From contig NZ_FNTX01000002.1 of NCBI RefSeq assembly GCF_900105765.1, positions 1,364,001 to 1,428,000 of the forward strand: a DNA stretch of 64,000 nucleotides, read 5' to 3'. The notes under the pieces are model-generated. The model was given only the letters and a program-made list of their open reading frames with translations, did not search any database and had not been told where the DNA came from. Positions within the stretch are counted from its first letter, which is position 1, and the number at the start of each line of letters is the position of its first letter. Below are positions 1 to 64,000 of the stretch, in pieces. The stretch is from Ruania alba (lineage in GTDB: Bacteria; Actinomycetota; Actinomycetes; Actinomycetales; Beutenbergiaceae). The position numbers and the translations under genes were made by a program.

Positions 1-498
1 GAGTGGTTCGACAAGTACCCGCCGGTCCGGCTCCCGCAGGAGGAACTGCCCGGTCACGTGGTGGTGATGGAGTCCGGTGGCGGCCGTGAGGTTGGCTTCT
101 GGGGCTCCGAGAACGTGATGGGCACGATCGGCGCCGGAGCGGTCGGGATCGTCACCGACGGCTACTGCCGCGACACTGCCGAGGTCACCCTGCAGCAGAA
201 TCCGATCTGTGTCCGTGGCCGCGGCCGCACCATCATCCCCGGGCGTATCGAGGTGGTGGAGGTGCAGGGCACGATCGCCGTCGGCGGGGTCCAGGTGCGA
301 CCGGGCGACATCGTCGGCTGCGACGACGACGGCCTCATCGTGGTGCCGGCCGAGGTTGCCGAAGAGGTCGCCACCCATGCGCGTGCCGTCCTCCTCGCGG
401 ACATGGAGGCGCGGCGCAAGCATTACCGAGCGCAGTCCCGGCCCGACGACGAGACCGTCGACGTCGAGGCCGTGATCGCCTACTACGCCGATCTGTGA
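1..498 (+). CDS. RraA-family aldolase/decarboxylase, 5' partial
   Basis: The frame is open from the first base, so only the C-terminal ~165 residues are visible; family members are usually 210-240 residues. The family signature GAGAVGIVTDGYCRD is present, with the Arg-Asp pair that in 4-hydroxy-4-methyl-2-oxoglutarate aldolases binds substrate and metal. By family knowledge such proteins cleave 4-hydroxy-2-oxo acids or decarboxylate oxaloacetate; some members (RraA proper) instead inhibit RNase E. The catabolic operon context favours the aldolase role. The stop overlaps the next start by 4 bp (GTGA at 495-498), so translation is probably coupled. The substrate cannot be told from sequence. 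Confidence 0.85.
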   Translation, partial: EWFDKYPPVRLPQEELPGHVVVMESGGGREVGFWGSENVMGTIGAGAVGIVTDGYCRDTAEVTLQQNPICVRGRGRTIIPGRIEVVEVQGTIAVGGVQVRPGDIVGCDDDGLIVVPAEVAEEVATHARAVLLADMEARRKHYRAQSRPDDETVDVEAVIAYYADL

Positions 499-1352
499 CG
501 ATGATCAGTCCGCAGACCTCCTCGGTGGCAGTGGTCGGCCTCGGCAACCTCGGTGCGCCGGTCGCCCACGCGCTCGTGGCGGCCGGCTGGCCGGTCACGG
601 TCTCCGACCGGAATGAGCAGCGGGCGGTGGCGCTGGCCGACCAGCTCGGCGCTCGGGCAGTGTCCGGGTCGGCGGTCGCCGCCGACATCGTCGTGGTCGT
701 GGTGACCGATGATGCGGCAGCACGTTCGGTGATCCTCGAGCCCGGCGGCCTGCTCGACCGGGATGCCGTGGGTCGGGGAGTCGTCCTGCACAGCACGGTG
801 CTGCCGGAGACTGCGCAGGCTATCGCGACCGCGTGCGAGGGCCGCGGCATCGCTGTCCTGGATGCACCGGTGAGCGGTGGCTCGGCTCGTGCACGCGAGG
901 GCGACCTCACGGCGATGGTGGGCGGGACCGCAACAGCGCTCGAGGAATTGCGGCCCGTCGTGGAATCGGTGGCCAGCACGCTCGTGCACGTTGGCCCACC
1001 TGGCGCCGGTGCGGCCGCCAAGCTGGGGAACCAGGTCATGATGTTCAGCGCCCTCGCCGGCGTGTTCGAGGCCATCGACCTCGCCTCGGCGCACGGGGTG
1101 AAGACCGATGCGCTCCTGCAGGTCGCGCAGAGCAGCACTGGCGCCTCGTGGGTGACCGAGCACTGGGGGTTCTTCCCGGAGACTGCCCGTGCCTACGACG
1201 AGTTGGGCACGCCGACGGCGCAGCGCCCCTGGTTCAAGGACCTGGACGAGATCGCGGCGGCCGCCGAGACTCAAGGGCTGACTCTGCCCTGGACCCTGGC
1301 CCTGGCCGGGACAATCGGCGAACGGATCGAGCGCGAGGCGGGGCAGCGATGA
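495..1352 (+). CDS. 3-hydroxyisobutyrate dehydrogenase-like NAD(P)-dependent oxidoreductase
   Basis: A 285-residue beta-hydroxyacid dehydrogenase. An N-terminal Rossmann fold shows VVGLGNLGAPVAHAL near residues 12-26. The substrate motif DAPVSGGSARAREG follows near residue 123, and the catalytic Lys lies in the AAAKLGNQ segment (about K176, with Asn three residues on). The family oxidises 3-hydroxy acids (3-hydroxyisobutyrate, tartronate semialdehyde/glycerate, hydroxy-sugar acids) with NAD(P). Together with the RraA-like aldolase upstream and a sugar-type importer downstream, it probably acts on a hydroxy-acid product of aldol cleavage. The GTG start at 495 overlaps the upstream stop; an ATG at 501 is the alternative. 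Confidence 0.9.
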   Translation: MTMISPQTSSVAVVGLGNLGAPVAHALVAAGWPVTVSDRNEQRAVALADQLGARAVSGSAVAADIVVVVVTDDAAARSVILEPGGLLDRDAVGRGVVLHSTVLPETAQAIATACEGRGIAVLDAPVSGGSARAREGDLTAMVGGTATALEELRPVVESVASTLVHVGPPGAGAAAKLGNQVMMFSALAGVFEAIDLASAHGVKTDALLQVAQSSTGASWVTEHWGFFPETARAYDELGTPTAQRPWFKDLDEIAAAAETQGLTLPWTLALAGTIGERIEREAGQR

Positions 1353-2281
1353 CCGCCACACCGGTCACCGCGGGCCGGACGAAGGTCGCCCTCTCTCGGA
1401 GCGAGAAGAAGGAGGCGCTGGCCGGGTTCGGATTCCTCAGTCCGTGGATCCTCGGCATGCTCACCCTCACCGCCGGACCGATGGCGTACTCGCTGTACCT
1501 GTCGTTCACCGACTACGACCTCCTCACACCACCGGAGTGGGCTGGTCTAGCCAACTACGAGGCGATGCTCGCTGACGACCGATTCCTCGCGTCCGCCGAG
1601 GTCACAGTGAAGTACGTGGCCGCCTCGGTGCCGCTGGTGCTGATCGCTGCGCTCGCCGTGGCCATGGTGCTGAGCCGAGGCCTGCGCTTCCTGCCGGGCT
1701 ACCGCGCTGCGTTCTACCTCCCCTCGCTGATCGGCGCGAGCGTGGCGATCGCGCTGCTATGGCGTGAGGTCTTCGGCCTGAACGGCATCGTCAACCAGGT
1801 CCTGGAATACGTCGGGATCGAGGGGCGCAGCTGGATCGGCAGCCCGGACACGGCGCTGCACACCCTGGTGATCCTGAATGTGTGGACCTTCGGTTCCACC
1901 ATGATCATCTTCCTGGCCGGGCTGCGGCAAGTGCCGCCTGAATACTACGAGGCGGCCGCCGTCGACGGTGCTGGGCGGGCTCGGAGGTTCTGGCACATCA
2001 CCATCCCGATGATCTCGCCTCTGATCTTCTTCAACGTGCTATTGACCACGGTGAACTCCTTCCAGGCGTTCACACCGGCCTACGTCGTGAGCGAGGGAAC
2101 CGGCGGACCGCTCAACTCGACCCTCTTCTACACGCTCTACCTCTACCAGCGCGGCTTCGCGAATCTGGACATGGGATACGCCGCAGCGATGGCTTGGGTG
2201 CTCGTTCTCGGGCTCGCGGTGTTCACTGCCGTGCTGTTCGCCACGTCGCGGTACTGGGTGCACTACGGAGACGAACGATGA
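1349..2281 (+). CDS. Sugar-type ABC transporter permease (MalF-like)
   Basis: A 310-residue inner-membrane permease with about six hydrophobic segments; the first follows a short basic N-terminus. The cytoplasmic EAA loop is visible near residues 197-217 (EYYEAAAVDGAGRARRFWHI). It would form the channel heterodimer with the permease encoded next. The frame stays open far upstream, but ATG 1349 overlaps the preceding stop (ATGA) and begins the part that looks like a permease, so it is the preferred start. No ATPase gene lies in the operon. In actinobacteria such CUT1 importers commonly use a shared MsiK-type ATPase encoded elsewhere. Confidence 0.93.
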   Translation: MTATPVTAGRTKVALSRSEKKEALAGFGFLSPWILGMLTLTAGPMAYSLYLSFTDYDLLTPPEWAGLANYEAMLADDRFLASAEVTVKYVAASVPLVLIAALAVAMVLSRGLRFLPGYRAAFYLPSLIGASVAIALLWREVFGLNGIVNQVLEYVGIEGRSWIGSPDTALHTLVILNVWTFGSTMIIFLAGLRQVPPEYYEAAAVDGAGRARRFWHITIPMISPLIFFNVLLTTVNSFQAFTPAYVVSEGTGGPLNSTLFYTLYLYQRGFANLDMGYAAAMAWVLVLGLAVFTAVLFATSRYWVHYGDER

Positions 2282-3186
2282 ACGCTACTGCCACGACCGC
2301 GCCGAACCGTTCCACGCGCTCGCCGTTGCGGCCGGTCCTGCGGCCGAGGCTCTCCCGGAACCGGATCGTCATCGGGCTCGCCAAGCACGCAGGCATGCTC
2401 TCGCTGCTGTTCGTGATCCTCTACCCGGTGCTCTGGATGATCGGTGCCTCGCTGCGCCCCGGGAACGAGACGTTCACCACCCTGGGGCTGTGGGCGGGGG
2501 ACCTGACTTTCGACAACTATGTGGAAGGTTGGAACGCGGGCAGCCTTTCCTTCGGCCGGTACTTCCTCAACTCGCTCGTCATCACCGGCCTGTGCATTGT
2601 CGGAAACGTCGTCGCGTGCTCACTCGCCGCGTTTGCTTTCGCGCGGTTGCGATTCCCGTACAAGCGCTTCATGTTCGCGCTGATGCTCGGCACCATGCTG
2701 CTCCCGTACCACGTGACGATGGTGCCGCAGTATGTGCTCTTCAACGAGCTGGCCTGGATCAACACCGTCCTGCCGCTGACCGTGCCGAAGTTCCTGGCCA
2801 CGGACGCCTTCTTCGTCTTCCTGATGGTGCAGTTCGTGCGCACGTTGCCGCGCGAGCTCGATGACGCCGCACGCCTGGACGGATGTGGATACGTCGGGAT
2901 CTTCGGTCGCATCGTGCTGCCGTTATCCATCCCCGCGATCGGGACCACGGCACTGTTCACCTTCATCAACACCTGGAACGACTTCCTCGGCCCGCTCCTC
3001 TACCTGAACCGGCCGGAGATGTGGACCGTGGCCCAAGGGCTCAACTCGTTCGTGGACATCACGACGCAGTCTGCCTACGGCCAGCTCTTCGCGATGGCCG
3101 CGCTCTCGATCGCGCCGATCGTCGGGTTCTTCCTGGCGGCCCAGCGCCTCCTGATCGAGGGCATCGCGACGAGCGGTCTGAAATGA
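2278..3186 (+). CDS. Sugar-type ABC transporter permease (MalG-like)
   Basis: A 302-residue second permease of the importer. It has six predicted membrane helices and the EAA loop near residue 193 (ELDDAARLDGCGYVGIFG). A basic, Pro-rich N-terminal tail precedes the first helix (GMLSLLFVILYPVLWMIG). The ATG at 2278 overlaps the upstream stop by 4 bp, so both permeases are probably translated in equal amounts. It belongs to the CUT1 carbohydrate importer family; the ligand is unknown. Confidence 0.93.
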   Translation: MNATATTAPNRSTRSPLRPVLRPRLSRNRIVIGLAKHAGMLSLLFVILYPVLWMIGASLRPGNETFTTLGLWAGDLTFDNYVEGWNAGSLSFGRYFLNSLVITGLCIVGNVVACSLAAFAFARLRFPYKRFMFALMLGTMLLPYHVTMVPQYVLFNELAWINTVLPLTVPKFLATDAFFVFLMVQFVRTLPRELDDAARLDGCGYVGIFGRIVLPLSIPAIGTTALFTFINTWNDFLGPLLYLNRPEMWTVAQGLNSFVDITTQSAYGQLFAMAALSIAPIVGFFLAAQRLLIEGIATSGLK

Positions 3187-3214
3187 CACCCAATCCCAAA
3201 GGAGGGACTGTCCG

Positions 3215-4579
3215 ATGAATCGGAAACACATGGTGCGTCTCGCTGCCACGAGCGTGGCAGCGGCGTCGCTGATCGCCGCCGCTGGATGCTCGTCCGGCAC
3301 TCGCGTGGGCGAGGAGAACCCAACCCCGGCCGAGGGTCAGGACGGCACCGGCGAGGTGACCGGGTCCGTACGGGCCGCGTGGTGGGGATCGGCTCCCCGG
3401 CACGAGGTGACCAACGCCGTCTTCGATCTGTTCGAGGAGGCCAACGACGGCGTCACGGTCGAGCGCGAGTTCGCTGACTTCGGGGCGCACTTCGAACGGC
3501 TCAACGTGCAGGCCTCGAGCGGGAACATGCCGTGCCTGCCGCAACTGCAGGGGCGTCAGCTCAACGACTACACCACCCGCGATCTGTTGCTGCCGCTGGA
3601 CCCGATGATCGAATCCGGGGCGATCGACGTCAGCGACATCCCGGCCGAAGTACTGGACACCGGCCGCGGGCTTGATGGCGAGCTGTACATGATCCCCTAC
3701 GGCGCGGCATACGACGCGTTGCTGGTGAACGAGTCCGTGGCTGAGGAGATCGGCGTGGGCCTTCCGCCCGAGGGGTACACCTGGGAGGACTTCTTCGATT
3801 GGGCCGCGCAGGCACAGGCCGAGCTTCCGGACGGGATGAACGCGCTCAACCTCGGTGGGTCGCGGCCCAACTTCCTGATCAGCTACGTCGCCGCCTCGGG
3901 AGAGAGTCTCTTCGAGGGCAGTGAGCTCGGCTTCTCCCAGGAACTGCTGGTGGAGTACTGGAGCCAGTGGGAGGAAGCCCGCACTGAGGGCGTCACGATC
4001 ACCCCGGAGGAGGATGCCGAGATGCCCTCCGCGCCCGACCAGAATTACGTGGCGCAAGGACGCACGCTCGCGGACACGGCACCGGGCAACGCATTGGTCA
4101 ACGCCCAGGCCACCCTGGACGGCACCGGTGACGGCGGAGCGCTGACCACCGTGGCGCTGCCGTCCGGACCAGCAGGGTCGGGCAACGTGCTGTTCACCTC
4201 CGGCTTCGGGATCGCGGCCAGTTGCGACAACGTACCCAGCGCGGCAGCTGCTATCGACTTCTGGGCCACCGACGACGAGGCTGCAGCAGTGTTCGCCTCC
4301 AACAACGGTGCGGTGACGAACACCAGCCACCTGGAGGAGCAGCTCGCCGATTCGGACATGCCGGAGCTGCAGGCCCACAGTTTGGAACTGTACGGCCAGA
4401 TCGCCGCGAATGAGCCACCTACTGTGGTGTACCCGCCCGGATACCAGGCTGCCTTTGAGGACGCCTACGGGCGTGCCTACGAGTCGATCGCCTTCGGCGG
4501 GACGGACGTGCAGGAGGCCGCCGAGGCGTTCTTCACCGAGGTGAATGCTTCGCTCGCCGATGCCGCTCAGGAGGAGTGA
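3215..4579 (+). CDS. ABC transporter substrate-binding lipoprotein
   Basis: A 454-residue extracellular solute-binding protein (family 1). The signal peptide ends in a lipobox (LIAAAGC, Cys25), so the mature protein should be anchored to the outer face of the membrane. It should capture the ligand for the two permeases encoded just upstream. A strong ribosome-binding site (AAAGGAGGG, 3198-3206) precedes the ATG, consistent with the binding protein being made in excess over the permeases. Family folds bind mono- or oligosaccharides and related polar compounds. The surrounding lactonase and hydroxy-acid enzymes suggest a sugar acid or lactone rather than a plain sugar. Confidence 0.93.
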   Translation: MNRKHMVRLAATSVAAASLIAAAGCSSGTRVGEENPTPAEGQDGTGEVTGSVRAAWWGSAPRHEVTNAVFDLFEEANDGVTVEREFADFGAHFERLNVQASSGNMPCLPQLQGRQLNDYTTRDLLLPLDPMIESGAIDVSDIPAEVLDTGRGLDGELYMIPYGAAYDALLVNESVAEEIGVGLPPEGYTWEDFFDWAAQAQAELPDGMNALNLGGSRPNFLISYVAASGESLFEGSELGFSQELLVEYWSQWEEARTEGVTITPEEDAEMPSAPDQNYVAQGRTLADTAPGNALVNAQATLDGTGDGGALTTVALPSGPAGSGNVLFTSGFGIAASCDNVPSAAAAIDFWATDDEAAAVFASNNGAVTNTSHLEEQLADSDMPELQAHSLELYGQIAANEPPTVVYPPGYQAAFEDAYGRAYESIAFGGTDVQEAAEAFFTEVNASLADAAQEE

Positions 4580-4610
4580 TGGAGATGGGCGCGACGGGGA
4601 GCGAGGCGCG

Positions 4611-5818
4611 GTGAACTCGGACGATCAGACCAACTCGGCGGATACCGGACGCACGGGCACGCCCACCGACAGCGGTGGCGCTCTTGCCGGGATGCGCGTG
4701 CTGGATCTCAGCCAGATCATGGCGGGACCGTTCTGCACGATGATCCTCGGTGACCTGGGTGCGGACGTGGTGAAGGTGGAGAACCCCGACTCCGGCGACC
4801 AGTCCCGGCGGTCCTGGGGGCGTCCCGGTCTCGGGGAGGATAGCCGGGCCTTCATGTCGCTGAACCGGAACAAGCGGAGTGTCACGCTCGACCTCAAGAG
4901 CGAGTCCGGCCGGGAGCAGTTCCGGCAACTGGTTCGGACCGCGGACGTGGTGATCGAGAACTGGCGGCCCGGCGTGGCGGAGCGACTCGGCGCAGATTAC
5001 GCCACGCTCCGTGAAGTCAACCCACGGCTGATCTACGCCTCGATCACCGGGTTCGGGCAGAGCGGCCCCTATGCGGACCGGCCTGGGTATGACCTGATCG
5101 CCCAGGCCATGTCCGGCGTCATGTCGATCACCGGCGAGCCCGGGGGCGGCCGGTCAAGTCCGGCCTGCCGGTGGCTGATCTGGGTGCGGGCCTTTACGCC
5201 GTGATCGGCATCCTCGCCGCCTGGTCGCACGTCAAAGAGACCGGGGAGGGGCAGTACGTGGAGCTTTCCCTGTTCGAGTCGGCGCTCTCGTTCTCGGTCT
5301 GGGAGTCCACGGAGTACTGGTCTACCGGCCGGGTACCGGAACCGCTGGGGTCGGCGAACCGGATGTCGGCCCCTTATCAGGCGCTCCGGACTCAGGATGG
5401 TTATGTCACGGTGGGGGCGAACAATGACCGCCTATGGCGCCGGATGTGCCACGCGATCGGCGCGCCGTGGCTGATCGAGGACGCCCGGTTCGTCGACAAC
5501 ACGGCGCGCATGCAGAACCGCGCCGTGCTCGAGGAGGTGCTCGAGCGCGAGCTGGACTCGGCCGGTACCAACGAATGGGTGGAACGGTTGCTGGCTGCGG
5601 GCGTGCCGGCCGGCCCGATCCAGAACTACGCACAGGTGCTTGATCAGGACCCGCATGTGCGTGCGCGGGGGATGATCGCCGAGGTGGACCATCCCGTGGA
5701 AGGTGCCGTCCCCGTGCTCGCCTCCGCGTTGCGGATGTCCGGCACGCCACCGCGCATCCGACTCGCACCACCGTTGCTCGGTGAGCACACGGCCGAACTG
5801 CTGGAGGGGTCGGAGTGA
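4611..5818 (+). pseudogene. CaiB/BaiF (family III) CoA-transferase, frameshifted
   Basis: Two overlapping frames together give a complete family III CoA-transferase of about 402 residues. The first (from GTG 4611) carries MRVLDLSQIMAGPFCTMILG and the catalytic Asp of the YDLIAQAMSG motif (about D161). The second resumes as PVKSGLPVADLGAGLYA and runs to 5818. The break is at the GGGGG run 5142-5146: one extra G restores GEPGGRPVKSG, the expected family sequence. The damage is therefore a single missing base, which could be a real mutation or an assembly error. The enzyme would move CoA between carboxylic acids, feeding the crotonase-fold protein encoded next, whose start overlaps its stop. Confidence 0.88.
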
Positions 5819-6597
5819 GGACCTCCCTGGAGCCGCAGATCGAGGTCGAGCAGGGCACCTCCGTCTGGACGGTCCGGGTCAGTCATCCTCAGCGGCGCGG
5901 CGCCCTGACTGCCGAGATGTACGACGCACTGGAGGCGCTCGCGCACCGGGCCCGCTCGGACACGGATCTGCGATGCGTGGTGATCACCGGGACCCCGGGA
6001 GCCTTCTGCGCGGGGACCGACGTGCGTGGCTTCACCGAGTTCTCCGCCGACGGCGCCGACGGGCTCGCGTACGAACGACGGCTCGAGCAGGTATTCGCAG
6101 CAATCGAGGCGATCCCGGTGCCAGTACTGGCCGCCGTCGACGGGCCCGCCATGGGCGGGGGCCTGGCGCTGGTGGCGTGCTGTGATCTGGTGGTCGCCTC
6201 TGATCGGGCGCGGTTCGGCGCACCGATCGCGCAGACGCTCGGGAACTGCATCCCGATCGCGGTGGTGGACCGGCTCGAGCGGGCCGTCGGAGTCTCCCGA
6301 GTGCGGGAGCTGCTGCTGCTGTCGGAGCGTTGGGCGGCTGACGATGCCCGCGCTGCCGGCCTGGTCCACCGCGTGTGCGAGGCCGACGGCCTGGCGGCGC
6401 TGGTGGAGAAGACGGTCGCGGACCTGACAGCGGGGGCACCGCTGACCTTGCAGACAGTCAAGACGATGATTCGGCGGCTGGCCACACGGGATATGCGCGA
6501 CGAGGACCTGCTCACCCGGGTCTACGGGAGCGCTGACTTCCGTGAGGGAATCACGGCATTCACCGAGAAGAGGAGGCCACGATGGAGCGGGGCATGA
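5815..6597 (+). CDS. Enoyl-CoA hydratase/isomerase (crotonase) family protein
   Basis: A 260-residue crotonase fold. The oxyanion-hole segments GTPGAFCAGTDV and DGPAMGGGLALVACCDLVV are clear. Both glutamates used by true enoyl-CoA hydratases look replaced: GGG-C-E becomes GGG-L-A, and the later G-x-P-E becomes FGAPI. Hydration is therefore doubtful; other crotonase reactions (isomerisation, hydrolysis, C-C cleavage) remain possible. The GTG start overlaps the CoA-transferase stop by 4 bp and the end overlaps the amidohydrolase start by 16 bp, so it is co-expressed with a CoA-activating enzyme. The substrate is unknown. Confidence 0.9.
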   Translation: MRTSLEPQIEVEQGTSVWTVRVSHPQRRGALTAEMYDALEALAHRARSDTDLRCVVITGTPGAFCAGTDVRGFTEFSADGADGLAYERRLEQVFAAIEAIPVPVLAAVDGPAMGGGLALVACCDLVVASDRARFGAPIAQTLGNCIPIAVVDRLERAVGVSRVRELLLLSERWAADDARAAGLVHRVCEADGLAALVEKTVADLTAGAPLTLQTVKTMIRRLATRDMRDEDLLTRVYGSADFREGITAFTEKRRPRWSGA

Positions 6598-7445
6598 TCG
6601 ACGCTCATCATCATTTCTGGCGTCTCGCGGCGCAGGAGCAGCCGTGGCGCACTCACGACCATGCGGCGCTGGCGCGGGACTTCCTCCCGGAGGATCTGCG
6701 GCCGCTGCTACAGGAGGCCGGCGTCGCCGGGACTGTTCTGGTCCAGAGCGTGGATGAGCCCGCCGAGAATGACCGACTGACAGCGTTCGCCGCCGCGGAT
6801 CTCGTGCGTGGGGTCGTGGGCTGGTTGCCGCTGGCCACGCCTGACGCGGCCGAGGCCGAGCTGGACCGGTCCCGCACTGACCATTGGTCCGGCGTGCGGT
6901 GCTTGATCGGGCGCGACGACGTGCCGTGGCTCGGGCAGGCGCGCGTGCGCCGGCTGCTGCGCCGGCTCGCCGCGGACGGCCTGTCCTGGGACGTTGTTCC
7001 GGTGACCGCTGCCCAGGTGGATGCCGTGGTGGACGTCGCCCGAGCACTACCCGAGCTGCGCATCGTGGTGGATCACCTGGCCCGCCCGCCACTCGATGGC
7101 GGAGACCGGCAGGGGTGGGCGAAGCGCATCAGCGCGCTCGCGGCCTGCCCGAACATTGCGATCAAGGTGTCCGTCGGGATCGATGTGCTGACCGGCTGGC
7201 AGGGTTGGGACGTCCATGCTCTGGACGCCCCGCTCCGGCACGTGCTGAACCGTTTCGGACCCGAGCGGTGCATGCTGGCCAGCAACTGGCCGGTGATCAC
7301 CCTGCGCGCCGATTACATCCGCGCCTGGCAGGACCTCGATGCCACCCTGACCCGGCTCGGCCTTGACGCCACAGAGGGCGCGGCGGTGCGCGGCGGGACC
7401 GCCGAGCGCTGGTACGGCCTGGCTGCGGTGATCGACGATGAGTGA
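6582..7445 (+). CDS. Amidohydrolase-2 family (COG3618, lactonase-like)
   Basis: A 287-residue TIM-barrel metal hydrolase. The N-terminal metal motif is MIDAHHHFW (H9, H11). It is followed by the DFLPEDLRPLLQEAG segment typical of L-fuconolactonase-like proteins, then VVDHLARPP. The usual C-terminal SDWPV motif, whose Asp is catalytic in the family, reads SNWPV here, so activity may be altered or lost. Relatives hydrolyse sugar lactones or 2-pyrone-4,6-dicarboxylate. ATG 6582 follows a GAGGAGG-type site (AAGAGGAGGCC) inside the previous gene. The 3' end overlaps the next gene by 8 bp. Confidence 0.88.
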   Translation: MERGMIDAHHHFWRLAAQEQPWRTHDHAALARDFLPEDLRPLLQEAGVAGTVLVQSVDEPAENDRLTAFAAADLVRGVVGWLPLATPDAAEAELDRSRTDHWSGVRCLIGRDDVPWLGQARVRRLLRRLAADGLSWDVVPVTAAQVDAVVDVARALPELRIVVDHLARPPLDGGDRQGWAKRISALAACPNIAIKVSVGIDVLTGWQGWDVHALDAPLRHVLNRFGPERCMLASNWPVITLRADYIRAWQDLDATLTRLGLDATEGAAVRGGTAERWYGLAAVIDDE

Positions 7446-7986
7446 GCGTCCTTGGCAGCTGGGCTCCGCGGTCCCGCACGTGCATCCCGAGGCATGGCTG
7501 GCGCCCGGCTGCGTGGTGATCGGGGACGTCACGCTCGGCGCGCATGCCAGTATCTGGTACGGGGCCGTCGTGCGTGCCGATCAGGAGGAGATCGCGATCG
7601 GGGACCGGTCCAATCTGCAGGACGGGGTGGTCGCCCACTCCGACCCAGGTATCCCGCTGCGCGTGGGCGCAGGGGTGACGGTCGGCCATAACGCCGTGCT
7701 GCATGGTTGCCAGGTGGACGACGGTGTGCTGATCGGCATGGGCGCGAGGCTCCTGAACGGTTCCAGCGTCGGTGCGGGGTCTCTGGTAGCCGCCGGTGCC
7801 CTGGTTCCGGAGGGGATGACCATCCCTGCCGGGGTGCTCGCCGTCGGGGCGCCGGCGAAGGTGCGCCGTGACCTGACGGAAGAGGAGGTCGCGAACCTCC
7901 GGCGCTCGGCGGGTGAGTACGTGTCGTTGGCGCATCGGCATCGGCAGGCCCGTCGCGTCGCGCCCGCCGACGCGCCACCTCAGTAG
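7438..7986 (+). CDS. Gamma-carbonic-anhydrase-like left-handed beta-helix protein
   Basis: A 182-residue hexapeptide-repeat protein. All three zinc-binding histidines of the gamma class appear present, in QDGVVAHSD and GHNAVLHGC. Proteins of this group (YrdA/PaaY/CaiE type) are either carbonic anhydrases or thioesterase-like partners in CoA-dependent catabolism. The position as last gene of an operon with a CoA-transferase and a crotonase-fold protein resembles the PaaY/CaiE arrangement and favours a CoA-related housekeeping role. It overlaps the upstream gene by 8 bp. Its stop also overlaps by 7 bp the end of the convergent membrane-protein gene. Confidence 0.88.
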   Translation: MSERPWQLGSAVPHVHPEAWLAPGCVVIGDVTLGAHASIWYGAVVRADQEEIAIGDRSNLQDGVVAHSDPGIPLRVGAGVTVGHNAVLHGCQVDDGVLIGMGARLLNGSSVGAGSLVAAGALVPEGMTIPAGVLAVGAPAKVRRDLTEEEVANLRRSAGEYVSLAHRHRQARRVAPADAPPQ

Positions 7987-8507
7987 TGCAGGTGAAACAC
8001 CGATTGCACCAGTCGGCCGAACAGATAGATGACCATCGGCCCGAAGGTCGCCAGCCCGAGGCCCAGTCCGATGGCCGCCGCGCGCTGCGGGAGGTTGGAG
8101 CGGCGCAGGCCGATGAGTCCCAGGATGCAGGCGGCCAGGCTGGTGATCGTCACCACGATGTCGTAGCCGATGAGGAAGACGTCGTAGAACGCGGTCCCGT
8201 ACATGCTCGTCGGACCGAAGGACCAGACCAGCTGAGCGAGGGTCGAGATCCCGGCGCAGACTAGGCCGAACACCAGAGCTAGCCGCCCTGCGGTGTTCCT
8301 GCTCGAGGCCGATCCCGCTGATCCGGTCGGTGCGCCGTAGGGTCCGCGGGCTTGCTGGTGCGCGCCGGCCTGCTGCGGTGGACCAGCCTGCAGCGGAGCG
8401 CTCTGCGGTGTCGCACCGTCCGGCGCGGTGGCGCCGTACTGGTGCGGTGCTGCGAACGGGTCGTTCGGCTGATCGGGAGGCTGCTGACTCATTGGTGGGT
8501 GGGACAT
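7980..8507 (-). CDS. DUF4190-like small membrane protein with Pro/Gln-rich N-terminus
   Basis: A 175-residue protein. The N-terminal ~70 residues are rich in Pro, Gln, Gly and Ala and likely disordered. The C-terminal part begins at NTAGRLALVFGLV and holds about three membrane helices separated by the RRSNLPQRAAAIG loop. The function is unknown; such proteins are common in actinobacteria. I chose ATG 8507 (MSHPP) because the downstream paralogue has a matching MSHPP start; ATG 8492 is possible. The longer open frame up to 8984 contains no membrane features of its own. Confidence 0.7.
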   Translation of the reverse strand: MSHPPMSQQPPDQPNDPFAAPHQYGATAPDGATPQSAPLQAGPPQQAGAHQQARGPYGAPTGSAGSASSRNTAGRLALVFGLVCAGISTLAQLVWSFGPTSMYGTAFYDVFLIGYDIVVTITSLAACILGLIGLRRSNLPQRAAAIGLGLGLATFGPMVIYLFGRLVQSVFHLHY

Positions 8508-8608
8508 CGTTCGAGTGTGGCCCAGGCGCAGTGGGGATGCCACGACCCGCGATGGGGACAACTGACCACGGGGGCGGTGATCACGGTGAGCGGGCTCGCG
8601 TTCGCAGC

Positions 8609-8941
8609 TCACATGGCCGCGACCAGGAGTGGACCGAGGGTCCCCACGAGCGCTCCCAGCACCGCGCTCGCGCCCAGCGCCAGGCCAGCAGCGGCGGCCC
8701 GGTGAGGCGCATTCCTCTGACGCAGACCCACCGCCCCGGTGACGCACGCAGCGATGGCGAGCACCGCCGTCGTGATCTGGAACGGGGCGAGGACGGCGCT
8801 CGCAGAGCCGACGCTGACACTGGACAAGGCCATGAGGCGCGGCAGCGCATAGGCGACCATCTGATGCGCCAGCCCGACTGCCACTGTCACCACGCCCAGG
8901 ATCAGCGAGATGAGACCGGCGGTGTTCCGCGCCGGCGGCAC
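8609..8941 (-). CDS. DUF4190-like small membrane protein, paralogue; start probably lost by frameshift
   Basis: A 110-residue hydrophobic protein related to the gene beside it: NTAGLISLILGVV here matches NTAGRLALVFGLV, and RQRNAPHRAAAAGLALG matches RRSNLPQRAAAIGLGLG. The open frame starts only at a GTG (8941) without a clear ribosome site. An ATG at 8964 in another frame encodes MSHPPSP, the same N-terminus as the paralogue. Adding one base to the CCCC run (plus-strand GGGG 8945-8948) joins the two into MSHPPSPTVPPARNTAG. The true gene is probably 8609-8964 with a one-base indel. The function is unknown. Confidence 0.65.
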   Translation of the reverse strand: MPPARNTAGLISLILGVVTVAVGLAHQMVAYALPRLMALSSVSVGSASAVLAPFQITTAVLAIAACVTGAVGLRQRNAPHRAAAAGLALGASAVLGALVGTLGPLLVAAM

Positions 8942-9020
8942 GGTGGGGACGGAGGATGGGACATGAGCGCAACTCTGGCCCCATCGCCGGCTCGTGCGCC
9001 AGGGCCGGCGATGGGGAGAA

Positions 9021-11450
9021 CTATCGCTGCGGTCGGCGCCGGGTGGGCTCGCGGCGCGCGGGCTGAGTCACCGGTTCCACTTGCGGGACTGCGGGTACGG
9101 CGAGCTCGACGGCGTCGCTCCCGGAGAGCTCGACCGGTTGCCCGTGGTGGGTGGTCGCGAACGACTCGCCCTCGATGAGCCGGTACGTCGCCGTCTGCTC
9201 CTGGCCGGTGCGGGTGACCTGCACCTCGACCACCCGGTCCTCGCTCCGGATCCGGAACCGGAGCCGGTCCAGGGCATGCGGGAGGCGCGGCGCGAACGAG
9301 ATGACGCCGCCGTGATCTCGCATCCCACCGAACCCGCACGCGGCCACCTGCCACGACCCACCCATCGAGGCGATGTGCAGGCCGTCGTCGACATTGCCGT
9401 GCAGGTCGCCCAGGTCCACCAAGGCGACCTCCGCCCAGTAGTCGTAAGCGAGGTCCAGGTGCCCGGTCTCGGCCGCGAGCACCGCCTGGGTCGCCGCCGA
9501 CAGGGAGGAGTCCCGCACCGTCCGGGCCTCGTAGTACGCGAAGTTGCGGGCCTTCTGCTCCGGTGTGAACAGGTCGCCACGCAGCTGCATGGCGAGCGCG
9601 AGGTCCGCTTGCTTGATCACCTGCTTGCGGTAGATCTGGAAGTACGGGTAGTGCAGCAGCAGAGGATAGAACTCGTCGGCCGTGTCCTCGAAGTCCCACT
9701 CGTCCCGCTTGGTGAAGTCCTCCGACTGGGCGTGCACGCCGAGCTTCTCGTCGTAGGGGATCGCCATCGCGGCGGCTGCCTTGCGCCACTCGGCGATCTC
9801 CTCCGCGGTGACCCTGAGCTCGGAGGCAGTGCCCGGGTTGCGCTCGCACGCATCGGCGGCCTCGGTGAGGTTCGCCTGGGCCATCACATTCGTGTACAGG
9901 TTGTCGTCCACGATCGCGGTGTACTCGTCCGGACCGGTGACGCCGTCGATGTGGAACGCACCGTCGAAGTGCCCCAACGACATCCACAGCCGGGCGGTCT
10001 CGGTGAGCAGCTCAGTACCGGCGCCCGCGTCGAACTCACGGTCCCCGGTGGCGGCCACGTACCGGGCGGTCGCGTTTGCCACGGCAGAGTTCACGTGGAA
10101 CGCGGCGGTGCCTGCCGGCCAGTAGCCGGAGCACTCCTTCCCGGTGATGGTGCGCCACGGGAATGCCGCACCGGCCAGGCCCAGCTCGGCCGCTCTGGCG
10201 CGCGCCTCCGGCAGTGTGTTGCGCCGCCAGAGCAGGTGATCGCGCGCGGCGGACGGCTTCGTGTAGGTGAGCATCGGCAGGGCGAACAGGTCCGCATCCC
10301 AGAAGGTGTGCCCGTCGTAGCCGATCCCGCTCAGTCCCTTGGCGCCGAGCCCCTGGCCCTCTGCCCGGGCCGAGCACTGCAGCACGTGGAACATGGAGAC
10401 CCGGATCGCCTGCTGCAGGCCCGGGTCGCCGTCGATCTCGACGTCGGCATGCTGCCAGAACTCGTCCAGGTAGGCTCTCTGCTTCTCGAGCAGCTCGTCC
10501 CACCCGATCAATTTCCCGACGGCGAGAGCCGCCTCCACCTGGTCGCGCAACGCGGGCGTGGATCGCCGATGCGACCACCCGTAGGAGAGGTACTTGATCA
10601 TGCGCAGCTTGCTGCCCTTGGGCAGTTGCGCGGTCACCGTGTAGCGGGCGAGGTCGCCACCCGCCTCGATCGTTGTCTCGGCGCCCTGGGGCACCTCGAG
10701 CACGTGATCCATCCCGGCTGCCATGCGCAACTTGCTGCGACGGGTGCGGTGCAGCAGCACCGCCTGCTGACCGCGGGCGCCGGAGTCCTCCGACTTCAAT
10801 GGACGGTCCAGGACGGCCGCGTCCCGAGGATCCGAGGACGCGGTGGCGTTCTGCTCGTTGGCGAGCAGGTCGGAGTAGATCGCGAGGTAGACGTTGTCGT
10901 CGAGCGCCTCCACCTCGTACTCGATCGCGGCCAGGGACCGGTGCACGAACGAGACCAGACGCCGGGAGGTCACCCGCACCGACTGCCCGTTCGGTGAGGT
11001 CCACTCGGTGCTGCGATCCAAGGTGCCGGTGCGCAGATCGAGCGCGCGCTCGTGGCTGTGCGTGGTCCCGTAGCGCAGGTCGAACGGAGAGTCGCCGACA
11101 AAGAGGCGGATCAGCTTGCCGTCGGTGACGTTGACGACGGTCTCGCCCGACTCCGGGAATCCGTACCCGGACTCGGCGTGCGGCAGCGGACGCTGCTCGT
11201 AGAACCCGTTGATGTAGGTGCCGGGCACCACCCGCGGTTCACCCTCCTCGAGGGAGCCACGCATCCCGAAGTGCCCGTTGGAGAGGGTGAACAGGGTCTC
11301 GCTGGCGGCGACGTCGTCGGGCAGCAAGCCGCTACGGGTCAGCTTCCAGGGGTGGATTCCATACCCGCGGCGCTGGTCGGCGTACTCGATGGAGTCGCCG
11401 GTCTCGCCCGCATATGACTGCTCGGGGTGCTGGCCGTGGCCGTTCGTCAT
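9021..11450 (-). CDS. Glycoside hydrolase family 65 phosphorylase (maltose/trehalose/kojibiose type)
   Basis: A 809-residue GH65 enzyme: N-terminal beta-sandwich domain, (alpha/alpha)6 barrel and C-terminal jelly roll. The barrel carries GHTFWDADLFALPML and the general-acid Glu in VTGPDEYTAIVDDN (about E509). The segment near TVRDSSLSAATQ looks like the phosphate-binding loop of phosphorylases rather than hydrolases. It would convert an alpha-glucosyl disaccharide plus phosphate into glucose and beta-glucose-1-phosphate. The bond specificity cannot be read from sequence. It overlaps the upstream beta-phosphoglucomutase by 4 bp, a classical pairing that turns the product into glucose-6-phosphate. 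Confidence 0.93.
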   Translation of the reverse strand: MTNGHGQHPEQSYAGETGDSIEYADQRRGYGIHPWKLTRSGLLPDDVAASETLFTLSNGHFGMRGSLEEGEPRVVPGTYINGFYEQRPLPHAESGYGFPESGETVVNVTDGKLIRLFVGDSPFDLRYGTTHSHERALDLRTGTLDRSTEWTSPNGQSVRVTSRRLVSFVHRSLAAIEYEVEALDDNVYLAIYSDLLANEQNATASSDPRDAAVLDRPLKSEDSGARGQQAVLLHRTRRSKLRMAAGMDHVLEVPQGAETTIEAGGDLARYTVTAQLPKGSKLRMIKYLSYGWSHRRSTPALRDQVEAALAVGKLIGWDELLEKQRAYLDEFWQHADVEIDGDPGLQQAIRVSMFHVLQCSARAEGQGLGAKGLSGIGYDGHTFWDADLFALPMLTYTKPSAARDHLLWRRNTLPEARARAAELGLAGAAFPWRTITGKECSGYWPAGTAAFHVNSAVANATARYVAATGDREFDAGAGTELLTETARLWMSLGHFDGAFHIDGVTGPDEYTAIVDDNLYTNVMAQANLTEAADACERNPGTASELRVTAEEIAEWRKAAAAMAIPYDEKLGVHAQSEDFTKRDEWDFEDTADEFYPLLLHYPYFQIYRKQVIKQADLALAMQLRGDLFTPEQKARNFAYYEARTVRDSSLSAATQAVLAAETGHLDLAYDYWAEVALVDLGDLHGNVDDGLHIASMGGSWQVAACGFGGMRDHGGVISFAPRLPHALDRLRFRIRSEDRVVEVQVTRTGQEQTATYRLIEGESFATTHHGQPVELSGSDAVELAVPAVPQVEPVTQPARREPTRRRPQR

Positions 11451-12262
11451 CGGTCCTCCTCGGGGGTCGCGGCCGTTCCGCCGGCGGGCATGTCGACGGG
11501 GGGCTGCTCCAGTGAGGAACGGTCGTGGACCAGTTCGGCCAGGTCATTGACCACCACGTCGGCACCTGCTTCGGCCAAGGCATCGGCGTGCCCGAGACGA
11601 TCGACGCCGATCACGAAGGCGAAGTCGCCGGCGCGTCCGGCCTGCACGCCGGCGATCGCGTCCTCGATCACCACGGCTTCGGCGGGCGGCACGTCCAGGG
11701 CGGCGGCCCCAGCGAGGAAGGTGTCCGGGGCAGGCTTGCCCGGCAGGGACTGCTCGGCTGCCACCACGCCATCGATCCGGGCGTCGAACTGGTCGATCAG
11801 ACCGGCAGCGGTGAGCACGGCGACGGCGTTCGCGGACGCGGTCACGACCGCCGTCGGGATCCCGGCCTCGCGCACTGCCGTGAGGTAGGCGACCGAACCG
11901 GGGAAGGTCTCCACCCCGCGCTCGTCCAGGATTCGGCGCACGTCGGCGTCCTTGCGGTTGCCGATCCCGCACACGGTCTCGGCCGATGGCGGGTCGTCCG
12001 GGGTGCCCTCCGGCGGGGTGATGTCACGGGAGGCGAGGAACGTACGCACACCGTCGTACCGCCGTCGGCCATCCACGTGGGCGGCGTAGTCCGACTCGGT
12101 GAACTCAGGAAGGCCCTGGGCGGTGAGGATCGCATCGAAGGTCTCCTTCCATGCGGCGAAGTGCAGGGTGGCGGTGCGGGTGAGCACGCCATCGAGGTCG
12201 AACAGGCACGCCCGGACCTGTGCGGGCAGGCCGAGCTCGGCGAGCGATGTCTGGGAAGGCAT
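11447..12262 (-). CDS. pgmB: Beta-phosphoglucomutase family HAD phosphatase
   Basis: A 271-residue HAD protein. The nucleophile motif FDLDGVLT (D22, with acid/base D24) is followed by a helical cap, then GKPAPDTFL (Lys) and IEDAIAGVQAG (Asp). The family isomerises beta-glucose-1-phosphate to glucose-6-phosphate. It is transcribed ahead of, and overlaps by 4 bp, the GH65 phosphorylase that makes beta-glucose-1-phosphate. Upstream, TACCGT ends 6 nt before the ATG and no Shine-Dalgarno is seen, so the operon may start as a leaderless message. The C-terminal ~25 residues are Pro/Ala-rich and extend beyond the usual fold. Confidence 0.9.
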   Translation of the reverse strand: MPSQTSLAELGLPAQVRACLFDLDGVLTRTATLHFAAWKETFDAILTAQGLPEFTESDYAAHVDGRRRYDGVRTFLASRDITPPEGTPDDPPSAETVCGIGNRKDADVRRILDERGVETFPGSVAYLTAVREAGIPTAVVTASANAVAVLTAAGLIDQFDARIDGVVAAEQSLPGKPAPDTFLAGAAALDVPPAEAVVIEDAIAGVQAGRAGDFAFVIGVDRLGHADALAEAGADVVVNDLAELVHDRSSLEQPPVDMPAGGTAATPEEDR

Positions 12263-12445
12263 GGGAGAACGGTAGTGGCGGGGTCCGGGTCGTGGCGAAC
12301 GTGCACGTCAGGGGCGCGACGGTGAGTCATCTGTCGTGTGCGTCACAGAATGCCGGCCGGGCGTGACGAATGTCGCGCTCGCGGAACGTACTTCACGGCG
12401 CGCAGTCGTGCGCCGCTGATTCCCTCATCCCCCGGAGGACGACAA

Positions 12446-14299
12446 ATGACAAGCTCCAGTGAGGTTGCACGCCTGCCACGGCAGGCGATGCGCGCCGTCG
12501 TCACGGCGCTGCTCGGTGCGGTGCTCACCCTGGTCGGCGTGACCACGGCGACGGCGGCTCCGCCGTACGAGACCGAAGCAGAGGTGACGGACCTGCAGTT
12601 CACCTCCGAGGTGGTCCGGACCGGCTCGACGGCCGAGCTGACCGGCTCGTGGTCACTGCCCGACAATCCCGCCACCCCGGCTGGTTTCACCATGGCGCTC
12701 CCGGAGGGTCTGCAGGGCGTTCGAACCGAGTTCCCGATGCGCACGCCCAGCGGCGAGCAGATGGGCTCCTGCGTCGTTGACGGGACGTCATTGACCTGCG
12801 ACCTCGACGAGGCGTATGTGGCCGAGCATCCGTTGGACCTCAAGGGCGACTTCCGATTCTGGGTGACGGTGACCACGGAGGTCACCGAGGAGACCGAGGT
12901 GACCTACGACTTCGGTGCGACGGAGGCGTCGGTGACCATCGAGCCAAGGCCCGATAGTCAGCCCTGCACCGAGAACTGTGAGGTCCGCAACATCAGCACC
13001 GTGAAATGGGGCGACTACGACCCGGAGTCCGGGAACTTCCTGTGGGTCGTCAGGGTCGGTGCCGAGGATGAGACCGGCATGCCGGGTGGCCGGGAGGTCG
13101 TGGTCACCGACACCGTGGCGCCCGGGCATCAGGTGGTCCCTGGACAGACGGTCCTGCGCCGCACCAACGAGGTGGTGGTGAACGGCAACGGGTACCCCTC
13201 GCCCGCGAACTGGGTCGAAGCGCCCGTGGACTCCTACCAGGTGTCTGCGGATGGGACCACCGTCACGTTCACCTCGGAGGAGGGCTACTTCTATGTGGTG
13301 GATGTGGTCTCGGAGATCACCGACGGCGGGCTGCGCGGCACCTACGACAACGCGGCCACGATCGAGGTGACCGGTGAGGAGGTGCGCACCGTCTCCGCCC
13401 GGTCCCAGTCCCACGGTGGGTCTGCGTCTGGGGTCGGCACCGATGTGGGTGTCTTTGCGCTCACCAAGGAGGTCATCGGCGACGCCGTGGGCCTCGAGGG
13501 CACAGTCTTCACCGGTACCTACGAGGTGCAGGAGAGCGAGGGTGCCGAGCCGACCCAGCACACCTTCGAGGTGATGGACGGCGAGACATGGGTGAGTCCG
13601 GAGTTCCCGGCCGGCACCCGTGTGGTGATCCTCGGTGAGGACCCGCCGACCGGCACGGGACAGGTGCAGTGGGCCGACCCTGTGTTCTCCGAGACCGAGT
13701 TCGTGCTCGACGGTGGGGTCGTGCGCGACGTGAGCCTGACGAATGAGGCCAGCGTGCTGATGGGGCAGTTCTCCGCAGCGAAGCTGCTCACCGGTGACGG
13801 CGCAGCCCAGGTTCCCGCGGACGCCACCTTCACGCTGGACTACTCGTTCCCGGCTGGCCCGGGCTTCGAGAGCGGCGCCGGCGAGCTGGTGCTTCCAGTT
13901 GACGGAACGGCAGTGACTTCACCGATGATCCCCGCGGGGGCGGAGGTCACCGTGGTCGAGCAGGAGCCCGGCGCGGTGGCTGGGGCCTCGTGGGGAGCGG
14001 TGACGTACTCGACGGAGTCGGTCAGGATCGTCGCCGACGAGGTGGTTGAAATGAGCGTGACGAATGAGATCACCGTCACGTCACCGCCGTCGGAGACAGA
14101 GACAGCACCGTCGGGCGACGACACCGTGCCGTCGACGGATGTGACTGTGCCGCCGGACGCGCCCACCCCGCCGGCGACGGCCGGGAGCCTCCCGAGCACC
14201 GGAGCGGACGGGACGGTCGTGGCCGGGATCTCCGGACTGCTCCTGGTGAGCGGGGCAGTGCTGCTGGTGGCCCGGCGTCGGGCGGCGCGGAGGGCCTGA
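12446..14299 (+). CDS. LPXTG-anchored surface protein with Ig-like (DUF5979-type) repeats
   Basis: About 617 residues. Order: signal peptide ending near ATAAP; an adhesin-like beta-sandwich of ~300 residues; two related repeats (one after VFALTKEVIGDAVG, one after QFSAAKLLTGDGAA, each ending in SLTNE or SVTNE); a Ser/Thr/Pro linker; then the sorting signal LPSTG (about residue 582), a hydrophobic helix and an Arg-rich tail. By family knowledge it should be linked to peptidoglycan by sortase and serve adhesion; no sortase gene lies in the window. A GGAGGA site (12434-12439) sets ATG 12446 as start. Confidence 0.9.
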   Translation: MTSSSEVARLPRQAMRAVVTALLGAVLTLVGVTTATAAPPYETEAEVTDLQFTSEVVRTGSTAELTGSWSLPDNPATPAGFTMALPEGLQGVRTEFPMRTPSGEQMGSCVVDGTSLTCDLDEAYVAEHPLDLKGDFRFWVTVTTEVTEETEVTYDFGATEASVTIEPRPDSQPCTENCEVRNISTVKWGDYDPESGNFLWVVRVGAEDETGMPGGREVVVTDTVAPGHQVVPGQTVLRRTNEVVVNGNGYPSPANWVEAPVDSYQVSADGTTVTFTSEEGYFYVVDVVSEITDGGLRGTYDNAATIEVTGEEVRTVSARSQSHGGSASGVGTDVGVFALTKEVIGDAVGLEGTVFTGTYEVQESEGAEPTQHTFEVMDGETWVSPEFPAGTRVVILGEDPPTGTGQVQWADPVFSETEFVLDGGVVRDVSLTNEASVLMGQFSAAKLLTGDGAAQVPADATFTLDYSFPAGPGFESGAGELVLPVDGTAVTSPMIPAGAEVTVVEQEPGAVAGASWGAVTYSTESVRIVADEVVEMSVTNEITVTSPPSETETAPSGDDTVPSTDVTVPPDAPTPPATAGSLPSTGADGTVVAGISGLLLVSGAVLLVARRRAARRA

Positions 14300-14305
14300 C
14301 CCGCA

Positions 14306-14344
14306 ACGGGAGGGCCGGGGCGTTGAGCGGCCCGGCCCTCCCGT
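14306..14344. terminator. Bidirectional terminator hairpin
   Basis: A perfect 14-bp stem (arms 14306-14319 and 14331-14344, ACGGGAGGGCCGGG and its complement) with an 11-nt loop sits between the convergent ends of the LPXTG gene and the BCCT transporter. There is no U-tract, as is usual in high-GC actinobacteria. It probably ends both transcripts. Confidence 0.8.
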
Positions 14345-14362
14345 ACTGCACGAGACGGTGGC

Positions 14363-16015
14363 CTACTCCTCCTTCGCCGCGATGAAGGCGGACTCTGCCG
14401 CCTTGACGCGCCGGTCCTGCTGGATCCCGCGCAATATCGCGAACGCCATGGCGAAGACCATGATGAAGATCGGCAGGCCGATCACGGTGATCACTTCTTG
14501 CAGGGCCGAGAGTCCGGCGTCACCGGCGAGCACGATCAGCGAGGCGGCGAGCACACCCTCGGCGATCCCCCAGAACATCCGCTGCCGCACCGGTCCGGTG
14601 CCGGCGTCGCCGGTGCAGAGCATGTCCACCACGAGCGACGCGGAGTCGGAGGAGGTGGCGAAGAAGACGGCCACGATCAGTACGGCGAAACCTTGGATGA
14701 GTGTGGTCACGCCGTCGGGCACCGGGAACTGATCAAAGAAGGTGAACATTGCCAGCGACACGTTCTCCTCGGTGACGACCTTCTGGGTGAGCTCCCCTCC
14801 GCTGCCTCCGATCCCGTCGAAGTCCATGGCGGACCAGCCGAAGATCGCGAACCAGACGACCGTGAACAAGGTCGGCGCGAACAGCACACCGATCACGAAC
14901 TCGCGGATGGTGCGGCCCTTGGAGATGCGGGCGAGGAAAATCCCCATGAACGGTGCCCAGGTGACCGTCCATGCCCAGTAGAACACCGTCCAGTCGGCCT
15001 GCCAGCCCCAGCCGTCGCTGGTGTACCGGGACATCGCGTCGTTCCAGAACGACAGCGGGATGATCGAGGTGGCGTAGATGGACAGGCTCTCCACGATCTG
15101 CCGGGCCAGGAACACGGTGGAGCCTGCGATGAACACGAACACCATCAGCCCGACGGCGGCCCCGATGTTGATGTTCGAGAGGCGCTTCACACCCTTGTCC
15201 AGACCGTTCACGATCGATGTGACCGCCACGGTGGTGAGCACCACGATGATGATCACCTTCACCAGCACCGAGTCAGGAACGTTGAGCAGCTCGGTCAGAC
15301 CGGAGTTGATCTGCTGGGTGCCCAGGCCGATCGAGACGGCTACCCCGAACAGGGTGCCGAGGATCGCGAAGATGTCGATCGTCTTGCCGATCGGGCCGTG
15401 GATCCGGTCCTTCAGGAGGGGGTAGAACACCGAGCTCACGCGCATCGGCAACTTGAACCGGTAGACGAAGTAGGCGAACGCGAGACCGGGCAGGGTGAAG
15501 ATCGCCCAGGTGTGCAGGCCGAAGTGGTAGATGGAGAAGCCCATCGCCTCCTCGGCCGCCTCGATCGTGAACGGTGCGACGTCATTGCGCGGGGGATTGG
15601 CGAAGTGCGTGATCGGCTCGGCCACGCCCCAGAACATCAGGATGGTGCCGATCCCACCGGCGAACAGCATGGCGAACCAGGAGACGTTGCCGTACTCCGG
15701 CTTGGAGTCGTCGTCGCCGAGCCGGATGCGTCCGAACCGGCTGATCGCCAGACCGATCAGGAAGATCAACCAGGCAGAGACTCCGAAGATGAAGAACCAG
15801 CCAAGGTTCGTCACGATCCACTCGCGGCCGGCCTTGAACGTGTTACCCACCGGTGTGGGGAAGAGCACCAGCACGAGCAGGAAGAGGACCATGAGCCCTG
15901 CCGCGATGAAGAAGATCGTGGGGTCCGTCCGCAGCCCGAGCCGATCGGCCCAGGACTGGAACGTGCGGGTCAGGCCCGAGCGCGGTTCGCGCTGGTCGGC
16001 GGACTGGTCCGTCAT
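14363..16015 (-). CDS. BCCT-family transporter (betaine/choline/carnitine type)
   Basis: A 550-residue, 12-helix secondary transporter. Family signatures are clear: IGTILMFWGVAEPITHF in the substrate/sodium region and FYWAWTVTWAPFMGIFLAR followed by ISKGRTIREF. These proteins import quaternary ammonium solutes such as glycine betaine with sodium, mainly for osmoprotection; the exact solute is not determined. Both termini are short, so no long osmosensory C-terminal domain like that of BetP is evident. A weak GAAGGG ribosome site lies before ATG 16015, and a TGACGTCA-centred palindrome lies at 16043-16052 upstream. Confidence 0.93.
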   Translation of the reverse strand: MTDQSADQREPRSGLTRTFQSWADRLGLRTDPTIFFIAAGLMVLFLLVLVLFPTPVGNTFKAGREWIVTNLGWFFIFGVSAWLIFLIGLAISRFGRIRLGDDDSKPEYGNVSWFAMLFAGGIGTILMFWGVAEPITHFANPPRNDVAPFTIEAAEEAMGFSIYHFGLHTWAIFTLPGLAFAYFVYRFKLPMRVSSVFYPLLKDRIHGPIGKTIDIFAILGTLFGVAVSIGLGTQQINSGLTELLNVPDSVLVKVIIIVVLTTVAVTSIVNGLDKGVKRLSNINIGAAVGLMVFVFIAGSTVFLARQIVESLSIYATSIIPLSFWNDAMSRYTSDGWGWQADWTVFYWAWTVTWAPFMGIFLARISKGRTIREFVIGVLFAPTLFTVVWFAIFGWSAMDFDGIGGSGGELTQKVVTEENVSLAMFTFFDQFPVPDGVTTLIQGFAVLIVAVFFATSSDSASLVVDMLCTGDAGTGPVRQRMFWGIAEGVLAASLIVLAGDAGLSALQEVITVIGLPIFIMVFAMAFAILRGIQQDRRVKAAESAFIAAKEE

Positions 16016-16042
16016 GTGCGTGCCCTTCGGTAGCTGCCAGAA

Positions 16043-16052
16043 CTGACGTCAG
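16043..16052. promoter_or_regulatory. Perfect 10-bp palindrome upstream of the BCCT gene
   Basis: CTGACGTCAG lies 28-37 bp upstream of the transporter start. Its position suits an operator or the core of one, but a 10-bp palindrome can arise by chance and no regulator is adjacent. Confidence 0.3.
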
Positions 16053-16234
16053 CCGTGCGGGATGGCTCCTGTGCCCCGTCCGAGCCGATCGATCCGATCC
16101 ACTGTGGCGTGGATCACTTGGTGCGGCAACTGGAAACTGAGTGGGTGAAGCGACGTTCGTCGCGCTCGCCTCGGCTGCCCGCGCGCCCGACCCCAGTCCG
16201 CGCTACCGTCACACCACGGCGTGAGGAGGTCGCG

Positions 16235-16381
16235 ATGTCTACACCAGCCGAGCCTGCGGACTTCGACGAGGTGCCTCTGCTCGAGGAGGATGAGACCATC
16301 CCGCCGCGACCGGAGGAGGAGGCCGCTGACCTGCTCCGCTCAAAGCCGGACCCGCACGGGGCCGATCGCGAGAAGCGCTGA
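16235..16381 (+). CDS. Small acidic hypothetical protein (48 aa)
   Basis: A 48-residue product of Asp/Glu/Pro-rich sequence (EVPLLEEDETIPPRPEEEAA) ending in a basic-acidic tail. GAGGAGG (16223-16229) is correctly placed before the ATG, which supports translation. There are no membrane segments or cysteines. The function is unknown. It stands alone between the divergent BCCT gene and the end of the sigma-factor gene. Confidence 0.6.
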   Translation: MSTPAEPADFDEVPLLEEDETIPPRPEEEAADLLRSKPDPHGADREKR

Positions 16382-16436
16382 ACGCGGCTGACGTGGCGAC
16401 CGCGCGCGCCGTTTTCGGCGGCGCTCGGCGCTCCGA

Positions 16437-17570
16437 TCAGGTCCGCAACCGTGCCGCCTGCTTCGTCAGGTGCACCCGCTCCGCCTCGTTGCTGGCTACG
16501 CCCGCCGCGACGGCGTACAGCCGGGCGGCTGTGTCATGCTCACCCGCGCGTTCATGCAGGTGAGCGGCCACCGCATCACGGCGAGGGACGTCGTCGGGCA
16601 CGTGGTTCAGGACTCGTAGGCCCGCGTGCGGGCCGTCCACCTGGCCGACGGCCACGGCACGGTTGAGTGCCACCACCGGGTTGTCCGGGGTGAGCCGAAC
16701 GAGCTCGTCGTACCAGTCGAGGATCTGCGGCCAGTCCGTCTCCTCGGCGCGCGGGGCGTCATCGTGCAGGGCGGCGATGGCAGCCTGCGCCTGGTACTCG
16801 CCCACCCGGTCCCGGGCGAGTGCGTGCTGCAGGATGTCCACACCCTCGGCGATCATCGCGGTGTCCCAGAGCGAACGGTCCTGCTGGTCCAGCGGCACCA
16901 GCTCCCCTGTCCGGGTGAACCGGGCCGCTCGCCGGGCGTGGTGCAGCAGCATCAGCGCCAGCAGGCCGCGGGTCTCCGGGTCGTCCTCGGCGGCGGCGAG
17001 CTGGCGGGTCAGCCGGATGGCCTCCTCGGCCAGGTCGACCGCCCCGGTGAACCCCTCGTTGAACACCAGGTACAGCACCCGCAGCACCGTGCTCGACTCG
17101 CCGAGCTGATCGAACCGGTGCTGCGCGAGCGTGCGCTTGGCGCGGCTGATCCGCTGCGCCATCGTCGTCTCCGGTACCAGGTAGGCCCGCGCGATCTGCG
17201 CCGTGGTGAGCCCGGCCACCGCACGCAGCGTGAGAGCGATCGCCGAGGCAGGGCTCAGGTCCGGGTGGCAACAATGGGTGAGCAGCAGCAACGTGTCGTC
17301 CGCCTGTTCGACGGGGCCGGGCGCAGGCTCCGCGCCGAACCGTTCCTCCCGTCGTCGGCGGGCCTCGTCGGCGCGCACCGCGTCCAGGAACTTGCGCCAT
17401 GCCACCCGAACCAGCCATCCGGCCGGTTCGGTCGGCATCGCCTCCGGCCAGCGCCGGGTCGCCTCCACGAGCGCTTCCTGGACGGCGTCCTCGGCCGCCG
17501 TGAACTCAGCGCCACGGCGGACGAGGACGGCCAGGGTGCGCGGCCCGAGGGTGCGCAGCAGATCGTCCAT
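16437..17570 (-). CDS. ECF sigma factor with C-terminal TPR-like extension (ECF42-like)
   Basis: About 377 residues. Sigma region 2 (LGPRTLAVLVRRGAEFTAAE, then the WPEAMPTEPAGWL segment) and region 4 (LTTAQIARAYLVPETTMAQR) are followed by ~200 residues of helical, TPR-like sequence containing the YLVFNEGF motif. In this subgroup the extension replaces an anti-sigma factor and is known to be needed for activity. The gene lies 4 bp after a DGPF/YCII gene, the characteristic partner. ATG 17570 starts just after that stop; the longer open frame to 17705 only runs antisense-like through the partner gene. Confidence 0.9.
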   Translation of the reverse strand: MDDLLRTLGPRTLAVLVRRGAEFTAAEDAVQEALVEATRRWPEAMPTEPAGWLVRVAWRKFLDAVRADEARRRREERFGAEPAPGPVEQADDTLLLLTHCCHPDLSPASAIALTLRAVAGLTTAQIARAYLVPETTMAQRISRAKRTLAQHRFDQLGESSTVLRVLYLVFNEGFTGAVDLAEEAIRLTRQLAAAEDDPETRGLLALMLLHHARRAARFTRTGELVPLDQQDRSLWDTAMIAEGVDILQHALARDRVGEYQAQAAIAALHDDAPRAEETDWPQILDWYDELVRLTPDNPVVALNRAVAVGQVDGPHAGLRVLNHVPDDVPRRDAVAAHLHERAGEHDTAARLYAVAAGVASNEAERVHLTKQAARLRT

Positions 17571-17574
17571 GAAC

Positions 17575-17985
17575 TCAGTCGATCGTCGGTGGCTCCGACA
17601 TAAACGGGCGCACCTCGATCCACTCCCGGATCGGGCGCCCGCCCGGCCCGGGTGCGGAGGACAGGAACGCCGCGGCCTCATGGGCACGCTCGGTCGAGTC
17701 CACATCGATCATCATCCACCCGGCGATCAGGTCCTTCGACTCCGCGAACGGCCCGTCCGTCAGCGGCGGCTTCCCCTCCCCGTCGTAGCGCACGAAGGTG
17801 CCCTCCGGGGAGAGGGCCTGGGCGTCCACGAACTCGCCCCGCTCACGCAGAGTGTCGGCCACGTGGTTCATGAACGCGATGTGCGCGTCCACCTCCTCCG
17901 GCGTCCACCGTTCCATCGGCACACTTCCCTCCGCGGTGGGCTGCGGACCGCCGCGGTAGTGCTTGAGCAACAGGTACTTCGCCAT
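17575..17985 (-). CDS. YCII-related (DGPF domain) protein
   Basis: A 136-residue protein with N-terminal MAKYLLLKHYRGG and the defining TDGPFAESKDLIAGW motif. The fold is a ferredoxin-like barrel; members are small cytoplasmic proteins of uncertain function, possibly with an enzymatic pocket. It is directly upstream of, and co-transcribed with, an ECF42-like sigma factor, where DGPF genes often make up the regulon as well. A clear AAGGAG site precedes the ATG. It is divergent from an alpha/beta hydrolase 144 bp away. Confidence 0.9.
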   Translation of the reverse strand: MAKYLLLKHYRGGPQPTAEGSVPMERWTPEEVDAHIAFMNHVADTLRERGEFVDAQALSPEGTFVRYDGEGKPPLTDGPFAESKDLIAGWMMIDVDSTERAHEAAAFLSSAPGPGGRPIREWIEVRPFMSEPPTID

Positions 17986-18129
17986 GGTTCCTTCTCCTTG
18001 TGTCTCGTGCCGGCCAGTCTGCCGCCATCACCCCAGAGACGGAGCCGTCGCCTCGTTCTCGACATCGCTTGGCGGCGAATCTGCCGGGCAGGTCTTCTGC
18101 CTGGCTCGCCCGTGTGGTCCAATCCCTTC

Positions 18130-18996
18130 ATGACAGCCACCCATACGCTCAGCCTGCCGGACGTCGAGCTCGTCTACGACGTGCACGGCCCCCTCCCGAC
18201 GGCGGACGGTCGCCCGCCGCTGGTGGCAATCGGTCAGCCGATGGACGCCTCGGGCTTCGCCGCACTGGCGGCCCGGTCCCCGGACCGCACCGTCGTGGCC
18301 TACGACCCACGCGGCCTGGGCCGGTCCACTCGCTCGGACGGACGGGTCGACTCGGTCCCACAGACCCAGGCCGAGGACCTGCACGCCCTGGTCGCCCACC
18401 TGAATCAAGGACCGGTGGACGTCTTCGCCAGCAGTGGGGGCGCCGTCACCGGCCTCGCCTGGGTGAGCGCCTACCCCGACGACGTCCGCACTCTGGTGGC
18501 GCACGAGCCGCCGCTGATCACGCTGCTCCCGGATGCCCAAGCTGCCGCACGCGCCTTCGACGAGGTGAACCGCACCTATGCCGAGCGCGGTTGGGGCCAC
18601 GGCATGGCGGCGTTCGTGGCGATGACGATGTGGTCGGGCGAGTTCACCGAGGCGTACTTCGCGCAGGACGCCACCGACCCGGCGGCCATGGGCATGCCCA
18701 CCGAGGACGACGGCAGCCGGGACGACCCGCTGCTCTCGGGGCGTGGGGCGCCGATCACCGACTACCGCCCGGATGCCGAGGCGCTCGCGGCCGCGACGAC
18801 CCGCCTGGTGGTCGCTGTGGGGGAGGAGACCGGCACCACCATTACCGGGAGGACCACGGCAGCGCTGGCCTCCTTGCTCGGTCAAGAGCCGGTCCTCTTC
18901 CCCGGCGGCCACGGCGGCTTCCTGGACGACGAGTTCGGGTACCCGGGCAAGCCGGACGAGTTCGCCGAGCGGCTGCGCGAGGTGCTCTCTCCGTAG
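18130..18996 (+). CDS. Alpha/beta hydrolase
   Basis: A 288-residue alpha/beta-hydrolase fold protein. The segment YDPRGLGRSTRS follows the early strands. The nucleophile elbow reads VFASSGGAV, so the usual first Gly of G-x-S-x-G is Ala. The late PGGHGGFLDD segment supplies the catalytic His. The substrate cannot be inferred. The start at ATG 18130 opens the clearly homologous part; the open frame extends far upstream without meaning. It is divergent from the DGPF/sigma pair, so it could share their control. Confidence 0.85.
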   Translation: MTATHTLSLPDVELVYDVHGPLPTADGRPPLVAIGQPMDASGFAALAARSPDRTVVAYDPRGLGRSTRSDGRVDSVPQTQAEDLHALVAHLNQGPVDVFASSGGAVTGLAWVSAYPDDVRTLVAHEPPLITLLPDAQAAARAFDEVNRTYAERGWGHGMAAFVAMTMWSGEFTEAYFAQDATDPAAMGMPTEDDGSRDDPLLSGRGAPITDYRPDAEALAAATTRLVVAVGEETGTTITGRTTAALASLLGQEPVLFPGGHGGFLDDEFGYPGKPDEFAERLREVLSP

Positions 18997-19077
18997 GGGT
19001 GCGTTCGCGTCGTCAGAGTCGAGTTCCGCGACGACAAGGCACCCCACGCCGTACTGTCGGCGTCCCCGCACAGGACA

Positions 19078-19110
19078 GCGGGGCACCCACCGAGATGGTG
19101 GATGCCCCGC
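19078..19110. terminator. Bidirectional terminator hairpin
   Basis: GCGGGGCA pairs with TGCCCCGC, then (after one mismatch) CCACC with GGTGG, closing a GAGAT loop. It lies between the convergent alpha/beta hydrolase and MscS-like genes and probably ends both transcripts. Confidence 0.75.
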
Positions 19111-19147
19111 CGCGCCCTGTCACGGGTTGAGTGCCAACTGCCCCTCG

Positions 19148-20461
19148 TCAGGGAATGCTGGGCGGCTGCTGGCTGGGCGGCTGCTGGCCGGGCGGCGGCG
19201 TGGCCGGTGACGGCGGGGCAGCAGCGGGCTGGGCCGGTGCAGCGGCCGCCTCGGCCTTCTTCTCGTCCAGCTTCGCCAGCGTGCGCGCGGCGGCGTCCCG
19301 GCCACCGAGGCCGAAGGCCAGGGCAGCGGCGAGAGCGCCACCGACGACGATGGCGCCGAAGGCCAGGTTGATGATCGAGTCCGCGATCTCCATGTACTTC
19401 AGGCCCATCGCGGTGAACAGTGCGATGGTGACCCACTTGATCACCGTGCTCGCCGTGCCGTTGCCGACGAGGTTCGAGATCAGGTTGGCGATCAGGAACC
19501 CGGCGGCGATGATCACGCCACCGAAGACGACCTTGCCACCGAGCGCGAGCACCTCGTTGAGGATGTTCGTGACCTCGGGGAAGTTCAGTGCACGGGCCGC
19601 CATGATGGCGAAGAACACCATGATCGCTACCTGCACGATGCGGGTGATGATCGCCGACGCGCTCTGCCCCTCCGGCACGATGCCGAGCTTGCCGATCGCG
19701 CGATCGGTGCCCAGGCCCTGCAGGGTGGACTCGAGCAGGTTGCTCACGAACGTGGAGATCAGGTAGCCGAGGCCGAGGATGATCGCCGCGGCGATGATCG
19801 CCGGGATGGCGTTCAGGATCATGCTCAGCATCTGCTCGGCAGGCTCGGAGATGGCCGAGATGCCGAGGATCTGCAGCGCCGCGATGGACACCACGATCAG
19901 GATGATGGCGAACACCAGGTTGCCCACGAGGCTCGCGATCTTGTTCGCGTCGAAGCCGGCGCCGTCAGCCTGCTGCGCAGGGGCGGGTGCGGCCGGGTCG
20001 GTGCCGGTGGCCTCGTCGAGCACCGTGTCCGTCCCGGACTTCACCTTCTCGCTCAGCTTGGAGAAGTTGATGGCGCGGATGGCGGTCTCCACCAACTGGC
20101 GCACGATCTTCGCGAGCACGAAGCCGATCACGAAGACGAACGCGGCACCGATCAGGTTCGGCAAGAACCCGAGCACACCGCTGAGCAGGGACTGGATCGG
20201 AGCCAACACCTGGGTGAGGGCGAACAGCTGCAGCACCGCCGTCAGACCGAAAAGCCACACGAGCAGCGAGGCCACCGTCCCCAGTGACTCACCGACCGTC
20301 TGACCGTCCTGACCCTGCCGCTGCAGGAACGCCACCTTCCCGACGAGCTTGCCGATCGCCCACCGGACGACGCGCGCAATGATCCACGTCACCAGGAGGA
20401 TGACAACTGCTAGCAGAACCTTCCCGAGGATCCCTAGCCAGTCAATACTGCCGAAGTCCAT
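19148..20461 (-). CDS. MscS-type (TM_helix) mechanosensitive channel-like membrane protein
   Basis: A 437-residue membrane protein. The N-terminal helix (LLAVVILLVTWIIARVV) is followed by repeated hydrophobic segments of the small-conductance channel TM-helix type (LPNLIGAAFVFVIGFVLAKI; AIPAIIAAAIILGLGYLIS). The C-terminus ends in GGRDAAARTLAKLDEKK plus a Pro/Gln tail. There is no large MscS cytoplasmic cage, so it resembles CmpX-like proteins rather than a canonical MscS. The role is probably in osmotic or membrane stress response. AAGGAG lies 7 nt before ATG 20461. Confidence 0.8.
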   Translation of the reverse strand: MDFGSIDWLGILGKVLLAVVILLVTWIIARVVRWAIGKLVGKVAFLQRQGQDGQTVGESLGTVASLLVWLFGLTAVLQLFALTQVLAPIQSLLSGVLGFLPNLIGAAFVFVIGFVLAKIVRQLVETAIRAINFSKLSEKVKSGTDTVLDEATGTDPAAPAPAQQADGAGFDANKIASLVGNLVFAIILIVVSIAALQILGISAISEPAEQMLSMILNAIPAIIAAAIILGLGYLISTFVSNLLESTLQGLGTDRAIGKLGIVPEGQSASAIITRIVQVAIMVFFAIMAARALNFPEVTNILNEVLALGGKVVFGGVIIAAGFLIANLISNLVGNGTASTVIKWVTIALFTAMGLKYMEIADSIINLAFGAIVVGGALAAALAFGLGGRDAAARTLAKLDEKKAEAAAAPAQPAAAPPSPATPPPGQQPPSQQPPSIP

Positions 20462-20767
20462 CGCCTACTCCTTTGTCACTTTGTGCCGGACGCCGCTGAG
20501 GCATTGGTACGCGCGTGGCACGCTAGCAGCGCTGGTGGGAGCCCGCACCAGGAGAGGCACGCCCTCGCCGTCACCCAGGGCGTCCACGGGCGACGTGATC
20601 GCCGTCTCATCCCTGGCGCGCCGCCGGATTTCTTCGTACGCTCAACCACAGGTCTGTACTCGTTCGCCCCGCCTGGGCGGCGGCGCAGGCTCGTCGCCCA
20701 GGCGACGGTGCGTGGCACATTGCAGGGTGTTCGCCGCGCGTTCCCCCACACTTGACTGGAGTCTGCC
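20462..20767. other. 306-bp intergenic region between divergent genes
   Basis: It separates the divergent MscS-like and ECF sigma genes and should carry both promoters. I see GGAG 6 nt before GTG 20768 and AAGGAG before 20461, but no clear dyad, RNA or third gene. Confidence 0.5.
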
Positions 20768-22069
20768 GTGTCGCTCGCCCACGATCTGGAGGCGCCCGAC
20801 AGTGACGAAGCCATCGTCGCTGCTGTTCGCCGCGGTCGGGTGGGCGAGTTCGCGGTGCTGTACGAGCGGTACAAGGACGAGGCGTTGCGGATCGCACGCC
20901 GAGATGCAGGTCCCGACGACGGCCCTGACCTCGTCCAGGAGGCGTTCGCCCGGGTGCTCCGCGCCATCCGCAACGGGGGCGGCCCCACCGAGGACGTGGC
21001 CGGCTATCTGTTCCGCACCTTGCGAAACCTTCGGATCGACCGAGGCACGCGCCGGGAGGTGCCTTCCGACGACATCGAGGCGTTGAGCCCGCCCGGGTTG
21101 TGGGTGGTCGAGGACGACGCCGACGGGGCCCTGGACCGGGGCCTGGTCTCGGATGCGTTCAAGGAACTGCCGCCCCGATGGCGTGAGGTGCTCTGGCTCA
21201 CCGAGGTCGAAGGTGCTGGGCCGGGAGAACTGTCGGACCGGATGGGGATGCGCCCGACGGCGGTCTCCACCCTCTCCGCGCGCGCTCGCCACGGCTTCCG
21301 GTCGGCCTGGCTGCAGGCGCACGTGCGCTCCGGCGACGTCCCTGCAGAGTGTCGCCCGGTGGTCGCCCGGCTCGGCGATTACCAGACCGGGCGACTGTCT
21401 CCTCGCCGGCGCGCAGAGGTGGAACGCCACCTCGACGGCTGTGCCGCCTGCCCGGCCCTCATCGCCGAGCTGACCGCGGTCTCGGAACGGCTCGGGGTAC
21501 TGCTGCTGCCCATCGTCATCCTTGCCCCGAAGGCCATCTGGTGGGTGTTCGGGAGCGGTCTGGCCAAGGCGGGCGTGCTGCTGGTCGGTGGGATCGGCCA
21601 GGCCCGGCACGCGATCCACGACCCGAAGGTCGCCCTGAGTGCCGGCGGCGGCACCGTGGCCGCCGGCGTGATTGTGGCGGCCGCGTTCATGTGGCTCTCA
21701 CCCGGTGGTGAGAGCCCTGCTGACGCCACCCCCTCAGAGCCCTCGACCTCCGCTCCGGCCGCCACCGCCCCGTCATCACCGGCCGTACCGCCGTCCAGCA
21801 CAGCACCCGACGACCAGCCGACACCCACGCCGGAGCCGACGCCCGACCCGGATCCGACACCCACGCCGGAGCCGACGCCCGACCCGGATCCGGCTCCGGC
21901 GCCGGATCAGCGTCGGGCCCCGGCACCCGGGCCGGCGCCAGATCCAACACGTGATCCGACACCGCAGCCGTCACCAGAACCGACTCCCACCCCGGAGCCG
22001 TCCCTGCCGACCCCAGATCCGCCGACCATCGCCACCCCGCCGGGACTGTGCTGGTTGCCCCGCCCTTGA
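20768..22069 (+). CDS. ECF sigma factor fused to zinc-finger anti-sigma-like domain, TM helix and Pro repeats
   Basis: Sigma region 2 (GEFAVLYERYKDEALRIARR, then the DLVQEAFARVLRAI helix) and region 4 (LPPRWREVLWLTEVEG, then MGMRPTAVSTLSARAR) occupy the first ~190 residues. A zinc-finger anti-sigma module follows (EVERHLDGCAACPAL), then membrane helices (ILAPKAIWWVFGSGLAKAG; AAGVIVAAAFMWLSPGG) and a long extracytoplasmic Pro-Thr/Asp region. Sensor and sigma factor are thus one polypeptide. The frame stops at 22069, but the missing C-terminal Ig-like part continues in another frame from 22048. One extra base in CCCC 22035-22038 or GGG 22042-22044 would join them into ~600 residues. GTG 20768 has GGAG before it. 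Confidence 0.85.
   Translation: MSLAHDLEAPDSDEAIVAAVRRGRVGEFAVLYERYKDEALRIARRDAGPDDGPDLVQEAFARVLRAIRNGGGPTEDVAGYLFRTLRNLRIDRGTRREVPSDDIEALSPPGLWVVEDDADGALDRGLVSDAFKELPPRWREVLWLTEVEGAGPGELSDRMGMRPTAVSTLSARARHGFRSAWLQAHVRSGDVPAECRPVVARLGDYQTGRLSPRRRAEVERHLDGCAACPALIAELTAVSERLGVLLLPIVILAPKAIWWVFGSGLAKAGVLLVGGIGQARHAIHDPKVALSAGGGTVAAGVIVAAAFMWLSPGGESPADATPSEPSTSAPAATAPSSPAVPPSSTAPDDQPTPTPEPTPDPDPTPTPEPTPDPDPAPAPDQRRAPAPGPAPDPTRDPTPQPSPEPTPTPEPSLPTPDPPTIATPPGLCWLPRP
21818..21889 (+). repeat. Two perfect 36-bp tandem repeats in the sigma-factor linker
   Basis: The unit encodes PTPTPEPTPDPD and occurs twice, with partial copies on both sides. Such repeats are prone to copy-number change and here set the length of the extracytoplasmic linker. 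Confidence 0.85.
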
Positions 22070-22575
22070 CCGGGACTGCCGAGCCGGGGGCCACGGTGAC
22101 CGTGCGCGGCGACGGTGCCGCCGTCGGTGTCGCGACGGCCGACGAGCAGGGTTCGTGGGCCGTGGTTCCCGACGCTCCCGCGGAGACCTTCACCGCCACG
22201 CAGGAGGTATCGGAGTCCGGCGAGTTCGCCGGCTCCTCGCCGGCCAGTGAGCCCGCTGGCCCGTTCGAGTACGACGAGCCCGTGTGGTCGGCAGCGCTCC
22301 GGGACTCGAGCCGCATCCTGGAGGACCTCGACGGGGACGGGGTCCAGGCGGAGCTACCGATCGAGTTCCGCGGCGAACGCGATGCGCAGGCCCGGGTCCT
22401 GATCGACGGGGAGGACGTCGGCGGAACGATGATCGCCACTCCAGGACAGACGCAGCGGTACGTGCCGAACCTCGATCCGGGCTCCTACGAGCTCGGCATC
22501 CACTACGCCGATCCCGAGACCGATGCGGTCGGTCCCACCGTGACGACCACGGTCACCGCCGTGGAGCCGGACTGA
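22048..22575 (+). CDS. Ig-like C-terminal part of the ECF sigma fusion (displaced frame)
   Basis: About 175 residues. It begins VLVAPPLTGTAEPGATVTVR, the start of a bacterial Ig-like (Big_6-type) domain, with GVATADEQGSWAVVP following, and ends in a second beta-rich segment with EDLDGDGVQAELPIEF. It has no plausible start of its own: the GTG at 22048 lies inside the upstream gene and lacks a ribosome site. It reads as the continuation of the sigma fusion after a one-base loss. It would form the extracytoplasmic sensor tip, perhaps binding a wall polymer or carbohydrate; that is inference. Confidence 0.7.
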   Translation: MLVAPPLTGTAEPGATVTVRGDGAAVGVATADEQGSWAVVPDAPAETFTATQEVSESGEFAGSSPASEPAGPFEYDEPVWSAALRDSSRILEDLDGDGVQAELPIEFRGERDAQARVLIDGEDVGGTMIATPGQTQRYVPNLDPGSYELGIHYADPETDAVGPTVTTTVTAVEPD

Positions 22576-22694
22576 GGTGACCACCCTGGTCGCTTGCGGA
22601 CATCGTGAGTGCCGACACCCACTGGGCTACTGTGATGGATATCACGTCGCTGGTGGCGTGATGTCTGGGCCGCTGCCGGGTCGTGCGTCATAGC

Positions 22695-22730
22695 TGGGGG
22701 CGAAACACCGCAGGGGGGTGTTTCGCGCCC
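22695..22730. terminator. Hairpin downstream of the sigma-factor gene
   Basis: CGAAACACC (22701-22709) pairs perfectly with GGTGTTTCG (22717-22725), flanked by G-rich and C-rich arms. It probably ends the sigma transcript before the alanine dehydrogenase gene. Confidence 0.6.
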
Positions 22731-22873
22731 GGCGCGTCGTTCCCGTCGCCCACGGCCGCCCGTCGCGCTGACCTGGTGGCGCCCGGTGTGCTCCGGTGCC
22801 ACGCTGAGGTCAGGTCCCACCACCCCCGGGACGACCAGCGCCGCGAGCAGCGGACGAGAGAAGCGAGCACACC

Positions 22874-23974
22874 ATGCACGTCGGCATCGTCACCGAGATC
22901 AAGAACAGCGAGTACCGCGTCGCGGCCACCCCGGCCGGGGTGCACGAGCTGGTCGAGCACGGCCACCATGTACGGGTCCAAGCCGGTGCGGGCGTCGGCT
23001 CCTCGTTCATCGACGAGGTCTACACACAGGCTGGTGCTGACGTCGTCGACACGGCTGCCGAGGTCTGGGAGAGCTCCGAACTCGTCCTCAAGGTCAAGGA
23101 ACCGGTCTCGGCCGAGTACGGGTACCTGCGTGCGGGCCTGACCGTCTTCACCTACCTGCACCTGGCGGCGAGCGAGACGCTCACCCGGGCGCTGCTCGAT
23201 TCCGGCGCCACCGCGATCGCCTACGAGACGGTCCAGGCACCGAACGGGTCGCTGCCCCTGCTCGCACCGATGAGTGAGGTGGCTGGGCGCCTGGCTACGC
23301 AGGTGGGCGCGTTCCACCTGATGCGGCCCCATCGCGGCCGAGGGCAGCTGCTCGGCGGCGTTCCCGGTACCCCCCGGGGGAAGGTCCTCGTGATCGGGGG
23401 CGGCGTAGCCGGCGAGCAGGCGGCAACGATCGCCGTCGGGATGCAGGCGCAGGTGAGCGTGCTGGATGTCTCGCTGTCCCGGCTGCGCGAGCTGGACGCC
23501 CGGTTCGGCTCCCGGATCCAGACAGGCCGGTCAAACGCCTACTCCGTGGCCGAGCAGGTGCGTGAGGCGGACCTGGTGATCGGCGCCGTGCTCGTTCCCG
23601 GGGCCCAAGCGCCCCGTCTGGTCAGCGACGCGATGGTGGCCACGATGCGCCCCGGCTCGGTCCTGGTGGATATCGCGATCGACCAGGGCGGCTGCTTCGA
23701 AGGGTCCCGCCCGACCACCTACGACGACCCGGTCTTCGGCGTGCACGACTCGCTCTACTACTGCGTGGCGAACATGCCCGGTGCGGTGCCGATCACCTCC
23801 ACCATCGCGCTCACCAATGCCACGCTGCCCTATGCCCTGCGGATCGCCGATGCGGGCTGGCAGGACGCCGTCGAGGCCGACCCGGCGCTCGCTCGCGGGG
23901 TGAACCTCACTGAGGGACTGCTCGTGAACCGTGCCGTCGGGCAGGCGCACGGGATCGACGTCACGCCCCTGTGA
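22874..23974 (+). CDS. ald: Alanine dehydrogenase
   Basis: A 366-residue enzyme of the alanine dehydrogenase/PNT family that interconverts L-alanine and pyruvate with NAD+. The N-terminal lobe shows KNSEYRVAATPAGVHELVEH. The substrate Lys lies in LKVKEPVSAEYGYL and the catalytic His in FTYLHLAASE. The NAD fold has VIGGGVAGEQAATIAVGMQA, and VDIAIDQGGCFEGSRPTT completes the signature. The length is that of the family. GAGAGAAG precedes the ATG. It stands alone upstream of the copper ATPase. Confidence 0.95.
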   Translation: MHVGIVTEIKNSEYRVAATPAGVHELVEHGHHVRVQAGAGVGSSFIDEVYTQAGADVVDTAAEVWESSELVLKVKEPVSAEYGYLRAGLTVFTYLHLAASETLTRALLDSGATAIAYETVQAPNGSLPLLAPMSEVAGRLATQVGAFHLMRPHRGRGQLLGGVPGTPRGKVLVIGGGVAGEQAATIAVGMQAQVSVLDVSLSRLRELDARFGSRIQTGRSNAYSVAEQVREADLVIGAVLVPGAQAPRLVSDAMVATMRPGSVLVDIAIDQGGCFEGSRPTTYDDPVFGVHDSLYYCVANMPGAVPITSTIALTNATLPYALRIADAGWQDAVEADPALARGVNLTEGLLVNRAVGQAHGIDVTPL

Positions 23975-24009
23975 GGCGGCTCCCTCCCAGTTCGGCGCCC
24001 CACCTCCCC

Positions 24010-24039
24010 TTGTCGTTCAATACCGCCGGGGGGTATAGT
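24010..24039 (+). promoter_or_regulatory. Promoter of the copper ATPase gene
   Basis: A -35-like TTGTCG (24010-24015) and -10-like TATAGT (24034-24039) are separated by 18 bp. The predicted transcription start near 24046 makes the ATG at 24094 the likely start of translation. Confidence 0.6.
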
Positions 24040-24060
24040 CGAGATACCCCCTAGAGGTAT
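24020..24060 (+). promoter_or_regulatory. Tandem CsoR-like copper operators
   Basis: Two 17-bp dyads of the form ATACC-N7-GGTAT lie at 24020-24036 and 24044-24060, 24 bp centre to centre, with G/C tracts inside as in CsoR sites. The first covers the -10 box and the second the predicted transcription start, so binding would repress until Cu(I) appears. The regulator gene itself is not in the window. Confidence 0.7.
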
Positions 24061-24093
24061 ATGAGTGAGGCGTTGAGCCAGAGAGAGGTAGCC

Positions 24094-26382
24094 ATGAGCG
24101 CCACCGAACAGACGCAGGACGATCTGCAGCGCATCGAGCTCGGTATCGGTGGGATGACTTGCGCCTCCTGCGCGGCGCGCGTGGAGAAGCGGCTGAACAC
24201 GCTCGACGGCGCCACTGCCAGCGTCAACTACGCCACGGAGAAGGCGCGGATCTTCCATCCGCCATCGGTCACCGTGGCGGAACTGATCGCGGCCGTGGAG
24301 CAGGCCGGGTACAGCGCGCACGAGCTGCGCGCGCCGGGAGAGAACGCCCAGTCCGACGGCGGCCCCGCCGAAAGCGGGTCCGTCGCCGAGGAGGAGCAGA
24401 CCGGCCCGCACAGCCTGGCCGCGATGCGCCACCGGCTCATCGTCAGCGCCCTGCTCTCGGTGCCGGTGATCGTGCTCGCCATGGTGCCGGCTCTCCAGTT
24501 CACCAACTGGCAGTGGCTCTCCCTCACCCTGGCCGCGCCGGTGGTGGTGTGGGGCGCCGCGCCGTTCCACCGCGCCGCCTGGACGAACCTCAAGCACGGC
24601 GCGGCCACCATGGACACGCTCATCTCGATGGGCACCTCGGCGGCATTCGCCTGGTCCCTGTGGGCACTCTTCCTCGGCACCGCCGGGCATCCGGGGATGA
24701 CGCACCCGTTCAGCCTCACCCTCGGCACCGAGGATCCCTCCGGTGCCCTCTACCTCGAGGTCGCCGCCGGCGTCACCACATTCATCCTCGCCGGGCGCTA
24801 CTTCGAGTTGCGTGCCCGCCGCAACGCCGGAGCGGCCCTGCGCGCCCTGCTGGACCTGGGTGCCAAGGACGTCACCATCCTGCATGGCGGTCAGGAGATC
24901 CGCCGCCCGGTTGCCGAGCTCGCCGTCGGCGACGAGTTCGTGGTCCGCCCGGGCGAGACCATCGCCACGGACGGCGAAGTGATCGACGGACGTTCCGCCG
25001 TCGACGTCTCGATGCTCACCGGAGAATCGGTGCCGGCCGAGGTGGAGGCGGGGGACGCCGTCGTGGGCGCCTCGGTGAACGTGGGTGGCCGGCTTGTGGT
25101 ACGCGCCACTCGGATCGGCGCGGACACCCAGCTCGCCAAGATCGCCTCCCTGGTGGAGGAGGCGCAGAACGGTAAGGCCGCCGTGCAGCGGCTCGCCGAC
25201 CGGATCTCGGCAGTCTTCGTGCCGATCGTGATCGTGATCGCCCTCGCCACCCTGGCCGTGTGGTGGGGCGTCACCGGCGAGCCGGCCAGCGCCTTCACCG
25301 CTGCCGTGGCCGTGCTGATCATCGCCTGCCCCTGCGCGCTCGGCCTGGCCACCCCGACGGCGCTGCTGGTGGGGACCGGGCGCGGCGCCCAGCTCGGCGT
25401 GCTGATCCGCGGCCCTGAGGTGCTCGAGTCCACCCGGAAGGTGGACACCGTGGTGCTCGACAAGACCGGCACCGTCACCACCGGGAAGATGGCGATGCTC
25501 TCGGTCTCCGCCGTCCACAGCGCCGACGAGGCCGACGTGCTGCGCCGGGCGGGTGCCGTCGAGCACGCCTCGGAGCATCCGATCGCCGCAGCGGTCGCCG
25601 ACGCGGCGCGGGAGCGGCTCGGTGACCTGCCTGCCGTCACCGACTTCGAGAATCTCGCGGGACGCGGCGTGCGCGGAACGGTGGACGGGGTCGAGGTACT
25701 CGTCGGCCGCCCGGCCGTGCTCGCCGAGGCCGGGTACGCGCCGGCGCCCACCGATGTGTGGGACGAGGTCAGTGCGCGAGGTGCCACCGTGATCGCCGTC
25801 GGGTGGTCGGGGCGCACCTACGGGCTGATCGAGGTGGGCGACACGGTCAAGGACACCTCCGCCGAGGCGGTCCGGATGCTGCGCGACCTGGGCCTGCGGC
25901 CGGTGCTGCTTACCGGTGACAATGAGCGTGCGGCGCGACGAGTCGCCGCCGAGGTCGGGATCGACGAGGTGATCGCCGACGTGCTGCCCGCCGAGAAGGT
26001 GGATCAGGTGCGGCGCCTGCAGGAGTCCGGCCGGGTGGTGGCGATGGTCGGAGACGGTGTGAACGACGCGGCCGCGCTCGCCACTGCCGACCTGGGGCTG
26101 GCGATGGGTACCGGCACCGACGCGGCCATCGAGGCCAGCGACATCACCCTGGTGCGGGGCGACCTGCGGGCCGCAGCCGACGCGGTCCGCCTGGCCCGCC
26201 GGACGCTGAGCACCATCAAGGGCAACCTGTTCTGGGCGTTCGCCTACAACACGGCGGCCGTCCCGATCGCTGCGCTGGGCCTGCTGAACCCGATGATCGC
26301 AGGTGCCGCGATGGCGTTCTCCTCGGTGTTCGTGGTGACGAACAGCCTGCGGCTACGGACCTTCCGCACGGCGCTGCGCTGA
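24094..26382 (+). CDS. Copper-translocating P1B-type ATPase
   Basis: About 762 residues. An N-terminal heavy-metal-binding domain carries GMTCASC (C23, C26). Membrane helices follow, with the CPC metal site in [13 protein letters not shown] (about residue 412). The phosphorylated Asp lies in [10 protein letters not shown] (about D456), and the hinge in [16 protein letters not shown]. It should export Cu(I) from the cytoplasm at the expense of ATP. The open frame starts at ATG 24061, but 24094 has the GAGAGAGG ribosome site, and the upstream ATG abuts the operator. Dual CsoR-like dyads indicate copper induction. No copZ or csoR is adjacent. Confidence 0.95.
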
Positions 26383-26386
26383 GGCC

Positions 26387-27355
26387 TCAGCCGCGCAGCT
26401 GCACCAGCTGCACGGCCAGGTCCGCGATGCGGAGATGGTTGACCTGCTCCAACTGCTGACTCAGCTCGGCGGGGATGGCGTCGCGGCCGAGCACGGCACC
26501 TGCCATGGCCGTGGCGAGGGCCCCGATCCGGGACGTCTCCCCGCCCAGGTTCGCCGCGAGCACACAGGTGCGTGCCGGGTGCCCGCCGGCCCGGAACAGG
26601 ATCCCCACAGCCGCGGGCACGGCCTCGGTGCACAGGGCGGAGACGCCCACCACGTCGTAGAGACGTTGGAGGAAGACCGCATCGTCGGGGGCTCGGACAG
26701 CGATGTCCCGGGCGAGCAGCGCGCTTTCGATCACTGACGGCACCGCATCCTCGGCACCGTAGCCCGCCGTGGCTTCCGCGGACCGGAACCCCATCTCCAG
26801 GTGGGCCGCCAGGAAGACCGGGTCCTCGGCGCCCGTCGGCGCGTCCAGGGCCGAGGAGATCAGCCCGCCGACCAGCCCCGCCGCGGCCAGGGCGGTGGAG
26901 GTTGTTCCCGGTCCGGCCACCTCGGCCACACGCGCGGCAATGGAGCGCGTCTCGTTGAACGCGATCCCGATGGGGACGGCGCGTTGGGCGAGGCCGCTGG
27001 AGGCGTCCACGGCGCGTGTTGCCGTTCGCCGGAGGACCGCCGAGGAAGGGACGGTGTCTTCAAGAACGTCCGTGGCGTCGAGGGGAGCATCGCGCGCGGC
27101 CACCGGGTCGGTGCGCCCGCGGTGCGGCCACCCGGACGCCATCTGGAGCACGGCCCGGGTGCCGGAGCCGACAGTGCCGGCCTGTCCTCCGGAGTTCCCG
27201 GGGAGCAGCCCGCTCACCCAGCCCAACTGGTGGCGTACCTGGTCCTGCGTCCAGCCGCGACCGGCTCGTCCCATCGAGTCGCCGAGCGCCAGTCCGAGGA
27301 GCGCGCCGCAGGTCCGGTCGTGAACGGCGGCGCCCGCCGCAGTGATCGAGACCAC
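26387..27355 (-). CDS. ADP-ribosylglycohydrolase-fold protein, probably inactive
   Basis: About 322 residues with the ADP-ribosylglycohydrolase (ARH) fold: GALLGLALGDSMGRAG near the start and AANLGGETSRIGALATAMAG near the end. Active members bind two Mg ions through TDDT and GGDTD. Here these positions read GSGT (in GTVGSGTRAVLQM) and GGETS, so metal binding and catalysis are doubtful. The GTG start at 27355 is preferred because GGAGG lies 7 nt upstream; the frame is open to 27442. It lies 157 bp downstream of the frameshifted lipid kinase on the same strand. Related genes often sit near PfkB kinases, and one lies 1.2 kb away. Confidence 0.75.
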   Translation of the reverse strand: MVSITAAGAAVHDRTCGALLGLALGDSMGRAGRGWTQDQVRHQLGWVSGLLPGNSGGQAGTVGSGTRAVLQMASGWPHRGRTDPVAARDAPLDATDVLEDTVPSSAVLRRTATRAVDASSGLAQRAVPIGIAFNETRSIAARVAEVAGPGTTSTALAAAGLVGGLISSALDAPTGAEDPVFLAAHLEMGFRSAEATAGYGAEDAVPSVIESALLARDIAVRAPDDAVFLQRLYDVVGVSALCTEAVPAAVGILFRAGGHPARTCVLAANLGGETSRIGALATAMAGAVLGRDAIPAELSQQLEQVNHLRIADLAVQLVQLRG

Positions 27356-27512
27356 GCAAGGTCCTCCCGAATGCCTGAATAGCCGACGGATCAGACCGAC
27401 GCCACCAGTGCCACGCCGCATCCCTCCGCTGAGAGATCTCACCGTTCTCCCAATCGTTATCTTAGGCGCTGGTCGGTGACGGTGTCCCGGATAATGCCGG
27501 ACCAGTCCTCCG

Positions 27513-28483
27513 TCAGCGGGGTACGCGTACCACGAGCGCCCCGCCGGCCACCTGCGCCCGCAGCGCCGTCGCCTCGCCGAGGTACTCGCCGTCCACTTGA
27601 AAGTGCTCGGGCCGCCGCAGCGTCAACTTGATGTCTCGGGTCCGTCGCACCAGCACGGCAGCCCCGGTGCGCAGCGGACGGCGCCGGCCGTGCTTGCGGC
27701 GCAGTCGCCGCACGAGCCCGTTCTCCTGCAGGAACCACGAGGCCACCTCCCCCAGCCCTGGACGTCGTCGGCGTGCAGGAGCAGCACGTCCAACTCACCG
27801 TCGTCCACCTCGGCGTCCGGCAACAGCACCAGACCGGCCGGCAGCGCCCCACCGTTGGCGATGGCCAGGGTGAGGAGCCGGGCATCCTGTGGCGGGTCGC
27901 CGTCGAGGCTGTACGTCACGTCGATCCGGTCCGAGCGGGTCACCCCACGGGTCACCCCCGCCACATAGGCGAGCCAGCCCAGCAGTTCCTTGGCCTCGGC
28001 GCTGGTGTGCACGACCATCTGCGCATCCACACCGAAACCGGCCAGCACCAGGAACATGCGGTGCAGCCGCCGGCCGTCGGACAGGTCCACCGTGACGTGC
28101 CCGGTGTCCACCCGGCGCTCCACCCCGGTCAGGGCGGCGCGCAACGACGCGATCTGGTCCAGCACCGGCAGACCGACGTTGCGGGCGAACAGGTTCGTGG
28201 ACCCGACCGGCCACACGCCCAGGGGCCGATCCGTACCGGCCAGCACCTCCGCCGTCAGCCGTACCGTGCCGTCACCACCGGCCGCGATGACCACCTCCGC
28301 GTCCGCCCCGCCCGCCTCGGCGAGCCGGGTGCGCAGAGTGTCGGCGTCGTCGTCGGCCGCTGTGGGTACCCACAGGCTCGCCTCCCAGCCGGCGCGGCGT
28401 TCCTCCCGCGCCATCACCCGGCGCCAGCGAGCACCGGTCAGCTTCTCCGGGTGATAGACGACGGCGGCACGTGGCCCTGCCAT
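27513..28483 (-). pseudogene. Diacylglycerol/lipid kinase family protein, frameshifted
   Basis: Two frames together make a complete lipid kinase of about 322 residues. The first (from ATG 28483) has the VIAAGGDGTVRLTAEVL phosphate loop and LGVWPVGSTNLFARN. The second resumes in GEVASWFLQENGL and ends with FQVDGEYLGEATALR, the usual C-terminal signature. The break lies at a five-base G run on the coding strand (27749-27753); one extra G restores GWGEVASWF. A GAGGGGG site precedes the start. A second, intact member of the family lies at 59061-60188. It may be an assembly error rather than a dead gene. Confidence 0.85.
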
Positions 28484-28578
28484 GGATGTGCCCCCTCGGT
28501 CTCTGGTGACGTACTGCTGGTGCCAGTATCCGTCGTAGTCTGCCTGGGGTTGTGCCGAACGAGGTGATGGGAGACGCG

Positions 28579-29475
28579 ATGGGCGTCGTGGTGGTTGGCA
28601 GCGCGAACATGGACGTGGTGACGCGGGTGCCGCGCATCCCTGGGCCGGGGGAGACGCTGCTCGCGCTCTCCTTCGCCCGCGGAGGTGGCGGGAAGGGCGC
28701 GAACCAGGCGGTTGCGGCTGCGCGTGCCGGCGGCGCGCAGACTGTCTTCGTCGGTGCTCTGGGCCGCGACGCCGACGGCGACGCGCTACGCGAAGGGCTT
28801 GCCGACGCCGGGGTGGACACCGGTGTGATCTCCGTCTCCGACGCGCCTACCGGGACCGCGCTGATCTCCGTGGCCGAGGACGGCGAGAACGCGATCGTGG
28901 TGGTGGGCGGTGCGAACGCCGACTTCACCGAGCTCTCCGGCGAGCAGCGCGAGCGGGTGGGGCAGGCCGATGTGCTGCTCGCTCAGCTGGAGATCGCCCC
29001 CGAGGTGGTGCTCGCCGCCGCGCAGGCCCGATCCGAGGGGGCCACCTTCGTGCTGAACGCCGCGCCGTCCGCGCCGCTGAGCGAACAGATGTGGGCCGAG
29101 GTCGACGTGCTGGTGGTGAACGAGCACGAGGCGGCCGACCTGGCCGAGTCCCTCGGTGCCCCGGACCGGGACCTGGACGCGGCCGTGGACCGGCTCGCCG
29201 AGCGCGTTTCCGCACTGGTGGTCACCCTGGGCGGCAAGGGGTGCCTGGTGCTGCAGGACCGACGGCGCACGCAGGTTCCCGCAGTGCGGGTCACCCCGGT
29301 GGACACCACCGGGGCCGGGGACACCTTCGTCGGCGTACTGGGTGCACGCCTCGCGCTCGGGGACGACCTCGTGGAAGCAGCCCGCTGGGGGTCGGTGGCC
29401 GCGGCGCTGGCCGTGCAGCGGCCCGGGGCACAGGACGGCGTCCCGCACGCCGACGAGGTACGCGCAGCCCGGTAG
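28579..29475 (+). CDS. Ribokinase-like PfkB-family carbohydrate kinase
   Basis: About 298 residues. The N-terminal PfkB signature VVGSANMDVVTRVPRIPGPG is followed by FARGGGGKGANQAVAAARAG, both typical of ribokinases. The C-terminal TTGAGDTFVGVLGARLALG holds the catalytic Asp and the anion hole. It would phosphorylate ribose or a related sugar or nucleoside with ATP. I prefer ATG 28579 because GGGAG lies 5 nt before it; GTG 28552 and ATG 28567 are alternatives. It is divergent from the frameshifted lipid kinase. Confidence 0.9.
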   Translation: MGVVVVGSANMDVVTRVPRIPGPGETLLALSFARGGGGKGANQAVAAARAGGAQTVFVGALGRDADGDALREGLADAGVDTGVISVSDAPTGTALISVAEDGENAIVVVGGANADFTELSGEQRERVGQADVLLAQLEIAPEVVLAAAQARSEGATFVLNAAPSAPLSEQMWAEVDVLVVNEHEAADLAESLGAPDRDLDAAVDRLAERVSALVVTLGGKGCLVLQDRRRTQVPAVRVTPVDTTGAGDTFVGVLGARLALGDDLVEAARWGSVAAALAVQRPGAQDGVPHADEVRAAR

Positions 29476-29502
29476 TCCGAGCCTCCGCTCTTCGCCGCAC
29501 CC

Positions 29503-29584
29503 GTTGGAACGGACTTCCGTCATTCGAACGGGCTTCCGTGCGCACGAAAGGCCGTTCCAACGACGCAAGCCCGTTCGAATGCGG
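29503..29584. repeat. REP-like compound palindromic element, copy A
   Basis: Four half-units of about 17 bp, consensus CRTTSGAACGGRCTTCC. Two are direct (29503-29520, 29521-29538) and two inverted (about 29546-29561, 29565-29581), so the block can fold into hairpins. It lies between the convergent ribokinase and patatin genes, where it may also act as terminator. It shares GCCCGTTCGAATGCGGGA exactly with copy B at 58916-58997. Confidence 0.75.
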
Positions 29585-29598
29585 GAGGGCGCCAGGTC

Positions 29599-31152
29599 TC
29601 AGGTCAGCCAGGCGGGTGCGGGGAGCTCGTAGGGGTGGCCTTCCCAGTCGCGCCACCAGCCGTCTGCGTGCGGGGGGAGCAGGGCCGGGTCGGCAGCGAG
29701 GACGGCGTCTCGCAGCTGCCTCTTGAGGCGGGAGAGCTGGTGCAGATCGGGTGTCGGCTGGGCAGCGCCGGCGGCAGCCGCACCTTCGGCGCGCGGGCCC
29801 TCGGTGCCCTCCGGTCGGAGCAGGGTGTTCTCCATCGCCCAGATCTCCCGCCGGAGCGCGATGATCGCCGTGGTGGCGGCGTGCCGCTGCGCGTCCACGC
29901 CGGTGCATACCTCGGCAGCGCGGATCCAGCCGTAGTCCATCGAGATGCGCACCAACCCGGGATCCACGGTCAAGATGTCGTGGATGTCCAGCTCCGGCTG
30001 GATCACCACCGCACCCGCCGCGCGCGCCCGGCGCACCTCATCGGCCTGGATCTCGTCGGTCATCACCCCGAAGCCGGCGCGCATCACGATCTCCAGCATG
30101 TCCTTCTCGGCGAAGCTGGTGGCCGGGCTGAGGCCGGAGGGAGAAGCCACCACGGCGTAGCAGCGGTTCACCCCGAGGTGCTCGATGGCCACCTCCACCG
30201 GTAGGGATTCGCGAGCTCCGCCGTCGACGTAGTGCTCCGAACCGAGCTGCACCGGGGCGAACACGCTCGGGATGGCACATGAGGCCTGGATCGCTGATAC
30301 GAGGTCCACCACCGGCTCGCCGGGAACGGGCTGATCGAGGCGGTCCCGGATCTCACCGGTCTCGGTGACGTAGCGCAGCTCCCCGGACTCCAGCGCCACG
30401 GTGGCGATCCGCAGCTGGACGCCCGATGCGGCTGCTCGTTCGGACGAGAACAGGTTGGGGTTGGTGAGGTGCTTCACCAGCGGGCCCGGTGTGAAGGCGG
30501 CTCGCTCCTTCTGCGCCCCACCCAGGATCAGGTCCACATCCGTACTGGTCCGGCCTGCCTCCCACAGCGTGGAGAGAGTGTCGAAGACGTTAGTGACGGA
30601 CCAGCTCAGACCGTGCTCGGGCGGGGTCGGATCGCCCGCATCCGGTGGGCGCTTGCGGTCGGTGGCGCGGTCGGCGAGGCGCCCGGCGGCGGCTCTGATC
30701 GACTGCTCGGTCCGGGCGCGCTGCGCGTTCTGCTCGGCGCGTGCGTCCCGGTGCCGCAGCGCCATCACCTTGCGCCAGGTGGGCATGTGCTCGTTCAACT
30801 TGGTGAACCAGGGGAGCTCGGTGAACATGTCCGAGGAATCTCGCATCGTCCGCCACAGCCGGCCCAGCTCGGCCACGGCGGCCTCCTGGCCGGCCCGGTC
30901 CGGGTACTGGGCGATCACGGCTGCCAGGATCGCCCCCGCCGAGGTGCCGGTGATCACCGACGGCGTGATGCCCTCCCGGGAGAACAGGTAGTCGATCGCC
31001 CCGATCTCGAAGCTGGACCGGGCGCCACCACCGGCGATGGCCAGACCGATGACGTCCCGTGGGGGAGGGGCGGGTTCGGGCGCAAGCTGGCCACCGAGAG
31101 CATGGATGAGGCGGTGCCGGGCGCGGGTCACCAGGCCGTGCGTGACGGGCAT
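29599..31152 (-). CDS. Patatin-like phospholipase family protein
   Basis: About 517 residues. The oxyanion loop is IAGGGARSSFEIGAID, the nucleophile Ser lies in ITGTSAGAILAAVI, and the Asp of the dyad in VDGGARESLPVEVA. The catalytic domain is split by a charged insert (AEQNAQRARTEQSI region). The C-terminal ~120 residues are an extra helical region. It should hydrolyse acyl esters of lipids. Of the open frame to 31758, only the part from ATG 31152 is patatin-like; TACTCT ends 6 nt before this ATG, so a leaderless message is likely. It is divergent from arfB. Confidence 0.88.
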   Translation of the reverse strand: MPVTHGLVTRARHRLIHALGGQLAPEPAPPPRDVIGLAIAGGGARSSFEIGAIDYLFSREGITPSVITGTSAGAILAAVIAQYPDRAGQEAAVAELGRLWRTMRDSSDMFTELPWFTKLNEHMPTWRKVMALRHRDARAEQNAQRARTEQSIRAAAGRLADRATDRKRPPDAGDPTPPEHGLSWSVTNVFDTLSTLWEAGRTSTDVDLILGGAQKERAAFTPGPLVKHLTNPNLFSSERAAASGVQLRIATVALESGELRYVTETGEIRDRLDQPVPGEPVVDLVSAIQASCAIPSVFAPVQLGSEHYVDGGARESLPVEVAIEHLGVNRCYAVVASPSGLSPATSFAEKDMLEIVMRAGFGVMTDEIQADEVRRARAAGAVVIQPELDIHDILTVDPGLVRISMDYGWIRAAEVCTGVDAQRHAATTAIIALRREIWAMENTLLRPEGTEGPRAEGAAAAGAAQPTPDLHQLSRLKRQLRDAVLAADPALLPPHADGWWRDWEGHPYELPAPAWLT

Positions 31153-31209
31153 GGCCCCAGAGTAGGTCACGCCGACGACGGAGCGGGAGGGCGAGTAGGG
31201 TCGAGGGGT

Positions 31210-31641
31210 ATGGCTGGGTCCGGGTTGCGAGTGAACGGCTCGCTCACGATTCCTGACGGCGAGCTGGCCTGGCGCTTTTCGCGCTCCTCCGGTCCGGGCG
31301 GTCAGGGAGTGAACACCACCGACTCCCGGGTGGAGCTGAGCTGGGACGTAGCCCGCTCCGCAGTGCTCGAGGACGGACAGCGTGCCCGGCTGCTCGACCG
31401 GCTGGAACCGCGGCTCACCGGCGGGGTGCTCACGGTCACAGCGTCCGAGCACCGCGCGCAGTTGCGCAATCGCGATGCGGCCCGGGCGCGGCTGGCGGAG
31501 CTGGCCGCAGGCGGTCTCGCACCGCCGCCACGACGGCGGCGAGCGACGAAGCCCACCCGCGGATCGAAGGAACGCCGGCTGCGGGCGAAGAAGCAGCACG
31601 CGCAGACGAAGCAGTGGCGGCGCCGGCCCGATCACAGCTGA
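31210..31641 (+). CDS. arfB: Alternative ribosome-rescue peptidyl-tRNA hydrolase (ArfB/YaeJ-like)
   Basis: A 143-residue release-factor-like protein. The GGQ motif lies in SRSSGPGGQGVNTTDSRVEL. The C-terminal tail is strongly basic (RRRRATKPTRGSKERRLRAK onward), as in ArfB, where the tail enters the empty mRNA channel of stalled ribosomes. It frees nascent chains from ribosomes lacking a stop codon. The codon-recognition domains of true release factors are missing, as expected. ATG 31210 lies 8 nt after TAGGGT and no Shine-Dalgarno is seen, consistent with a near-leaderless message. Confidence 0.9.
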   Translation: MAGSGLRVNGSLTIPDGELAWRFSRSSGPGGQGVNTTDSRVELSWDVARSAVLEDGQRARLLDRLEPRLTGGVLTVTASEHRAQLRNRDAARARLAELAAGGLAPPPRRRRATKPTRGSKERRLRAKKQHAQTKQWRRRPDHS

Positions 31642-31801
31642 CGATGTCTGCCATGTGGTCGATGTGGTCTTGCTTACTGGACGCTGCAGTTGCGATGAGT
31701 ACCGGCGGGGTGTTTCGGTGGATTCGCCCCAGGCGCAACGCGTGTAGTGAGAGCGCATGCTGCTCGTCAGCGTCTATGCCGAAGGAACGAGAGGGAGCGT
31801 C

Positions 31802-32098
31802 ATGCTCACCCTGACCGAGAACGCCCAGACCGCGATCAAGTCGATCACCGAGCAGGCCGGGCTCCCGGCCGAGGGCGGCGTCCGCATCGCGATGGCAGAG
31901 AGCGGCACTGAGCTGCAGATGTCGCTCGTGCCGGAGCCCGCCGAGAGCGACCAGGTGATCGAGAACGAGGGCGCGCGTGTGTTCGTCGCCCCTGAGACCT
32001 CCGAGCTGCTCGACACCCAGCAGCTCGACGCGAGCCAGACCGAGGAGGGAACCGGCTTCTCGCTGGCGGCCCAGGAGGGGGCCGCGGCAACCGAGTGA
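31802..32098 (+). CDS. HesB/IscA-like protein lacking cysteines
   Basis: A 98-residue protein with the HesB fold pattern (MLTLTENAQTAIKSITEQAG at the start, then GGVRIAMAESG). True A-type Fe-S carriers have three conserved cysteines; this one has none, so it cannot carry a cluster in the usual way. Such cysteine-free relatives are found in actinobacteria and have no known role. Acidic throughout. ATG 31802 follows a purine-rich AGAGGGAG ribosome site. Confidence 0.75.
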   Translation: MLTLTENAQTAIKSITEQAGLPAEGGVRIAMAESGTELQMSLVPEPAESDQVIENEGARVFVAPETSELLDTQQLDASQTEEGTGFSLAAQEGAAATE

Positions 32099-32138
32099 TC
32101 CACGCGGGTCACTGAGTCACGCTTGGAGAATCCGTCGT

Positions 32139-32181
32139 CGATCTGGTGGATGCGCTGAGACGCTGCCAACCCACCAGATCG
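32139..32181. terminator. Hairpin between convergent genes
   Basis: CGATCTGGTGG (32139-32149) and CCACCAGATCG (32171-32181) form a perfect 11-bp stem with a 21-nt loop between the ends of the HesB-like and DUF255 genes. It is probably a shared terminator. Confidence 0.7.
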
Positions 32182-32207
32182 GCGGCGGATCTCTGCGTGC
32201 CGAGGCT

Positions 32208-34271
32208 TCAGCTGTCGATCGTCGAGGCGAGGGAGGCGTGGAGATCGTCGACCGTCGTAACCGGCAGATCGCACACGAACCCCCGGCACACATACGCCGC
32301 TGAGTGACCGTCGATGCGCTCGCGGCTGTCCAGCAGTCCCGGGGGAGCAACGTTGTGGTCGGTGTCGGGCGCCGAAGCGGCCACAACCTTGCCCGAGCCC
32401 GGTCGAACTGGCTCGGTACCACCGTCGAACGCCAGCACCAGGCCCGGGCTGGTCGCGGCCCGTGCCACCGCGATCATCTCGCGAGCGACCGCGTCGTCGC
32501 CGACCACGGCCACCTGCACCGGCCCGCTCGCCGCCGCCTCCGCCGCGGCCAGGAACCAGCCCGCGAATCGCGGGTCCTGTGCCGCGATCTCACCGCCGGC
32601 ACCGATCGCGGCCTCGGCCTCGGCACGCCATCGCCCGGTCAGTGCCGAGAAGGTGAGCAGCGCGCCGGCCAGGGACGAGGTTCCGCTCGGTTCGGCGTTG
32701 TCGGTGCGCCCGCGCATCCGCAGCACCAGCCGCTCCCCGTCCTCAGCGGTGTCGTAGAACGCGCCGTCGGGGGAGCGGAACTGCTCCAGCGCCGTCGCGA
32801 GCACGTCCTCGGCGAGGCCCAGCCAATGCGGCTCGCCCGTGGCCTGGTACAGGGCGAGGAGCCCCTCGGCGACGTTGCCGTAGTCGTCGGCGACGCCGTC
32901 CGCCTCACCCACCCGGCCATCTCGGGAAGCGCGACGCAGGCGGAGGTGACCTGCGCCGTCGGGGGTGGCGTGGGTGAGCACCAGCTGGGCGCACCGGCGC
33001 GCCGCCTCCAGCCAGGACGGCTCACCCAGGAGCGCGCCCGCCTCGGCGAGCGCCGCGATCGCCATGCCGTTCCACGAGGTGACCACCTTGTCGTCCCGAG
33101 GCGGTTGCGGCCGGAGCGAGCGCTTCTCGAACAGGCTCAGACGCCAGCCCGGCCACTCCGGCGGTGGGTCCTCGAGCATGCGCAGCGTGGACGCGCCGCC
33201 CTCGAACGTGCCCTGCTCGGTGACCCCCAGCAGCGTGGCCGCCCGGGTGCCGTCAGCGGCGCCGAGCACCTCCGTGAACTGCTCCGGCGTCCAGACGTAG
33301 GTGAGGCCCTCGGTGCCCTCGGTGTCGGCATCGAGCGACGCCGCGAAACCGGCCTCGGGCGTGCGCAGGTCGCGGAGCAGGAACTCGGCCGTCTCCCGGA
33401 CCACCCGCTCAGCCAGCGGGGAACCCGTCGCGCGGTACCAGTGCAGGTACACCCGCAGCAGCTGGGCGTTGTCGGCGAGCATCTTCTCGAAGTGCGGCAC
33501 CACCCAGGCGGCGTCCACGCTGTACCGGGCGAACCCGCCGGCCAGCTGGTCGTAGATGCCGCCGCTGGCCATCGCCGTGCAGGTCGCCTCGACCAGGTCC
33601 AGGGCCCGGTCGTCACCGGTGCGTGCGTGGTGGCGCAGCAGGTGCTCGAGCACCATCGACGGCGGAAATTTCGGTGCGCCTCCGAAGCCGCCATGGTGGT
33701 GGTCGGCCTGGGCGAGCAGGCCGGTGATGGCGTCGCGCAACCCGGTGGTGCCGAGCGGTCCGTCCGCCAAGGCACCGGCCGGCGGGCGGGTGGCCTCCTG
33801 CAGTCGGGCGGTGATCCCGGCGGCCCCTTCGACCACCTCGTCACGCTTGTCCTGCCAGATCTCGGTGACCGCACGGAGCAGGTCGACGAACCGGTCCCGG
33901 GGGAAGTAGGTGCCGCAGTAGAAGGCGTGCCCGTCCGGGGTGAGCAGGCAGGTCATCGGCCACCCGCCCTGCCCGGTCATCGCGGTGGTGGCACGCATGT
34001 ACACGGCGTCCACGTCCGGGCGCTCCTCCCGGTCCACTTTCACGGGGATGAAGGACGCGTTGATCACCGCGGCCACCTGCTCGTCCTCGAAGGACTCGTG
34101 CGCCATCACGTGGCACCAGTGACACGCGGCGTAGCCGACAGACAACAGGATCGGAACCTCCCGCCGTCGGGCCTCCGCAAAGGCAGCCTCACCCCACTCG
34201 TGCCAGTCGACCGGGTTGCCGGAGTGCTGGAGGAGGTAGGGGCTCGTCGCCGCTGCCAGTCGGTTTGCCAC
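32208..34271 (-). CDS. DUF255 thioredoxin-fold protein (YyaL/SSP411-like)
   Basis: A 687-residue protein. The N-terminal thioredoxin-like domain begins with [19 protein letters not shown] and has a CxxC-type site in [16 protein letters not shown]. The rest is an (alpha/alpha)6-barrel of the six-hairpin glycosidase type, with [20 protein letters not shown]. It is a widespread family with unresolved activity; a redox or epimerase/isomerase role has been suggested from folds. The GTG start follows AGGAG and AGGAA. The length matches the family. Confidence 0.9.
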
Positions 34272-34467
34272 TTCCTGTCACTCCTGCCATTGATGGTTGC
34301 GTCCCGGTCTTGCTGGGTGGCGCACCCGTGAGGATGGGAGGTTTTCCGCACGGCCGGTTGTGAGGATCGCTACCTCCCACCCTAGGTGTAGCAGGCGTGG
34401 TCGCGATGGTGTGGCTCGACTGGGTTGCTGTCTCCGGCCTGTGCCTCACCCGCTCCTGGGGAATGCC

Positions 34468-34731
34468 TCACCACGCGTCGAAGACGCGGGCGATCTCCGC
34501 CGGATCGACGAAGGTGCCGAATGCCACCTTGGCTCGCTCGACGCTGACGGGGTCCCGCAGCACGTCGGTGGTCCAGTCGGCGCTCTGGCGCACATCAACT
34601 CCGACCTCGTCGTGGTCGAGGAATTCCGCAATGCGCGCAGTGTCGCTCGGGTCGGCCACGGTCATGAGCCGCCTGACCACGGTGCGGTCGGGGGACCAGG
34701 CCACGACCGCCGTCGTGAGGTGATCAGGCAT
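34468..34731 (-). CDS. Hypothetical protein (87 aa)
   Basis: An 87-residue product of unknown family (TAVVAWSPDRTVVRRLMTVA at the start, FVDPAEIARVFDAW at the end). Codon use is strongly GC-rich at third positions, unlike a random frame. The ribosome site is weak (GCGAG). There are no membrane segments or cysteines. It stands alone between the DUF255 gene and the glycan island. Confidence 0.5.
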   Translation of the reverse strand: MPDHLTTAVVAWSPDRTVVRRLMTVADPSDTARIAEFLDHDEVGVDVRQSADWTTDVLRDPVSVERAKVAFGTFVDPAEIARVFDAW

Positions 34732-34902
34732 CTCGCCAGCACAGCACAGCGGACTCCCGCGCGGCGGAGCGTACCCACAGCCTGTGGATATCGCAGGATA
34801 TGCCGCGAATCTCGTGACGCGCTGCGGGCGGGCACGGAAGAGCGCAACCGGGCAACAGCATCCTGACTGCTAGCTCCTCCCGCGCATCATCGGTGGAGTG
34901 AA

Positions 34903-37077
34903 CTAGGCTCTGCGTACGATGAGGCCGTCCTTGGCTGGGAGGGTCAGCGAGGTTCCCAGTGGCTGGCCGTTGTTGACCACCGGATCCTGATCCGGTGTGC
35001 CTTGTAGTCGCGTCAGGCCCTGGTCGGGGAACTCTGAGGCCAGATCGAAAGTCTGGTCGTGGTTGGAGGGGTTGGCGAACGTGACCCCTCCCTCGAAGGC
35101 GCGGTAGACGGTATCGGCACTGTTGTGCGCGGTGAGCCGCTCGATGACGATCTCTTCGGTTCCTTCCACCTCGAAGTGAAGGTGAACTGGTCCGGCTGCC
35201 AGGTCCCGGAAGTAGAACCGGGCCATGAAAGCGTCCGGATCGATCCAGGTGAACAGTTGCTCTCCATTGCCTTCGGCGTCGATGGCGCTGAGGTAGAGCC
35301 GCCGCCCAATGGTGGAAGGGTAGTCGGCGAGGGGCGTGCCTGTGGCTGACATGACCAGCAGCAGGTCGCCGCCGGGGTGGTCGATCGAGCCCCACTCGAA
35401 CTGCTGGAAGTGTGGCTCCGGGCTGGGCTCGGGGGCCGCCCCGTGATAGGTCGCTACCAGGCGTGGTGAGTCTCCCGAACCCAGATCGCGCGTGAATGTC
35501 ATGTTCGTTCCGGTGAACTTGGACACCATCGACTCGCGCCAGGAGACTCCAGCGCCGGTGAGGAGGTCAGGCTGGCGTTCGGCCAGATGGACCGGGTCCG
35601 CCAGGGGTGCGCCGAGCCAGTTCAACTCGTTGAGGTTGCCCTTGACCAGTTCGTCGAAGGGTCCCAGGATATGGCCTGGGCGTGGCGGACGCTTGGTGAA
35701 GGTGAAGCCGGCGCCGAGCACCAGGGATGCCGCGAGATTGAGGCGCAGATCGCGGTAGTCGATGTCTGCGGATCGCTCGCCCCGGTACTTGTAGTTGATG
35801 TAGTTGAACGCCGTGTCGTCGGACCTGGTGACCCAGAAGCCGATCCGGTTGAGGGCTGACGACCAGTCCACGTACTCCCTGTCGACCAGGGATGGGAAAC
35901 CTTCGGCTTCCATGCCGAGGACGCCGAATCCACGCTGGTTGTTGAGTTCGTTCTGGCCATCGCCCATGATCACTTTGTTGGGCAGTAGTGCCCGGAGCTT
36001 CTGGGAGAACTCCAGGCTTCCGATGCCGTAGGTGTTCACGCCGTCGACGTACATTCCGCCGGGCTGTCCGTCACCATTGGCATCGGCGTCTTCGGCAGGT
36101 TGCCCTCCGCCGTCGGTGTGCTCGATGGCTCGGAAGTTGAAGACATCGAACTCCATGCCGTCGAAGCTCTCCAACAGACCACCGGGGTTGAACAGCCCTG
36201 CCAGGTCCTCGGCCAGCGCGTCCCCGCAGTTGCGACCCGCGGCATCGGTGGGACAACGTGTGGAGAAGTTGTAGCTCCACAACAGGTTCGACAGATGTGG
36301 CGGACCCCACGGACCGGTGACCACGTGCGGCGCCAAGTACGCACCGGCCGGCCAGGTCACCGCCGAGGTGCCGAACAGGCCACGCCGAACCGTGATGGTG
36401 CTGGCCGCTGCATCGATGCCCACGAGCTGCACCTGTTCAGCGACCGACCAGTCCGGGCGGCCATCCTCCCCCACTGCGGTGATACAGATGTCGTCGCCCC
36501 GGTCTCCGCGGCGGCCGGCGCGCATGGTGAACATCGCCGTATCACCGACCTTGATCACCGTGGCATCGGCACCCACCGACTCGGTCGACTGCGTCCCCGC
36601 GCGATACAGCCAGTGCCCCGCAAAGAATCCCTCCGTTCCATACAGTGGGTCGCGCCCCGAGCCGTTGTAGTGCAGCATCACGGCCTTCTCAGGGTGGCGC
36701 TCCTTGAACCGGTTGAAATACACCACATTGTCCGGGCTCACCCAGTCGCTGCGTGTCTCCTGCAGCACCTTCCCCTGAATTCCGTTCAGGGGAAGGAATG
36801 TCTCCTCCCACTCGTCATACTCCAACCCTCTGCCCCCGATGAGGACCTCGCTACTGCGGAAGAAGAACGAGCGAGGGAACCCGCCGGAGAACAGCGGCAG
36901 ATCTCTGGGGGTCCCCAGGGTCGGCGAGGGCGCAGCCCACGCTGTCGGCGCTGTCGTGCCCACGAGGCCGCCCAACACAGCCAAGCCTGACGCCACTCCC
37001 AGCTGGCGACGCGTGATCCTCAAGGGGGCGCTGGTGTTCGGACGTTCGGTCGAGTGATTGTTGTCCTGTGCTGTCAT
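34903..37077 (-). CDS. Tat-exported protein of unknown family, possible glycoside hydrolase
   Basis: About 724 residues. A twin-arginine signal (ITRRQLGVASGLAVLGG, cut after AWA) indicates export of the folded protein. The mature part has no family I can name, but its layout resembles a TIM-barrel hydrolase followed by beta domains. Acidic residues follow strand-like segments: FDGMEFDVFNF, GGMYVDGVNTYG and GVLGMEAEGFPSL. The C-terminal ~200 residues look beta-rich. It overlaps the upstream GH27-like gene (long form, start 37128). I prefer ATG 37077, with GGAAG before it. It probably acts on the glycan served by the neighbouring sulfatases. Confidence 0.75.
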   Translation of the reverse strand: MTAQDNNHSTERPNTSAPLRITRRQLGVASGLAVLGGLVGTTAPTAWAAPSPTLGTPRDLPLFSGGFPRSFFFRSSEVLIGGRGLEYDEWEETFLPLNGIQGKVLQETRSDWVSPDNVVYFNRFKERHPEKAVMLHYNGSGRDPLYGTEGFFAGHWLYRAGTQSTESVGADATVIKVGDTAMFTMRAGRRGDRGDDICITAVGEDGRPDWSVAEQVQLVGIDAAASTITVRRGLFGTSAVTWPAGAYLAPHVVTGPWGPPHLSNLLWSYNFSTRCPTDAAGRNCGDALAEDLAGLFNPGGLLESFDGMEFDVFNFRAIEHTDGGGQPAEDADANGDGQPGGMYVDGVNTYGIGSLEFSQKLRALLPNKVIMGDGQNELNNQRGFGVLGMEAEGFPSLVDREYVDWSSALNRIGFWVTRSDDTAFNYINYKYRGERSADIDYRDLRLNLAASLVLGAGFTFTKRPPRPGHILGPFDELVKGNLNELNWLGAPLADPVHLAERQPDLLTGAGVSWRESMVSKFTGTNMTFTRDLGSGDSPRLVATYHGAAPEPSPEPHFQQFEWGSIDHPGGDLLLVMSATGTPLADYPSTIGRRLYLSAIDAEGNGEQLFTWIDPDAFMARFYFRDLAAGPVHLHFEVEGTEEIVIERLTAHNSADTVYRAFEGGVTFANPSNHDQTFDLASEFPDQGLTRLQGTPDQDPVVNNGQPLGTSLTLPAKDGLIVRRA

Positions 37078-37124
37078 GGTGATCACTTCCGTTCTGTGTG
37101 GTTTCAGAGCCGGGCGGATACGCC

Positions 37125-38510
37125 TCATGGGCCGGGTGTGTATCGCAGGAACCAGACCCCGTCGGGCGGGAGTTCGGTGGTGAGGTCGTCACCGATTGGC
37201 TGGGTGCCGAGATCTTGTGCGGCCCAGACGTCATAGAGATGCACCGTGGATCCCGGGACATTCAGGTGGTGCAGCGAGGTGGCCACGGTCGTGGCTTCTT
37301 CGCTGCGGTTGAAAAATCCGACCCAGCCCGATCCTGATTCGGCTGCGTTCGGTGCTAGCCATGCCTCGACCTCGTCCCGCTCCCACGCCAGATGACCAAC
37401 CACCCCATTCTGGTTGCACGCCAACACGTCAGCGTCGGTGATCAGTGCTAGATCGAACGGATCGGACGTGGGAAGGTCGCCGCCCATGAACAACGGTGAG
37501 GCGGCCAGTGCGCGCATGGTGATGAAGGTCCGCCGTTGGTCGCGTGTGAGCGAGCAGTCTCTCTCCAGCCCTCGTCCCTGGAGAGCTACGTCGTTGACTA
37601 CGGGTGCTTGTGCGGGGGTGCGAACCTTGAGTCGGCCGAACGGGATCATGTCCAGATCTGGCCAGAACCCCGGGCCGCCTCGGTCCTGCCACTGTTTCCA
37701 GGCGTCGAAAGCGATGTCGAGGTCGTCGCGTTCGTCCCAGATGTCACGGGTGGTGCGCAGCAGGTTCGCGTGGCGCTGGTAGGTGTCGACCAGGTCGGGG
37801 TCAGTGTCCTGGCCCGGGGACAGGCTCAACACGATGGGCCGGTCGCACCTGGCGATGGCCGTGGAGACCGCCTCAATCTCGGCTGGAAATGCGGTGATGT
37901 CGTCAGCCTTGATGTAGTCGACCCCCCACGAAGCCAGGAGAGCAATCCATCCGTCGTAGTATTCCTGGGCGCCTGGCTTGGACATGTCGATGCCGTAGTT
38001 GGTGTCCCACCACCGGCAGACGTCGCTGGTGTCGGCGATGTCAGCGGCGCGGTGCTCGGTGCCCTCGATCGGGAGGTTGAGCTCGACCGCCTTGCGCGGG
38101 ATTCCACGCATGATGTGGATCCCAAACTTCAGGCCGTACGCGTGTGTGCGCTCGATCAGCGGCTGCATCCCGTGAGGGAAGTATGTCGTGGCAGGCAGGT
38201 ATCGCCCGAACTTGTCAAGGCGGCAGTCCTGCGCCTTCCGCCGCTGTGGCCGTTTGGTTCCGGGGACTAGGTCACGTTCCTCGAACCATCCGCCGTCGAC
38301 CACGAAGTACTCGTAGCCATGAGGTTGCAGGATTCTTGCCATGTGGTCCAGGTTGACCATCGCGGCTTCCTCGTCGAGATACACCACGTAGCTGTCGAAG
38401 CTGTTCCACCCCATCGGCGGCCTGGGGCACGGAGCTTTGGCATCGAGCCGTGGACCAGTGCCGGAAGCCGGCGTGGCTCGGGACCCAACAACTGCGTCGG
38501 TCATGATCAA
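37125..38510 (-). CDS. GH27-like alpha-galactosidase family protein
   Basis: A 461-residue TIM-barrel protein. The N-terminal PPMGWNSFDSY signature of clan GH-D is followed by FVVDGGWFE and GLKFGIHIMRG. The nucleophile Asp lies in DYIKADDIT and the second Asp in LRTTRDIWDE. A small beta domain ends the protein. No signal peptide is seen, so it should act in the cytoplasm on imported oligosaccharides, releasing alpha-galactose or a similar residue. The motif DYIKADD differs from the usual DYLKYDN, so specificity may differ. A GTTC-N8-GAAC-like dyad lies 33-48 bp upstream. Confidence 0.88.
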   Translation of the reverse strand: MIMTDAVVGSRATPASGTGPRLDAKAPCPRPPMGWNSFDSYVVYLDEEAAMVNLDHMARILQPHGYEYFVVDGGWFEERDLVPGTKRPQRRKAQDCRLDKFGRYLPATTYFPHGMQPLIERTHAYGLKFGIHIMRGIPRKAVELNLPIEGTEHRAADIADTSDVCRWWDTNYGIDMSKPGAQEYYDGWIALLASWGVDYIKADDITAFPAEIEAVSTAIARCDRPIVLSLSPGQDTDPDLVDTYQRHANLLRTTRDIWDERDDLDIAFDAWKQWQDRGGPGFWPDLDMIPFGRLKVRTPAQAPVVNDVALQGRGLERDCSLTRDQRRTFITMRALAASPLFMGGDLPTSDPFDLALITDADVLACNQNGVVGHLAWERDEVEAWLAPNAAESGSGWVGFFNRSEEATTVATSLHHLNVPGSTVHLYDVWAAQDLGTQPIGDDLTTELPPDGVWFLRYTPGP

Positions 38511-38542
38511 CGGTGATCCTTACCTGTAGCGATCCGAACTAT

Positions 38543-38558
38543 ATTCGCATATAGGAAC
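38543..38558 (-). promoter_or_regulatory. Predicted IclR operator upstream of the GH27-like operon
   Basis: Read on the minus strand, GTTC-CTATATGC-GAAT lies 33-48 bp upstream of ATG 38510. It overlaps a CTATAT-TCGC-ATATAG dyad (38539-38554). The spacing matches the sites at 44123, 46697 and 47134. Confidence 0.55.
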
Positions 38559-38688
38559 TCGTTTACCCTAGAACGGGGAGTCTGTGAGCGTCAAGACCAG
38601 AGTTGACTCATCTGAAGTCTCCGCTTGTGGGGTGCCCTTGCCTCAGGTGAGGACCTCCGCGTGAGCACGACGGCGGATGGAACTGACG

Positions 38689-38840
38689 ATGAGTCAACGC
38701 AAGACTGTGACGAAGAAAAGGCACTGGCCTACCGGAGAGTTGACCGGGCCGGGAAGACCCGGGTCCTGTACGAGCTGGTTGACCTGACCGGCTGACACCG
38801 GGACTACACGCGCGCCGCACGACGAGATGCGCTGGTGGTC
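38689..38840 (+). pseudogene. Transposase N-terminal remnant
   Basis: A start-like segment MSQRKTVTKK is followed, after a frame change, by KALAYRRVDRAGKTRVLYEL and VDLTG, then an in-frame stop before HRDYTRAARRDAL. This resembles the N-terminal helix region of a DDE-type transposase/integrase family with the pattern YRRAxRAxKxRILDEL...GWHRDxARxAL. At least one frameshift and one stop are present and the catalytic part is gone. Confidence 0.55.
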
Positions 38841-39044
38841 ACACCCAGATCAGGCTCCCCGCGACCCGCACTTATGCCGGAAAACTCACATTTTGCGACG
38901 TTATGCCCGTCGATTCGGAGATCCATGCACAGCGTCATTCTCCCTCACTTCGACGGGTCAACTCGTTCGAGGTCGTGTCAGCCCTGAAGCGCGTGGAACC
39001 GTGGACACAGTCCCTCTTTCGCACACGTCAAGATGGCTACGATG

Positions 39045-40577
39045 TCACGCACCGCTGATTCTGGGTCCCGGGAGCGGGTCGCTCCAAGCTAGTTGGTCGA
39101 CGAGTTCCGTGGTCAGGTCAGATCTCACCTGAGCGTAATCGTGATCGTTCCAGAGGTTCGTGGTCTCGTTCGGATCCGATTCGAGGTCGAACAAAATCCC
39201 TTCGGTGTACCCCGCATACTGGACCAGTTTGTGGCGGCGGCTGACCACAGTGCGCATGCGGGTCATGGTTCCCGGGGTCCAGTCCTCGTCGAACTCCACC
39301 AGTGCTGGTTGGTCGGGTAGCGTCTCGGTGCCTTCCAGGTGCGGACGCAGGGATCGTCCTGGCAGGCCGGGCCAGTCACTTCGGGCGCCCTCACGATTGT
39401 TGAAGGCGTCGCAACCAACTCCGGTGTAGTCCAGGATGGTCGGCACGAGGTCGAGGTGGCTGGTGATTGCTGGGTCTGGTCCTCGCGCGGTCCCGTGCGG
39501 GGTGCGCCAGATGAAGGGGACACGGAGCAGGTCTTCGTAGGGCCAGACGCTTTTGCTCAACAGGTGATGGGCCCCCAGGTATTCTCCGTGGTCGCTGAGG
39601 AACACGATGATGGTGTTGTCATACTTGCCGCCCTGCCGCAGGGTGTGGAGGACGCGGCCAATGCAGTCGTCGATGTGGCTGATCATTCCGTAGGTCTGGG
39701 CCACGATTTCTCTCAGTTCGGCTTGGTCGAACTGGGTGAAGTGTGCGACTTCGGTCCGTCGCCGCGCGAGCCATCGCACCGGATCCGCCGGGTCATTCCA
39801 GGTGGGGCTGAGGGTGATCGAAGCGGGATCGTAGCGTTCGCTGTATGGTCTGGTCGCTGCGAACGGGAGGTGGGGATCCGGGAACGAGCACGACAGGAAG
39901 AAGGGCTCGTCGTCCTCGACCGTGCTCAAGAAGTCGCACGCACGGGAGGCAATCCAGTCGTTGTAGTGCAGCCCGGCGGGGACCTCGAGACGATAGCCCA
40001 GGCCGGTCGCGGCGTAGGCCCGCTCTGGGGAGTACAGCTCGCGCACTCCTGGGTGTTCACGATCCAGCCAGTTCGCATAGTCGCCGAAGACACCGCGGCC
40101 GTGACCGCCAACGAAGTCGGTGGTCTGATAGCCGTAGTAGCCGGCCGGAAGCCCGGTGATCTCGCCACTGTCCCACGCTGCCCTCGACTCCCACGAATGA
40201 GCATCGACATCGGCGGGCAGGCCGAAGGGCTGATGATGCAGCTTCCCGACCGCATGAGTGCGATACCCCGACTCGGCCAGCACTCCCGGCATCGTGGTGG
40301 TCTGCTCATCAAGGACCATGCCGTTGGAGATACAGCCGTGCTGGCGTGGTGTGCGGCCGGTGATCAAAGTTGCCCGGGACGGCATGCAGACGGGATTGTT
40401 GCAGTAGGCACGTTGGAAGCTGTGGCCGGCGTCGGCCAGGGCGTCGAGGTTCGGCGTTTCTACGTCGGGGTTGCCGTTGCAGGCCAGGGATGCAGCACCC
40501 ATCTGGTCAACAGCGAAGACCACCACGTTCGGCCGCGGGCCAGGCTGCGCAGGCTGGGTAGGATCGGCTGGTGGCAT
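39045..40577 (-). CDS. Sulfatase (S1 family)
   Basis: About 510 residues of the alkaline-phosphatase superfamily. The N-terminal PNVVVFAVDQMGAASLACNG supplies metal ligands. The formylglycine motif CMPSR (C64) is followed by LITGRTPRQHG, and IIVFLSDHGEYLGAHHL provides the second metal site. The Cys would have to be converted by a formylglycine-generating enzyme, not encoded here. No signal peptide is seen, so it probably acts inside the cell. It is co-transcribed with the ABC importer (gap 77 bp). ATG 40577 has AGAAGGG before it; the frame is open to 40643. Confidence 0.92.
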   Translation of the reverse strand: MPPADPTQPAQPGPRPNVVVFAVDQMGAASLACNGNPDVETPNLDALADAGHSFQRAYCNNPVCMPSRATLITGRTPRQHGCISNGMVLDEQTTTMPGVLAESGYRTHAVGKLHHQPFGLPADVDAHSWESRAAWDSGEITGLPAGYYGYQTTDFVGGHGRGVFGDYANWLDREHPGVRELYSPERAYAATGLGYRLEVPAGLHYNDWIASRACDFLSTVEDDEPFFLSCSFPDPHLPFAATRPYSERYDPASITLSPTWNDPADPVRWLARRRTEVAHFTQFDQAELREIVAQTYGMISHIDDCIGRVLHTLRQGGKYDNTIIVFLSDHGEYLGAHHLLSKSVWPYEDLLRVPFIWRTPHGTARGPDPAITSHLDLVPTILDYTGVGCDAFNNREGARSDWPGLPGRSLRPHLEGTETLPDQPALVEFDEDWTPGTMTRMRTVVSRRHKLVQYAGYTEGILFDLESDPNETTNLWNDHDYAQVRSDLTTELVDQLAWSDPLPGPRISGA

Positions 40578-40654
40578 GAATGGACCCTTCTTTGCTCGGT
40601 GTTGATCACGAATGGTGCGAGATTGATCTGGTGCGTCGGCCACGCTGGTCGATC

Positions 40655-41566
40655 TCAGCCGCGGACGGCGCCGGTCATGCCTTCAATGAAATAACGCTGC
40701 AAGAACAAGAACACGATCACAATCGGGAGCAGGCTGATGGTGGATGCTGCGGTCATGCCCGTCCAGTCGGTCATGTTCTCGCCTTGGAACGAGTACACCC
40801 CGACAGCGAGGGTACGAGCATCAGGATTGGACAAGGTCAGCACCAACGGGATCAAGAAGCTGTTCCACGACCGCATCAACGTGAGAATGACTGCGGTGGC
40901 GACGACGGGTTTAGTCAACGGCAACATGATCGTAAAGAACTGGCGGACAAACCCTGCACCATCGATCTGAGCGGCTTCCTCAATCTCGTTCGGGATCTGT
41001 CGAAAGTATCCGGCGAACAGCAGGATGATCATCACGTGGGCACCACCGGACTCGGCCAGTACCACCCCCCACAACGATCCGCCCAACCCGAGGTTGTTGA
41101 TCAGATCGAACAACGGAATGATGGTGTAGCCCTCCGGGACCAGCACGGTCGCGATGAACGCTGCGATCACAATCTTCTTGCCGGGGAAGGTGTAGCGACC
41201 CAGCACGTATCCGATCATCGACGAGGTTGCGACCACGATGAAGATCGTGGCCACGGTGACGAACACGGTGTTGCCAAAGTATCGGCCGATGTCGACCTGG
41301 TACCAGGCTCGCTGCCAGTTCTCCCAGTGAAACGACTCCGGGATCAAGCTGGTGCTGCCAAACATCTCACTGTTGGACTTGAACGAGCTGGTCACCATCC
41401 ACACGAACGGATAGACCCACGTCAACGCCACCGGAACCATCAACACATACGGCCAGATCGCCAGGATCCTGTGCTTGTACGATTTCCGTAGCCGCGGCGC
41501 CGGGTCGGTACCGGGCGATTCGTGCACGCGATCCTCCACCTCGGTGCCAGGTCCCACAACTGTCAT
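40655..41566 (-). CDS. Sugar-type ABC transporter permease (MalG-like)
   Basis: A 303-residue permease with six helices, the first in ILAIWPYVLMVPVALTWVYP, and the EAA loop IPNEIEEAAQIDGAGFVRQF. It forms the channel with the permease encoded just upstream, whose stop is 3 bp away. Family CUT1. No ATPase gene is nearby. Its place between the binding protein and a sulfatase suggests import of sulfated oligosaccharides that are then desulfated inside. Confidence 0.92.
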   Translation of the reverse strand: MTVVGPGTEVEDRVHESPGTDPAPRLRKSYKHRILAIWPYVLMVPVALTWVYPFVWMVTSSFKSNSEMFGSTSLIPESFHWENWQRAWYQVDIGRYFGNTVFVTVATIFIVVATSSMIGYVLGRYTFPGKKIVIAAFIATVLVPEGYTIIPLFDLINNLGLGGSLWGVVLAESGGAHVMIILLFAGYFRQIPNEIEEAAQIDGAGFVRQFFTIMLPLTKPVVATAVILTLMRSWNSFLIPLVLTLSNPDARTLAVGVYSFQGENMTDWTGMTAASTISLLPIVIVFLFLQRYFIEGMTGAVRG

Positions 41567-41569
41567 GAG

Positions 41570-42520
41570 TTACTGCCCTCCCATCGCTGCACGCAACGAC
41601 CGCATCCGCCGCACACCCCACAACTGCAACAACGCGACCAGCAACACCGACACCCCAAACACCACCGCCACAGCCGAGGCGTACCCGAACCGGGCTTCCA
41701 GCCCAGCGTCCGGCGCAAACGCGATCCGGAAGATGTACAGCTCCACCAGCTCCGTAGCCAGGTTCGGCCCGCCCCGAGTCATGGTCTGCACCAACGGAAA
41801 CGTTTGCAGCGCGCTCGCGAACGTCAGCAACGAGATCAACAACGCAAACGGGACGATCAACGGCATCGTGATGGTCAGATGGCTCCGCAGACCTGAAGCG
41901 CCGTCGATCCAGCTCGCCTCATACAACTCCCGCGGCACCGTTTGCAACGCGACCAACCAGAACACCATCGTGATACCCAGGCCCTTCCACACCCAGACCC
42001 CGGCCACCGACCACAACGCCAGGTCAGGATTGCCCAAGAAGTTGACGGGCTGCTCCAGCAACCCGATCCCGGTCAGGATCTGGTTCAGCGGGCCATCGAA
42101 CGGGTTCAACAACAACACCGCTACCGCACCCATCACCGCTGCGGTGGTCACCACCGGCAGGAAGATCATGGTGCGAAACACTGCTCGCAATCGCATCGCC
42201 GCGTTGTTCAGGACGATCGCTATGAACAACGCCAACACCAACTTGAACAACGATGCAACGATCGCGAACTGGAACGTGCGACCCATCGCAGCCCAGAAGT
42301 ACTCGTCCCGCACGACCTCGACGTAGTTGGCCCACCCCACAAAGGTCGGGTCCCCGACCCCGGACCACTCCTGGGCCGACAACACCCATGACGCAACCGT
42401 GGGATAGAACGTGAACAACACGCTCAACACCAACGACGGCGCCATGAATACATAACACCACCGCGCACGCCACAGTTTCGTCGCAAGCCCAGAGCTCTGT
42501 TGCAGGTCAGAGAGCGTCAT
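41570..42520 (-). CDS. Sugar-type ABC transporter permease (MalF-like)
   Basis: About 316 residues with six helices (first in CYVFMAPSLVLSVLFTFYPT) and the EAA loop VPRELYEASWIDGASGLRSH. The open frame runs up to 42841 inside the binding-protein gene, but ATG 42520 (MTLSDLQQ) overlaps that gene's stop by 14 bp and begins the permease-like part. It is partner of the MalG-like permease that follows. Confidence 0.92.
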   Translation of the reverse strand: MTLSDLQQSSGLATKLWRARWCYVFMAPSLVLSVLFTFYPTVASWVLSAQEWSGVGDPTFVGWANYVEVVRDEYFWAAMGRTFQFAIVASLFKLVLALFIAIVLNNAAMRLRAVFRTMIFLPVVTTAAVMGAVAVLLLNPFDGPLNQILTGIGLLEQPVNFLGNPDLALWSVAGVWVWKGLGITMVFWLVALQTVPRELYEASWIDGASGLRSHLTITMPLIVPFALLISLLTFASALQTFPLVQTMTRGGPNLATELVELYIFRIAFAPDAGLEARFGYASAVAVVFGVSVLLVALLQLWGVRRMRSLRAAMGGQ

Positions 42521-44039
42521 AGTCTGCGCTGGTGTAGTCCTCGGTCGGATCAAAGTTAGGGAAGATCCACTCGTCCCGTGAGATCTCCGCACCTTTTGCC
42601 GTTGCCGCTGCGATAGCGTCGTCCAACGCCCGGTCGTAACCGTCGCCCAGATCCTGCAGCGCCTGACCCACATCAGACACGTCACCGACCATGATCGCCT
42701 CCAGTACCTGCGGGGTGCGCATCCTCGGTTCCTCCAGCTCCTCGAAGACCATGAGCGCGTCAGTGTTGCGGACCTGAACATACGGCGGAAGGACGACCTG
42801 CTCGTGCTCCGCCATCGCACGCGCGCGGGGACCCGTGACAACGGCTGCGAGAGCCTCCCGCGCCTCGGGGAACAAGGAAGGAAAGGTCACTCCCTTGACC
42901 TGTGCACTGGCGATCTGACCCTCCAAGCCACCCATGTAGGAGTAGATGTCGCCGATCACCTCGGGATTGGCGGTCTCGGCGTTCACCCAGTAGCCGCCCT
43001 GAGGATCCCTCGCGAGGGTCGGAGGCGAGTCCACAGATGGCCGCGGCGGTCCCGACACCCCGAACTCGAAATCGGGGCTGTCGTTCTGCCACCCTTCGAT
43101 CATCCAGCCACCATCGATGATCATGCCAACACTCCCGGTCACCACGCGGGGCGGCGCCTCCTGTGCAGTCATCGACACCGACCCCGGCAACAAGCTGCCA
43201 TCCGCCTGCATCGCCAGAATCAGCTCGACAGCTTCCCGATATTCGTCACTGCTCGCAATGTGTCGGCCGGTCTGGGTGTCGATGTCCCCCGGTCCGCCCA
43301 CCCCGGCGGTTTGAGTGAGCCGTCGCACATTGTTCGTCATCCGTACGCCCGGCAGTGCGAATCCATAGAACTCCCCATCACCGACCTCGGTGATCTTCTT
43401 GGCCGCGTCCCGAAACTCATCCCACGTCGGCGTTTCACTCAGTTCCACCTCGGCCCGCTCGAGGATCGAGGTGTTGCTCAGCAGGAACGTCGCCTGAAGC
43501 TTTCGGGTGGAGAGAGGGACGGAATAAGTCTTGCCATCAAACAGATGTGCGCCGGGAACGAAGATGCCCTCGGGGAACTGAGCCTTCCATTCGTCGAAGT
43601 TCGGGATGATGTCGTCAAGCGGCCGAACCCAACCCGACGCGACCGCATCCGGCACCAATCCACCAGACATCAGGAACATGTCGTGAGCGGTCCCATTCCG
43701 GACCGCCAATGGCAAAATCTCCCTGATCCTGGGATGCGGCGCACCCTCATACTCGATGGTGACATTGGGATGCTTCTCCTCGTATGCACCCCCGAACGCA
43801 GCCCAGAAGGCCGGATGGCTGTCCGGCGTTCCCAGAACCCGTAGCTCCACATCACCGGTCGGTAGCTCCCCCGCCGGATCCGGAATCTCGAACTGCCCCA
43901 CCTCAGTAGACGGAGCAGCACCCTCCGGATCACACCCGGTCAACCCCAATGCCCCCGCTGCTGAAGCAGCCGCTGCTCCAGCCAGAAGGTGGCGTCGGCT
44001 CACACTGCGGCCCCGCAAGCTCTGTGAGATTCCATTCAT
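42507..44039 (-). CDS. ABC transporter substrate-binding lipoprotein with twin-arginine signal
   Basis: About 510 residues. The signal SRRHLLAGAAAASAAGALGL joins a Tat-type RR pair to a lipobox (LTGC), so it may be exported folded and then lipidated. The mature protein follows the extracellular solute-binding family 1 pattern (ELRVLGTPDSHPAFWAAFGG; VVTGSVGMIIDGGWMIEGW). It should bind an oligosaccharide for the two permeases downstream. ATG 44039 has GGAGG 5 nt upstream. A GTTC-N8-GAAC dyad lies 84 bp before it. Confidence 0.92.
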   Translation of the reverse strand: MNGISQSLRGRSVSRRHLLAGAAAASAAGALGLTGCDPEGAAPSTEVGQFEIPDPAGELPTGDVELRVLGTPDSHPAFWAAFGGAYEEKHPNVTIEYEGAPHPRIREILPLAVRNGTAHDMFLMSGGLVPDAVASGWVRPLDDIIPNFDEWKAQFPEGIFVPGAHLFDGKTYSVPLSTRKLQATFLLSNTSILERAEVELSETPTWDEFRDAAKKITEVGDGEFYGFALPGVRMTNNVRRLTQTAGVGGPGDIDTQTGRHIASSDEYREAVELILAMQADGSLLPGSVSMTAQEAPPRVVTGSVGMIIDGGWMIEGWQNDSPDFEFGVSGPPRPSVDSPPTLARDPQGGYWVNAETANPEVIGDIYSYMGGLEGQIASAQVKGVTFPSLFPEAREALAAVVTGPRARAMAEHEQVVLPPYVQVRNTDALMVFEELEEPRMRTPQVLEAIMVGDVSDVGQALQDLGDGYDRALDDAIAAATAKGAEISRDEWIFPNFDPTEDYTSADYDAL

Positions 44040-44122
44040 GACGGCCTCCATTGGCGGTCGATGCTTCCCAGTTGGCACCAATTGATGCAGGTCCCCGGCT
44101 CACTCGGCAGGACCGCTCAGAT

Positions 44123-44138
44123 GTTCACTATTACGAAC
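44123..44138 (-). promoter_or_regulatory. Predicted IclR operator upstream of the ABC/sulfatase operon
   Basis: GTTC-ACTATTAC-GAAC, a 4-bp dyad with 8-bp spacer, lies 84 bp upstream of the binding-protein start. It is nearly the same as the site before the second sulfatase (GTTC-ACTATAGC-GAAA). Confidence 0.6.
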
Positions 44139-44154
44139 CATGTTCGCTCCGGAC

Positions 44155-44446
44155 ATTACCCATCGGAAATGGAGCGTGTCAAGGCGCCCCGATCGGGCAT
44201 GGAAGACCGTGCCGGTGGTATCTGCGTCGCGGAAGGTCACCGCGCGGCGCATGGCGGTTTCGACCAGATCGGTGCGCAAGTTGTCGGCGAAGGTGTCCCC
44301 GATGATCCGGTGCGAGCCCCGTCACGCACAGCGCACAGGTACAACTAGCCCTGACCGGTGGCCAGGTAGGTGATATCGGAGGTCCACACCGCTTTCAACT
44401 CACCTCGGTCGCACGGCGTCCGACCGAGTCCGGAATCGCGTGCGTG
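44155..44446 (-). pseudogene. IS3-type transposase remnant
   Basis: LKAVWTSDITYLATGQG, the start of an IS3-type integrase core, ends in a stop. In a shifted frame HRIIGDTFADNLRTDLVET then MRRAVTFRD and GTVFHA continue the same core. The catalytic DDE set is incomplete and there are several frame changes, so the element is dead. No terminal inverted repeats or target duplications were recognised. Confidence 0.6.
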
Positions 44447-44559
44447 GCAGCATCCTGGCGGTACTTCGGGGTGTCGATCTTCCTCTTCGCACCCCTGAGG
44501 CATCCTCTCCTGCCAGGGGCGAACCTGGCGATCAGGATGTCCACTCAACGGGGCCAGAC

Positions 44560-44885
44560 TCAATTCCAACCAGCCGGTTGACAGCCGCGGGTTGACCGCC
44601 TCAGTGTCGTCCACGACCGGCTTCACGTTGTCCGGGACCAGCACCCAGAACACGCCGCCGCCTCACAACCGGCGATCATCCGTGACGGGCTGGGCATAGG
44701 TCAGCCACACGCGAGTAGATCAGGGCGTGCATCTTCCACTGCCGCCCGGCGTCGCCATCGTTGACGCGGACGGCGGCTCTCCCTGGCCCGGTAGCCGCTC
44801 CGCGCGGGGTCGCGAAGCGGTGCAGCGTCCGGTACAGCACGACACCCTGCCGGGCCAGCAGCTCCTCGATCTTCACGATCGACAA
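44560..44885 (-). pseudogene. IS21-type (IstA) transposase remnant
   Basis: KIEELLARQGVVLYRTLHRF then AAVRVNDGDAG match the N-terminal half of IstA proteins. VLVPDNVKPVVDDTEAVNPR lies in a different frame and matches a later segment. The DDE core between them is lost, and no istB gene is present. It was probably inserted in or next to the sulfatase fragment immediately upstream. Confidence 0.55.
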
Positions 44886-44989
44886 CCCCGCCCGATCCCA
44901 TGGTCATGGCAGGCAACACTTGCGCATTGCCCGGTGCTTGGCTGAGCTGATCGGTGAGCATGCTGGCGCGTGCGGGGACACGCAGCAGG

Positions 44990-45116
44990 GTGCTTCGAGA
45001 CAGCCCCACAGGTCGTCGAATGCGGGCGAGTCGACTTCCTCATTGCCGTAGCAGTCGAGGCCGCACCAGCGATGCTGGTCACCGAAGACCACGAGTAGGT
45101 CGGGTCGGGTCGGCAT
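44990..45116 (-). pseudogene. Sulfatase N-terminal fragment
   Basis: From ATG 45116, MPTRPDLLVVFGDQHRWCGL then DCYGNEEVDSPAFDDL is the metal-binding N-terminus of an S1 sulfatase. Homology stops after ~36 residues, where IS-like sequence begins. The CxPSR active-site region and the rest are gone. Confidence 0.65.
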
Positions 45117-45201
45117 CCGACTGCTTGAACGTGACGGGCGGATGATCAGATCGCCCGCTGGTGTGCGGCTGCGTCTGTATATCCCGGCCGCAGGGCGGCA
45201 G

Positions 45202-46656
45202 TCACAACGGCGCCCAGGTTCCCGCCCGGTAACTGCGCCAGGAATGCGCGTCACTGCCGGTGTACCGGTAGGTCTCGAAGGTGTCGCCGTCACCGAGGAT
45301 CCGGGGGTCGCGCGTACTGACGAGCGTGTGCTCCAGTTCCTGCCGCAACGACTTCTTCGTCGCCTGATGGCCGGGGTCCTCCGCGAGGTTGTGCAGGCAG
45401 GAGGGGTCGCGGTCGATCCGATAGAGCTCCTCGGCGGGGCGTTTGGCGAACGCCAGGTTGAAGTAGCGGTCGGTTTCGTTCTGGTAGTGCTGTTCGAGCA
45501 CCAGGGACTTCGTTGGAGAGGCGTCGACGTTGGTGAACCCGGTCTCAGGGTTGCCGGCCGGCCACCGTTCGGGATGGAAGTTGCACACATAGAGGTACTC
45601 GGGAGTGCGTATGCATCGCACCGGATACCCGAGGTCGTCTTCGCGACCGAGGTCGTGGCGCTCCCGGCCCATGTAGACCCGGTCGCGGTCGGGGTCGATC
45701 ACACCTGAGGATGTCGATCGGAGGACGTCGGTGAGGGGATTCCCTTCCATCTGCTCACCTGGACTGAGACCGGCGGCGTGGAGCAGTGTGGGTGCGAGGT
45801 CGATAAAGCTGACCAGGTCTTCGACCGTGCGTCCACCCGGAACTTCGCGCGGCCAGCTGATCGCGAGAGGGAGCCGGAAGTCCTCCTCGTACATCTGCCC
45901 CTTGACGCGTGGAAACGGCATCCCGTTGTCCGAAGTAACGATCACCAGAGTGTTCTCGAGCTCACCGGTGCGATCCAGAAGATCGAGCATCTGGCCCAAG
46001 TGCTGGTCGAACCACTCGACTTCGTAGGCATAGTCGAGCAGGTCGTTGCGTACGACTTCGTGGTCGGGCAAGTACGGGGGCACTGTGACGTCAGCGGGAT
46101 CCTTCCCGGCGCGCATGCCTTCGCCCTCGACGTAGGACCGGTGCGGCTCGTGACCTCCGTACCAGAAATAGAACGGGGCGCCGTCAGGGCGATCGTTGAG
46201 GAATGCCTCGAAGTTTCCGGCGTAGTCGATGGGCCGGATCCCCGTCTTCTCCGGCGGTGTCAACCTCGCGTCGTTGTACTCGGGTCCGGCAGGGTTCCGG
46301 GAACAGCCACCGGCTCGCCAGTCACCCGGGCCCCATCCCTTCCCCGTGTACCCGACGTGATATCCCGCATCATCCAGAAGGTCGGGGAACACCGCGAACT
46401 TCGATGGGAAGATCCCGAAGTGGTTGCACGCCTCCTCGAGCTGCCACGAGTGCCTGCCGGTCAGGATGCTCGCTCGAGATGGAGCGCACTTGGGGTTCGA
46501 CGTGAAGGCGTTCATGAAGAGAACACCCTGCTCCGCTACCCGATCGAAGTTCGGGGTGTGCACGAACGAATGACCGTACGCACTCATGTGGGAAGCATCG
46601 TCAGCGATGGCGAACAAGATGTTGGGTGCCTGCACGGTTCGTGGTCGTCCCTTCAT
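45202..46656 (-). CDS. Sulfatase (S1 family, heparan-N-sulfatase-like)
   Basis: A 484-residue protein. The N-terminal metal motif APNILFAIADDASHMSAYGH is followed by the formylglycine site CAPSR (C57) in SNPKCAPSRASILTGRH. YVGYTGKGWGPGDW, FYFWYGGHEPHRSY and LVIVTSDNGMPFPRVKGQMY complete the active site. The pattern around it (two Asp at the start, HEPHR) resembles N-sulfoglucosamine-type sulfatases more than the other sulfatase of the island. It lacks a signal peptide. It depends on a formylglycine-generating enzyme not seen here. A GTTC-N8-GAAA dyad lies ~40 bp upstream. Confidence 0.92.
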   Translation of the reverse strand: MKGRPRTVQAPNILFAIADDASHMSAYGHSFVHTPNFDRVAEQGVLFMNAFTSNPKCAPSRASILTGRHSWQLEEACNHFGIFPSKFAVFPDLLDDAGYHVGYTGKGWGPGDWRAGGCSRNPAGPEYNDARLTPPEKTGIRPIDYAGNFEAFLNDRPDGAPFYFWYGGHEPHRSYVEGEGMRAGKDPADVTVPPYLPDHEVVRNDLLDYAYEVEWFDQHLGQMLDLLDRTGELENTLVIVTSDNGMPFPRVKGQMYEEDFRLPLAISWPREVPGGRTVEDLVSFIDLAPTLLHAAGLSPGEQMEGNPLTDVLRSTSSGVIDPDRDRVYMGRERHDLGREDDLGYPVRCIRTPEYLYVCNFHPERWPAGNPETGFTNVDASPTKSLVLEQHYQNETDRYFNLAFAKRPAEELYRIDRDPSCLHNLAEDPGHQATKKSLRQELEHTLVSTRDPRILGDGDTFETYRYTGSDAHSWRSYRAGTWAPL

Positions 46657-46687
46657 CGAAAGAGGAGGTGGTCGACTGGCGATCGGC

Positions 46688-46712
46688 GTGAACGATGTTC
46701 ACTATAGCGAAA
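46688..46712 (-). promoter_or_regulatory. Predicted IclR operator upstream of the second sulfatase
   Basis: GTTC-ACTATAGC-GAAA (46697-46712) overlaps a perfect GTGAAC-GAT-GTTCAC palindrome (46688-46702). It lies 32-56 bp upstream of ATG 46656. Confidence 0.58.
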
Positions 46713-46880
46713 TTCGAGGCAGTTGTGTCGTTGGTCGATTCTCCGTCGACCGTGCACACGGAAGATCGCGACATCGATCAGAACGATCAACCGACTGGCC
46801 TCAGCCTCAACCCGCAACACTGCATCGAAGTTGCCTGCCGGATCCGCCGGTACGCCCTCGGGCGAGAAGCAGGGCCCAGG

Positions 46881-47095
46881 GACGGATCCGGCAAACGTGG
46901 TGATGTTCGTCGGACCAGATGAGCGCGGCATCGCTTCATTGCAACGGCACCGACGAGGTCGTCGCCCCAATATCGACGCCTTGACCCGGGCCAGATGCAA
47001 CGGTCGATCGGGCCTACTGCAGCAACCTGTGTGCATTGCCTGCTCGCGCGAGCTTAATCACCGGCGTGGCGCCTCGCCAGCACGGATGCGCGGGA
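46881..47095 (+). pseudogene. Decayed sulfatase N-terminal segment
   Basis: NVVMFVGPDERGIASLQRH then PNIDALTRA matches NVVVFAVDQMGAASLACNG then PNLDALADA of the sulfatase at 39045. In a shifted frame RAYCSNLCALPARASLITG followed by VAPRQHG matches RAYCNNPVCMPSRATLITG. Several indels break it, and CMPSR has become CALPAR. It is a dead relative lying on the opposite strand to the intact copy. Confidence 0.65.
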
Positions 47096-47133
47096 TTTGG
47101 ACACATATCCGCTCTGCCGTTTCGGCGGCCAGA

Positions 47134-47149
47134 GTTCGTTATGATGAAC
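47134..47149 (+). promoter_or_regulatory. Predicted IclR operator upstream of iclR (autoregulation)
   Basis: GTTC-GTTATGAT-GAAC, extended to AGTTC...GAACT, lies 42-57 bp upstream of the IclR start. It shares arms and spacing with three other sites in the island. Confidence 0.55.
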
Positions 47150-47190
47150 TTGAGTCGGAAAGACAGGCAGGCGCGAACGAGGGAGCCGTG

Positions 47191-48012
47191 ATGGAACGCA
47201 CCGGACGAACCAACCACAGCGTGGATCGATCGCTTGCTGCCGTGCAGCTGGTCGCCAGGGCGGGGCGGTCCATGCGTTTCGTGGATCTGCAACGGCGTCT
47301 GGATGTGCCGAAGGGTACCCTGCACAATCTCCTGGGGTCCTTGGTCGCAGCGGGGTTCCTGGAGCGCGATTCGGACGGCTACACGATCGGCATCGGCGCG
47401 TTCGAGGTGGGGGCGGCCTTCCATCGACACCGGTCGATCCATGATGTGGCTGGTGTCGTGCTCGATCGACTCGTCGAGACCTTCAATGAGACCGTGCACT
47501 TTGGCGCCCTCCGCGATGGTGATGTGATCTATGTCGATCGACGGGACTGCACGCATGAGGTGCGCTATGTTGCGCACCTTGGCGACCGGAAGCCCGCCTA
47601 CGGCACTGGTCTCGGCAAGGCGATGCTGGCCACCTTGAGCGATGAGCAGATCGTCAGCCTGTATCCTGAGGAGCTCCCGACGGTCACGAGCCGCACCATT
47701 CGGACGCGGGATGCGCTGCTTCATCAATTGGCGGCCGCCCGTCGGCGAGGGTATGCGATTGAGGACGAGGAGTCGACGCCAGGTGCGCGGTGTATCGGGG
47801 TCGCGATTACCACGGACTTGGGATTGTACGGGATTAGCATCACCGTTCCCGTCCAACGATGCACGCTGGAGCAGCTCGAGGAGCATCTCGGTGACCTTCA
47901 GGAGGCTGCTCGAGAGATCGGCTCGAAGCTGTCGGCTGTCGAATGGCTGAACGGACCAGGTGCGCGCGAACTGAGCCCTCGTGCGGCCGCCACGGACCCG
48001 GGAGGGGCGTAG
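47191..48012 (+). CDS. IclR-family transcriptional regulator
   Basis: About 273 residues. The N-terminal winged helix (HSVDRSLAAVQLVARAG; MRFVDLQRRLDVPKGTLHNL) is followed by the IclR effector domain with VHFGALRDGDVIYVDRRDC, AYGTGLGKAMLATLSDEQI and GYAIEDEESTPGARCIGVAI. Members bind short palindromes as dimers or tetramers and respond to small metabolites. It is the only regulator in the glycan island and the likely reader of the GTTC-N8-GAAC-like dyads. ATG 47191 follows GAGGGAG; the open frame upstream (to 46723) belongs to the sulfatase relic. Confidence 0.92.
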   Translation: MERTGRTNHSVDRSLAAVQLVARAGRSMRFVDLQRRLDVPKGTLHNLLGSLVAAGFLERDSDGYTIGIGAFEVGAAFHRHRSIHDVAGVVLDRLVETFNETVHFGALRDGDVIYVDRRDCTHEVRYVAHLGDRKPAYGTGLGKAMLATLSDEQIVSLYPEELPTVTSRTIRTRDALLHQLAAARRRGYAIEDEESTPGARCIGVAITTDLGLYGISITVPVQRCTLEQLEEHLGDLQEAAREIGSKLSAVEWLNGPGARELSPRAAATDPGGA

Positions 48013-48135
48013 CGGGGGCGGTATGGGGCTAGGTCCCGGGGAAGATATGCCACGTGGGTGAACTACGTTGCTGCGCAGCGGCAACTGGCGTCCGAATCCC
48101 CGGAATCGCCGACCTGCCGTGGTTACGGTGCAGAG

Positions 48136-48627
48136 ATGACCAATGAGAAGCGGGCACAAGAACATCGAGCAGGTCGCTGCGTGGTGGTGGTGGAGATCCC
48201 CCGCGGCAGCCGGAACAAGTACGAGGCCGACGATGGAGGGGTCATCTGGTTCGACCGTCGCCTTGGCGGACCGGCCGGTTTTCCCGGTGACTACGGGTAC
48301 GTGATCGGGGCCGACGGCGAGGACGGGGACGCGCTCGACGCGCTCGTGCTCATCGACGAGGGAACCTTTCCCGGGGTGCACATGCGCTGTCGGGTGATCG
48401 GCGGGATGTCACTGCAGGTCGGGGACATCGCCGAGACCAAGCTGCTCGTGGTGCCCGAGGCCGATCACCATTCCGACCACCTGACGGACATCGACGATCT
48501 GCCGGAGGCGGCGGTCGAGGAGCTCGAGGCGTTCTTCCACGCCTACCGGATGCTGGAGTCCAAGGACGTCGCGGTGCTGGACCGGCTGGACCGACAGGCG
48601 GCTATCGCGGTGCTCACCGGAACGTGA
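48136..48627 (+). CDS. ppa: Inorganic pyrophosphatase family protein
   Basis: About 163 residues. VVVVEIPRGSRNKYEADDGG carries the substrate-binding Arg and the KYE motif. PGDYGYVIG and the metal-binding loop DGEDGDALDALVLID follow. Usual enzymes have DGDPLD; here the Pro is Ala, with all three Asp kept, so activity is plausible. It hydrolyses pyrophosphate to drive biosynthesis. The start is uncertain: ATG 48136 begins the homologous part but has a weak ribosome site, and the frame is open to 48058. Confidence 0.85.
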   Translation: MTNEKRAQEHRAGRCVVVVEIPRGSRNKYEADDGGVIWFDRRLGGPAGFPGDYGYVIGADGEDGDALDALVLIDEGTFPGVHMRCRVIGGMSLQVGDIAETKLLVVPEADHHSDHLTDIDDLPEAAVEELEAFFHAYRMLESKDVAVLDRLDRQAAIAVLTGT

Positions 48628-48683
48628 CCGCACCCCTCTCCAGCGGTGGGTCTGTGGGGGCGATCGCCGCGATGATCACGATG

Positions 48684-48745
48684 TGCAACTAAGGGTTGCG
48701 CATCGCGCGGTGCGCCGCTATCGTGACCTGCAACCAAATGTTGCA
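48684..48745 (+). promoter_or_regulatory. ArsR-type promoter with two operators
   Basis: Two dyads TGCAAC-N5-GTTGC(A/G) lie at 48684-48700 and 48729-48745, 45 bp centre to centre. Between and over them are TTGCGC (-35, 48696-48701) and TATCGT (-10, 48719-48724) with a 17-bp spacer. The first dyad covers -35 and the second the predicted transcription start. The ArsR protein encoded in the operon is the likely ligand. Confidence 0.7.
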
Positions 48746-48755
48746 GGAGGAAACC

Positions 48756-49217
48756 ATGGAGCTCGGCACCATCGAACGTGAGCTGTACATCGAGGCAGCG
48801 CCGGAGATCGTCTTCGACGTGGTGAGCAAACCTGAGCACGTCCAGCAGTGGTGGCCCGACGAGGCCCGCTACGAGGCAGTGGTGGGGGCCGAGGGGGAGA
48901 TCCTCTTCGGTGACCCGGACGGCGAGGGCAAGGTCGTGGCGCTCACCGTCGTCGAGGTGGAACCACCGACTCGGTTCTCGTTCCGCTGGACACACGCCGC
49001 CGACGAGGTGGCTGCAACGGGAAACTCGCTGCTGGTGACCATCGACCTCGTGCCGCAGGGGGCAGGAACACTGCTGCGGTTCAGCGAGACCGGCTTCCGG
49101 GAGAGGGGCTGGGAGGCGGCCGTGCTGGAGGAGTGGTACCGCGACCACTCGCGCGGATGGGACCACTTCCTGCCGCGGATCGCGCCCTACGTCGCCACCC
49201 TCGTGGAGCAGCCGTGA
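48756..49217 (+). CDS. SRPBCC (AHSA1-like) domain protein
   Basis: About 153 residues of the START/Bet v1-like fold (IERELYIEAAPEIVFDVVSK; VEVEPPTRFSFRWTH; GTLLRFSETGFRERGW). The hydrophobic cavity binds small ligands, and members are often paired with an ArsR regulator, as here. A strong AGGAGG (48745-48750) precedes the ATG. Its stop overlaps the ArsR start by 4 bp, so the two are translationally coupled. Confidence 0.88.
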   Translation: MELGTIERELYIEAAPEIVFDVVSKPEHVQQWWPDEARYEAVVGAEGEILFGDPDGEGKVVALTVVEVEPPTRFSFRWTHAADEVAATGNSLLVTIDLVPQGAGTLLRFSETGFRERGWEAAVLEEWYRDHSRGWDHFLPRIAPYVATLVEQP

Positions 49218-49555
49218 CCGCAGTCGTGAACGACGAGCTGTGGTCGGCGATCGGCGATCCGACGAGGCGGCGGATGCTCGACCTGCTGCTCGCGGGCACG
49301 GCCGAGACGGCGAGCTCGCTCAGCGAGCATCTGCCGGTCACCCGGCAGGCGATCGCCAAGCATCTGGCCGTGCTCGACCGCGCCGGACTCGTGCACGGCG
49401 CCACCAGCGGTCGGGAGAAGCGCTACCGGGTCGATGACGACCAACTTGCCCGCGCCGTCGCCCAGCTCGCCGCGGTTGGCGATGCCTGGGATGCCCGGCT
49501 GCACCGGGTCAAGCGGATTGCTGAGCAGATTCAGCAGGCCCAGAACGACCAGTGA
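49214..49555 (+). CDS. ArsR-family transcriptional regulator
   Basis: About 113 residues. The winged helix shows NDELWSAIGDPTRRRMLDLL, then LPVTRQAIAKHLAVLDRAGL and GREKRYRV. The metal-binding ELCVCDL motif of true arsenic sensors is absent, so it belongs to the group that senses organic ligands or acts with SRPBCC partners. The GTG start overlaps the previous stop. It probably represses its own operon through the paired TGCAAC-N5-GTTGCA sites. Confidence 0.9.
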   Translation: MTAVVNDELWSAIGDPTRRRMLDLLLAGTAETASSLSEHLPVTRQAIAKHLAVLDRAGLVHGATSGREKRYRVDDDQLARAVAQLAAVGDAWDARLHRVKRIAEQIQQAQNDQ

Positions 49556-49569
49556 CGAGGAGAGAACAG

Positions 49570-50133
49570 ATGACCACCACAGAACCAGCCACGACCGAGC
49601 GCCTTGCCCTGTTCGAGCAGGCTGCCGACTATGCCCTCGCGACGATCGGTGCGATCTCCGACGGCGACCTGGACCGTCCCACACCGTGCGACCCCTGGGA
49701 CGTGCGCGCGGTGGTGCTGCACCTGGCCGACGTCGCCGACGCCGTCATCGACCTCACCCGCACCGGTGAGCTCGCCCTGCCGACGCCACGGTCAGCCGGC
49801 ACACCTGATCCCGTCGCTGTGGCCCGGGAGCGGATCGATGCACTGCGCGAGACCTTGACCACCATGGCTGCCAGCGGACAGCAGGAGGACCTGCTCCTCG
49901 GCGCCGCCCAGGGCGGCGCGAACGAGCTCGCCGCCCACGGGTGGGACATCGCCGTGGCGCTGGAGGCGGGCCGGCCCGTCCCGGAAGACACAGCGAGCGG
50001 GCTGCTTGCCCTGATCGAGGGCCGCCTCGACGAGACAGCGCGTGGGACGAACTTCGGCCCGGCCGTCCCGGTCGCTGCGACGGCGAGCGCGAGCGACCGG
50101 TTCGTCGCCTACCTCGGCCGCCGCCCGTCGTGA
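49570..50133 (+). CDS. DinB/TIGR03086-type (maleylpyruvate isomerase N-terminal) protein
   Basis: About 187 residues of a four-helix bundle. DLDRPTPCDPWDVRAVVLHL contains the usual first metal-binding His, and ELAAHGWDIAVALEAG the later His. Such proteins may be mycothiol-dependent transferases. GAGGAGA precedes ATG 49570; the alternative GTG 49552 overlaps the ArsR stop. Third gene of the ArsR operon. Confidence 0.85.
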   Translation: MTTTEPATTERLALFEQAADYALATIGAISDGDLDRPTPCDPWDVRAVVLHLADVADAVIDLTRTGELALPTPRSAGTPDPVAVARERIDALRETLTTMAASGQQEDLLLGAAQGGANELAAHGWDIAVALEAGRPVPEDTASGLLALIEGRLDETARGTNFGPAVPVAATASASDRFVAYLGRRPS

Positions 50134-50155
50134 GGGATGCTGTCCGTACAGCGCA

Positions 50156-51067
50156 CTATCCCTGCGCGGGCTTGCGCGCCACCACCGACCACGCCACCGG
50201 CAGCTGCTCCCGCCAGGGCATCGGCAGCACGAAGCCGTCCTCGCCGGGCACCATCACCGGCAGGGCCTGCCACGGCAGGGACTCGTGCTCGGCCACTGCC
50301 ACCAGGTGCAGACCGGCATCCAGCAGCGCCTGCAGGGTCTGGGAGACCGGGTGTGGCCATTCGTAGTTGCGGGCCGCCTTGATCTGGCTGTAGTCGCCGT
50401 CAGTGTAGGTCATTCCGTCGGAGTAGGTGAACGCGCGGCCCAGCGGCAGCGGCCAGTAGCGGTTGCCGAGCCGGACGTCGTCGCGCACCAGATCGTTCAT
50501 CGCTGCCAGGGCCGGGTGCTGGTCCCGGAAGAAGAACGTGCCACCCGGGCGTAGCAGTGCCGCGATGGTGCGTGCCCAGCCGTCGAGATCCTGCACCCAG
50601 CAGATCGTCCCGATCGAGGTGTGCACGTGGTCGAACGTGCCCCCGACGGCGGAGCTCGCCTCGCTCACTTCGCTCTCCACCCAGCGTGCGTCGATCTCGC
50701 ACCGCTGGGCCAGGTCACGTGCGACGGCCAGCGATCCGGGGGAGAGGTCCACGCCGGTCACCCGCGCCCCGAGGCGTGCCATGGACACGGTGTCGGTGCC
50801 GATGTGGCACTGCAGGTGGCACACGTCCAGCCCGTCCAGAGGCGCGTCGTCGTCGATCCGGGTGCCGCCCAGGTGCGGGGCGAGGAGGGCCATGTCGGTG
50901 CGGATCACCGACGAGATGCGGGTCGGATCGGCCACCAGGCCCTCGACGTCATAGGCAGCGCTGGTCGCGTGCACGGCTGCGCGACCGTCCCAGTTCGCCC
51001 GGTTCGCGGCGTAGGCGTGTGCGGTGCTGGTGCTGGTCTCGACCAACGGGTCAGTGGGCATGCTCAT
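50156..51067 (-). CDS. Class I SAM-dependent methyltransferase
   Basis: About 303 residues. The SAM-binding core has LDVCHLQCHIGTDTVSMARL, in which the usual G-x-G is C-H-I-G, then GARVTGVDLSPGSLAVA. FDHVHTSIGTICWVQDLDGW and LLRPGGTFFFRDQHP follow. The substrate is unknown; a small molecule is likely. Starts at ATG 51067 or 51061 are both possible, neither with a good ribosome site. It is convergent with the DinB-like gene. Confidence 0.85.
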   Translation of the reverse strand: MSMPTDPLVETSTSTAHAYAANRANWDGRAAVHATSAAYDVEGLVADPTRISSVIRTDMALLAPHLGGTRIDDDAPLDGLDVCHLQCHIGTDTVSMARLGARVTGVDLSPGSLAVARDLAQRCEIDARWVESEVSEASSAVGGTFDHVHTSIGTICWVQDLDGWARTIAALLRPGGTFFFRDQHPALAAMNDLVRDDVRLGNRYWPLPLGRAFTYSDGMTYTDGDYSQIKAARNYEWPHPVSQTLQALLDAGLHLVAVAEHESLPWQALPVMVPGEDGFVLPMPWREQLPVAWSVVARKPAQG

Positions 51068-51128
51068 GGACGTCAGCGTGACACGTGCACGAGCGATCTC
51101 CCAGCGGATACCCCTCGCCCTCTCGAAC

Positions 51129-52325
51129 TCAGGGGCGGGGGTGCGCGGCGCGCAGGCGCGGCGCGGCGACCAGTGCGAGCAGTGCCGCGAAGGCGCCGGC
51201 ACCGGCGAGCACCCGGTAACTGCCCGCCGACCCGAAGGCGTCCACCGCCGCTCCCGCTACGGCGGTCCCGACGGCGAACCCCACCCAGATCGCGGTGCTC
51301 TCCCAGGTAAACCCCTCCGTGAGGCGTCCGCGAGGTACCAGCTGTTGAACCAGCGCGTTGCCGTTGATCATCGTGGGCGCGATCGCCAGGCCGGCCACGA
51401 ACATCGTCGCCGCCAGCATCGGCAGCGAGTCGACCAGCAGGAACAGGCACATCCCCCCGGTCAGGACGAGCACCCCGATCACGAACCGCTTCCGCAGGTC
51501 CATCACCCACGTCCGCGCGCCGTAGGCCAGCCCGCCGGTCAGCGAGCCTGCTGCCATACACGCGAGCATGACGCCGGCCCACGCCTTGGCGCCGTGCTCC
51601 TCGCTGAACGCCACGGCCGAGACGTCAGAGGCGCCGAACACCACACCGGTGGCGAAGAACACCAGCACGACGGCGAGCAGGGCGCCCGAGCGCAGCACGG
51701 ACCTGCGCCCCTCCTTCGCCGCCCGTCCGGTCGGCACCGGTTCTGTCGCCCGTTGCGAGAGGAACCAGAAGCCGCCGGTCCCCGCGGCGAGAACAGCCAC
51801 CACCAGCCCGGCCGTCGGGGAGACCGAGGTGGCCAGTGCGGTGGCGATCACCGGTCCGGTCATGAACACGGTCTCGTCCAGGGCCGCCTCGAGGGCGTAC
51901 GCGGTGTGCAGCCGGTTCGGGTCGGTGAGCGTGTGGTTCCAGCGGGACCGCACCATCGCACCCACGGAACCTGTGGTCGCTCCGGTGAGGGCCGCCGTCA
52001 GGAACAGCCAGCCCACCGGGGCACCCAGGGTGGCGGCGACGACCATGCCGAGCAACGACGTCATGCAAATCGCCAACGCGGGGCGCATCACCCGCGCCTG
52101 CCCGAAGGAGTCGATCAGCCGCGCCAGCCGTGGCGAGAAGACCGCCTGGCTGGCCGCATAGGCACCGGTGATCTGCCCGGCGAGCCCGTACTCGTCGTAC
52201 AGGGCGGTCACCATCAGCACGATGGAGAGGGTGACCATCGACAACGGAAGCCGGGCCAGTACGCCGGCGGTGGAGAACGCCAGTGCCCCGGGAGTGGACA
52301 GGACGCGGCGGTACGGGGCGAGCAC
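51129..52325 (-). CDS. MFS transporter
   Basis: A 398-residue, 12-helix major-facilitator protein (LPLSMVTLSIVLMVTALYDE; VVLVFFATGVVFGASDVSAV; MFVAGLAIAPTMINGNALVQ). The short loops and the LLxxxLxxxI-like N-terminal helix resemble drug or metabolite exporters without known substrate. GTG is the apparent start. It is followed, 61 bp away on the same strand, by the methyltransferase gene, so the two may be co-transcribed. Confidence 0.88.
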   Translation of the reverse strand: MLAPYRRVLSTPGALAFSTAGVLARLPLSMVTLSIVLMVTALYDEYGLAGQITGAYAASQAVFSPRLARLIDSFGQARVMRPALAICMTSLLGMVVAATLGAPVGWLFLTAALTGATTGSVGAMVRSRWNHTLTDPNRLHTAYALEAALDETVFMTGPVIATALATSVSPTAGLVVAVLAAGTGGFWFLSQRATEPVPTGRAAKEGRRSVLRSGALLAVVLVFFATGVVFGASDVSAVAFSEEHGAKAWAGVMLACMAAGSLTGGLAYGARTWVMDLRKRFVIGVLVLTGGMCLFLLVDSLPMLAATMFVAGLAIAPTMINGNALVQQLVPRGRLTEGFTWESTAIWVGFAVGTAVAGAAVDAFGSAGSYRVLAGAGAFAALLALVAAPRLRAAHPRP

Positions 52326-52369
52326 CCGTTGATCCTGCCACTCCTCCGGTGCGGGTTTACCCTGCTGGC

Positions 52370-53008
52370 ATGGAGGTCACCCACTACGGGCACGCGTGCC
52401 TGGACGTGCGTACCCAGGGAATGCGTGTGCTCATCGACCCCGGGAACCTGTCCCAGGAGCCCCCGCTCAGCGGTGTCGATGCGCTGGTTCTCACCCACGC
52501 CCACGCCGACCATGCCGACATCGATGTCGCCCGGCGGGTGCATCAGGAGAGCCCGCAGGCGGTGCTGCTCGCGCCTCCCGATCTGGCTGCCCTGTGGCAG
52601 GGCGACGGGCTTCCGGTGGAGGCGGTTCGCCCCGGCACCGCTGCGGCGATCGGCACCGTGGTTCTGGCATTCAGCGGTGGTGAGCATGCGCTCGTACACC
52701 GGGACCTGCCCGTGGTCGACAACGTCGGTGTGCTGGTGGACGGCCTGCTCTACCACCCCGGCGACTCGTTCGACCTGCCAGACGGTGCGGTGGGTCTGCT
52801 CGCCGCGCCGGTGAGCGGGCCCTGGCTCAAGATCGGTGAGGTGATGGACTTCGTGGCCGAGGCGCGCGCCGAGCTGGTGCTGCCGATCCACGAGGCGCAC
52901 AACTCCGAGGTGGGGCAACGGATGGCCCTGACCAGGCTCTCCCACGTGGTGGCCGAGTACGGCGGGCGGCTACTCACCCCGGAGGTCGGGGAGCCGGTGC
53001 GGGTGTGA
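52370..53008 (+). CDS. MBL-fold metal-dependent hydrolase (UlaG-like)
   Basis: About 212 residues. The metal motif HxHxDH is in LTHAHADHADI, with VTHYGHACLDV at the N-terminus and LLYHPGDSFDLPDG later. Relatives hydrolyse phosphodiesters or lactones; the role here is unknown. TACCCT (52358-52363) ends 6 nt before the ATG and there is no Shine-Dalgarno, so the message is probably leaderless. It is divergent from the MFS gene. Confidence 0.88.
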   Translation: MEVTHYGHACLDVRTQGMRVLIDPGNLSQEPPLSGVDALVLTHAHADHADIDVARRVHQESPQAVLLAPPDLAALWQGDGLPVEAVRPGTAAAIGTVVLAFSGGEHALVHRDLPVVDNVGVLVDGLLYHPGDSFDLPDGAVGLLAAPVSGPWLKIGEVMDFVAEARAELVLPIHEAHNSEVGQRMALTRLSHVVAEYGGRLLTPEVGEPVRV

Positions 53009-53032
53009 GCCGGTCCTGGAGCTTTCGACGGT

Positions 53033-53074
53033 CCTGAGTGGCGAGCTGCCCCATCTGGCAGCAGGCGACTCAGG
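53033..53074. terminator. Bidirectional terminator hairpin
   Basis: CCTGAGT pairs with ACTCAGG (outer stem) and CTGCC with GGCAG around a CCATCT loop (inner stem). It lies between the convergent MBL and phosphoglucomutase genes. Confidence 0.65.
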
Positions 53075-53088
53075 CCAGTCGATACTCC

Positions 53089-54777
53089 TCAGCTGCCCAG
53101 CGCAGCCGAGACCACATCCTTCGCCGCCGACTGCACCTGCTCCAGGTGGTCAGCGGAGACGAACGATTCGGCGTAGATCTTGTACACGTCCTCGGTGCCG
53201 GACGGGCGCGCGGCGAACCAGGCATCCGCCGTCGTGACCTTCAGGCCGCCGATCGCGGCGCCGTTCCCAGGGGCATCCACCAACGAGGCGGTGATCGGCT
53301 GGCCGGCCAGCTCGGTCGCAGTCACATCCTCGGCCGAGAGCTTCGCCAAGGTGGCCTTCTCCTGACGGGTGGCGGCCGCGTCCACGCGGGCGTACCAACT
53401 CTCCCCGAACTCGGCCACCTGCTCCTCGTGCAGCTGGCTGGGGGAGCGGCCGGTCACCGCGAGGATCTCGGCGGCGAGCAGAGCCAGCACGATGCCGTCC
53501 TTGTCGGTGGTCCACACCGACCCGTCCCGGCGCAGGAACGAGGCACCGGCGGACTCCTCACCGCCGAACCCGACGGACCCGTCCAGCAGCCCGGGCACGA
53601 AGTGCTTGAAGCCCACCGGAACCTCCAGCAGCCGCCGGTCCGCACCGGCGACCACCCGATCGATCAGTGCCGACGACACCAGGGTCTTGCCCACGGCGGC
53701 CTCGTCGGACCAGTCCGGCCGGTGCCCGAACAGGTAGTCGATCGCCACCGCGAGGTAGTGGTTGGGGTTCATCAACCCGCCGTCGGGGGTGACGATCCCG
53801 TGCCGGTCGGCGTCAGCATCGTTGCCGGTGGCGATGTCGTAGGGGGCAGCGCCGCCTTCGCCTCGCATCATCGAGACCAGTGACGCCATCGCCGACGGCG
53901 AGGAGCAGTCCATCCGGATCTTGCCGTCCCAGTCCAGCGTCATGAATGACCAGCGCGGGTCCACCTGCGGGTTCACCACGGTCAGGTCCAGGCTGTGCCG
54001 CTCGGCGATCTCTGCCCAGTACTCCACGGCCGCGCCGCCGAGCGGGTCCGCTCCGATGCGTACCCCGGCGGTCCGGATCGCATCCAGGTCGAGCACCGAC
54101 TCCAGGTCGTCGACGTAGGTGAGCAGGTAGTCGTGCTTGTGCACGTTCTCCGCTTGGAGTGCCCGCTCGTACGGGATGCGTGCGATCGCACCGATGCCGG
54201 AGCGGAGCAGTTCGTTCGCCCGCCGGGCGATCTGCCCGGTCGCATCGCTCCCGGCCGGTCCACCATGGGGCGGGTTGTACTTGAATCCGCCGTCCCGCGG
54301 CGGATTGTGCGACGGGGTCACGACGATGCCATCGGCCAAACCGGGTCCGCGGGTGCGTACCCCCTCGGTCGATCCGGCGCCATTGTGCCGCAGGATCGAG
54401 TGGGACAGTGCCGGCGTGGGCGTGTACGAATCCCGGGCATCGATCCGCACCTCAACGCCCGCCGCGGCCAGCACCTCCAGCGCGGTGCGCTGTGCCGGCT
54501 CGGAGAGCGCATGTGTGTCCCGGCCCAGGTACAGCGGGCCGTCGATTCCCTGCGCGGTGCGGTACTCCACGATCGCCTGGGTGATGGCGACGATGTGTGC
54601 CTCGTTGAACGCGCCGTCCAGACTGGAGCCCCGGTGCCCGGAGGTGCCGAACACCACCTGCTGGGCCGGGTCGTCCAGGTCCGGGGTGCGGTCGACGTAC
54701 GCCGAGAGCACGGCATCGGTGTCAATCAGGTCCTCGGGGAGGGCTACCTGCCCTGCGCGGGAATGCATGGGAGCCAT
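53089..54777 (-). CDS. pgm: Phosphoglucomutase (alpha-D-glucose phosphate-specific)
   Basis: About 562 residues, four-domain alpha-phosphohexomutase. [19 protein letters not shown] near the start, the phosphoserine loop [17 protein letters not shown], the Mg loop [11 protein letters not shown], the sugar loop [15 protein letters not shown] and the phosphate loop [12 protein letters not shown] are all present, so it should be active. It links glucose-1-phosphate and glucose-6-phosphate. ATG 54777 (GGTGG before it) or ATG 54768 (MHSRAGQ, the common family start) is likely; the open frame runs to 54867. Confidence 0.95.
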
Positions 54778-54860
54778 CGTGCCACCACCATCGCGGGCGA
54801 GCGATAGGAACCGGGTCACTCGATGGCAAAAAGTGCCGCTCGGATCGATAGGGTGCAGGT

Positions 54861-55745
54861 ATGGCAAAGCGCAAGAAGTCCGGGCAGGTCAATGAGAAGG
54901 TGGCGGCCCGCAAAGCCGCCCGCAAGGCGGCGCTCGCGGCTCCCCGCCGATCGTTCGAGGGACTGCCCGGCGAGGCCGACTGGGTCGCCATGCGCGAGGT
55001 GGTTCCCGCGGCCAGCGCCACCGCCCGCACCACCGCCGAGTACGGTGCGCGCGAGGTGACCGTGGTGACGGTGCTCCCCGGCCTGCTGCCGGCGATGCAC
55101 CGCGAGGACGGCCAGATCCTGGTGGCCCTGCAGAACGTGACCTCCAGTGGGGACCCGAGTCGCGATGTCGCAGCGGCTCTGCTGCAGGTGCTCGATGCCG
55201 AACCGGGCACCAGTCTGACCCACCTCGATCTGCCCGGCCCGGGGCCCCGCCTGCAGGACGTGCTGGATCTGGACGCCCCGTTCGAGGTGACCCTGCACGA
55301 CACCTTCGACTTCGTGCTCCCGCCCGACACCGAACCCACCCCGGAGCTCACGTCTGCGCTCGAGGAGTTCGCCGGTGCCATCGTGCCGACGGTGAAGCTG
55401 GAGTCGGTGGCGAGCGCGTACTGGTGCCGGATGGGTGCACGCGAGTTCCTGCGCTGGTCCCGCACCGAGGACGAGGAAGCGCTCCTGGATGCACTCGCCC
55501 GCCTGCACGCCGCCCGCAGTTCGGCGATCGACGACGACGCCCGGTTCATCGGCGCGTTCCGTTCCTGCGCGTTGGTGGTTCCGGTGTGGGAGCTCGCCCC
55601 TGGAACCGAGGCCGAAGAGCTCGAGGGCGTCGCCCCCGCGTTCGAGGAACGTCTGGCCGAGGCGCTCGCGGTGACCGAGCCGCTGAACGCCGACGAGCGC
55701 CGGGCTCGGGCGGGCATCGTGTCGCGCCAGGTCACACTGCGCTGA
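54861..55745 (+). CDS. DUF5926 family protein
   Basis: A 294-residue actinobacterial protein of unknown function. The basic N-terminus ([20 protein letters not shown]) is followed by an alpha/beta body with [20 protein letters not shown]. There are no membrane segments and no catalytic motif I recognise. TAGGGT (54849-54854) ends 6 nt before the ATG, consistent with a leaderless transcript. It precedes the glycosyltransferase by 19 bp. Confidence 0.85.
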
Positions 55746-55764
55746 CGACGATAGGCTGAGGATC

Positions 55765-56688
55765 GTGAGCCGGGCGCCAGGCGACGGGATGAACCCGCTA
55801 CGGGTCATCCGGCGGCGTGCGCCCGATACCGGTCCGATCCCGGTGCAGCGCCCCGATCCGGACAATCAGCGGGTCGCTGCCGTGATCCCGGCGAAGGATG
55901 AGGCCGAGCGGATCGCGGCCACCGTCCGTGCCGTGCGTGCTATCCCGCACGTCGATCTCGTGCTCGTGGTGGACGACGGCAGCGAGGACGACACCCAGCA
56001 CCTCGCCCGAGGCGCCGGTGCCGTGGTGGTGCGTCACTCGCACAACCGCGGCAAGGCCTCTGCGATGGAGACCGGGGCCGCCGTGGTGGCGATGCGTGAT
56101 GTGGAGGCCGGCCCGGCCCGCTTGCTGCTGTTCGTGGACGCCGACCTCGGTGCCACCGCTGTCAATGCCGCACCCCTGGTGCCGCCGGTGCTGGCGGGCA
56201 AGGCCGACCTCTCCATCGCCGTACTGCCGAAACAGTCCGGTGCGGCCGGGAGGGGGATCGTCACCGGGCTGGCCCGGCGGGCCATCCAGCGAGCGACCGG
56301 ATGGGCGCCCACCCAACCGCTCTCCGGGCAGCGGTGTATGACCCGCGCCGCCTTCGACGCGTCCACCCCGCTCGCGCACGGCTGGGGCGTGGAGACCGGG
56401 ATGACGATGGACGTGCTGCTGCAGGGGTTCGCCGTGGTGGAGGTGCCCTGCGATCTGCGCCACCGCGCCTCCGGGAGCGACCTGGCCGGGCAGTTGCACC
56501 GCGCCGGGCAGTACCGGGACGTGGCCATGGCCGTGGCCGCCCGCAAGTTCCGCCACTACAAGCAGAAGGTCACCCGGGAGACCTCGGGTGAACCCGCCGA
56601 GGACGGGCGCTCGCCGGCTCCTCCGGCCGAGCGGGCGATCACCGAGAATCCGCAGCCGCGGAAGCGTCGCCGGAGGTCTCGGAACTGA
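55765..56688 (+). CDS. Glycosyltransferase family 2 protein
   Basis: A 307-residue GT-A fold. VAAVIPAKDEAERIAATVRA and the nucleotide-binding DLVLVVDDGSEDDT are followed by the metal motif LLLFVDADLGA. GWGVETGMTMDVLLQGF completes the pattern. It lacks membrane helices and ends in a basic tail (PRKRRRRSRN). The acceptor is unknown; a glucosyl-3-phosphoglycerate or polyprenol-phosphate sugar role is possible. The GTG start lies 7 nt after TAGGCT. Its end overlaps by 50 bp the end of the convergent membrane-protein gene. Confidence 0.88.
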   Translation: MSRAPGDGMNPLRVIRRRAPDTGPIPVQRPDPDNQRVAAVIPAKDEAERIAATVRAVRAIPHVDLVLVVDDGSEDDTQHLARGAGAVVVRHSHNRGKASAMETGAAVVAMRDVEAGPARLLLFVDADLGATAVNAAPLVPPVLAGKADLSIAVLPKQSGAAGRGIVTGLARRAIQRATGWAPTQPLSGQRCMTRAAFDASTPLAHGWGVETGMTMDVLLQGFAVVEVPCDLRHRASGSDLAGQLHRAGQYRDVAMAVAARKFRHYKQKVTRETSGEPAEDGRSPAPPAERAITENPQPRKRRRRSRN

Positions 56689-59005
56689 GGCTGCCTCGCT
56701 GGGCGTGCAGCCCGAGCATCCAGGTGGCGCAGGCAGCGATCAGCAACGGCACCCCGAGCGCGACGCCCAGCGCAGGGATCGCGATCCCGGAGTCGTTCAC
56801 CGCCAGCCCGAGCCCGAGGGCCACGGCAGCACCCACCAGACCCGGGGTCAGCATCGGCACGTCCCGGCTCATCAGGGAGATCGGGTTTCCGCCGGACAGC
56901 CAGGAGAACGCCCCGCCGTCGGGGGAGGTCAGTGCGAGCCGGATCGGCTTGGCGAGCACGAACACCACCGTGAGCACCCCGCAGATCGCCAGGATCGTCA
57001 GCGGCCGGTTGCCGAACAGGATCGAGATGTTCTGGTCGAGCTTGCGCCAGACGACCCCCCACAGACCACCGTCGAGGACCGTCTGGAAGAACCGTCCTAG
57101 GTGCGTGCGCTCGGCCGGCGGTCGCAGCCAGTCGACGTAGGCGATGGCCATCGTGGCCACCGCGGCGATCAGCAGCACGGCCGCCACACGCTTCCAGGTG
57201 AGCCTGATCCCCGCGGCGAGCAACGCCGTCACCATGAACGCCGGGAGCAGGGCCGGCGGGCCGCCGAAGTCCGCCCCGATCGAGGGCGCACCGTCCAGCA
57301 CCACCACCACGGCCCCGACGGCGAGCACCACCACAGCGGCGAGGCGCCGCCGTCCGGCACGCACCAGAGGGTTCGTCAGCACCATGGTGACGAGCAGGCT
57401 CGCCGTGGTGAACAGGGCGAAGGTGGTGTTGTTCATCCCGTAGAAGCGGCCAGCCACCAGGGTGGGTACGCCCATGACGGCGGAGAGCTGCAGGGTGGCC
57501 CCGGTCGCCACGTCCACGGCCAGCACGAGCGCTGTGGCTCCCGCCACCACAGCAGCGGGCCCGAACGTGTGCCGCCGCCACGGACCGGCCAGAGCGACCG
57601 CGACGATCACCGCGATCCAGGCGGCCGTACCGCCGAGCAGGGCCAGCATCGCAGGGTTCGCGCGCCACCACGGCAGCAGGTTGGTCAGGTAGGACGCCAC
57701 CGGGATGCTGGCGATCCCCAGCGCCACCACCCGCAGCACGCTCAGGGCCAGCTCCCGTTGGGCGAACAGCCGCTGCAGCCACCGGCTGTGCGCCGGGAAC
57801 CGCTGGGCGGCCCATGCGCGTATCCGTGCTGCTGCCGGGCGTTTCAGCGCGAGTGCGACCGCTGCGAACAGCAGCAGATTCAGGGCGACCAGCCCGGCGT
57901 AGAAGGTGGGGACCAGCGGGCGCACGGCGCTGGCGTGCACGGCATCGTCCTCGAGCGCGGCCTGCCGGTCGGCCGCGGCCACCGGGCCGGGCGGCCCTGC
58001 TGCGAGGAGTGCGGGCGCCCCGATGGTGGCCCCGGTGGGGATCGCGTCGGTGATACCGAGCAGTTCGGCGATCGTCGGTTGCAGGTCGGTGGCCAGGACG
58101 TATCCGTCCTGCCGGGTGGAGGAGGAACTGAGCACCCCGCTGGCTGTTCCGGGGCCGCTGATCGCCAGCACGCGCAACCCGGGCTCGTAGCCGGAGTCCG
58201 CGACCCCGGCCAGCAGTACGACCGGGTCGGTCGCGGCGTCGGCCAGGCCGGCAAGGATGGCTGCAACCCGGTTCTCCACGATCCGGATCTGCTCGGCGCG
58301 ATAGGCCTGCGGAGTCGAGGAGATGGTGTACCCGTCGTCACCGTCACGGATCGAGCCGGCATCGATCACCAGGAGATCGGACTCGCTGACCGCTTCGCGA
58401 GCGGCCGCACTCAACTCGGCCGGGTCGGCCGGGCGGTTCGTGTGGTCGGCGACATCGCCCGTGCTGTCCGCGACGGCGATGGCTGCCCCCGGTCCGATGC
58501 TGCGGGCGCGCGTGCCGGTCTCGTCGAGCACGTCCCCGAACAGCCCGGGCTGGGCGTCGAAGTTCTGCCCGCCGATCGCTTCCTGGTACTCCTGCCACCC
58601 ACGGACCTCGCCGTCGGAAGGTTCCAGCAGGAACCGGCACGGTCCCTCCTGGTCAGCGGCCCGGGTGCCGGTGGTCAGCGCCAGCCAGCCATCGGCGGGG
58701 CAGGTGAACGATCGCACGCTGCGCACCACCAGGGACCCCACCCCCTGATGGGTCAGGGAGGCGAGAGCCGGGGTGTCGGCGTCGATGTCGTCCCAGGCAA
58801 GGCCGCCCACCCCGATGACGACGACCGGTGCCGCGGGTGTCTCCGCGCGCGCCGGGGCGGGGTTCACCCACCCGAGGAGCAGCATCAGCCCAGCGATCAT
58901 CGCCAGTGTCCACCCCGTTCGAACGGACTTCCCGCGTGGGAACGGGCTTCCGGGCAGTCCGAAGCCCGTTCGAATGCGGGAAGTCGGTTCCAATGGGGTG
59001 ATCAT
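56639..59005 (-). CDS. Large membrane protein with alkaline-phosphatase-like extracellular domain
   Basis: 788 residues. A signal-like helix (MIAGLMLLLGWVNPAPARA) follows an unusual N-terminal 35 residues encoded by a REP-like element. An extracytoplasmic domain of ~350 residues has the alkaline-phosphatase-superfamily layout (VVVIGVGGLAWDDIDADTPA; TDLQPTIAELLGI). About ten membrane helices follow. The role is probably in cell-envelope polymer or lipid metabolism; that is inference. ATG 59005 lies 8 nt after TAGGCT; ATG 58900 would exclude the repeat. It is the convergent neighbour of a glycosyltransferase. Confidence 0.8.
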   Translation of the reverse strand: MITPLEPTSRIRTGFGLPGSPFPRGKSVRTGWTLAMIAGLMLLLGWVNPAPARAETPAAPVVVIGVGGLAWDDIDADTPALASLTHQGVGSLVVRSVRSFTCPADGWLALTTGTRAADQEGPCRFLLEPSDGEVRGWQEYQEAIGGQNFDAQPGLFGDVLDETGTRARSIGPGAAIAVADSTGDVADHTNRPADPAELSAAAREAVSESDLLVIDAGSIRDGDDGYTISSTPQAYRAEQIRIVENRVAAILAGLADAATDPVVLLAGVADSGYEPGLRVLAISGPGTASGVLSSSSTRQDGYVLATDLQPTIAELLGITDAIPTGATIGAPALLAAGPPGPVAAADRQAALEDDAVHASAVRPLVPTFYAGLVALNLLLFAAVALALKRPAAARIRAWAAQRFPAHSRWLQRLFAQRELALSVLRVVALGIASIPVASYLTNLLPWWRANPAMLALLGGTAAWIAVIVAVALAGPWRRHTFGPAAVVAGATALVLAVDVATGATLQLSAVMGVPTLVAGRFYGMNNTTFALFTTASLLVTMVLTNPLVRAGRRRLAAVVVLAVGAVVVVLDGAPSIGADFGGPPALLPAFMVTALLAAGIRLTWKRVAAVLLIAAVATMAIAYVDWLRPPAERTHLGRFFQTVLDGGLWGVVWRKLDQNISILFGNRPLTILAICGVLTVVFVLAKPIRLALTSPDGGAFSWLSGGNPISLMSRDVPMLTPGLVGAAVALGLGLAVNDSGIAIPALGVALGVPLLIAACATWMLGLHAQRGSLSSETSGDASAAADSR
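58916..58997. repeat. REP-like compound palindromic element, copy B
   Basis: Half-units at 58916-58933 and 58936-58953 (direct), and 58960-58977 and 58978-58997 (inverted), with the same CRTTSGAACGGRCTTCC consensus as copy A. It lies inside the first codons of the membrane-protein gene and is read in frame (RIRTGFGLPGS segment). Confidence 0.75.
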
Positions 59006-59060
59006 CGCCTGCCAGCCTATGCGGCGCGACGTGCAGAAACTGTGTGGGCCGGGGGAGAGT

Positions 59061-60188
59061 TCAGCGAGTGCGTACCCGCAGGCCGCCGGCCTGCAGGCGG
59101 GCGGTGACGGCGGTCGCCTCGCCGATCAGATCGCCATCCACCTGCACGTGCTCCGGCTGGTCACAGCTGACCGAGACCTCCCGGCCCCGCCAGAACTCGA
59201 TGGAACTGGGGCTCACCGGCAGATCCTTGCGCAGCCCTACCCCCTGGGCGACGACCTTCCCGAACAGTGACGACCAGCCGAGCACACCGCCCCGGGTGTC
59301 CAGCGCGGCCACGTCGAGCCATCCGTCGTTCAACTCGGCGTCCGGGAGCAGCACGATCCCGCCGGGCAGCCGCCCGCAGTTCGCGAACAGCAGGCTGCGC
59401 ACCTTCAACGGCCGCACCTCGCCCTCACCCACCCGCATGCGCACATGCAGCTTGCGCCCGTGCAGGTGCCGAGCACCGGCGAAGAAGTAGGCGAGCCAGC
59501 CCATCCGGGACTTCAGCTCATCGTCTGCCCCGGCCACCATGGCCGCGTCGAAACCGAGACCGGCCATCACCAGGAACAGGTGCTCATCGCCGTCTGCCCC
59601 GTCCGGCTCGCTGGTCGGCGAAGGGAGGGCGGCGCCCGCGGCTGGGGAGAGTCGGTGCGCGCGGAGCCAGCCGATATCGATGGGATGGTCGGTGCCGCCG
59701 AGAGCCGTGCGTACCAACGAGGCGGTCCCGTCCAGCGGGAGGTCGAGGTTGCGGGCGAGCAGGTTCCCGGTGCCCATCGGCAGCAGTGCCATCGGCACCT
59801 CAGTCCCGGCCAATGCGGTGGCCACCGCTCGTACCGTGCCATCGCCGCCGGCGGCCACCACCACGCTCGCCCCGGCCGCCACGGCAGCACGCGCCTGACC
59901 CACACCCGGGTCCTCGGCGGTGGTTTCGAACCATAGCGGTTCGGCCAACTCGAGCTCGTCGGCGATCTCACCGGCCAGCCGGCGCAACCCGACCGGGTCA
60001 CGCGCCTTGATCGGGTTCACCACGAAGGCAGGTGGCCCCGGGGAGCGATCACGTTCCGGCTCGTGCGTCACCAGCGGGTCCACCCGCGCACCCCGCTCCC
60101 GGATCCGCTGCAACACGACCAGGCCGACCACCAGGGCGGCGAGCGCTAGCACGAGAGCCACCAGGCTGATGGTCTGCTCCCACGTCAT
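59061..60188 (-). CDS. Diacylglycerol/lipid kinase family protein
   Basis: 375 residues. An N-terminal membrane helix (ISLVALVLALAALVVGLVVL) precedes the kinase domain. That domain has VVVAAGGDGTVRAVATALAG, ALLPMGTGNLLARNLDLPL and the C-terminal HVQVDGDLIGEATAV. It would phosphorylate diacylglycerol or a related lipid at the membrane. It is an intact relative of the frameshifted gene at 27513-28483. TACCGT ends 7 nt before the ATG, so it is likely leaderless. It is divergent from serS with 56 bp between. Confidence 0.92.
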   Translation of the reverse strand: MTWEQTISLVALVLALAALVVGLVVLQRIRERGARVDPLVTHEPERDRSPGPPAFVVNPIKARDPVGLRRLAGEIADELELAEPLWFETTAEDPGVGQARAAVAAGASVVVAAGGDGTVRAVATALAGTEVPMALLPMGTGNLLARNLDLPLDGTASLVRTALGGTDHPIDIGWLRAHRLSPAAGAALPSPTSEPDGADGDEHLFLVMAGLGFDAAMVAGADDELKSRMGWLAYFFAGARHLHGRKLHVRMRVGEGEVRPLKVRSLLFANCGRLPGGIVLLPDAELNDGWLDVAALDTRGGVLGWSSLFGKVVAQGVGLRKDLPVSPSSIEFWRGREVSVSCDQPEHVQVDGDLIGEATAVTARLQAGGLRVRTR

Positions 60189-60244
60189 GAGGTGAACGGT
60201 AGCCGAGAGTCCACGCAGGGGTGTGGGGCCGATACGCTCGTGGG

Positions 60245-61513
60245 GTGATCGATCTGAAGAGCCTTCGCGAGGATCCGGACGTCGCCCGAGCCAGCCAGCG
60301 GTCCCGGGGTGAGGACCCCGAACTGGTGGACCGAGTGCTGGCAGCCGACGAACGCCGTCGGGGCATGCTGACCGGCTTCGAGCAGTTGCGAGCCCAGCAG
60401 AAGGAGGTCTCCCGGTCCGTCGGCAAGGCCTCCCCGGAGGAACGACCCGCCATCCTCACCCGGGCGAAGGCACTCGCCGAGGAGGTCAAGGCGGCCGAGG
60501 CCGAGGCCAATGCCGCGCAGGCAGAGCTGGATGAGCTGCTCACCCAGCTGCCGAACCTGGTGGCCGACGGCGTCCCCGCCGGTGGCGAGGATGACTACGT
60601 CGTGCTCAAGGAGGTCGGCAGCCCGCGTGACTTCACCGCCGAGGGTTTCGAGCCGCAGGACCACCTCGCCCTGGGCGAAGGGCTCGGTGCGATCGACACC
60701 GAGCGCGGCGCGAAGGTCTCCGGGTCGCGGTTCTACTTCCTCACCGGCATCGGTGCCCGCCTGGAGCTGGCCCTGCTGAACGCCGCGATGGACACCGCCA
60801 CCGCGGCCGGGTTCACCCCGGTGATCACCCCCACCCTCGTCAAGCCCGAGATCATGGCCGGCACCGGCTTCCTCGGTGCGCACGCTGCCGAGATCTACCA
60901 CCTCGAGGTGGACGACCTCTACCTGGTGGGAACGTCCGAGGTGGCCCTCGCCGGCTACCACGCCGGGGAGATCATCGACCTGTCCGACGGCCCGAAACGG
61001 TACGCCGGCTGGTCGGCCTGCTACCGCCGCGAGGCCGGCTCGCACGGCAAGGACACCCGCGGCATCATTCGAGTGCACCAGTTCCACAAGGTGGAGATGT
61101 TCTCCTACGCTCGCGCCGAGGACGCCGACGCTGAGCACCAGCGCCTGCTCGGCTGGGAGGAGCAGATGCTCGCCCTGGTGGACCTGCCCTACCGCGTGAT
61201 CGACACGGCCGCCGGGGACCTCGGCTCCAGCGCCGCCCGCAAGTTCGACTGCGAGGCCTGGTTGCCCACCCAGGAGCGCTATCTGGAGCTGACTTCCACC
61301 TCGAACTGCACCACCTTCCAGGCTCGCCGCCTGAACGTGCGTGAGCGGGGGGAGAGAGGGACACATCCGGTCGCCACCCTGAACGGCACCCTCGGCACCA
61401 CCCGATGGATCGTGGCCATCCTGGAGAACCACCAGCAGCCCGACGGCTCGGTGCGGGTGCCTGAAGGGTTGCGCCCCTACCTCGGCGGCCTCGAGGTGCT
61501 CGAGCCCCGATGA
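60245..61513 (+). CDS. serS: Seryl-tRNA synthetase
   Basis: About 422 residues. An N-terminal coiled-coil arm ([20 protein letters not shown]) binds tRNA-Ser. The class II core has [17 protein letters not shown], the motif-2 [20 protein letters not shown] and the motif-3 [20 protein letters not shown], with [16 protein letters not shown]. It charges tRNA-Ser and tRNA-Sec. The GTG start lies 6 nt after TACGCT (60233-60238) without a Shine-Dalgarno. It overlaps the HAD gene by 4 bp. Confidence 0.97.
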
Positions 61514-62364
61514 CGACGGCCCGCCCCTCTGCCCACCTGGGCGCCTTGGCGCTGTACCGGCCCGGGCCCGACCTGCTGGTCGCCCTGGACATCGACGGCA
61601 CCATCCTGGGGCACGACCAGAGCCTGTCGGAGAAGGTGCGTACCGCCGTCGGGGATCTGCGTGCCTCGGGCACGCACGTGGTGCTCTCCACGGGGCGCTC
61701 CCTGCAGGCCGTGTTGCCGGTGGCCGAGGCCCTGGGCATCACGGATGCGTGGGCGGTGTGCTCCAACGGCGCGGTGACCATCCGGCTCGACTCCACCCTG
61801 GCCAGCGGCTACGAGATCCACGACGTGGTCACCTTCGACCCCGGCCCCACGCTGCGGTTGCTGCGGGAACACCTGCCGGAGGGCATCTTCGCGGTGGAGG
61901 ACCTCGGCCGCGGCTTCGCTCTCACCGCCCCGTTCCCGGACGGCGAGCTCACCGGGACCCTGCGGGTGGTGGACTTCGAAGAACTCTGCGCGATGTCGGC
62001 CTCGCGCGTGACGATGCGAGCACCGGGTCTGGGCTCGGACGACTTCCACGAGCTGGTGGACCGGTCCGGACTGCACGGGGTGAGCTACGCCGTCGGGTGG
62101 ACCGCCTGGCTGGACATCGCCCCCGAGGGGGTCTCCAAGGCGTCGGCGCTGGAGCAGGTGCGCCAGTACCTGCAGGTGGGCCCGACGGCGACCGTGGCGG
62201 CCGGGGACGGACGCAACGACATCGAGATGCTCACCTGGGCGGGTGTGGGCGTGGCCATGGGCGGCGCCGACGAGACCACCCGCGGCGCGGCCGACCTGGT
62301 CACCGGGCCGGTGGAGACCGACGGATTGGTGCCGGTGCTGCGCACGCTGCTCGCGGGGGAGTGA
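61510..62364 (+). CDS. HAD-family (Cof-type IIB) phosphatase
   Basis: 284 residues. Nucleophile motif VALDIDGTI, then [31 protein letters not shown], and [12 protein letters not shown] with the Mg loop [12 protein letters not shown], then the VAMGGADE segment. It should dephosphorylate small sugar phosphates or similar. ATGA overlap with serS (61510-61513) makes it the second gene of that operon, an arrangement common in actinobacteria. Confidence 0.92.
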
Positions 62365-62370
62365 TGACGT

Positions 62371-63063
62371 TCAGCCTTCCGGTGGTGTGATCTCGAGATC
62401 CGCACCGAAGCCGGTCAGGGTTCCGCCCAGGTCGTCTCCGTAGGTGTACCGGCGCAGCAGGTCCTGTTCGTCCACCCACCAGGTCTCGGTCCGGTCCGGC
62501 AGTGCCACCTCGTAGACCGTCACCGGAATGCCGTCGAGCTCGGTCTCGTCCACCGGCCGCACTGCCTCGACGTCGGTGTAGACGTTCTCCAGCGCGCCCG
62601 CCCAGTTCCACAGGGCGAGGAAGTCCTCGGCCGCACCAGGGCCAGCGGTGCTGGCGGCGCCGCCGTCCGATGCCCGCCAGTACGTCCCGTCGACGAACCA
62701 CTCGTGCAGGGTGACCTCACCGTCAGGGTTCCGGGTGGTGATCTCCATGGCCACCACCTCGGTGCCCTGATACGCCATCGCCCCGGTGACGCTGCCGTCC
62801 ACCGTGGTTTGCTCGAACTGCATCGAACCAGCCGCGCGGATCGCGTCCGCGGTACGGGTGCCGATCGTGTCGGGCGTGAGCGGGTCGGCAAGGTCGACGG
62901 TCGGTTCGGGGGAGCCGGTCCCTGTGTCTTCAGCGCTGGTGGCGACGGTCGCGGTGGTGCCGCCGCTCGGTGGCGGGTCCTCCGGGCCGGCGCAGCCGGC
63001 CACCAGCAGCACTGACCCCATGACCACCGTGAGGGTTCGCCGGAACGGCATGGTCGCCGTCAC
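62371..63063 (-). CDS. Lipoprotein, LppX/LprAFG-like, unknown function
   Basis: 230 residues. The signal peptide ends in a lipobox (LLVAGC, Cys about 24). A Thr/Pro/Glu-rich linker follows, then a single beta-rich domain (IRAAGSMQFEQTTVDGSVTG; ETWWVDEQDLLRRYTYGDDL) resembling mycobacterial lipid-carrier lipoproteins. It overlaps the upstream bpa gene by 4 bp. The role is unknown; envelope lipid or glycolipid handling is a guess from the fold. Confidence 0.8.
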   Translation of the reverse strand: MTATMPFRRTLTVVMGSVLLVAGCAGPEDPPPSGGTTATVATSAEDTGTGSPEPTVDLADPLTPDTIGTRTADAIRAAGSMQFEQTTVDGSVTGAMAYQGTEVVAMEITTRNPDGEVTLHEWFVDGTYWRASDGGAASTAGPGAAEDFLALWNWAGALENVYTDVEAVRPVDETELDGIPVTVYEVALPDRTETWWVDEQDLLRRYTYGDDLGGTLTGFGADLEITPPEG

Positions 63064-63668
63064 AAATACTGGCCGGTGCCGTGGTGCTCCCCACCGTCTT
63101 TCGGGCCCAGCCCCATGGCTTGGCCGGGGTGCACCCCAGGAGGCAGCGCCTTGCGCATCTGGACGAGCTGGTTCTGCGCGGCCATCTGCTGCGCCACCAG
63201 GGCAGTTTGGATGCCGTGGAACAAGCCCTCCAGCCAGCCCACCAACTGAGCCTGAGCGATCCGCAGCTCGGCGTCGGAGGGGGCCCGGTTGTCGGTGAAC
63301 GGCAGCGTGATGCGATGCAACTCGGCCACCAGGTCCTCGCTCAGACCGTCCTCGAGCTCATGCAGAGACTTCTCGTGGATCTCCGCCATCCGTTCCCGGG
63401 CAGCTTCGTCCAGTGGGGCGTTGCGCACCTCGTCGAGGAGCTGCTTGATCATCGTGCCGATCCGCATCACCTTCGCCGGCTCGGCCACCAGCTCGGATGG
63501 GTCGGAGTCGTCGTCGGCCGTGGCTACCCCGAGCCCGTCCGGCGAGGTGACCACCACGCGCGGGCTGGCCCTGTTCTCGGCTGACTCCTCCTGTTGAGCG
63601 TCCGATCCGCCACGCGTGTCGTCGGAGGCCCCCACCTGGTCGTCGGTGTTCTCGTCGGTGCTCGTCAT
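63060..63668 (-). CDS. bpa: Bacterial proteasome activator
   Basis: About 202 residues. An acidic, disordered N-terminus is followed by the four-helix domain (MRIGTMIKQLLDEVRNAPLD; LVGWLEGLFHGIQTALVAQQ) and a C-terminus GQYL. By family knowledge this tail docks in the 20S proteasome alpha-ring pockets and opens the gate without ATP. This implies a 20S proteasome elsewhere in the genome. ATG 63668 opens the homologous part; the frame is open to 63947. GGAG precedes it. Confidence 0.93.
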   Translation of the reverse strand: MTSTDENTDDQVGASDDTRGGSDAQQEESAENRASPRVVVTSPDGLGVATADDDSDPSELVAEPAKVMRIGTMIKQLLDEVRNAPLDEAARERMAEIHEKSLHELEDGLSEDLVAELHRITLPFTDNRAPSDAELRIAQAQLVGWLEGLFHGIQTALVAQQMAAQNQLVQMRKALPPGVHPGQAMGLGPKDGGEHHGTGQYL

Positions 63669-63773
63669 GACTCCATCATGCCTCGCTCGTTGCTGTCCCG
63701 CTGAGCTGCGCACCAGTCGCTTTCGCCGGGTCCGATGCAGGCCCAGGGCCGAGCAGGTACTAGCCTTCACCGT

Positions 63774-64000
63774 ATGAACTGGTTGACCAACGCTGCTCAT
63801 ACTCGGTGGCTGGAGAGCGAGACGGACGCTCTGCTGGACTTCGCCTCCGGGTCTCTCGTCGAGGAAGGTTTCGCCTACCTGAGCACCGAGGGGGTGCCGG
63901 TCCCCTCGCAGGGGAGCCACCTGTGGCTCACCTGCCGCATGATCCACTGCTTCTCCCTCGGTGCGCTGCTGGGCAGGCCCGGTTCGGCGACCATGGTCGA
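63774..64000 (+). CDS. AGE-family (N-acylglucosamine 2-epimerase/mannose isomerase-like) protein, 3' partial
   Basis: The first 75 residues are visible before the window ends. WLESETDALLDFASGSLVEE and LWLTCRMIHCFSLGALLGRP match the start of the (alpha/alpha)6-barrel sugar epimerases/isomerases, with the conserved T-C-R-M-x-H segment. It would interconvert sugars such as mannose and fructose, but the active-site half is outside. TAGCCT (63761-63766) ends 7 nt before the ATG, so the message is probably leaderless. It is divergent from bpa. Confidence 0.8.
   Translation, partial: MNWLTNAAHTRWLESETDALLDFASGSLVEEGFAYLSTEGVPVPSQGSHLWLTCRMIHCFSLGALLGRPGSATMV

Follow-up and report, generated by a model that had tools for sequence, protein, structure and literature searches.

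The four transcription units of a sulfatase gene island in Ruania alba are each preceded by a GTTC-N8-GAAC-like dyad, and we put at about three in four the probability that these dyads are the operators of the island's own autoregulating IclR-type protein, which would probably be a repressor released by a glycan-derived inducer. Within the window, that is, the whole 64,000-nucleotide stretch of DNA that was analysed, the island has a G+C content of 61-65% compared with about 69-73% in its flanks; it is probably an acquired gene cluster. Its gene content looks like that of a system for sulfated-sugar breakdown, and the substrate may be of the sulfated alpha-galactoside type. The genes are the following (positions in the window):

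34903..37128, minus strand: secreted-looking 741-aa protein, overlapping the end of the GH27-like gene
37125..38504, minus strand: GH27-like glycoside hydrolase (Pfam Melibiase_2 / Melibiase_C)
39045..40643, minus strand: sulfatase 1 (Pfam Sulfatase, 1.4e-51; C-x-P-S-R motif seen in the translation)
40655..41566, minus strand: ABC permease 2 (Pfam)
41570..42841, minus strand: ABC permease 1 (Pfam; open reading frame as listed)
42507..44039, minus strand: SBP_bac_1 ABC solute-binding protein (SBP; Pfam), gene 1 of the transport/sulfatase operon
45202..46656, minus strand: sulfatase 2 (Pfam Sulfatase, 4e-39; C-x-P-S-R motif seen in the translation)
46890..47090 (ends approximate), plus strand: frame-broken remnant of a sulfatase N-terminus, between sulfatase 2 and iclR
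47191..48012, plus strand: iclR-type regulator, 273 aa (Pfam HTH_IclR 4.8e-12, IclR_C 1.7e-38)

The open reading frame of permease 1 overlaps the SBP gene, and its real start therefore probably lies more downstream. The 741-aa protein has no Pfam or NCBIfam match at E<=0.001 (DUF4859, at E 0.043, is under the cut-off). Over ~195 bp, the remnant shares 69% DNA identity with a stretch within the sulfatase 1 gene. Homologues of the GH27-like protein, at about 38-48% identity, are found in 48 of the 395 other genomes of our order sample (396 genomes).

The preliminary description had placed one dyad 30-100 bp upstream of every transcription unit of the island. All four sequences are present where it put them, with centres 46.5-91.5 nt from the start codons: 46.5 nt upstream of the GH27-like ATG (38504), 91.5 nt upstream of the SBP ATG (44039), 48.5 nt upstream of the sulfatase 2 ATG (46656) and 49.5 nt upstream of the iclR ATG (47191). 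With a paired IclR-type sign before each of its four units, the island is very probably controlled by one local switch. The sites are:

38536..38558, minus strand: three-box site GTTC-N8-GAAT-N3-GTTC at the GH27-like operon promoter, dyad at 38543
44123..44145, plus strand: three-box site GTTC-N8-GAAC-N3-GTTC at the SBP operon promoter, dyad at 44123
46690..46712, minus strand: three-box site TTTC-N8-GAAC-N3-GTTC at the sulfatase 2 promoter, dyad 46697-46712 within it
47134..47149, plus strand: two-box dyad GTTCGTTATGATGAAC at the iclR promoter, putatively autoregulatory, with 1 mismatch to GTTCRYWWWWRYGAAC

At three of the four sites (38543, 44123 and 46697) a third GTTC box, which the preliminary description had missed, lies exactly 3 nt off the dyad; the iclR promoter dyad at 47134 has none. 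Of the 68 dyads that the window contains at <=1 mismatch, six have an exact third box at N3 (three in the island, three in an unrelated repeat), and each of 11 other spacers tested on the same dyads gives it in 0-2.

The bare GTTC-N8-GAAC dyad was rejected as evidence because it is common in the window (68 matches at <=1 mismatch against 19.3 expected from shuffles), an excess that appears to be codon-driven. The pattern GTTCRYWWWWRYGAAC, which adds the RY-W4-RY core to the dyad, is far rarer: with <=1 mismatch it occurs at three places in the 4,830,506-base genome (44123, 46697 and 47134), all inside the island, with 0 in the reversed control. The site at 44123 is its sole mismatch-free match in the genome. 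With <=2 mismatches there are 23 places (reversed control 5), and the dyad at 38543, which is the weakest island site, belongs to the 20 with two mismatches. The other 19 were classed by script-predicted open reading frames rather than annotated genes, 16 as coding and three as intergenic; two of these three lie inside long open reading frames (L120, L128) and one over a start codon (L112). The same script, misled by overlapping reading frames, labelled 47134 and two sites discussed below (4261 and 7692 of locus L109) as coding, and these labels were overridden from Pfam-supported genes. Looser patterns discriminate less than the core dyad. GTTCNNTATNNNGAAC has two exact genome matches, both in the island, and with <=1 mismatch gives 26 forward and 21 reverse rows (control 3 and 4), while the perfect palindrome GTTCGCTATAGCGAAC with <=3 mismatches has 12 places, including two island ones (control 7). 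The GTTC and N8 parts of the pattern were taken from the earlier finding and the third box was sought once the sites were known, so that both rarities fall short of fully independent tests.

These counts bear on the idea that the dyads have no operator function and arose by chance, as symmetry around the AT-rich -10 elements of a G+C-rich genome. The TAT-rich cores of the sites could indeed be -10 elements, and the bare dyad is abundant. However, most genes have -10 elements, yet the motif with <=1 mismatch is restricted to the island, and the fixed-spacing third boxes are left unexplained. We therefore regard chance as a highly improbable origin of the sites. The genome-wide scoring of the motif that had been proposed also came out in favour of the regulon, in that the refined core motif was not equally matched at unrelated promoters.

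Published IclR operators offer a direct comparison. In the survey by Suvorova and Gelfand 2021 (PMC8222616), the IclR group-1 consensus is GKTYCRYW3-4RYGRAMC, site centres mostly lie at -20 to -80 from the start, three-box sites are predicted in 32 orthologous groups, and regulators of the family typically act on their own gene and on one or two neighbouring operons. The island resembles group 1 in its sites near starts, its putative autoregulation together with adjacent operons, and its three-box sites. In the window, the pattern K-T-Y-C-R-Y-W4-R-Y-G-R-A-M with <=1 mismatch is found at 44123 (0), 46697 (0) and 47134 (1) only, so three of the four island sites are group-1 palindromes and 38543 is absent; site 44123 matches the KTYC-RYW4RY-GRAM core of group 1 without a mismatch (PMC8222616). 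Three sites have their centres inside the -20 to -80 zone (46.5, 48.5 and 49.5 nt) and the SBP site lies outside it (91.5 nt). The group-2-like pair GAAC-N3-GTTC is present at three sites, not at iclR; the third box at these three is the published three-box IclR architecture. The 16-bp subgroup (iv), NGTYCRAW4TYGRACN (PMC8222616), has A and T where the island sites mostly have C/T and A/G, and the island sites therefore fit general group 1 instead. NpdR of Rhodococcus opacus, with the motif GTTCMRYATMRTGAWS (PMC8222616), is likewise actinobacterial and 16 bp in its motif, with the GTTC-N8-GA frame and an AT centre; it controls trinitrophenol use, and its likeness to the island system is one of motif. 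The main text of PMC8222616 makes no mention of 'sulfatase' or 'galactosid', and our literature search on IclR regulators combined with sulfatase regulons or palindromic operators found no paper on such a system by title or abstract.

The regulator itself (47191..48012) belongs to the IclR family, both Pfam domains being above cut-off and its 273 aa comparing with about 250 aa for the family. It falls into none of the named subgroups BhcR, KdgR, AllR, IclR and PcaR/PcaU/PobR, since all seven NCBIfam matches are under their curated cut-offs. No close orthologue was found at E<=1e-40 in seven genus mates or at E<=1e-45 in 23 other genomes of the family and the other 395 order-sample genomes (best in the latter 4.1e-40 and 4.2e-39); two of these 395 have relatives at E<=1e-38. 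In a comparison with 50 named loci, longer matches reach at most 35% identity (one 88-residue stretch 53%), and against plasmids identity is <=37.6% among the 20 records listed of 74. A Haliscomenobacter plasmid IclR gene adjoining a sulfatase gene was dropped, as it has no match to the island IclR at E<=1e-6.

The closest relatives found are distant, at 35-39% identity. One of them, at locus L109 in another family (35%; its iclR placed from the protein match with the start codon taken by eye), has a dyad with 1 mismatch at its own iclR promoter (7692), a second with 2 mismatches before a sugar-type ABC operon (14224) and a third with 2 mismatches near a further start (4261). The putative IclR regulon of the preliminary description is indirectly supported by these matching dyads and by the fit of the motif, three-box sites included, to the family consensus (PMC8222616). 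At locus L110, whose IclR is 39% identical, no matching dyad was found, although its recognition helix is no less similar (6/10 residues as in the island IclR, against 5/10 for L109); this counts against our main reading, as do the two mismatches of the GH27 site, the lack of a third box at iclR and the homologous operons without the dyad.

The claim that the IclR protein is the sole regulator held among the predicted island genes scanned, but first-look scoring gave 22 candidate IclR-like stretches in the genome. The identity of the binding protein is thus inferred from proximity, and the dyads might belong to another IclR-family regulator encoded in the genome, the neighbouring iclR being incidental. 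The motifs of family members resemble one another (Table 1, PMC8222616), which would suit such a reading. In five same-genus genomes without the island iclR (G001-G005), GTTCRYWWWWRYGAAC with <=1 mismatch has 0, 1, 0, 1 and 2 listed rows, which favours the island IclR. With <=2 mismatches it gives 8, 20, 15, 21, 22, 8, 27, 26 and 1 in G001-G007, G044 and G085 (reversed control 5, 5, 2, 7, 5, 1, 10, 20 and 4), which weighs against the two-mismatch GH27 site. Close pairs of two-mismatch sites are found in some genomes of the genus that lack this IclR, and in G005 a one-mismatch site lies 18 bp from one with two mismatches; such pairs imply that related operators of other regulators exist. Nonetheless, one would expect a resident regulator to act at other places too, whereas the motif with <=1 mismatch is found only in the island, the front of iclR included, and we consider another regulator improbable.

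Homologous operons did not reveal conservation of the dyads at orthologous genes. SBP homologues, at 31-36% identity, occur at eight loci in 7/395 other order-sample genomes, and the core dyad with <=2 mismatches is absent at 10 SBP-homologue loci (these eight and two of three plasmid records). Five of the eight (L064, L066, L067, L068 and L070) carry transporter and sulfatase homologues arranged as in the island but, unlike it, have a neighbouring LacI-like gene (called by reading the sequence). At the two plasmid loci LysR or GntR genes are nearby.

How the island regulator would work can be outlined as follows. An IclR dimer would bind the core dyad GTTC-RY-W4-RY-GAAC, and at three targets either a tetramer or a different pairing of dimers would also engage the third GTTC box, 3 nt away. 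In the uninduced state, IclR would repress the SBP-permease-permease-sulfatase operon, the GH27-like operon and sulfatase 2, as well as its own gene via the two-box site, by occluding the -10 or start region. IclR would be released once its C-terminal domain had bound an inducer that stems from the sulfated glycan. The SBP operon has a possible promoter:

44153..44182, minus strand: TTGACA (44182-44177), 18 nt, TAATGT (44158-44153), read by eye

The SBP three-box site starts at about the transcription start expected from it. This promoter is absent from the list of the automatic scan, and its second hexamer matches 3/6. Because that scan found no sigma-70-like promoter in three regions, the -10 overlap rests on by-eye reading, which places TATAGT or TATGAT within the sulfatase 2, GH27 and iclR sites (TATAGT, in gene orientation, within 46690..46712).

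The same IclR might instead bind these sites mainly as an activator, the third box being needed for effector-dependent activation. PcaU and PobR are activators. Three-box sites, a two-box dyad with an additional third box as in the island, are known for PcaU, PobR and HmgR, and the family includes both activators and dual regulators (PMC8222616). The pathways in those cases are, unlike the island's, for aromatic compounds, and the PcaU and PobR motifs have another dyad spacing (PMC8222616). The lack of a strong promoter in the automatic scan would also suit activation. However, the hexamers inside three sites and the position of the SBP site just downstream of TTGACA-N18-TAATGT suit repression better, and we consider a mainly activating role unlikely. 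Under repression by the island IclR, it is tempting to speculate that the number of boxes sets a hierarchy, with the three-box catabolic units bound tightly through two alternative dimer pairings and the two-box iclR still expressed while its targets stay off; we offer this only tentatively. Locus L109, where by eye the iclR promoter lacks a third box and the ABC operon has tandem-like boxes, is compatible with such a hierarchy.

The proposed island IclR regulon is a further case of an already known kind of regulation. It provides a concrete putative regulon for what appears to be sulfated-glycan utilisation, and suggests IclR control of a transporter-sulfatase operon in one lineage where homologous operons of related lineages have LacI-like neighbours. 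Its sites, a small natural collection with both two and three boxes, could serve to examine the idea of alternative dimerisation. Otherwise, it would represent ordinary local regulation, and a well-supported example of its type.

All four dyads named in the preliminary description are present in the sequence, and their distances bear out the 30-100 bp upstream it had claimed:

38543: dyad of the GH27-like gene, centre 46.5 nt before the ATG
44123: dyad of the solute-binding protein (SBP) operon, centre 91.5 nt before the ATG
46697: dyad of the second sulfatase gene (sulfatase 2), centre 48.5 nt before the ATG
47134: dyad of iclR, centre 49.5 nt before the ATG

By itself the bare dyad is uninformative because it has 68 matches in the window with at most one mismatch. 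It becomes informative once the RY-W4-RY core of the published IclR family consensus is added. With at most one mismatch, the resulting core pattern GTTCRYWWWWRYGAAC occurs at three places in the genome (4.83 Mb, two contigs), all three in the island, and its reversed control at none. At most two mismatches give 23 places (control 5), 19 of them outside the island; our ORF script placed 16 of these in coding sequence and three between genes. Of the three, two fall inside long ORFs and the third overlaps a start codon. Two other patterns are less clear-cut than GTTCRYWWWWRYGAAC. GTTCNNTATNNNGAAC has two exact matches in the genome, both in the island, but allowing one mismatch raises this to 26 forward and 21 reverse rows (control 3 and 4). 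The perfect palindrome GTTCGCTATAGCGAAC, when at most three mismatches are allowed, is found at 12 places, two in the island (control 7).

In seven genomes of the same genus (G001-G007) and in two carrying distant IclR relatives (G044 and G085), the core pattern with at most two mismatches occurs at 8, 20, 15, 21, 22, 8, 27, 26 and 1 places, respectively, and the control at 5, 5, 2, 7, 5, 1, 10, 20 and 4. Given these counts, the GH27 site, with its two mismatches, would not be convincing by itself. One-mismatch places among the matches listed number 0, 1, 0, 1 and at least 2 in G001-G005. Close dyad pairs, again among the matches listed, are seen in genomes without this IclR: G001 C1:198059/198089 (span 198059-198104), G002 C1:99585/99665 (99585-99680) and G005 C8:19498/19516 (19498-19531). 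These may be sites of other regulators.

The IclR-operator interpretation is further backed by a third box, absent from the preliminary description: the dyads at 38543, 44123 and 46697 each have an additional GTTC, or GAAC on the opposite strand, at a spacing of exactly 3 nt. A genome-wide search for the exact arrangement KTTC-N8-GAAY-N3-GTTC, made only after the island sites had been seen, gave 11 places (control 0). The three island sites among them have AT-rich cores; four others cluster at C2:2210171-2210240 in a G+C-rich repeat, three more with similar letters may belong to that repeat, and the last is at C1:1934609. Suvorova and Gelfand (PMC8222616) describe group-1 dyads GKTYCRYW3-4RYGRAMC, group-2 dyads TGRAACAN1-2TGTTYCA and also sites of three boxes in which the two types are joined; these three-box sites they link to alternative dimerisation. 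A G+C-rich inverted/direct repeat family, GTTCGAA(T/C)..GGAAC..GTTC, is present in the window at about 29500-29585 and 58915-59000 and in locus L130 at about 1668-1745, there apparently (by eye) inside an open frame. It also yields GTTC-N8-GAAC matches unrelated to IclR.

Read by eye in gene orientation, TATAGT lies inside two of the sites, those of sulfatase 2 and the GH27-like gene, and the iclR site contains TATGAT. In the SBP operon the three-box site begins about 7 nt past TAATGT, itself 18 nt from TTGACA (both by eye). An automatic scan listed no promoter in the regions with the sites. The main rival explanation is that IclR acts as an activator at these putative sites, activation being also possible for family members according to the same source (PMC8222616); the site positions relative to the by-eye elements suit repression by occlusion instead, in which IclR would cover promoter elements.

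No close relative of the island IclR was found in the genome, locus and plasmid sets searched. At locus L109 of G044 (IclR 35% identical), the dyad at 7692 lies upstream of its own iclR, the one at 14224 upstream of a sugar-type SBP gene and the one at 4261 upstream of an ORF that begins at 4232; about 0.14 places are expected in 16 kb of G044, since it has 26 in about 2.9 Mb. Locus L110 of G085 (39%) has no matching 16-bp or 15-bp dyad. Thus, L109 speaks for and L110 against the pairing of IclR and dyad, and specificity may have changed at such distance. Similarity of the recognition helix to that of the island IclR, VPKGTLHNLL, does not explain this difference (L109 IPKSSLHGLV, 5/10 identical; L110 VPRSSLHALL, 6/10). 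Among the other IclR homologues tested, one (L010) has a two-mismatch site in the 400 nt upstream, and about ten have three-mismatch sites there.

Of the 395 other genomes in the order sample, 7 carry SBP homologues (31-36% identity), at eight loci in total, and at all eight the SBP, two permeases and sulfatase follow in order. The core motif with at most two mismatches was found neither at these loci (20 kb read) nor at two plasmid loci. By reading of product sequences, five of the eight have a LacI-type-like neighbour (L064, L066, L067, L068 and L070); plasmid loci of Phaeobacter and Shinella have LysR or GntR genes nearby. The transporter-sulfatase module is therefore shared, and its regulator apparently varies between lineages. 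Upstream of the SBP gene, five of these operons (L066-L070) share TTAATCGAAATACCACG, a possible LacI-type operator; a divergent LacI-like gene is present at four (L066, L067, L068 and L070).

Island products assigned by Pfam are the solute-binding protein, two permeases, sulfatase 1, the GH27-like hydrolase, sulfatase 2 and the IclR-family regulator, with no ATP-binding subunit among the genes scanned. As substrate we infer a sulfated alpha-galactoside-type glycan, solely from the presence of genes for the GH27-like hydrolase, the sulfatases and the transporter. The window spans C2:1364001-1428000 of the genome. In 2-kb steps over 28,000-56,000, G+C is 0.61-0.65 at about 34,000-48,000 vs about 0.69-0.73 on either side, as expected for acquired DNA. 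Further features are:

34903-37128: secreted-looking 741-aa protein encoded beside the GH27-like gene; neither Pfam nor NCBIfam gives it an accepted family, and it may be a new glycan-active enzyme
about 44170-44410, minus strand: frames that look by eye like the decayed end of an IS3-type transposase; three nearby ORFs have no Pfam match
about 44920-45130, minus strand: frame resembling another sulfatase N-terminus, then breaking off (by eye)
45202-46656: sulfatase 2, whose best similarities in plasmid records (Persicobacter 51%, Haliscomenobacter 41%) hint at long-distance transfer
about 46890-47090, plus strand: frame-broken sulfatase N-terminus remnant between sulfatase 2 and iclR, 69% identical in DNA to the sulfatase 1 gene over about 195 bp

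At the sequence level, the earlier reading of the dyads as a putative IclR regulon is supported, with the GH27 site the weakest and one of two distant relatives against it. The predicted regulation of the island is a further example of an already known kind of regulation.
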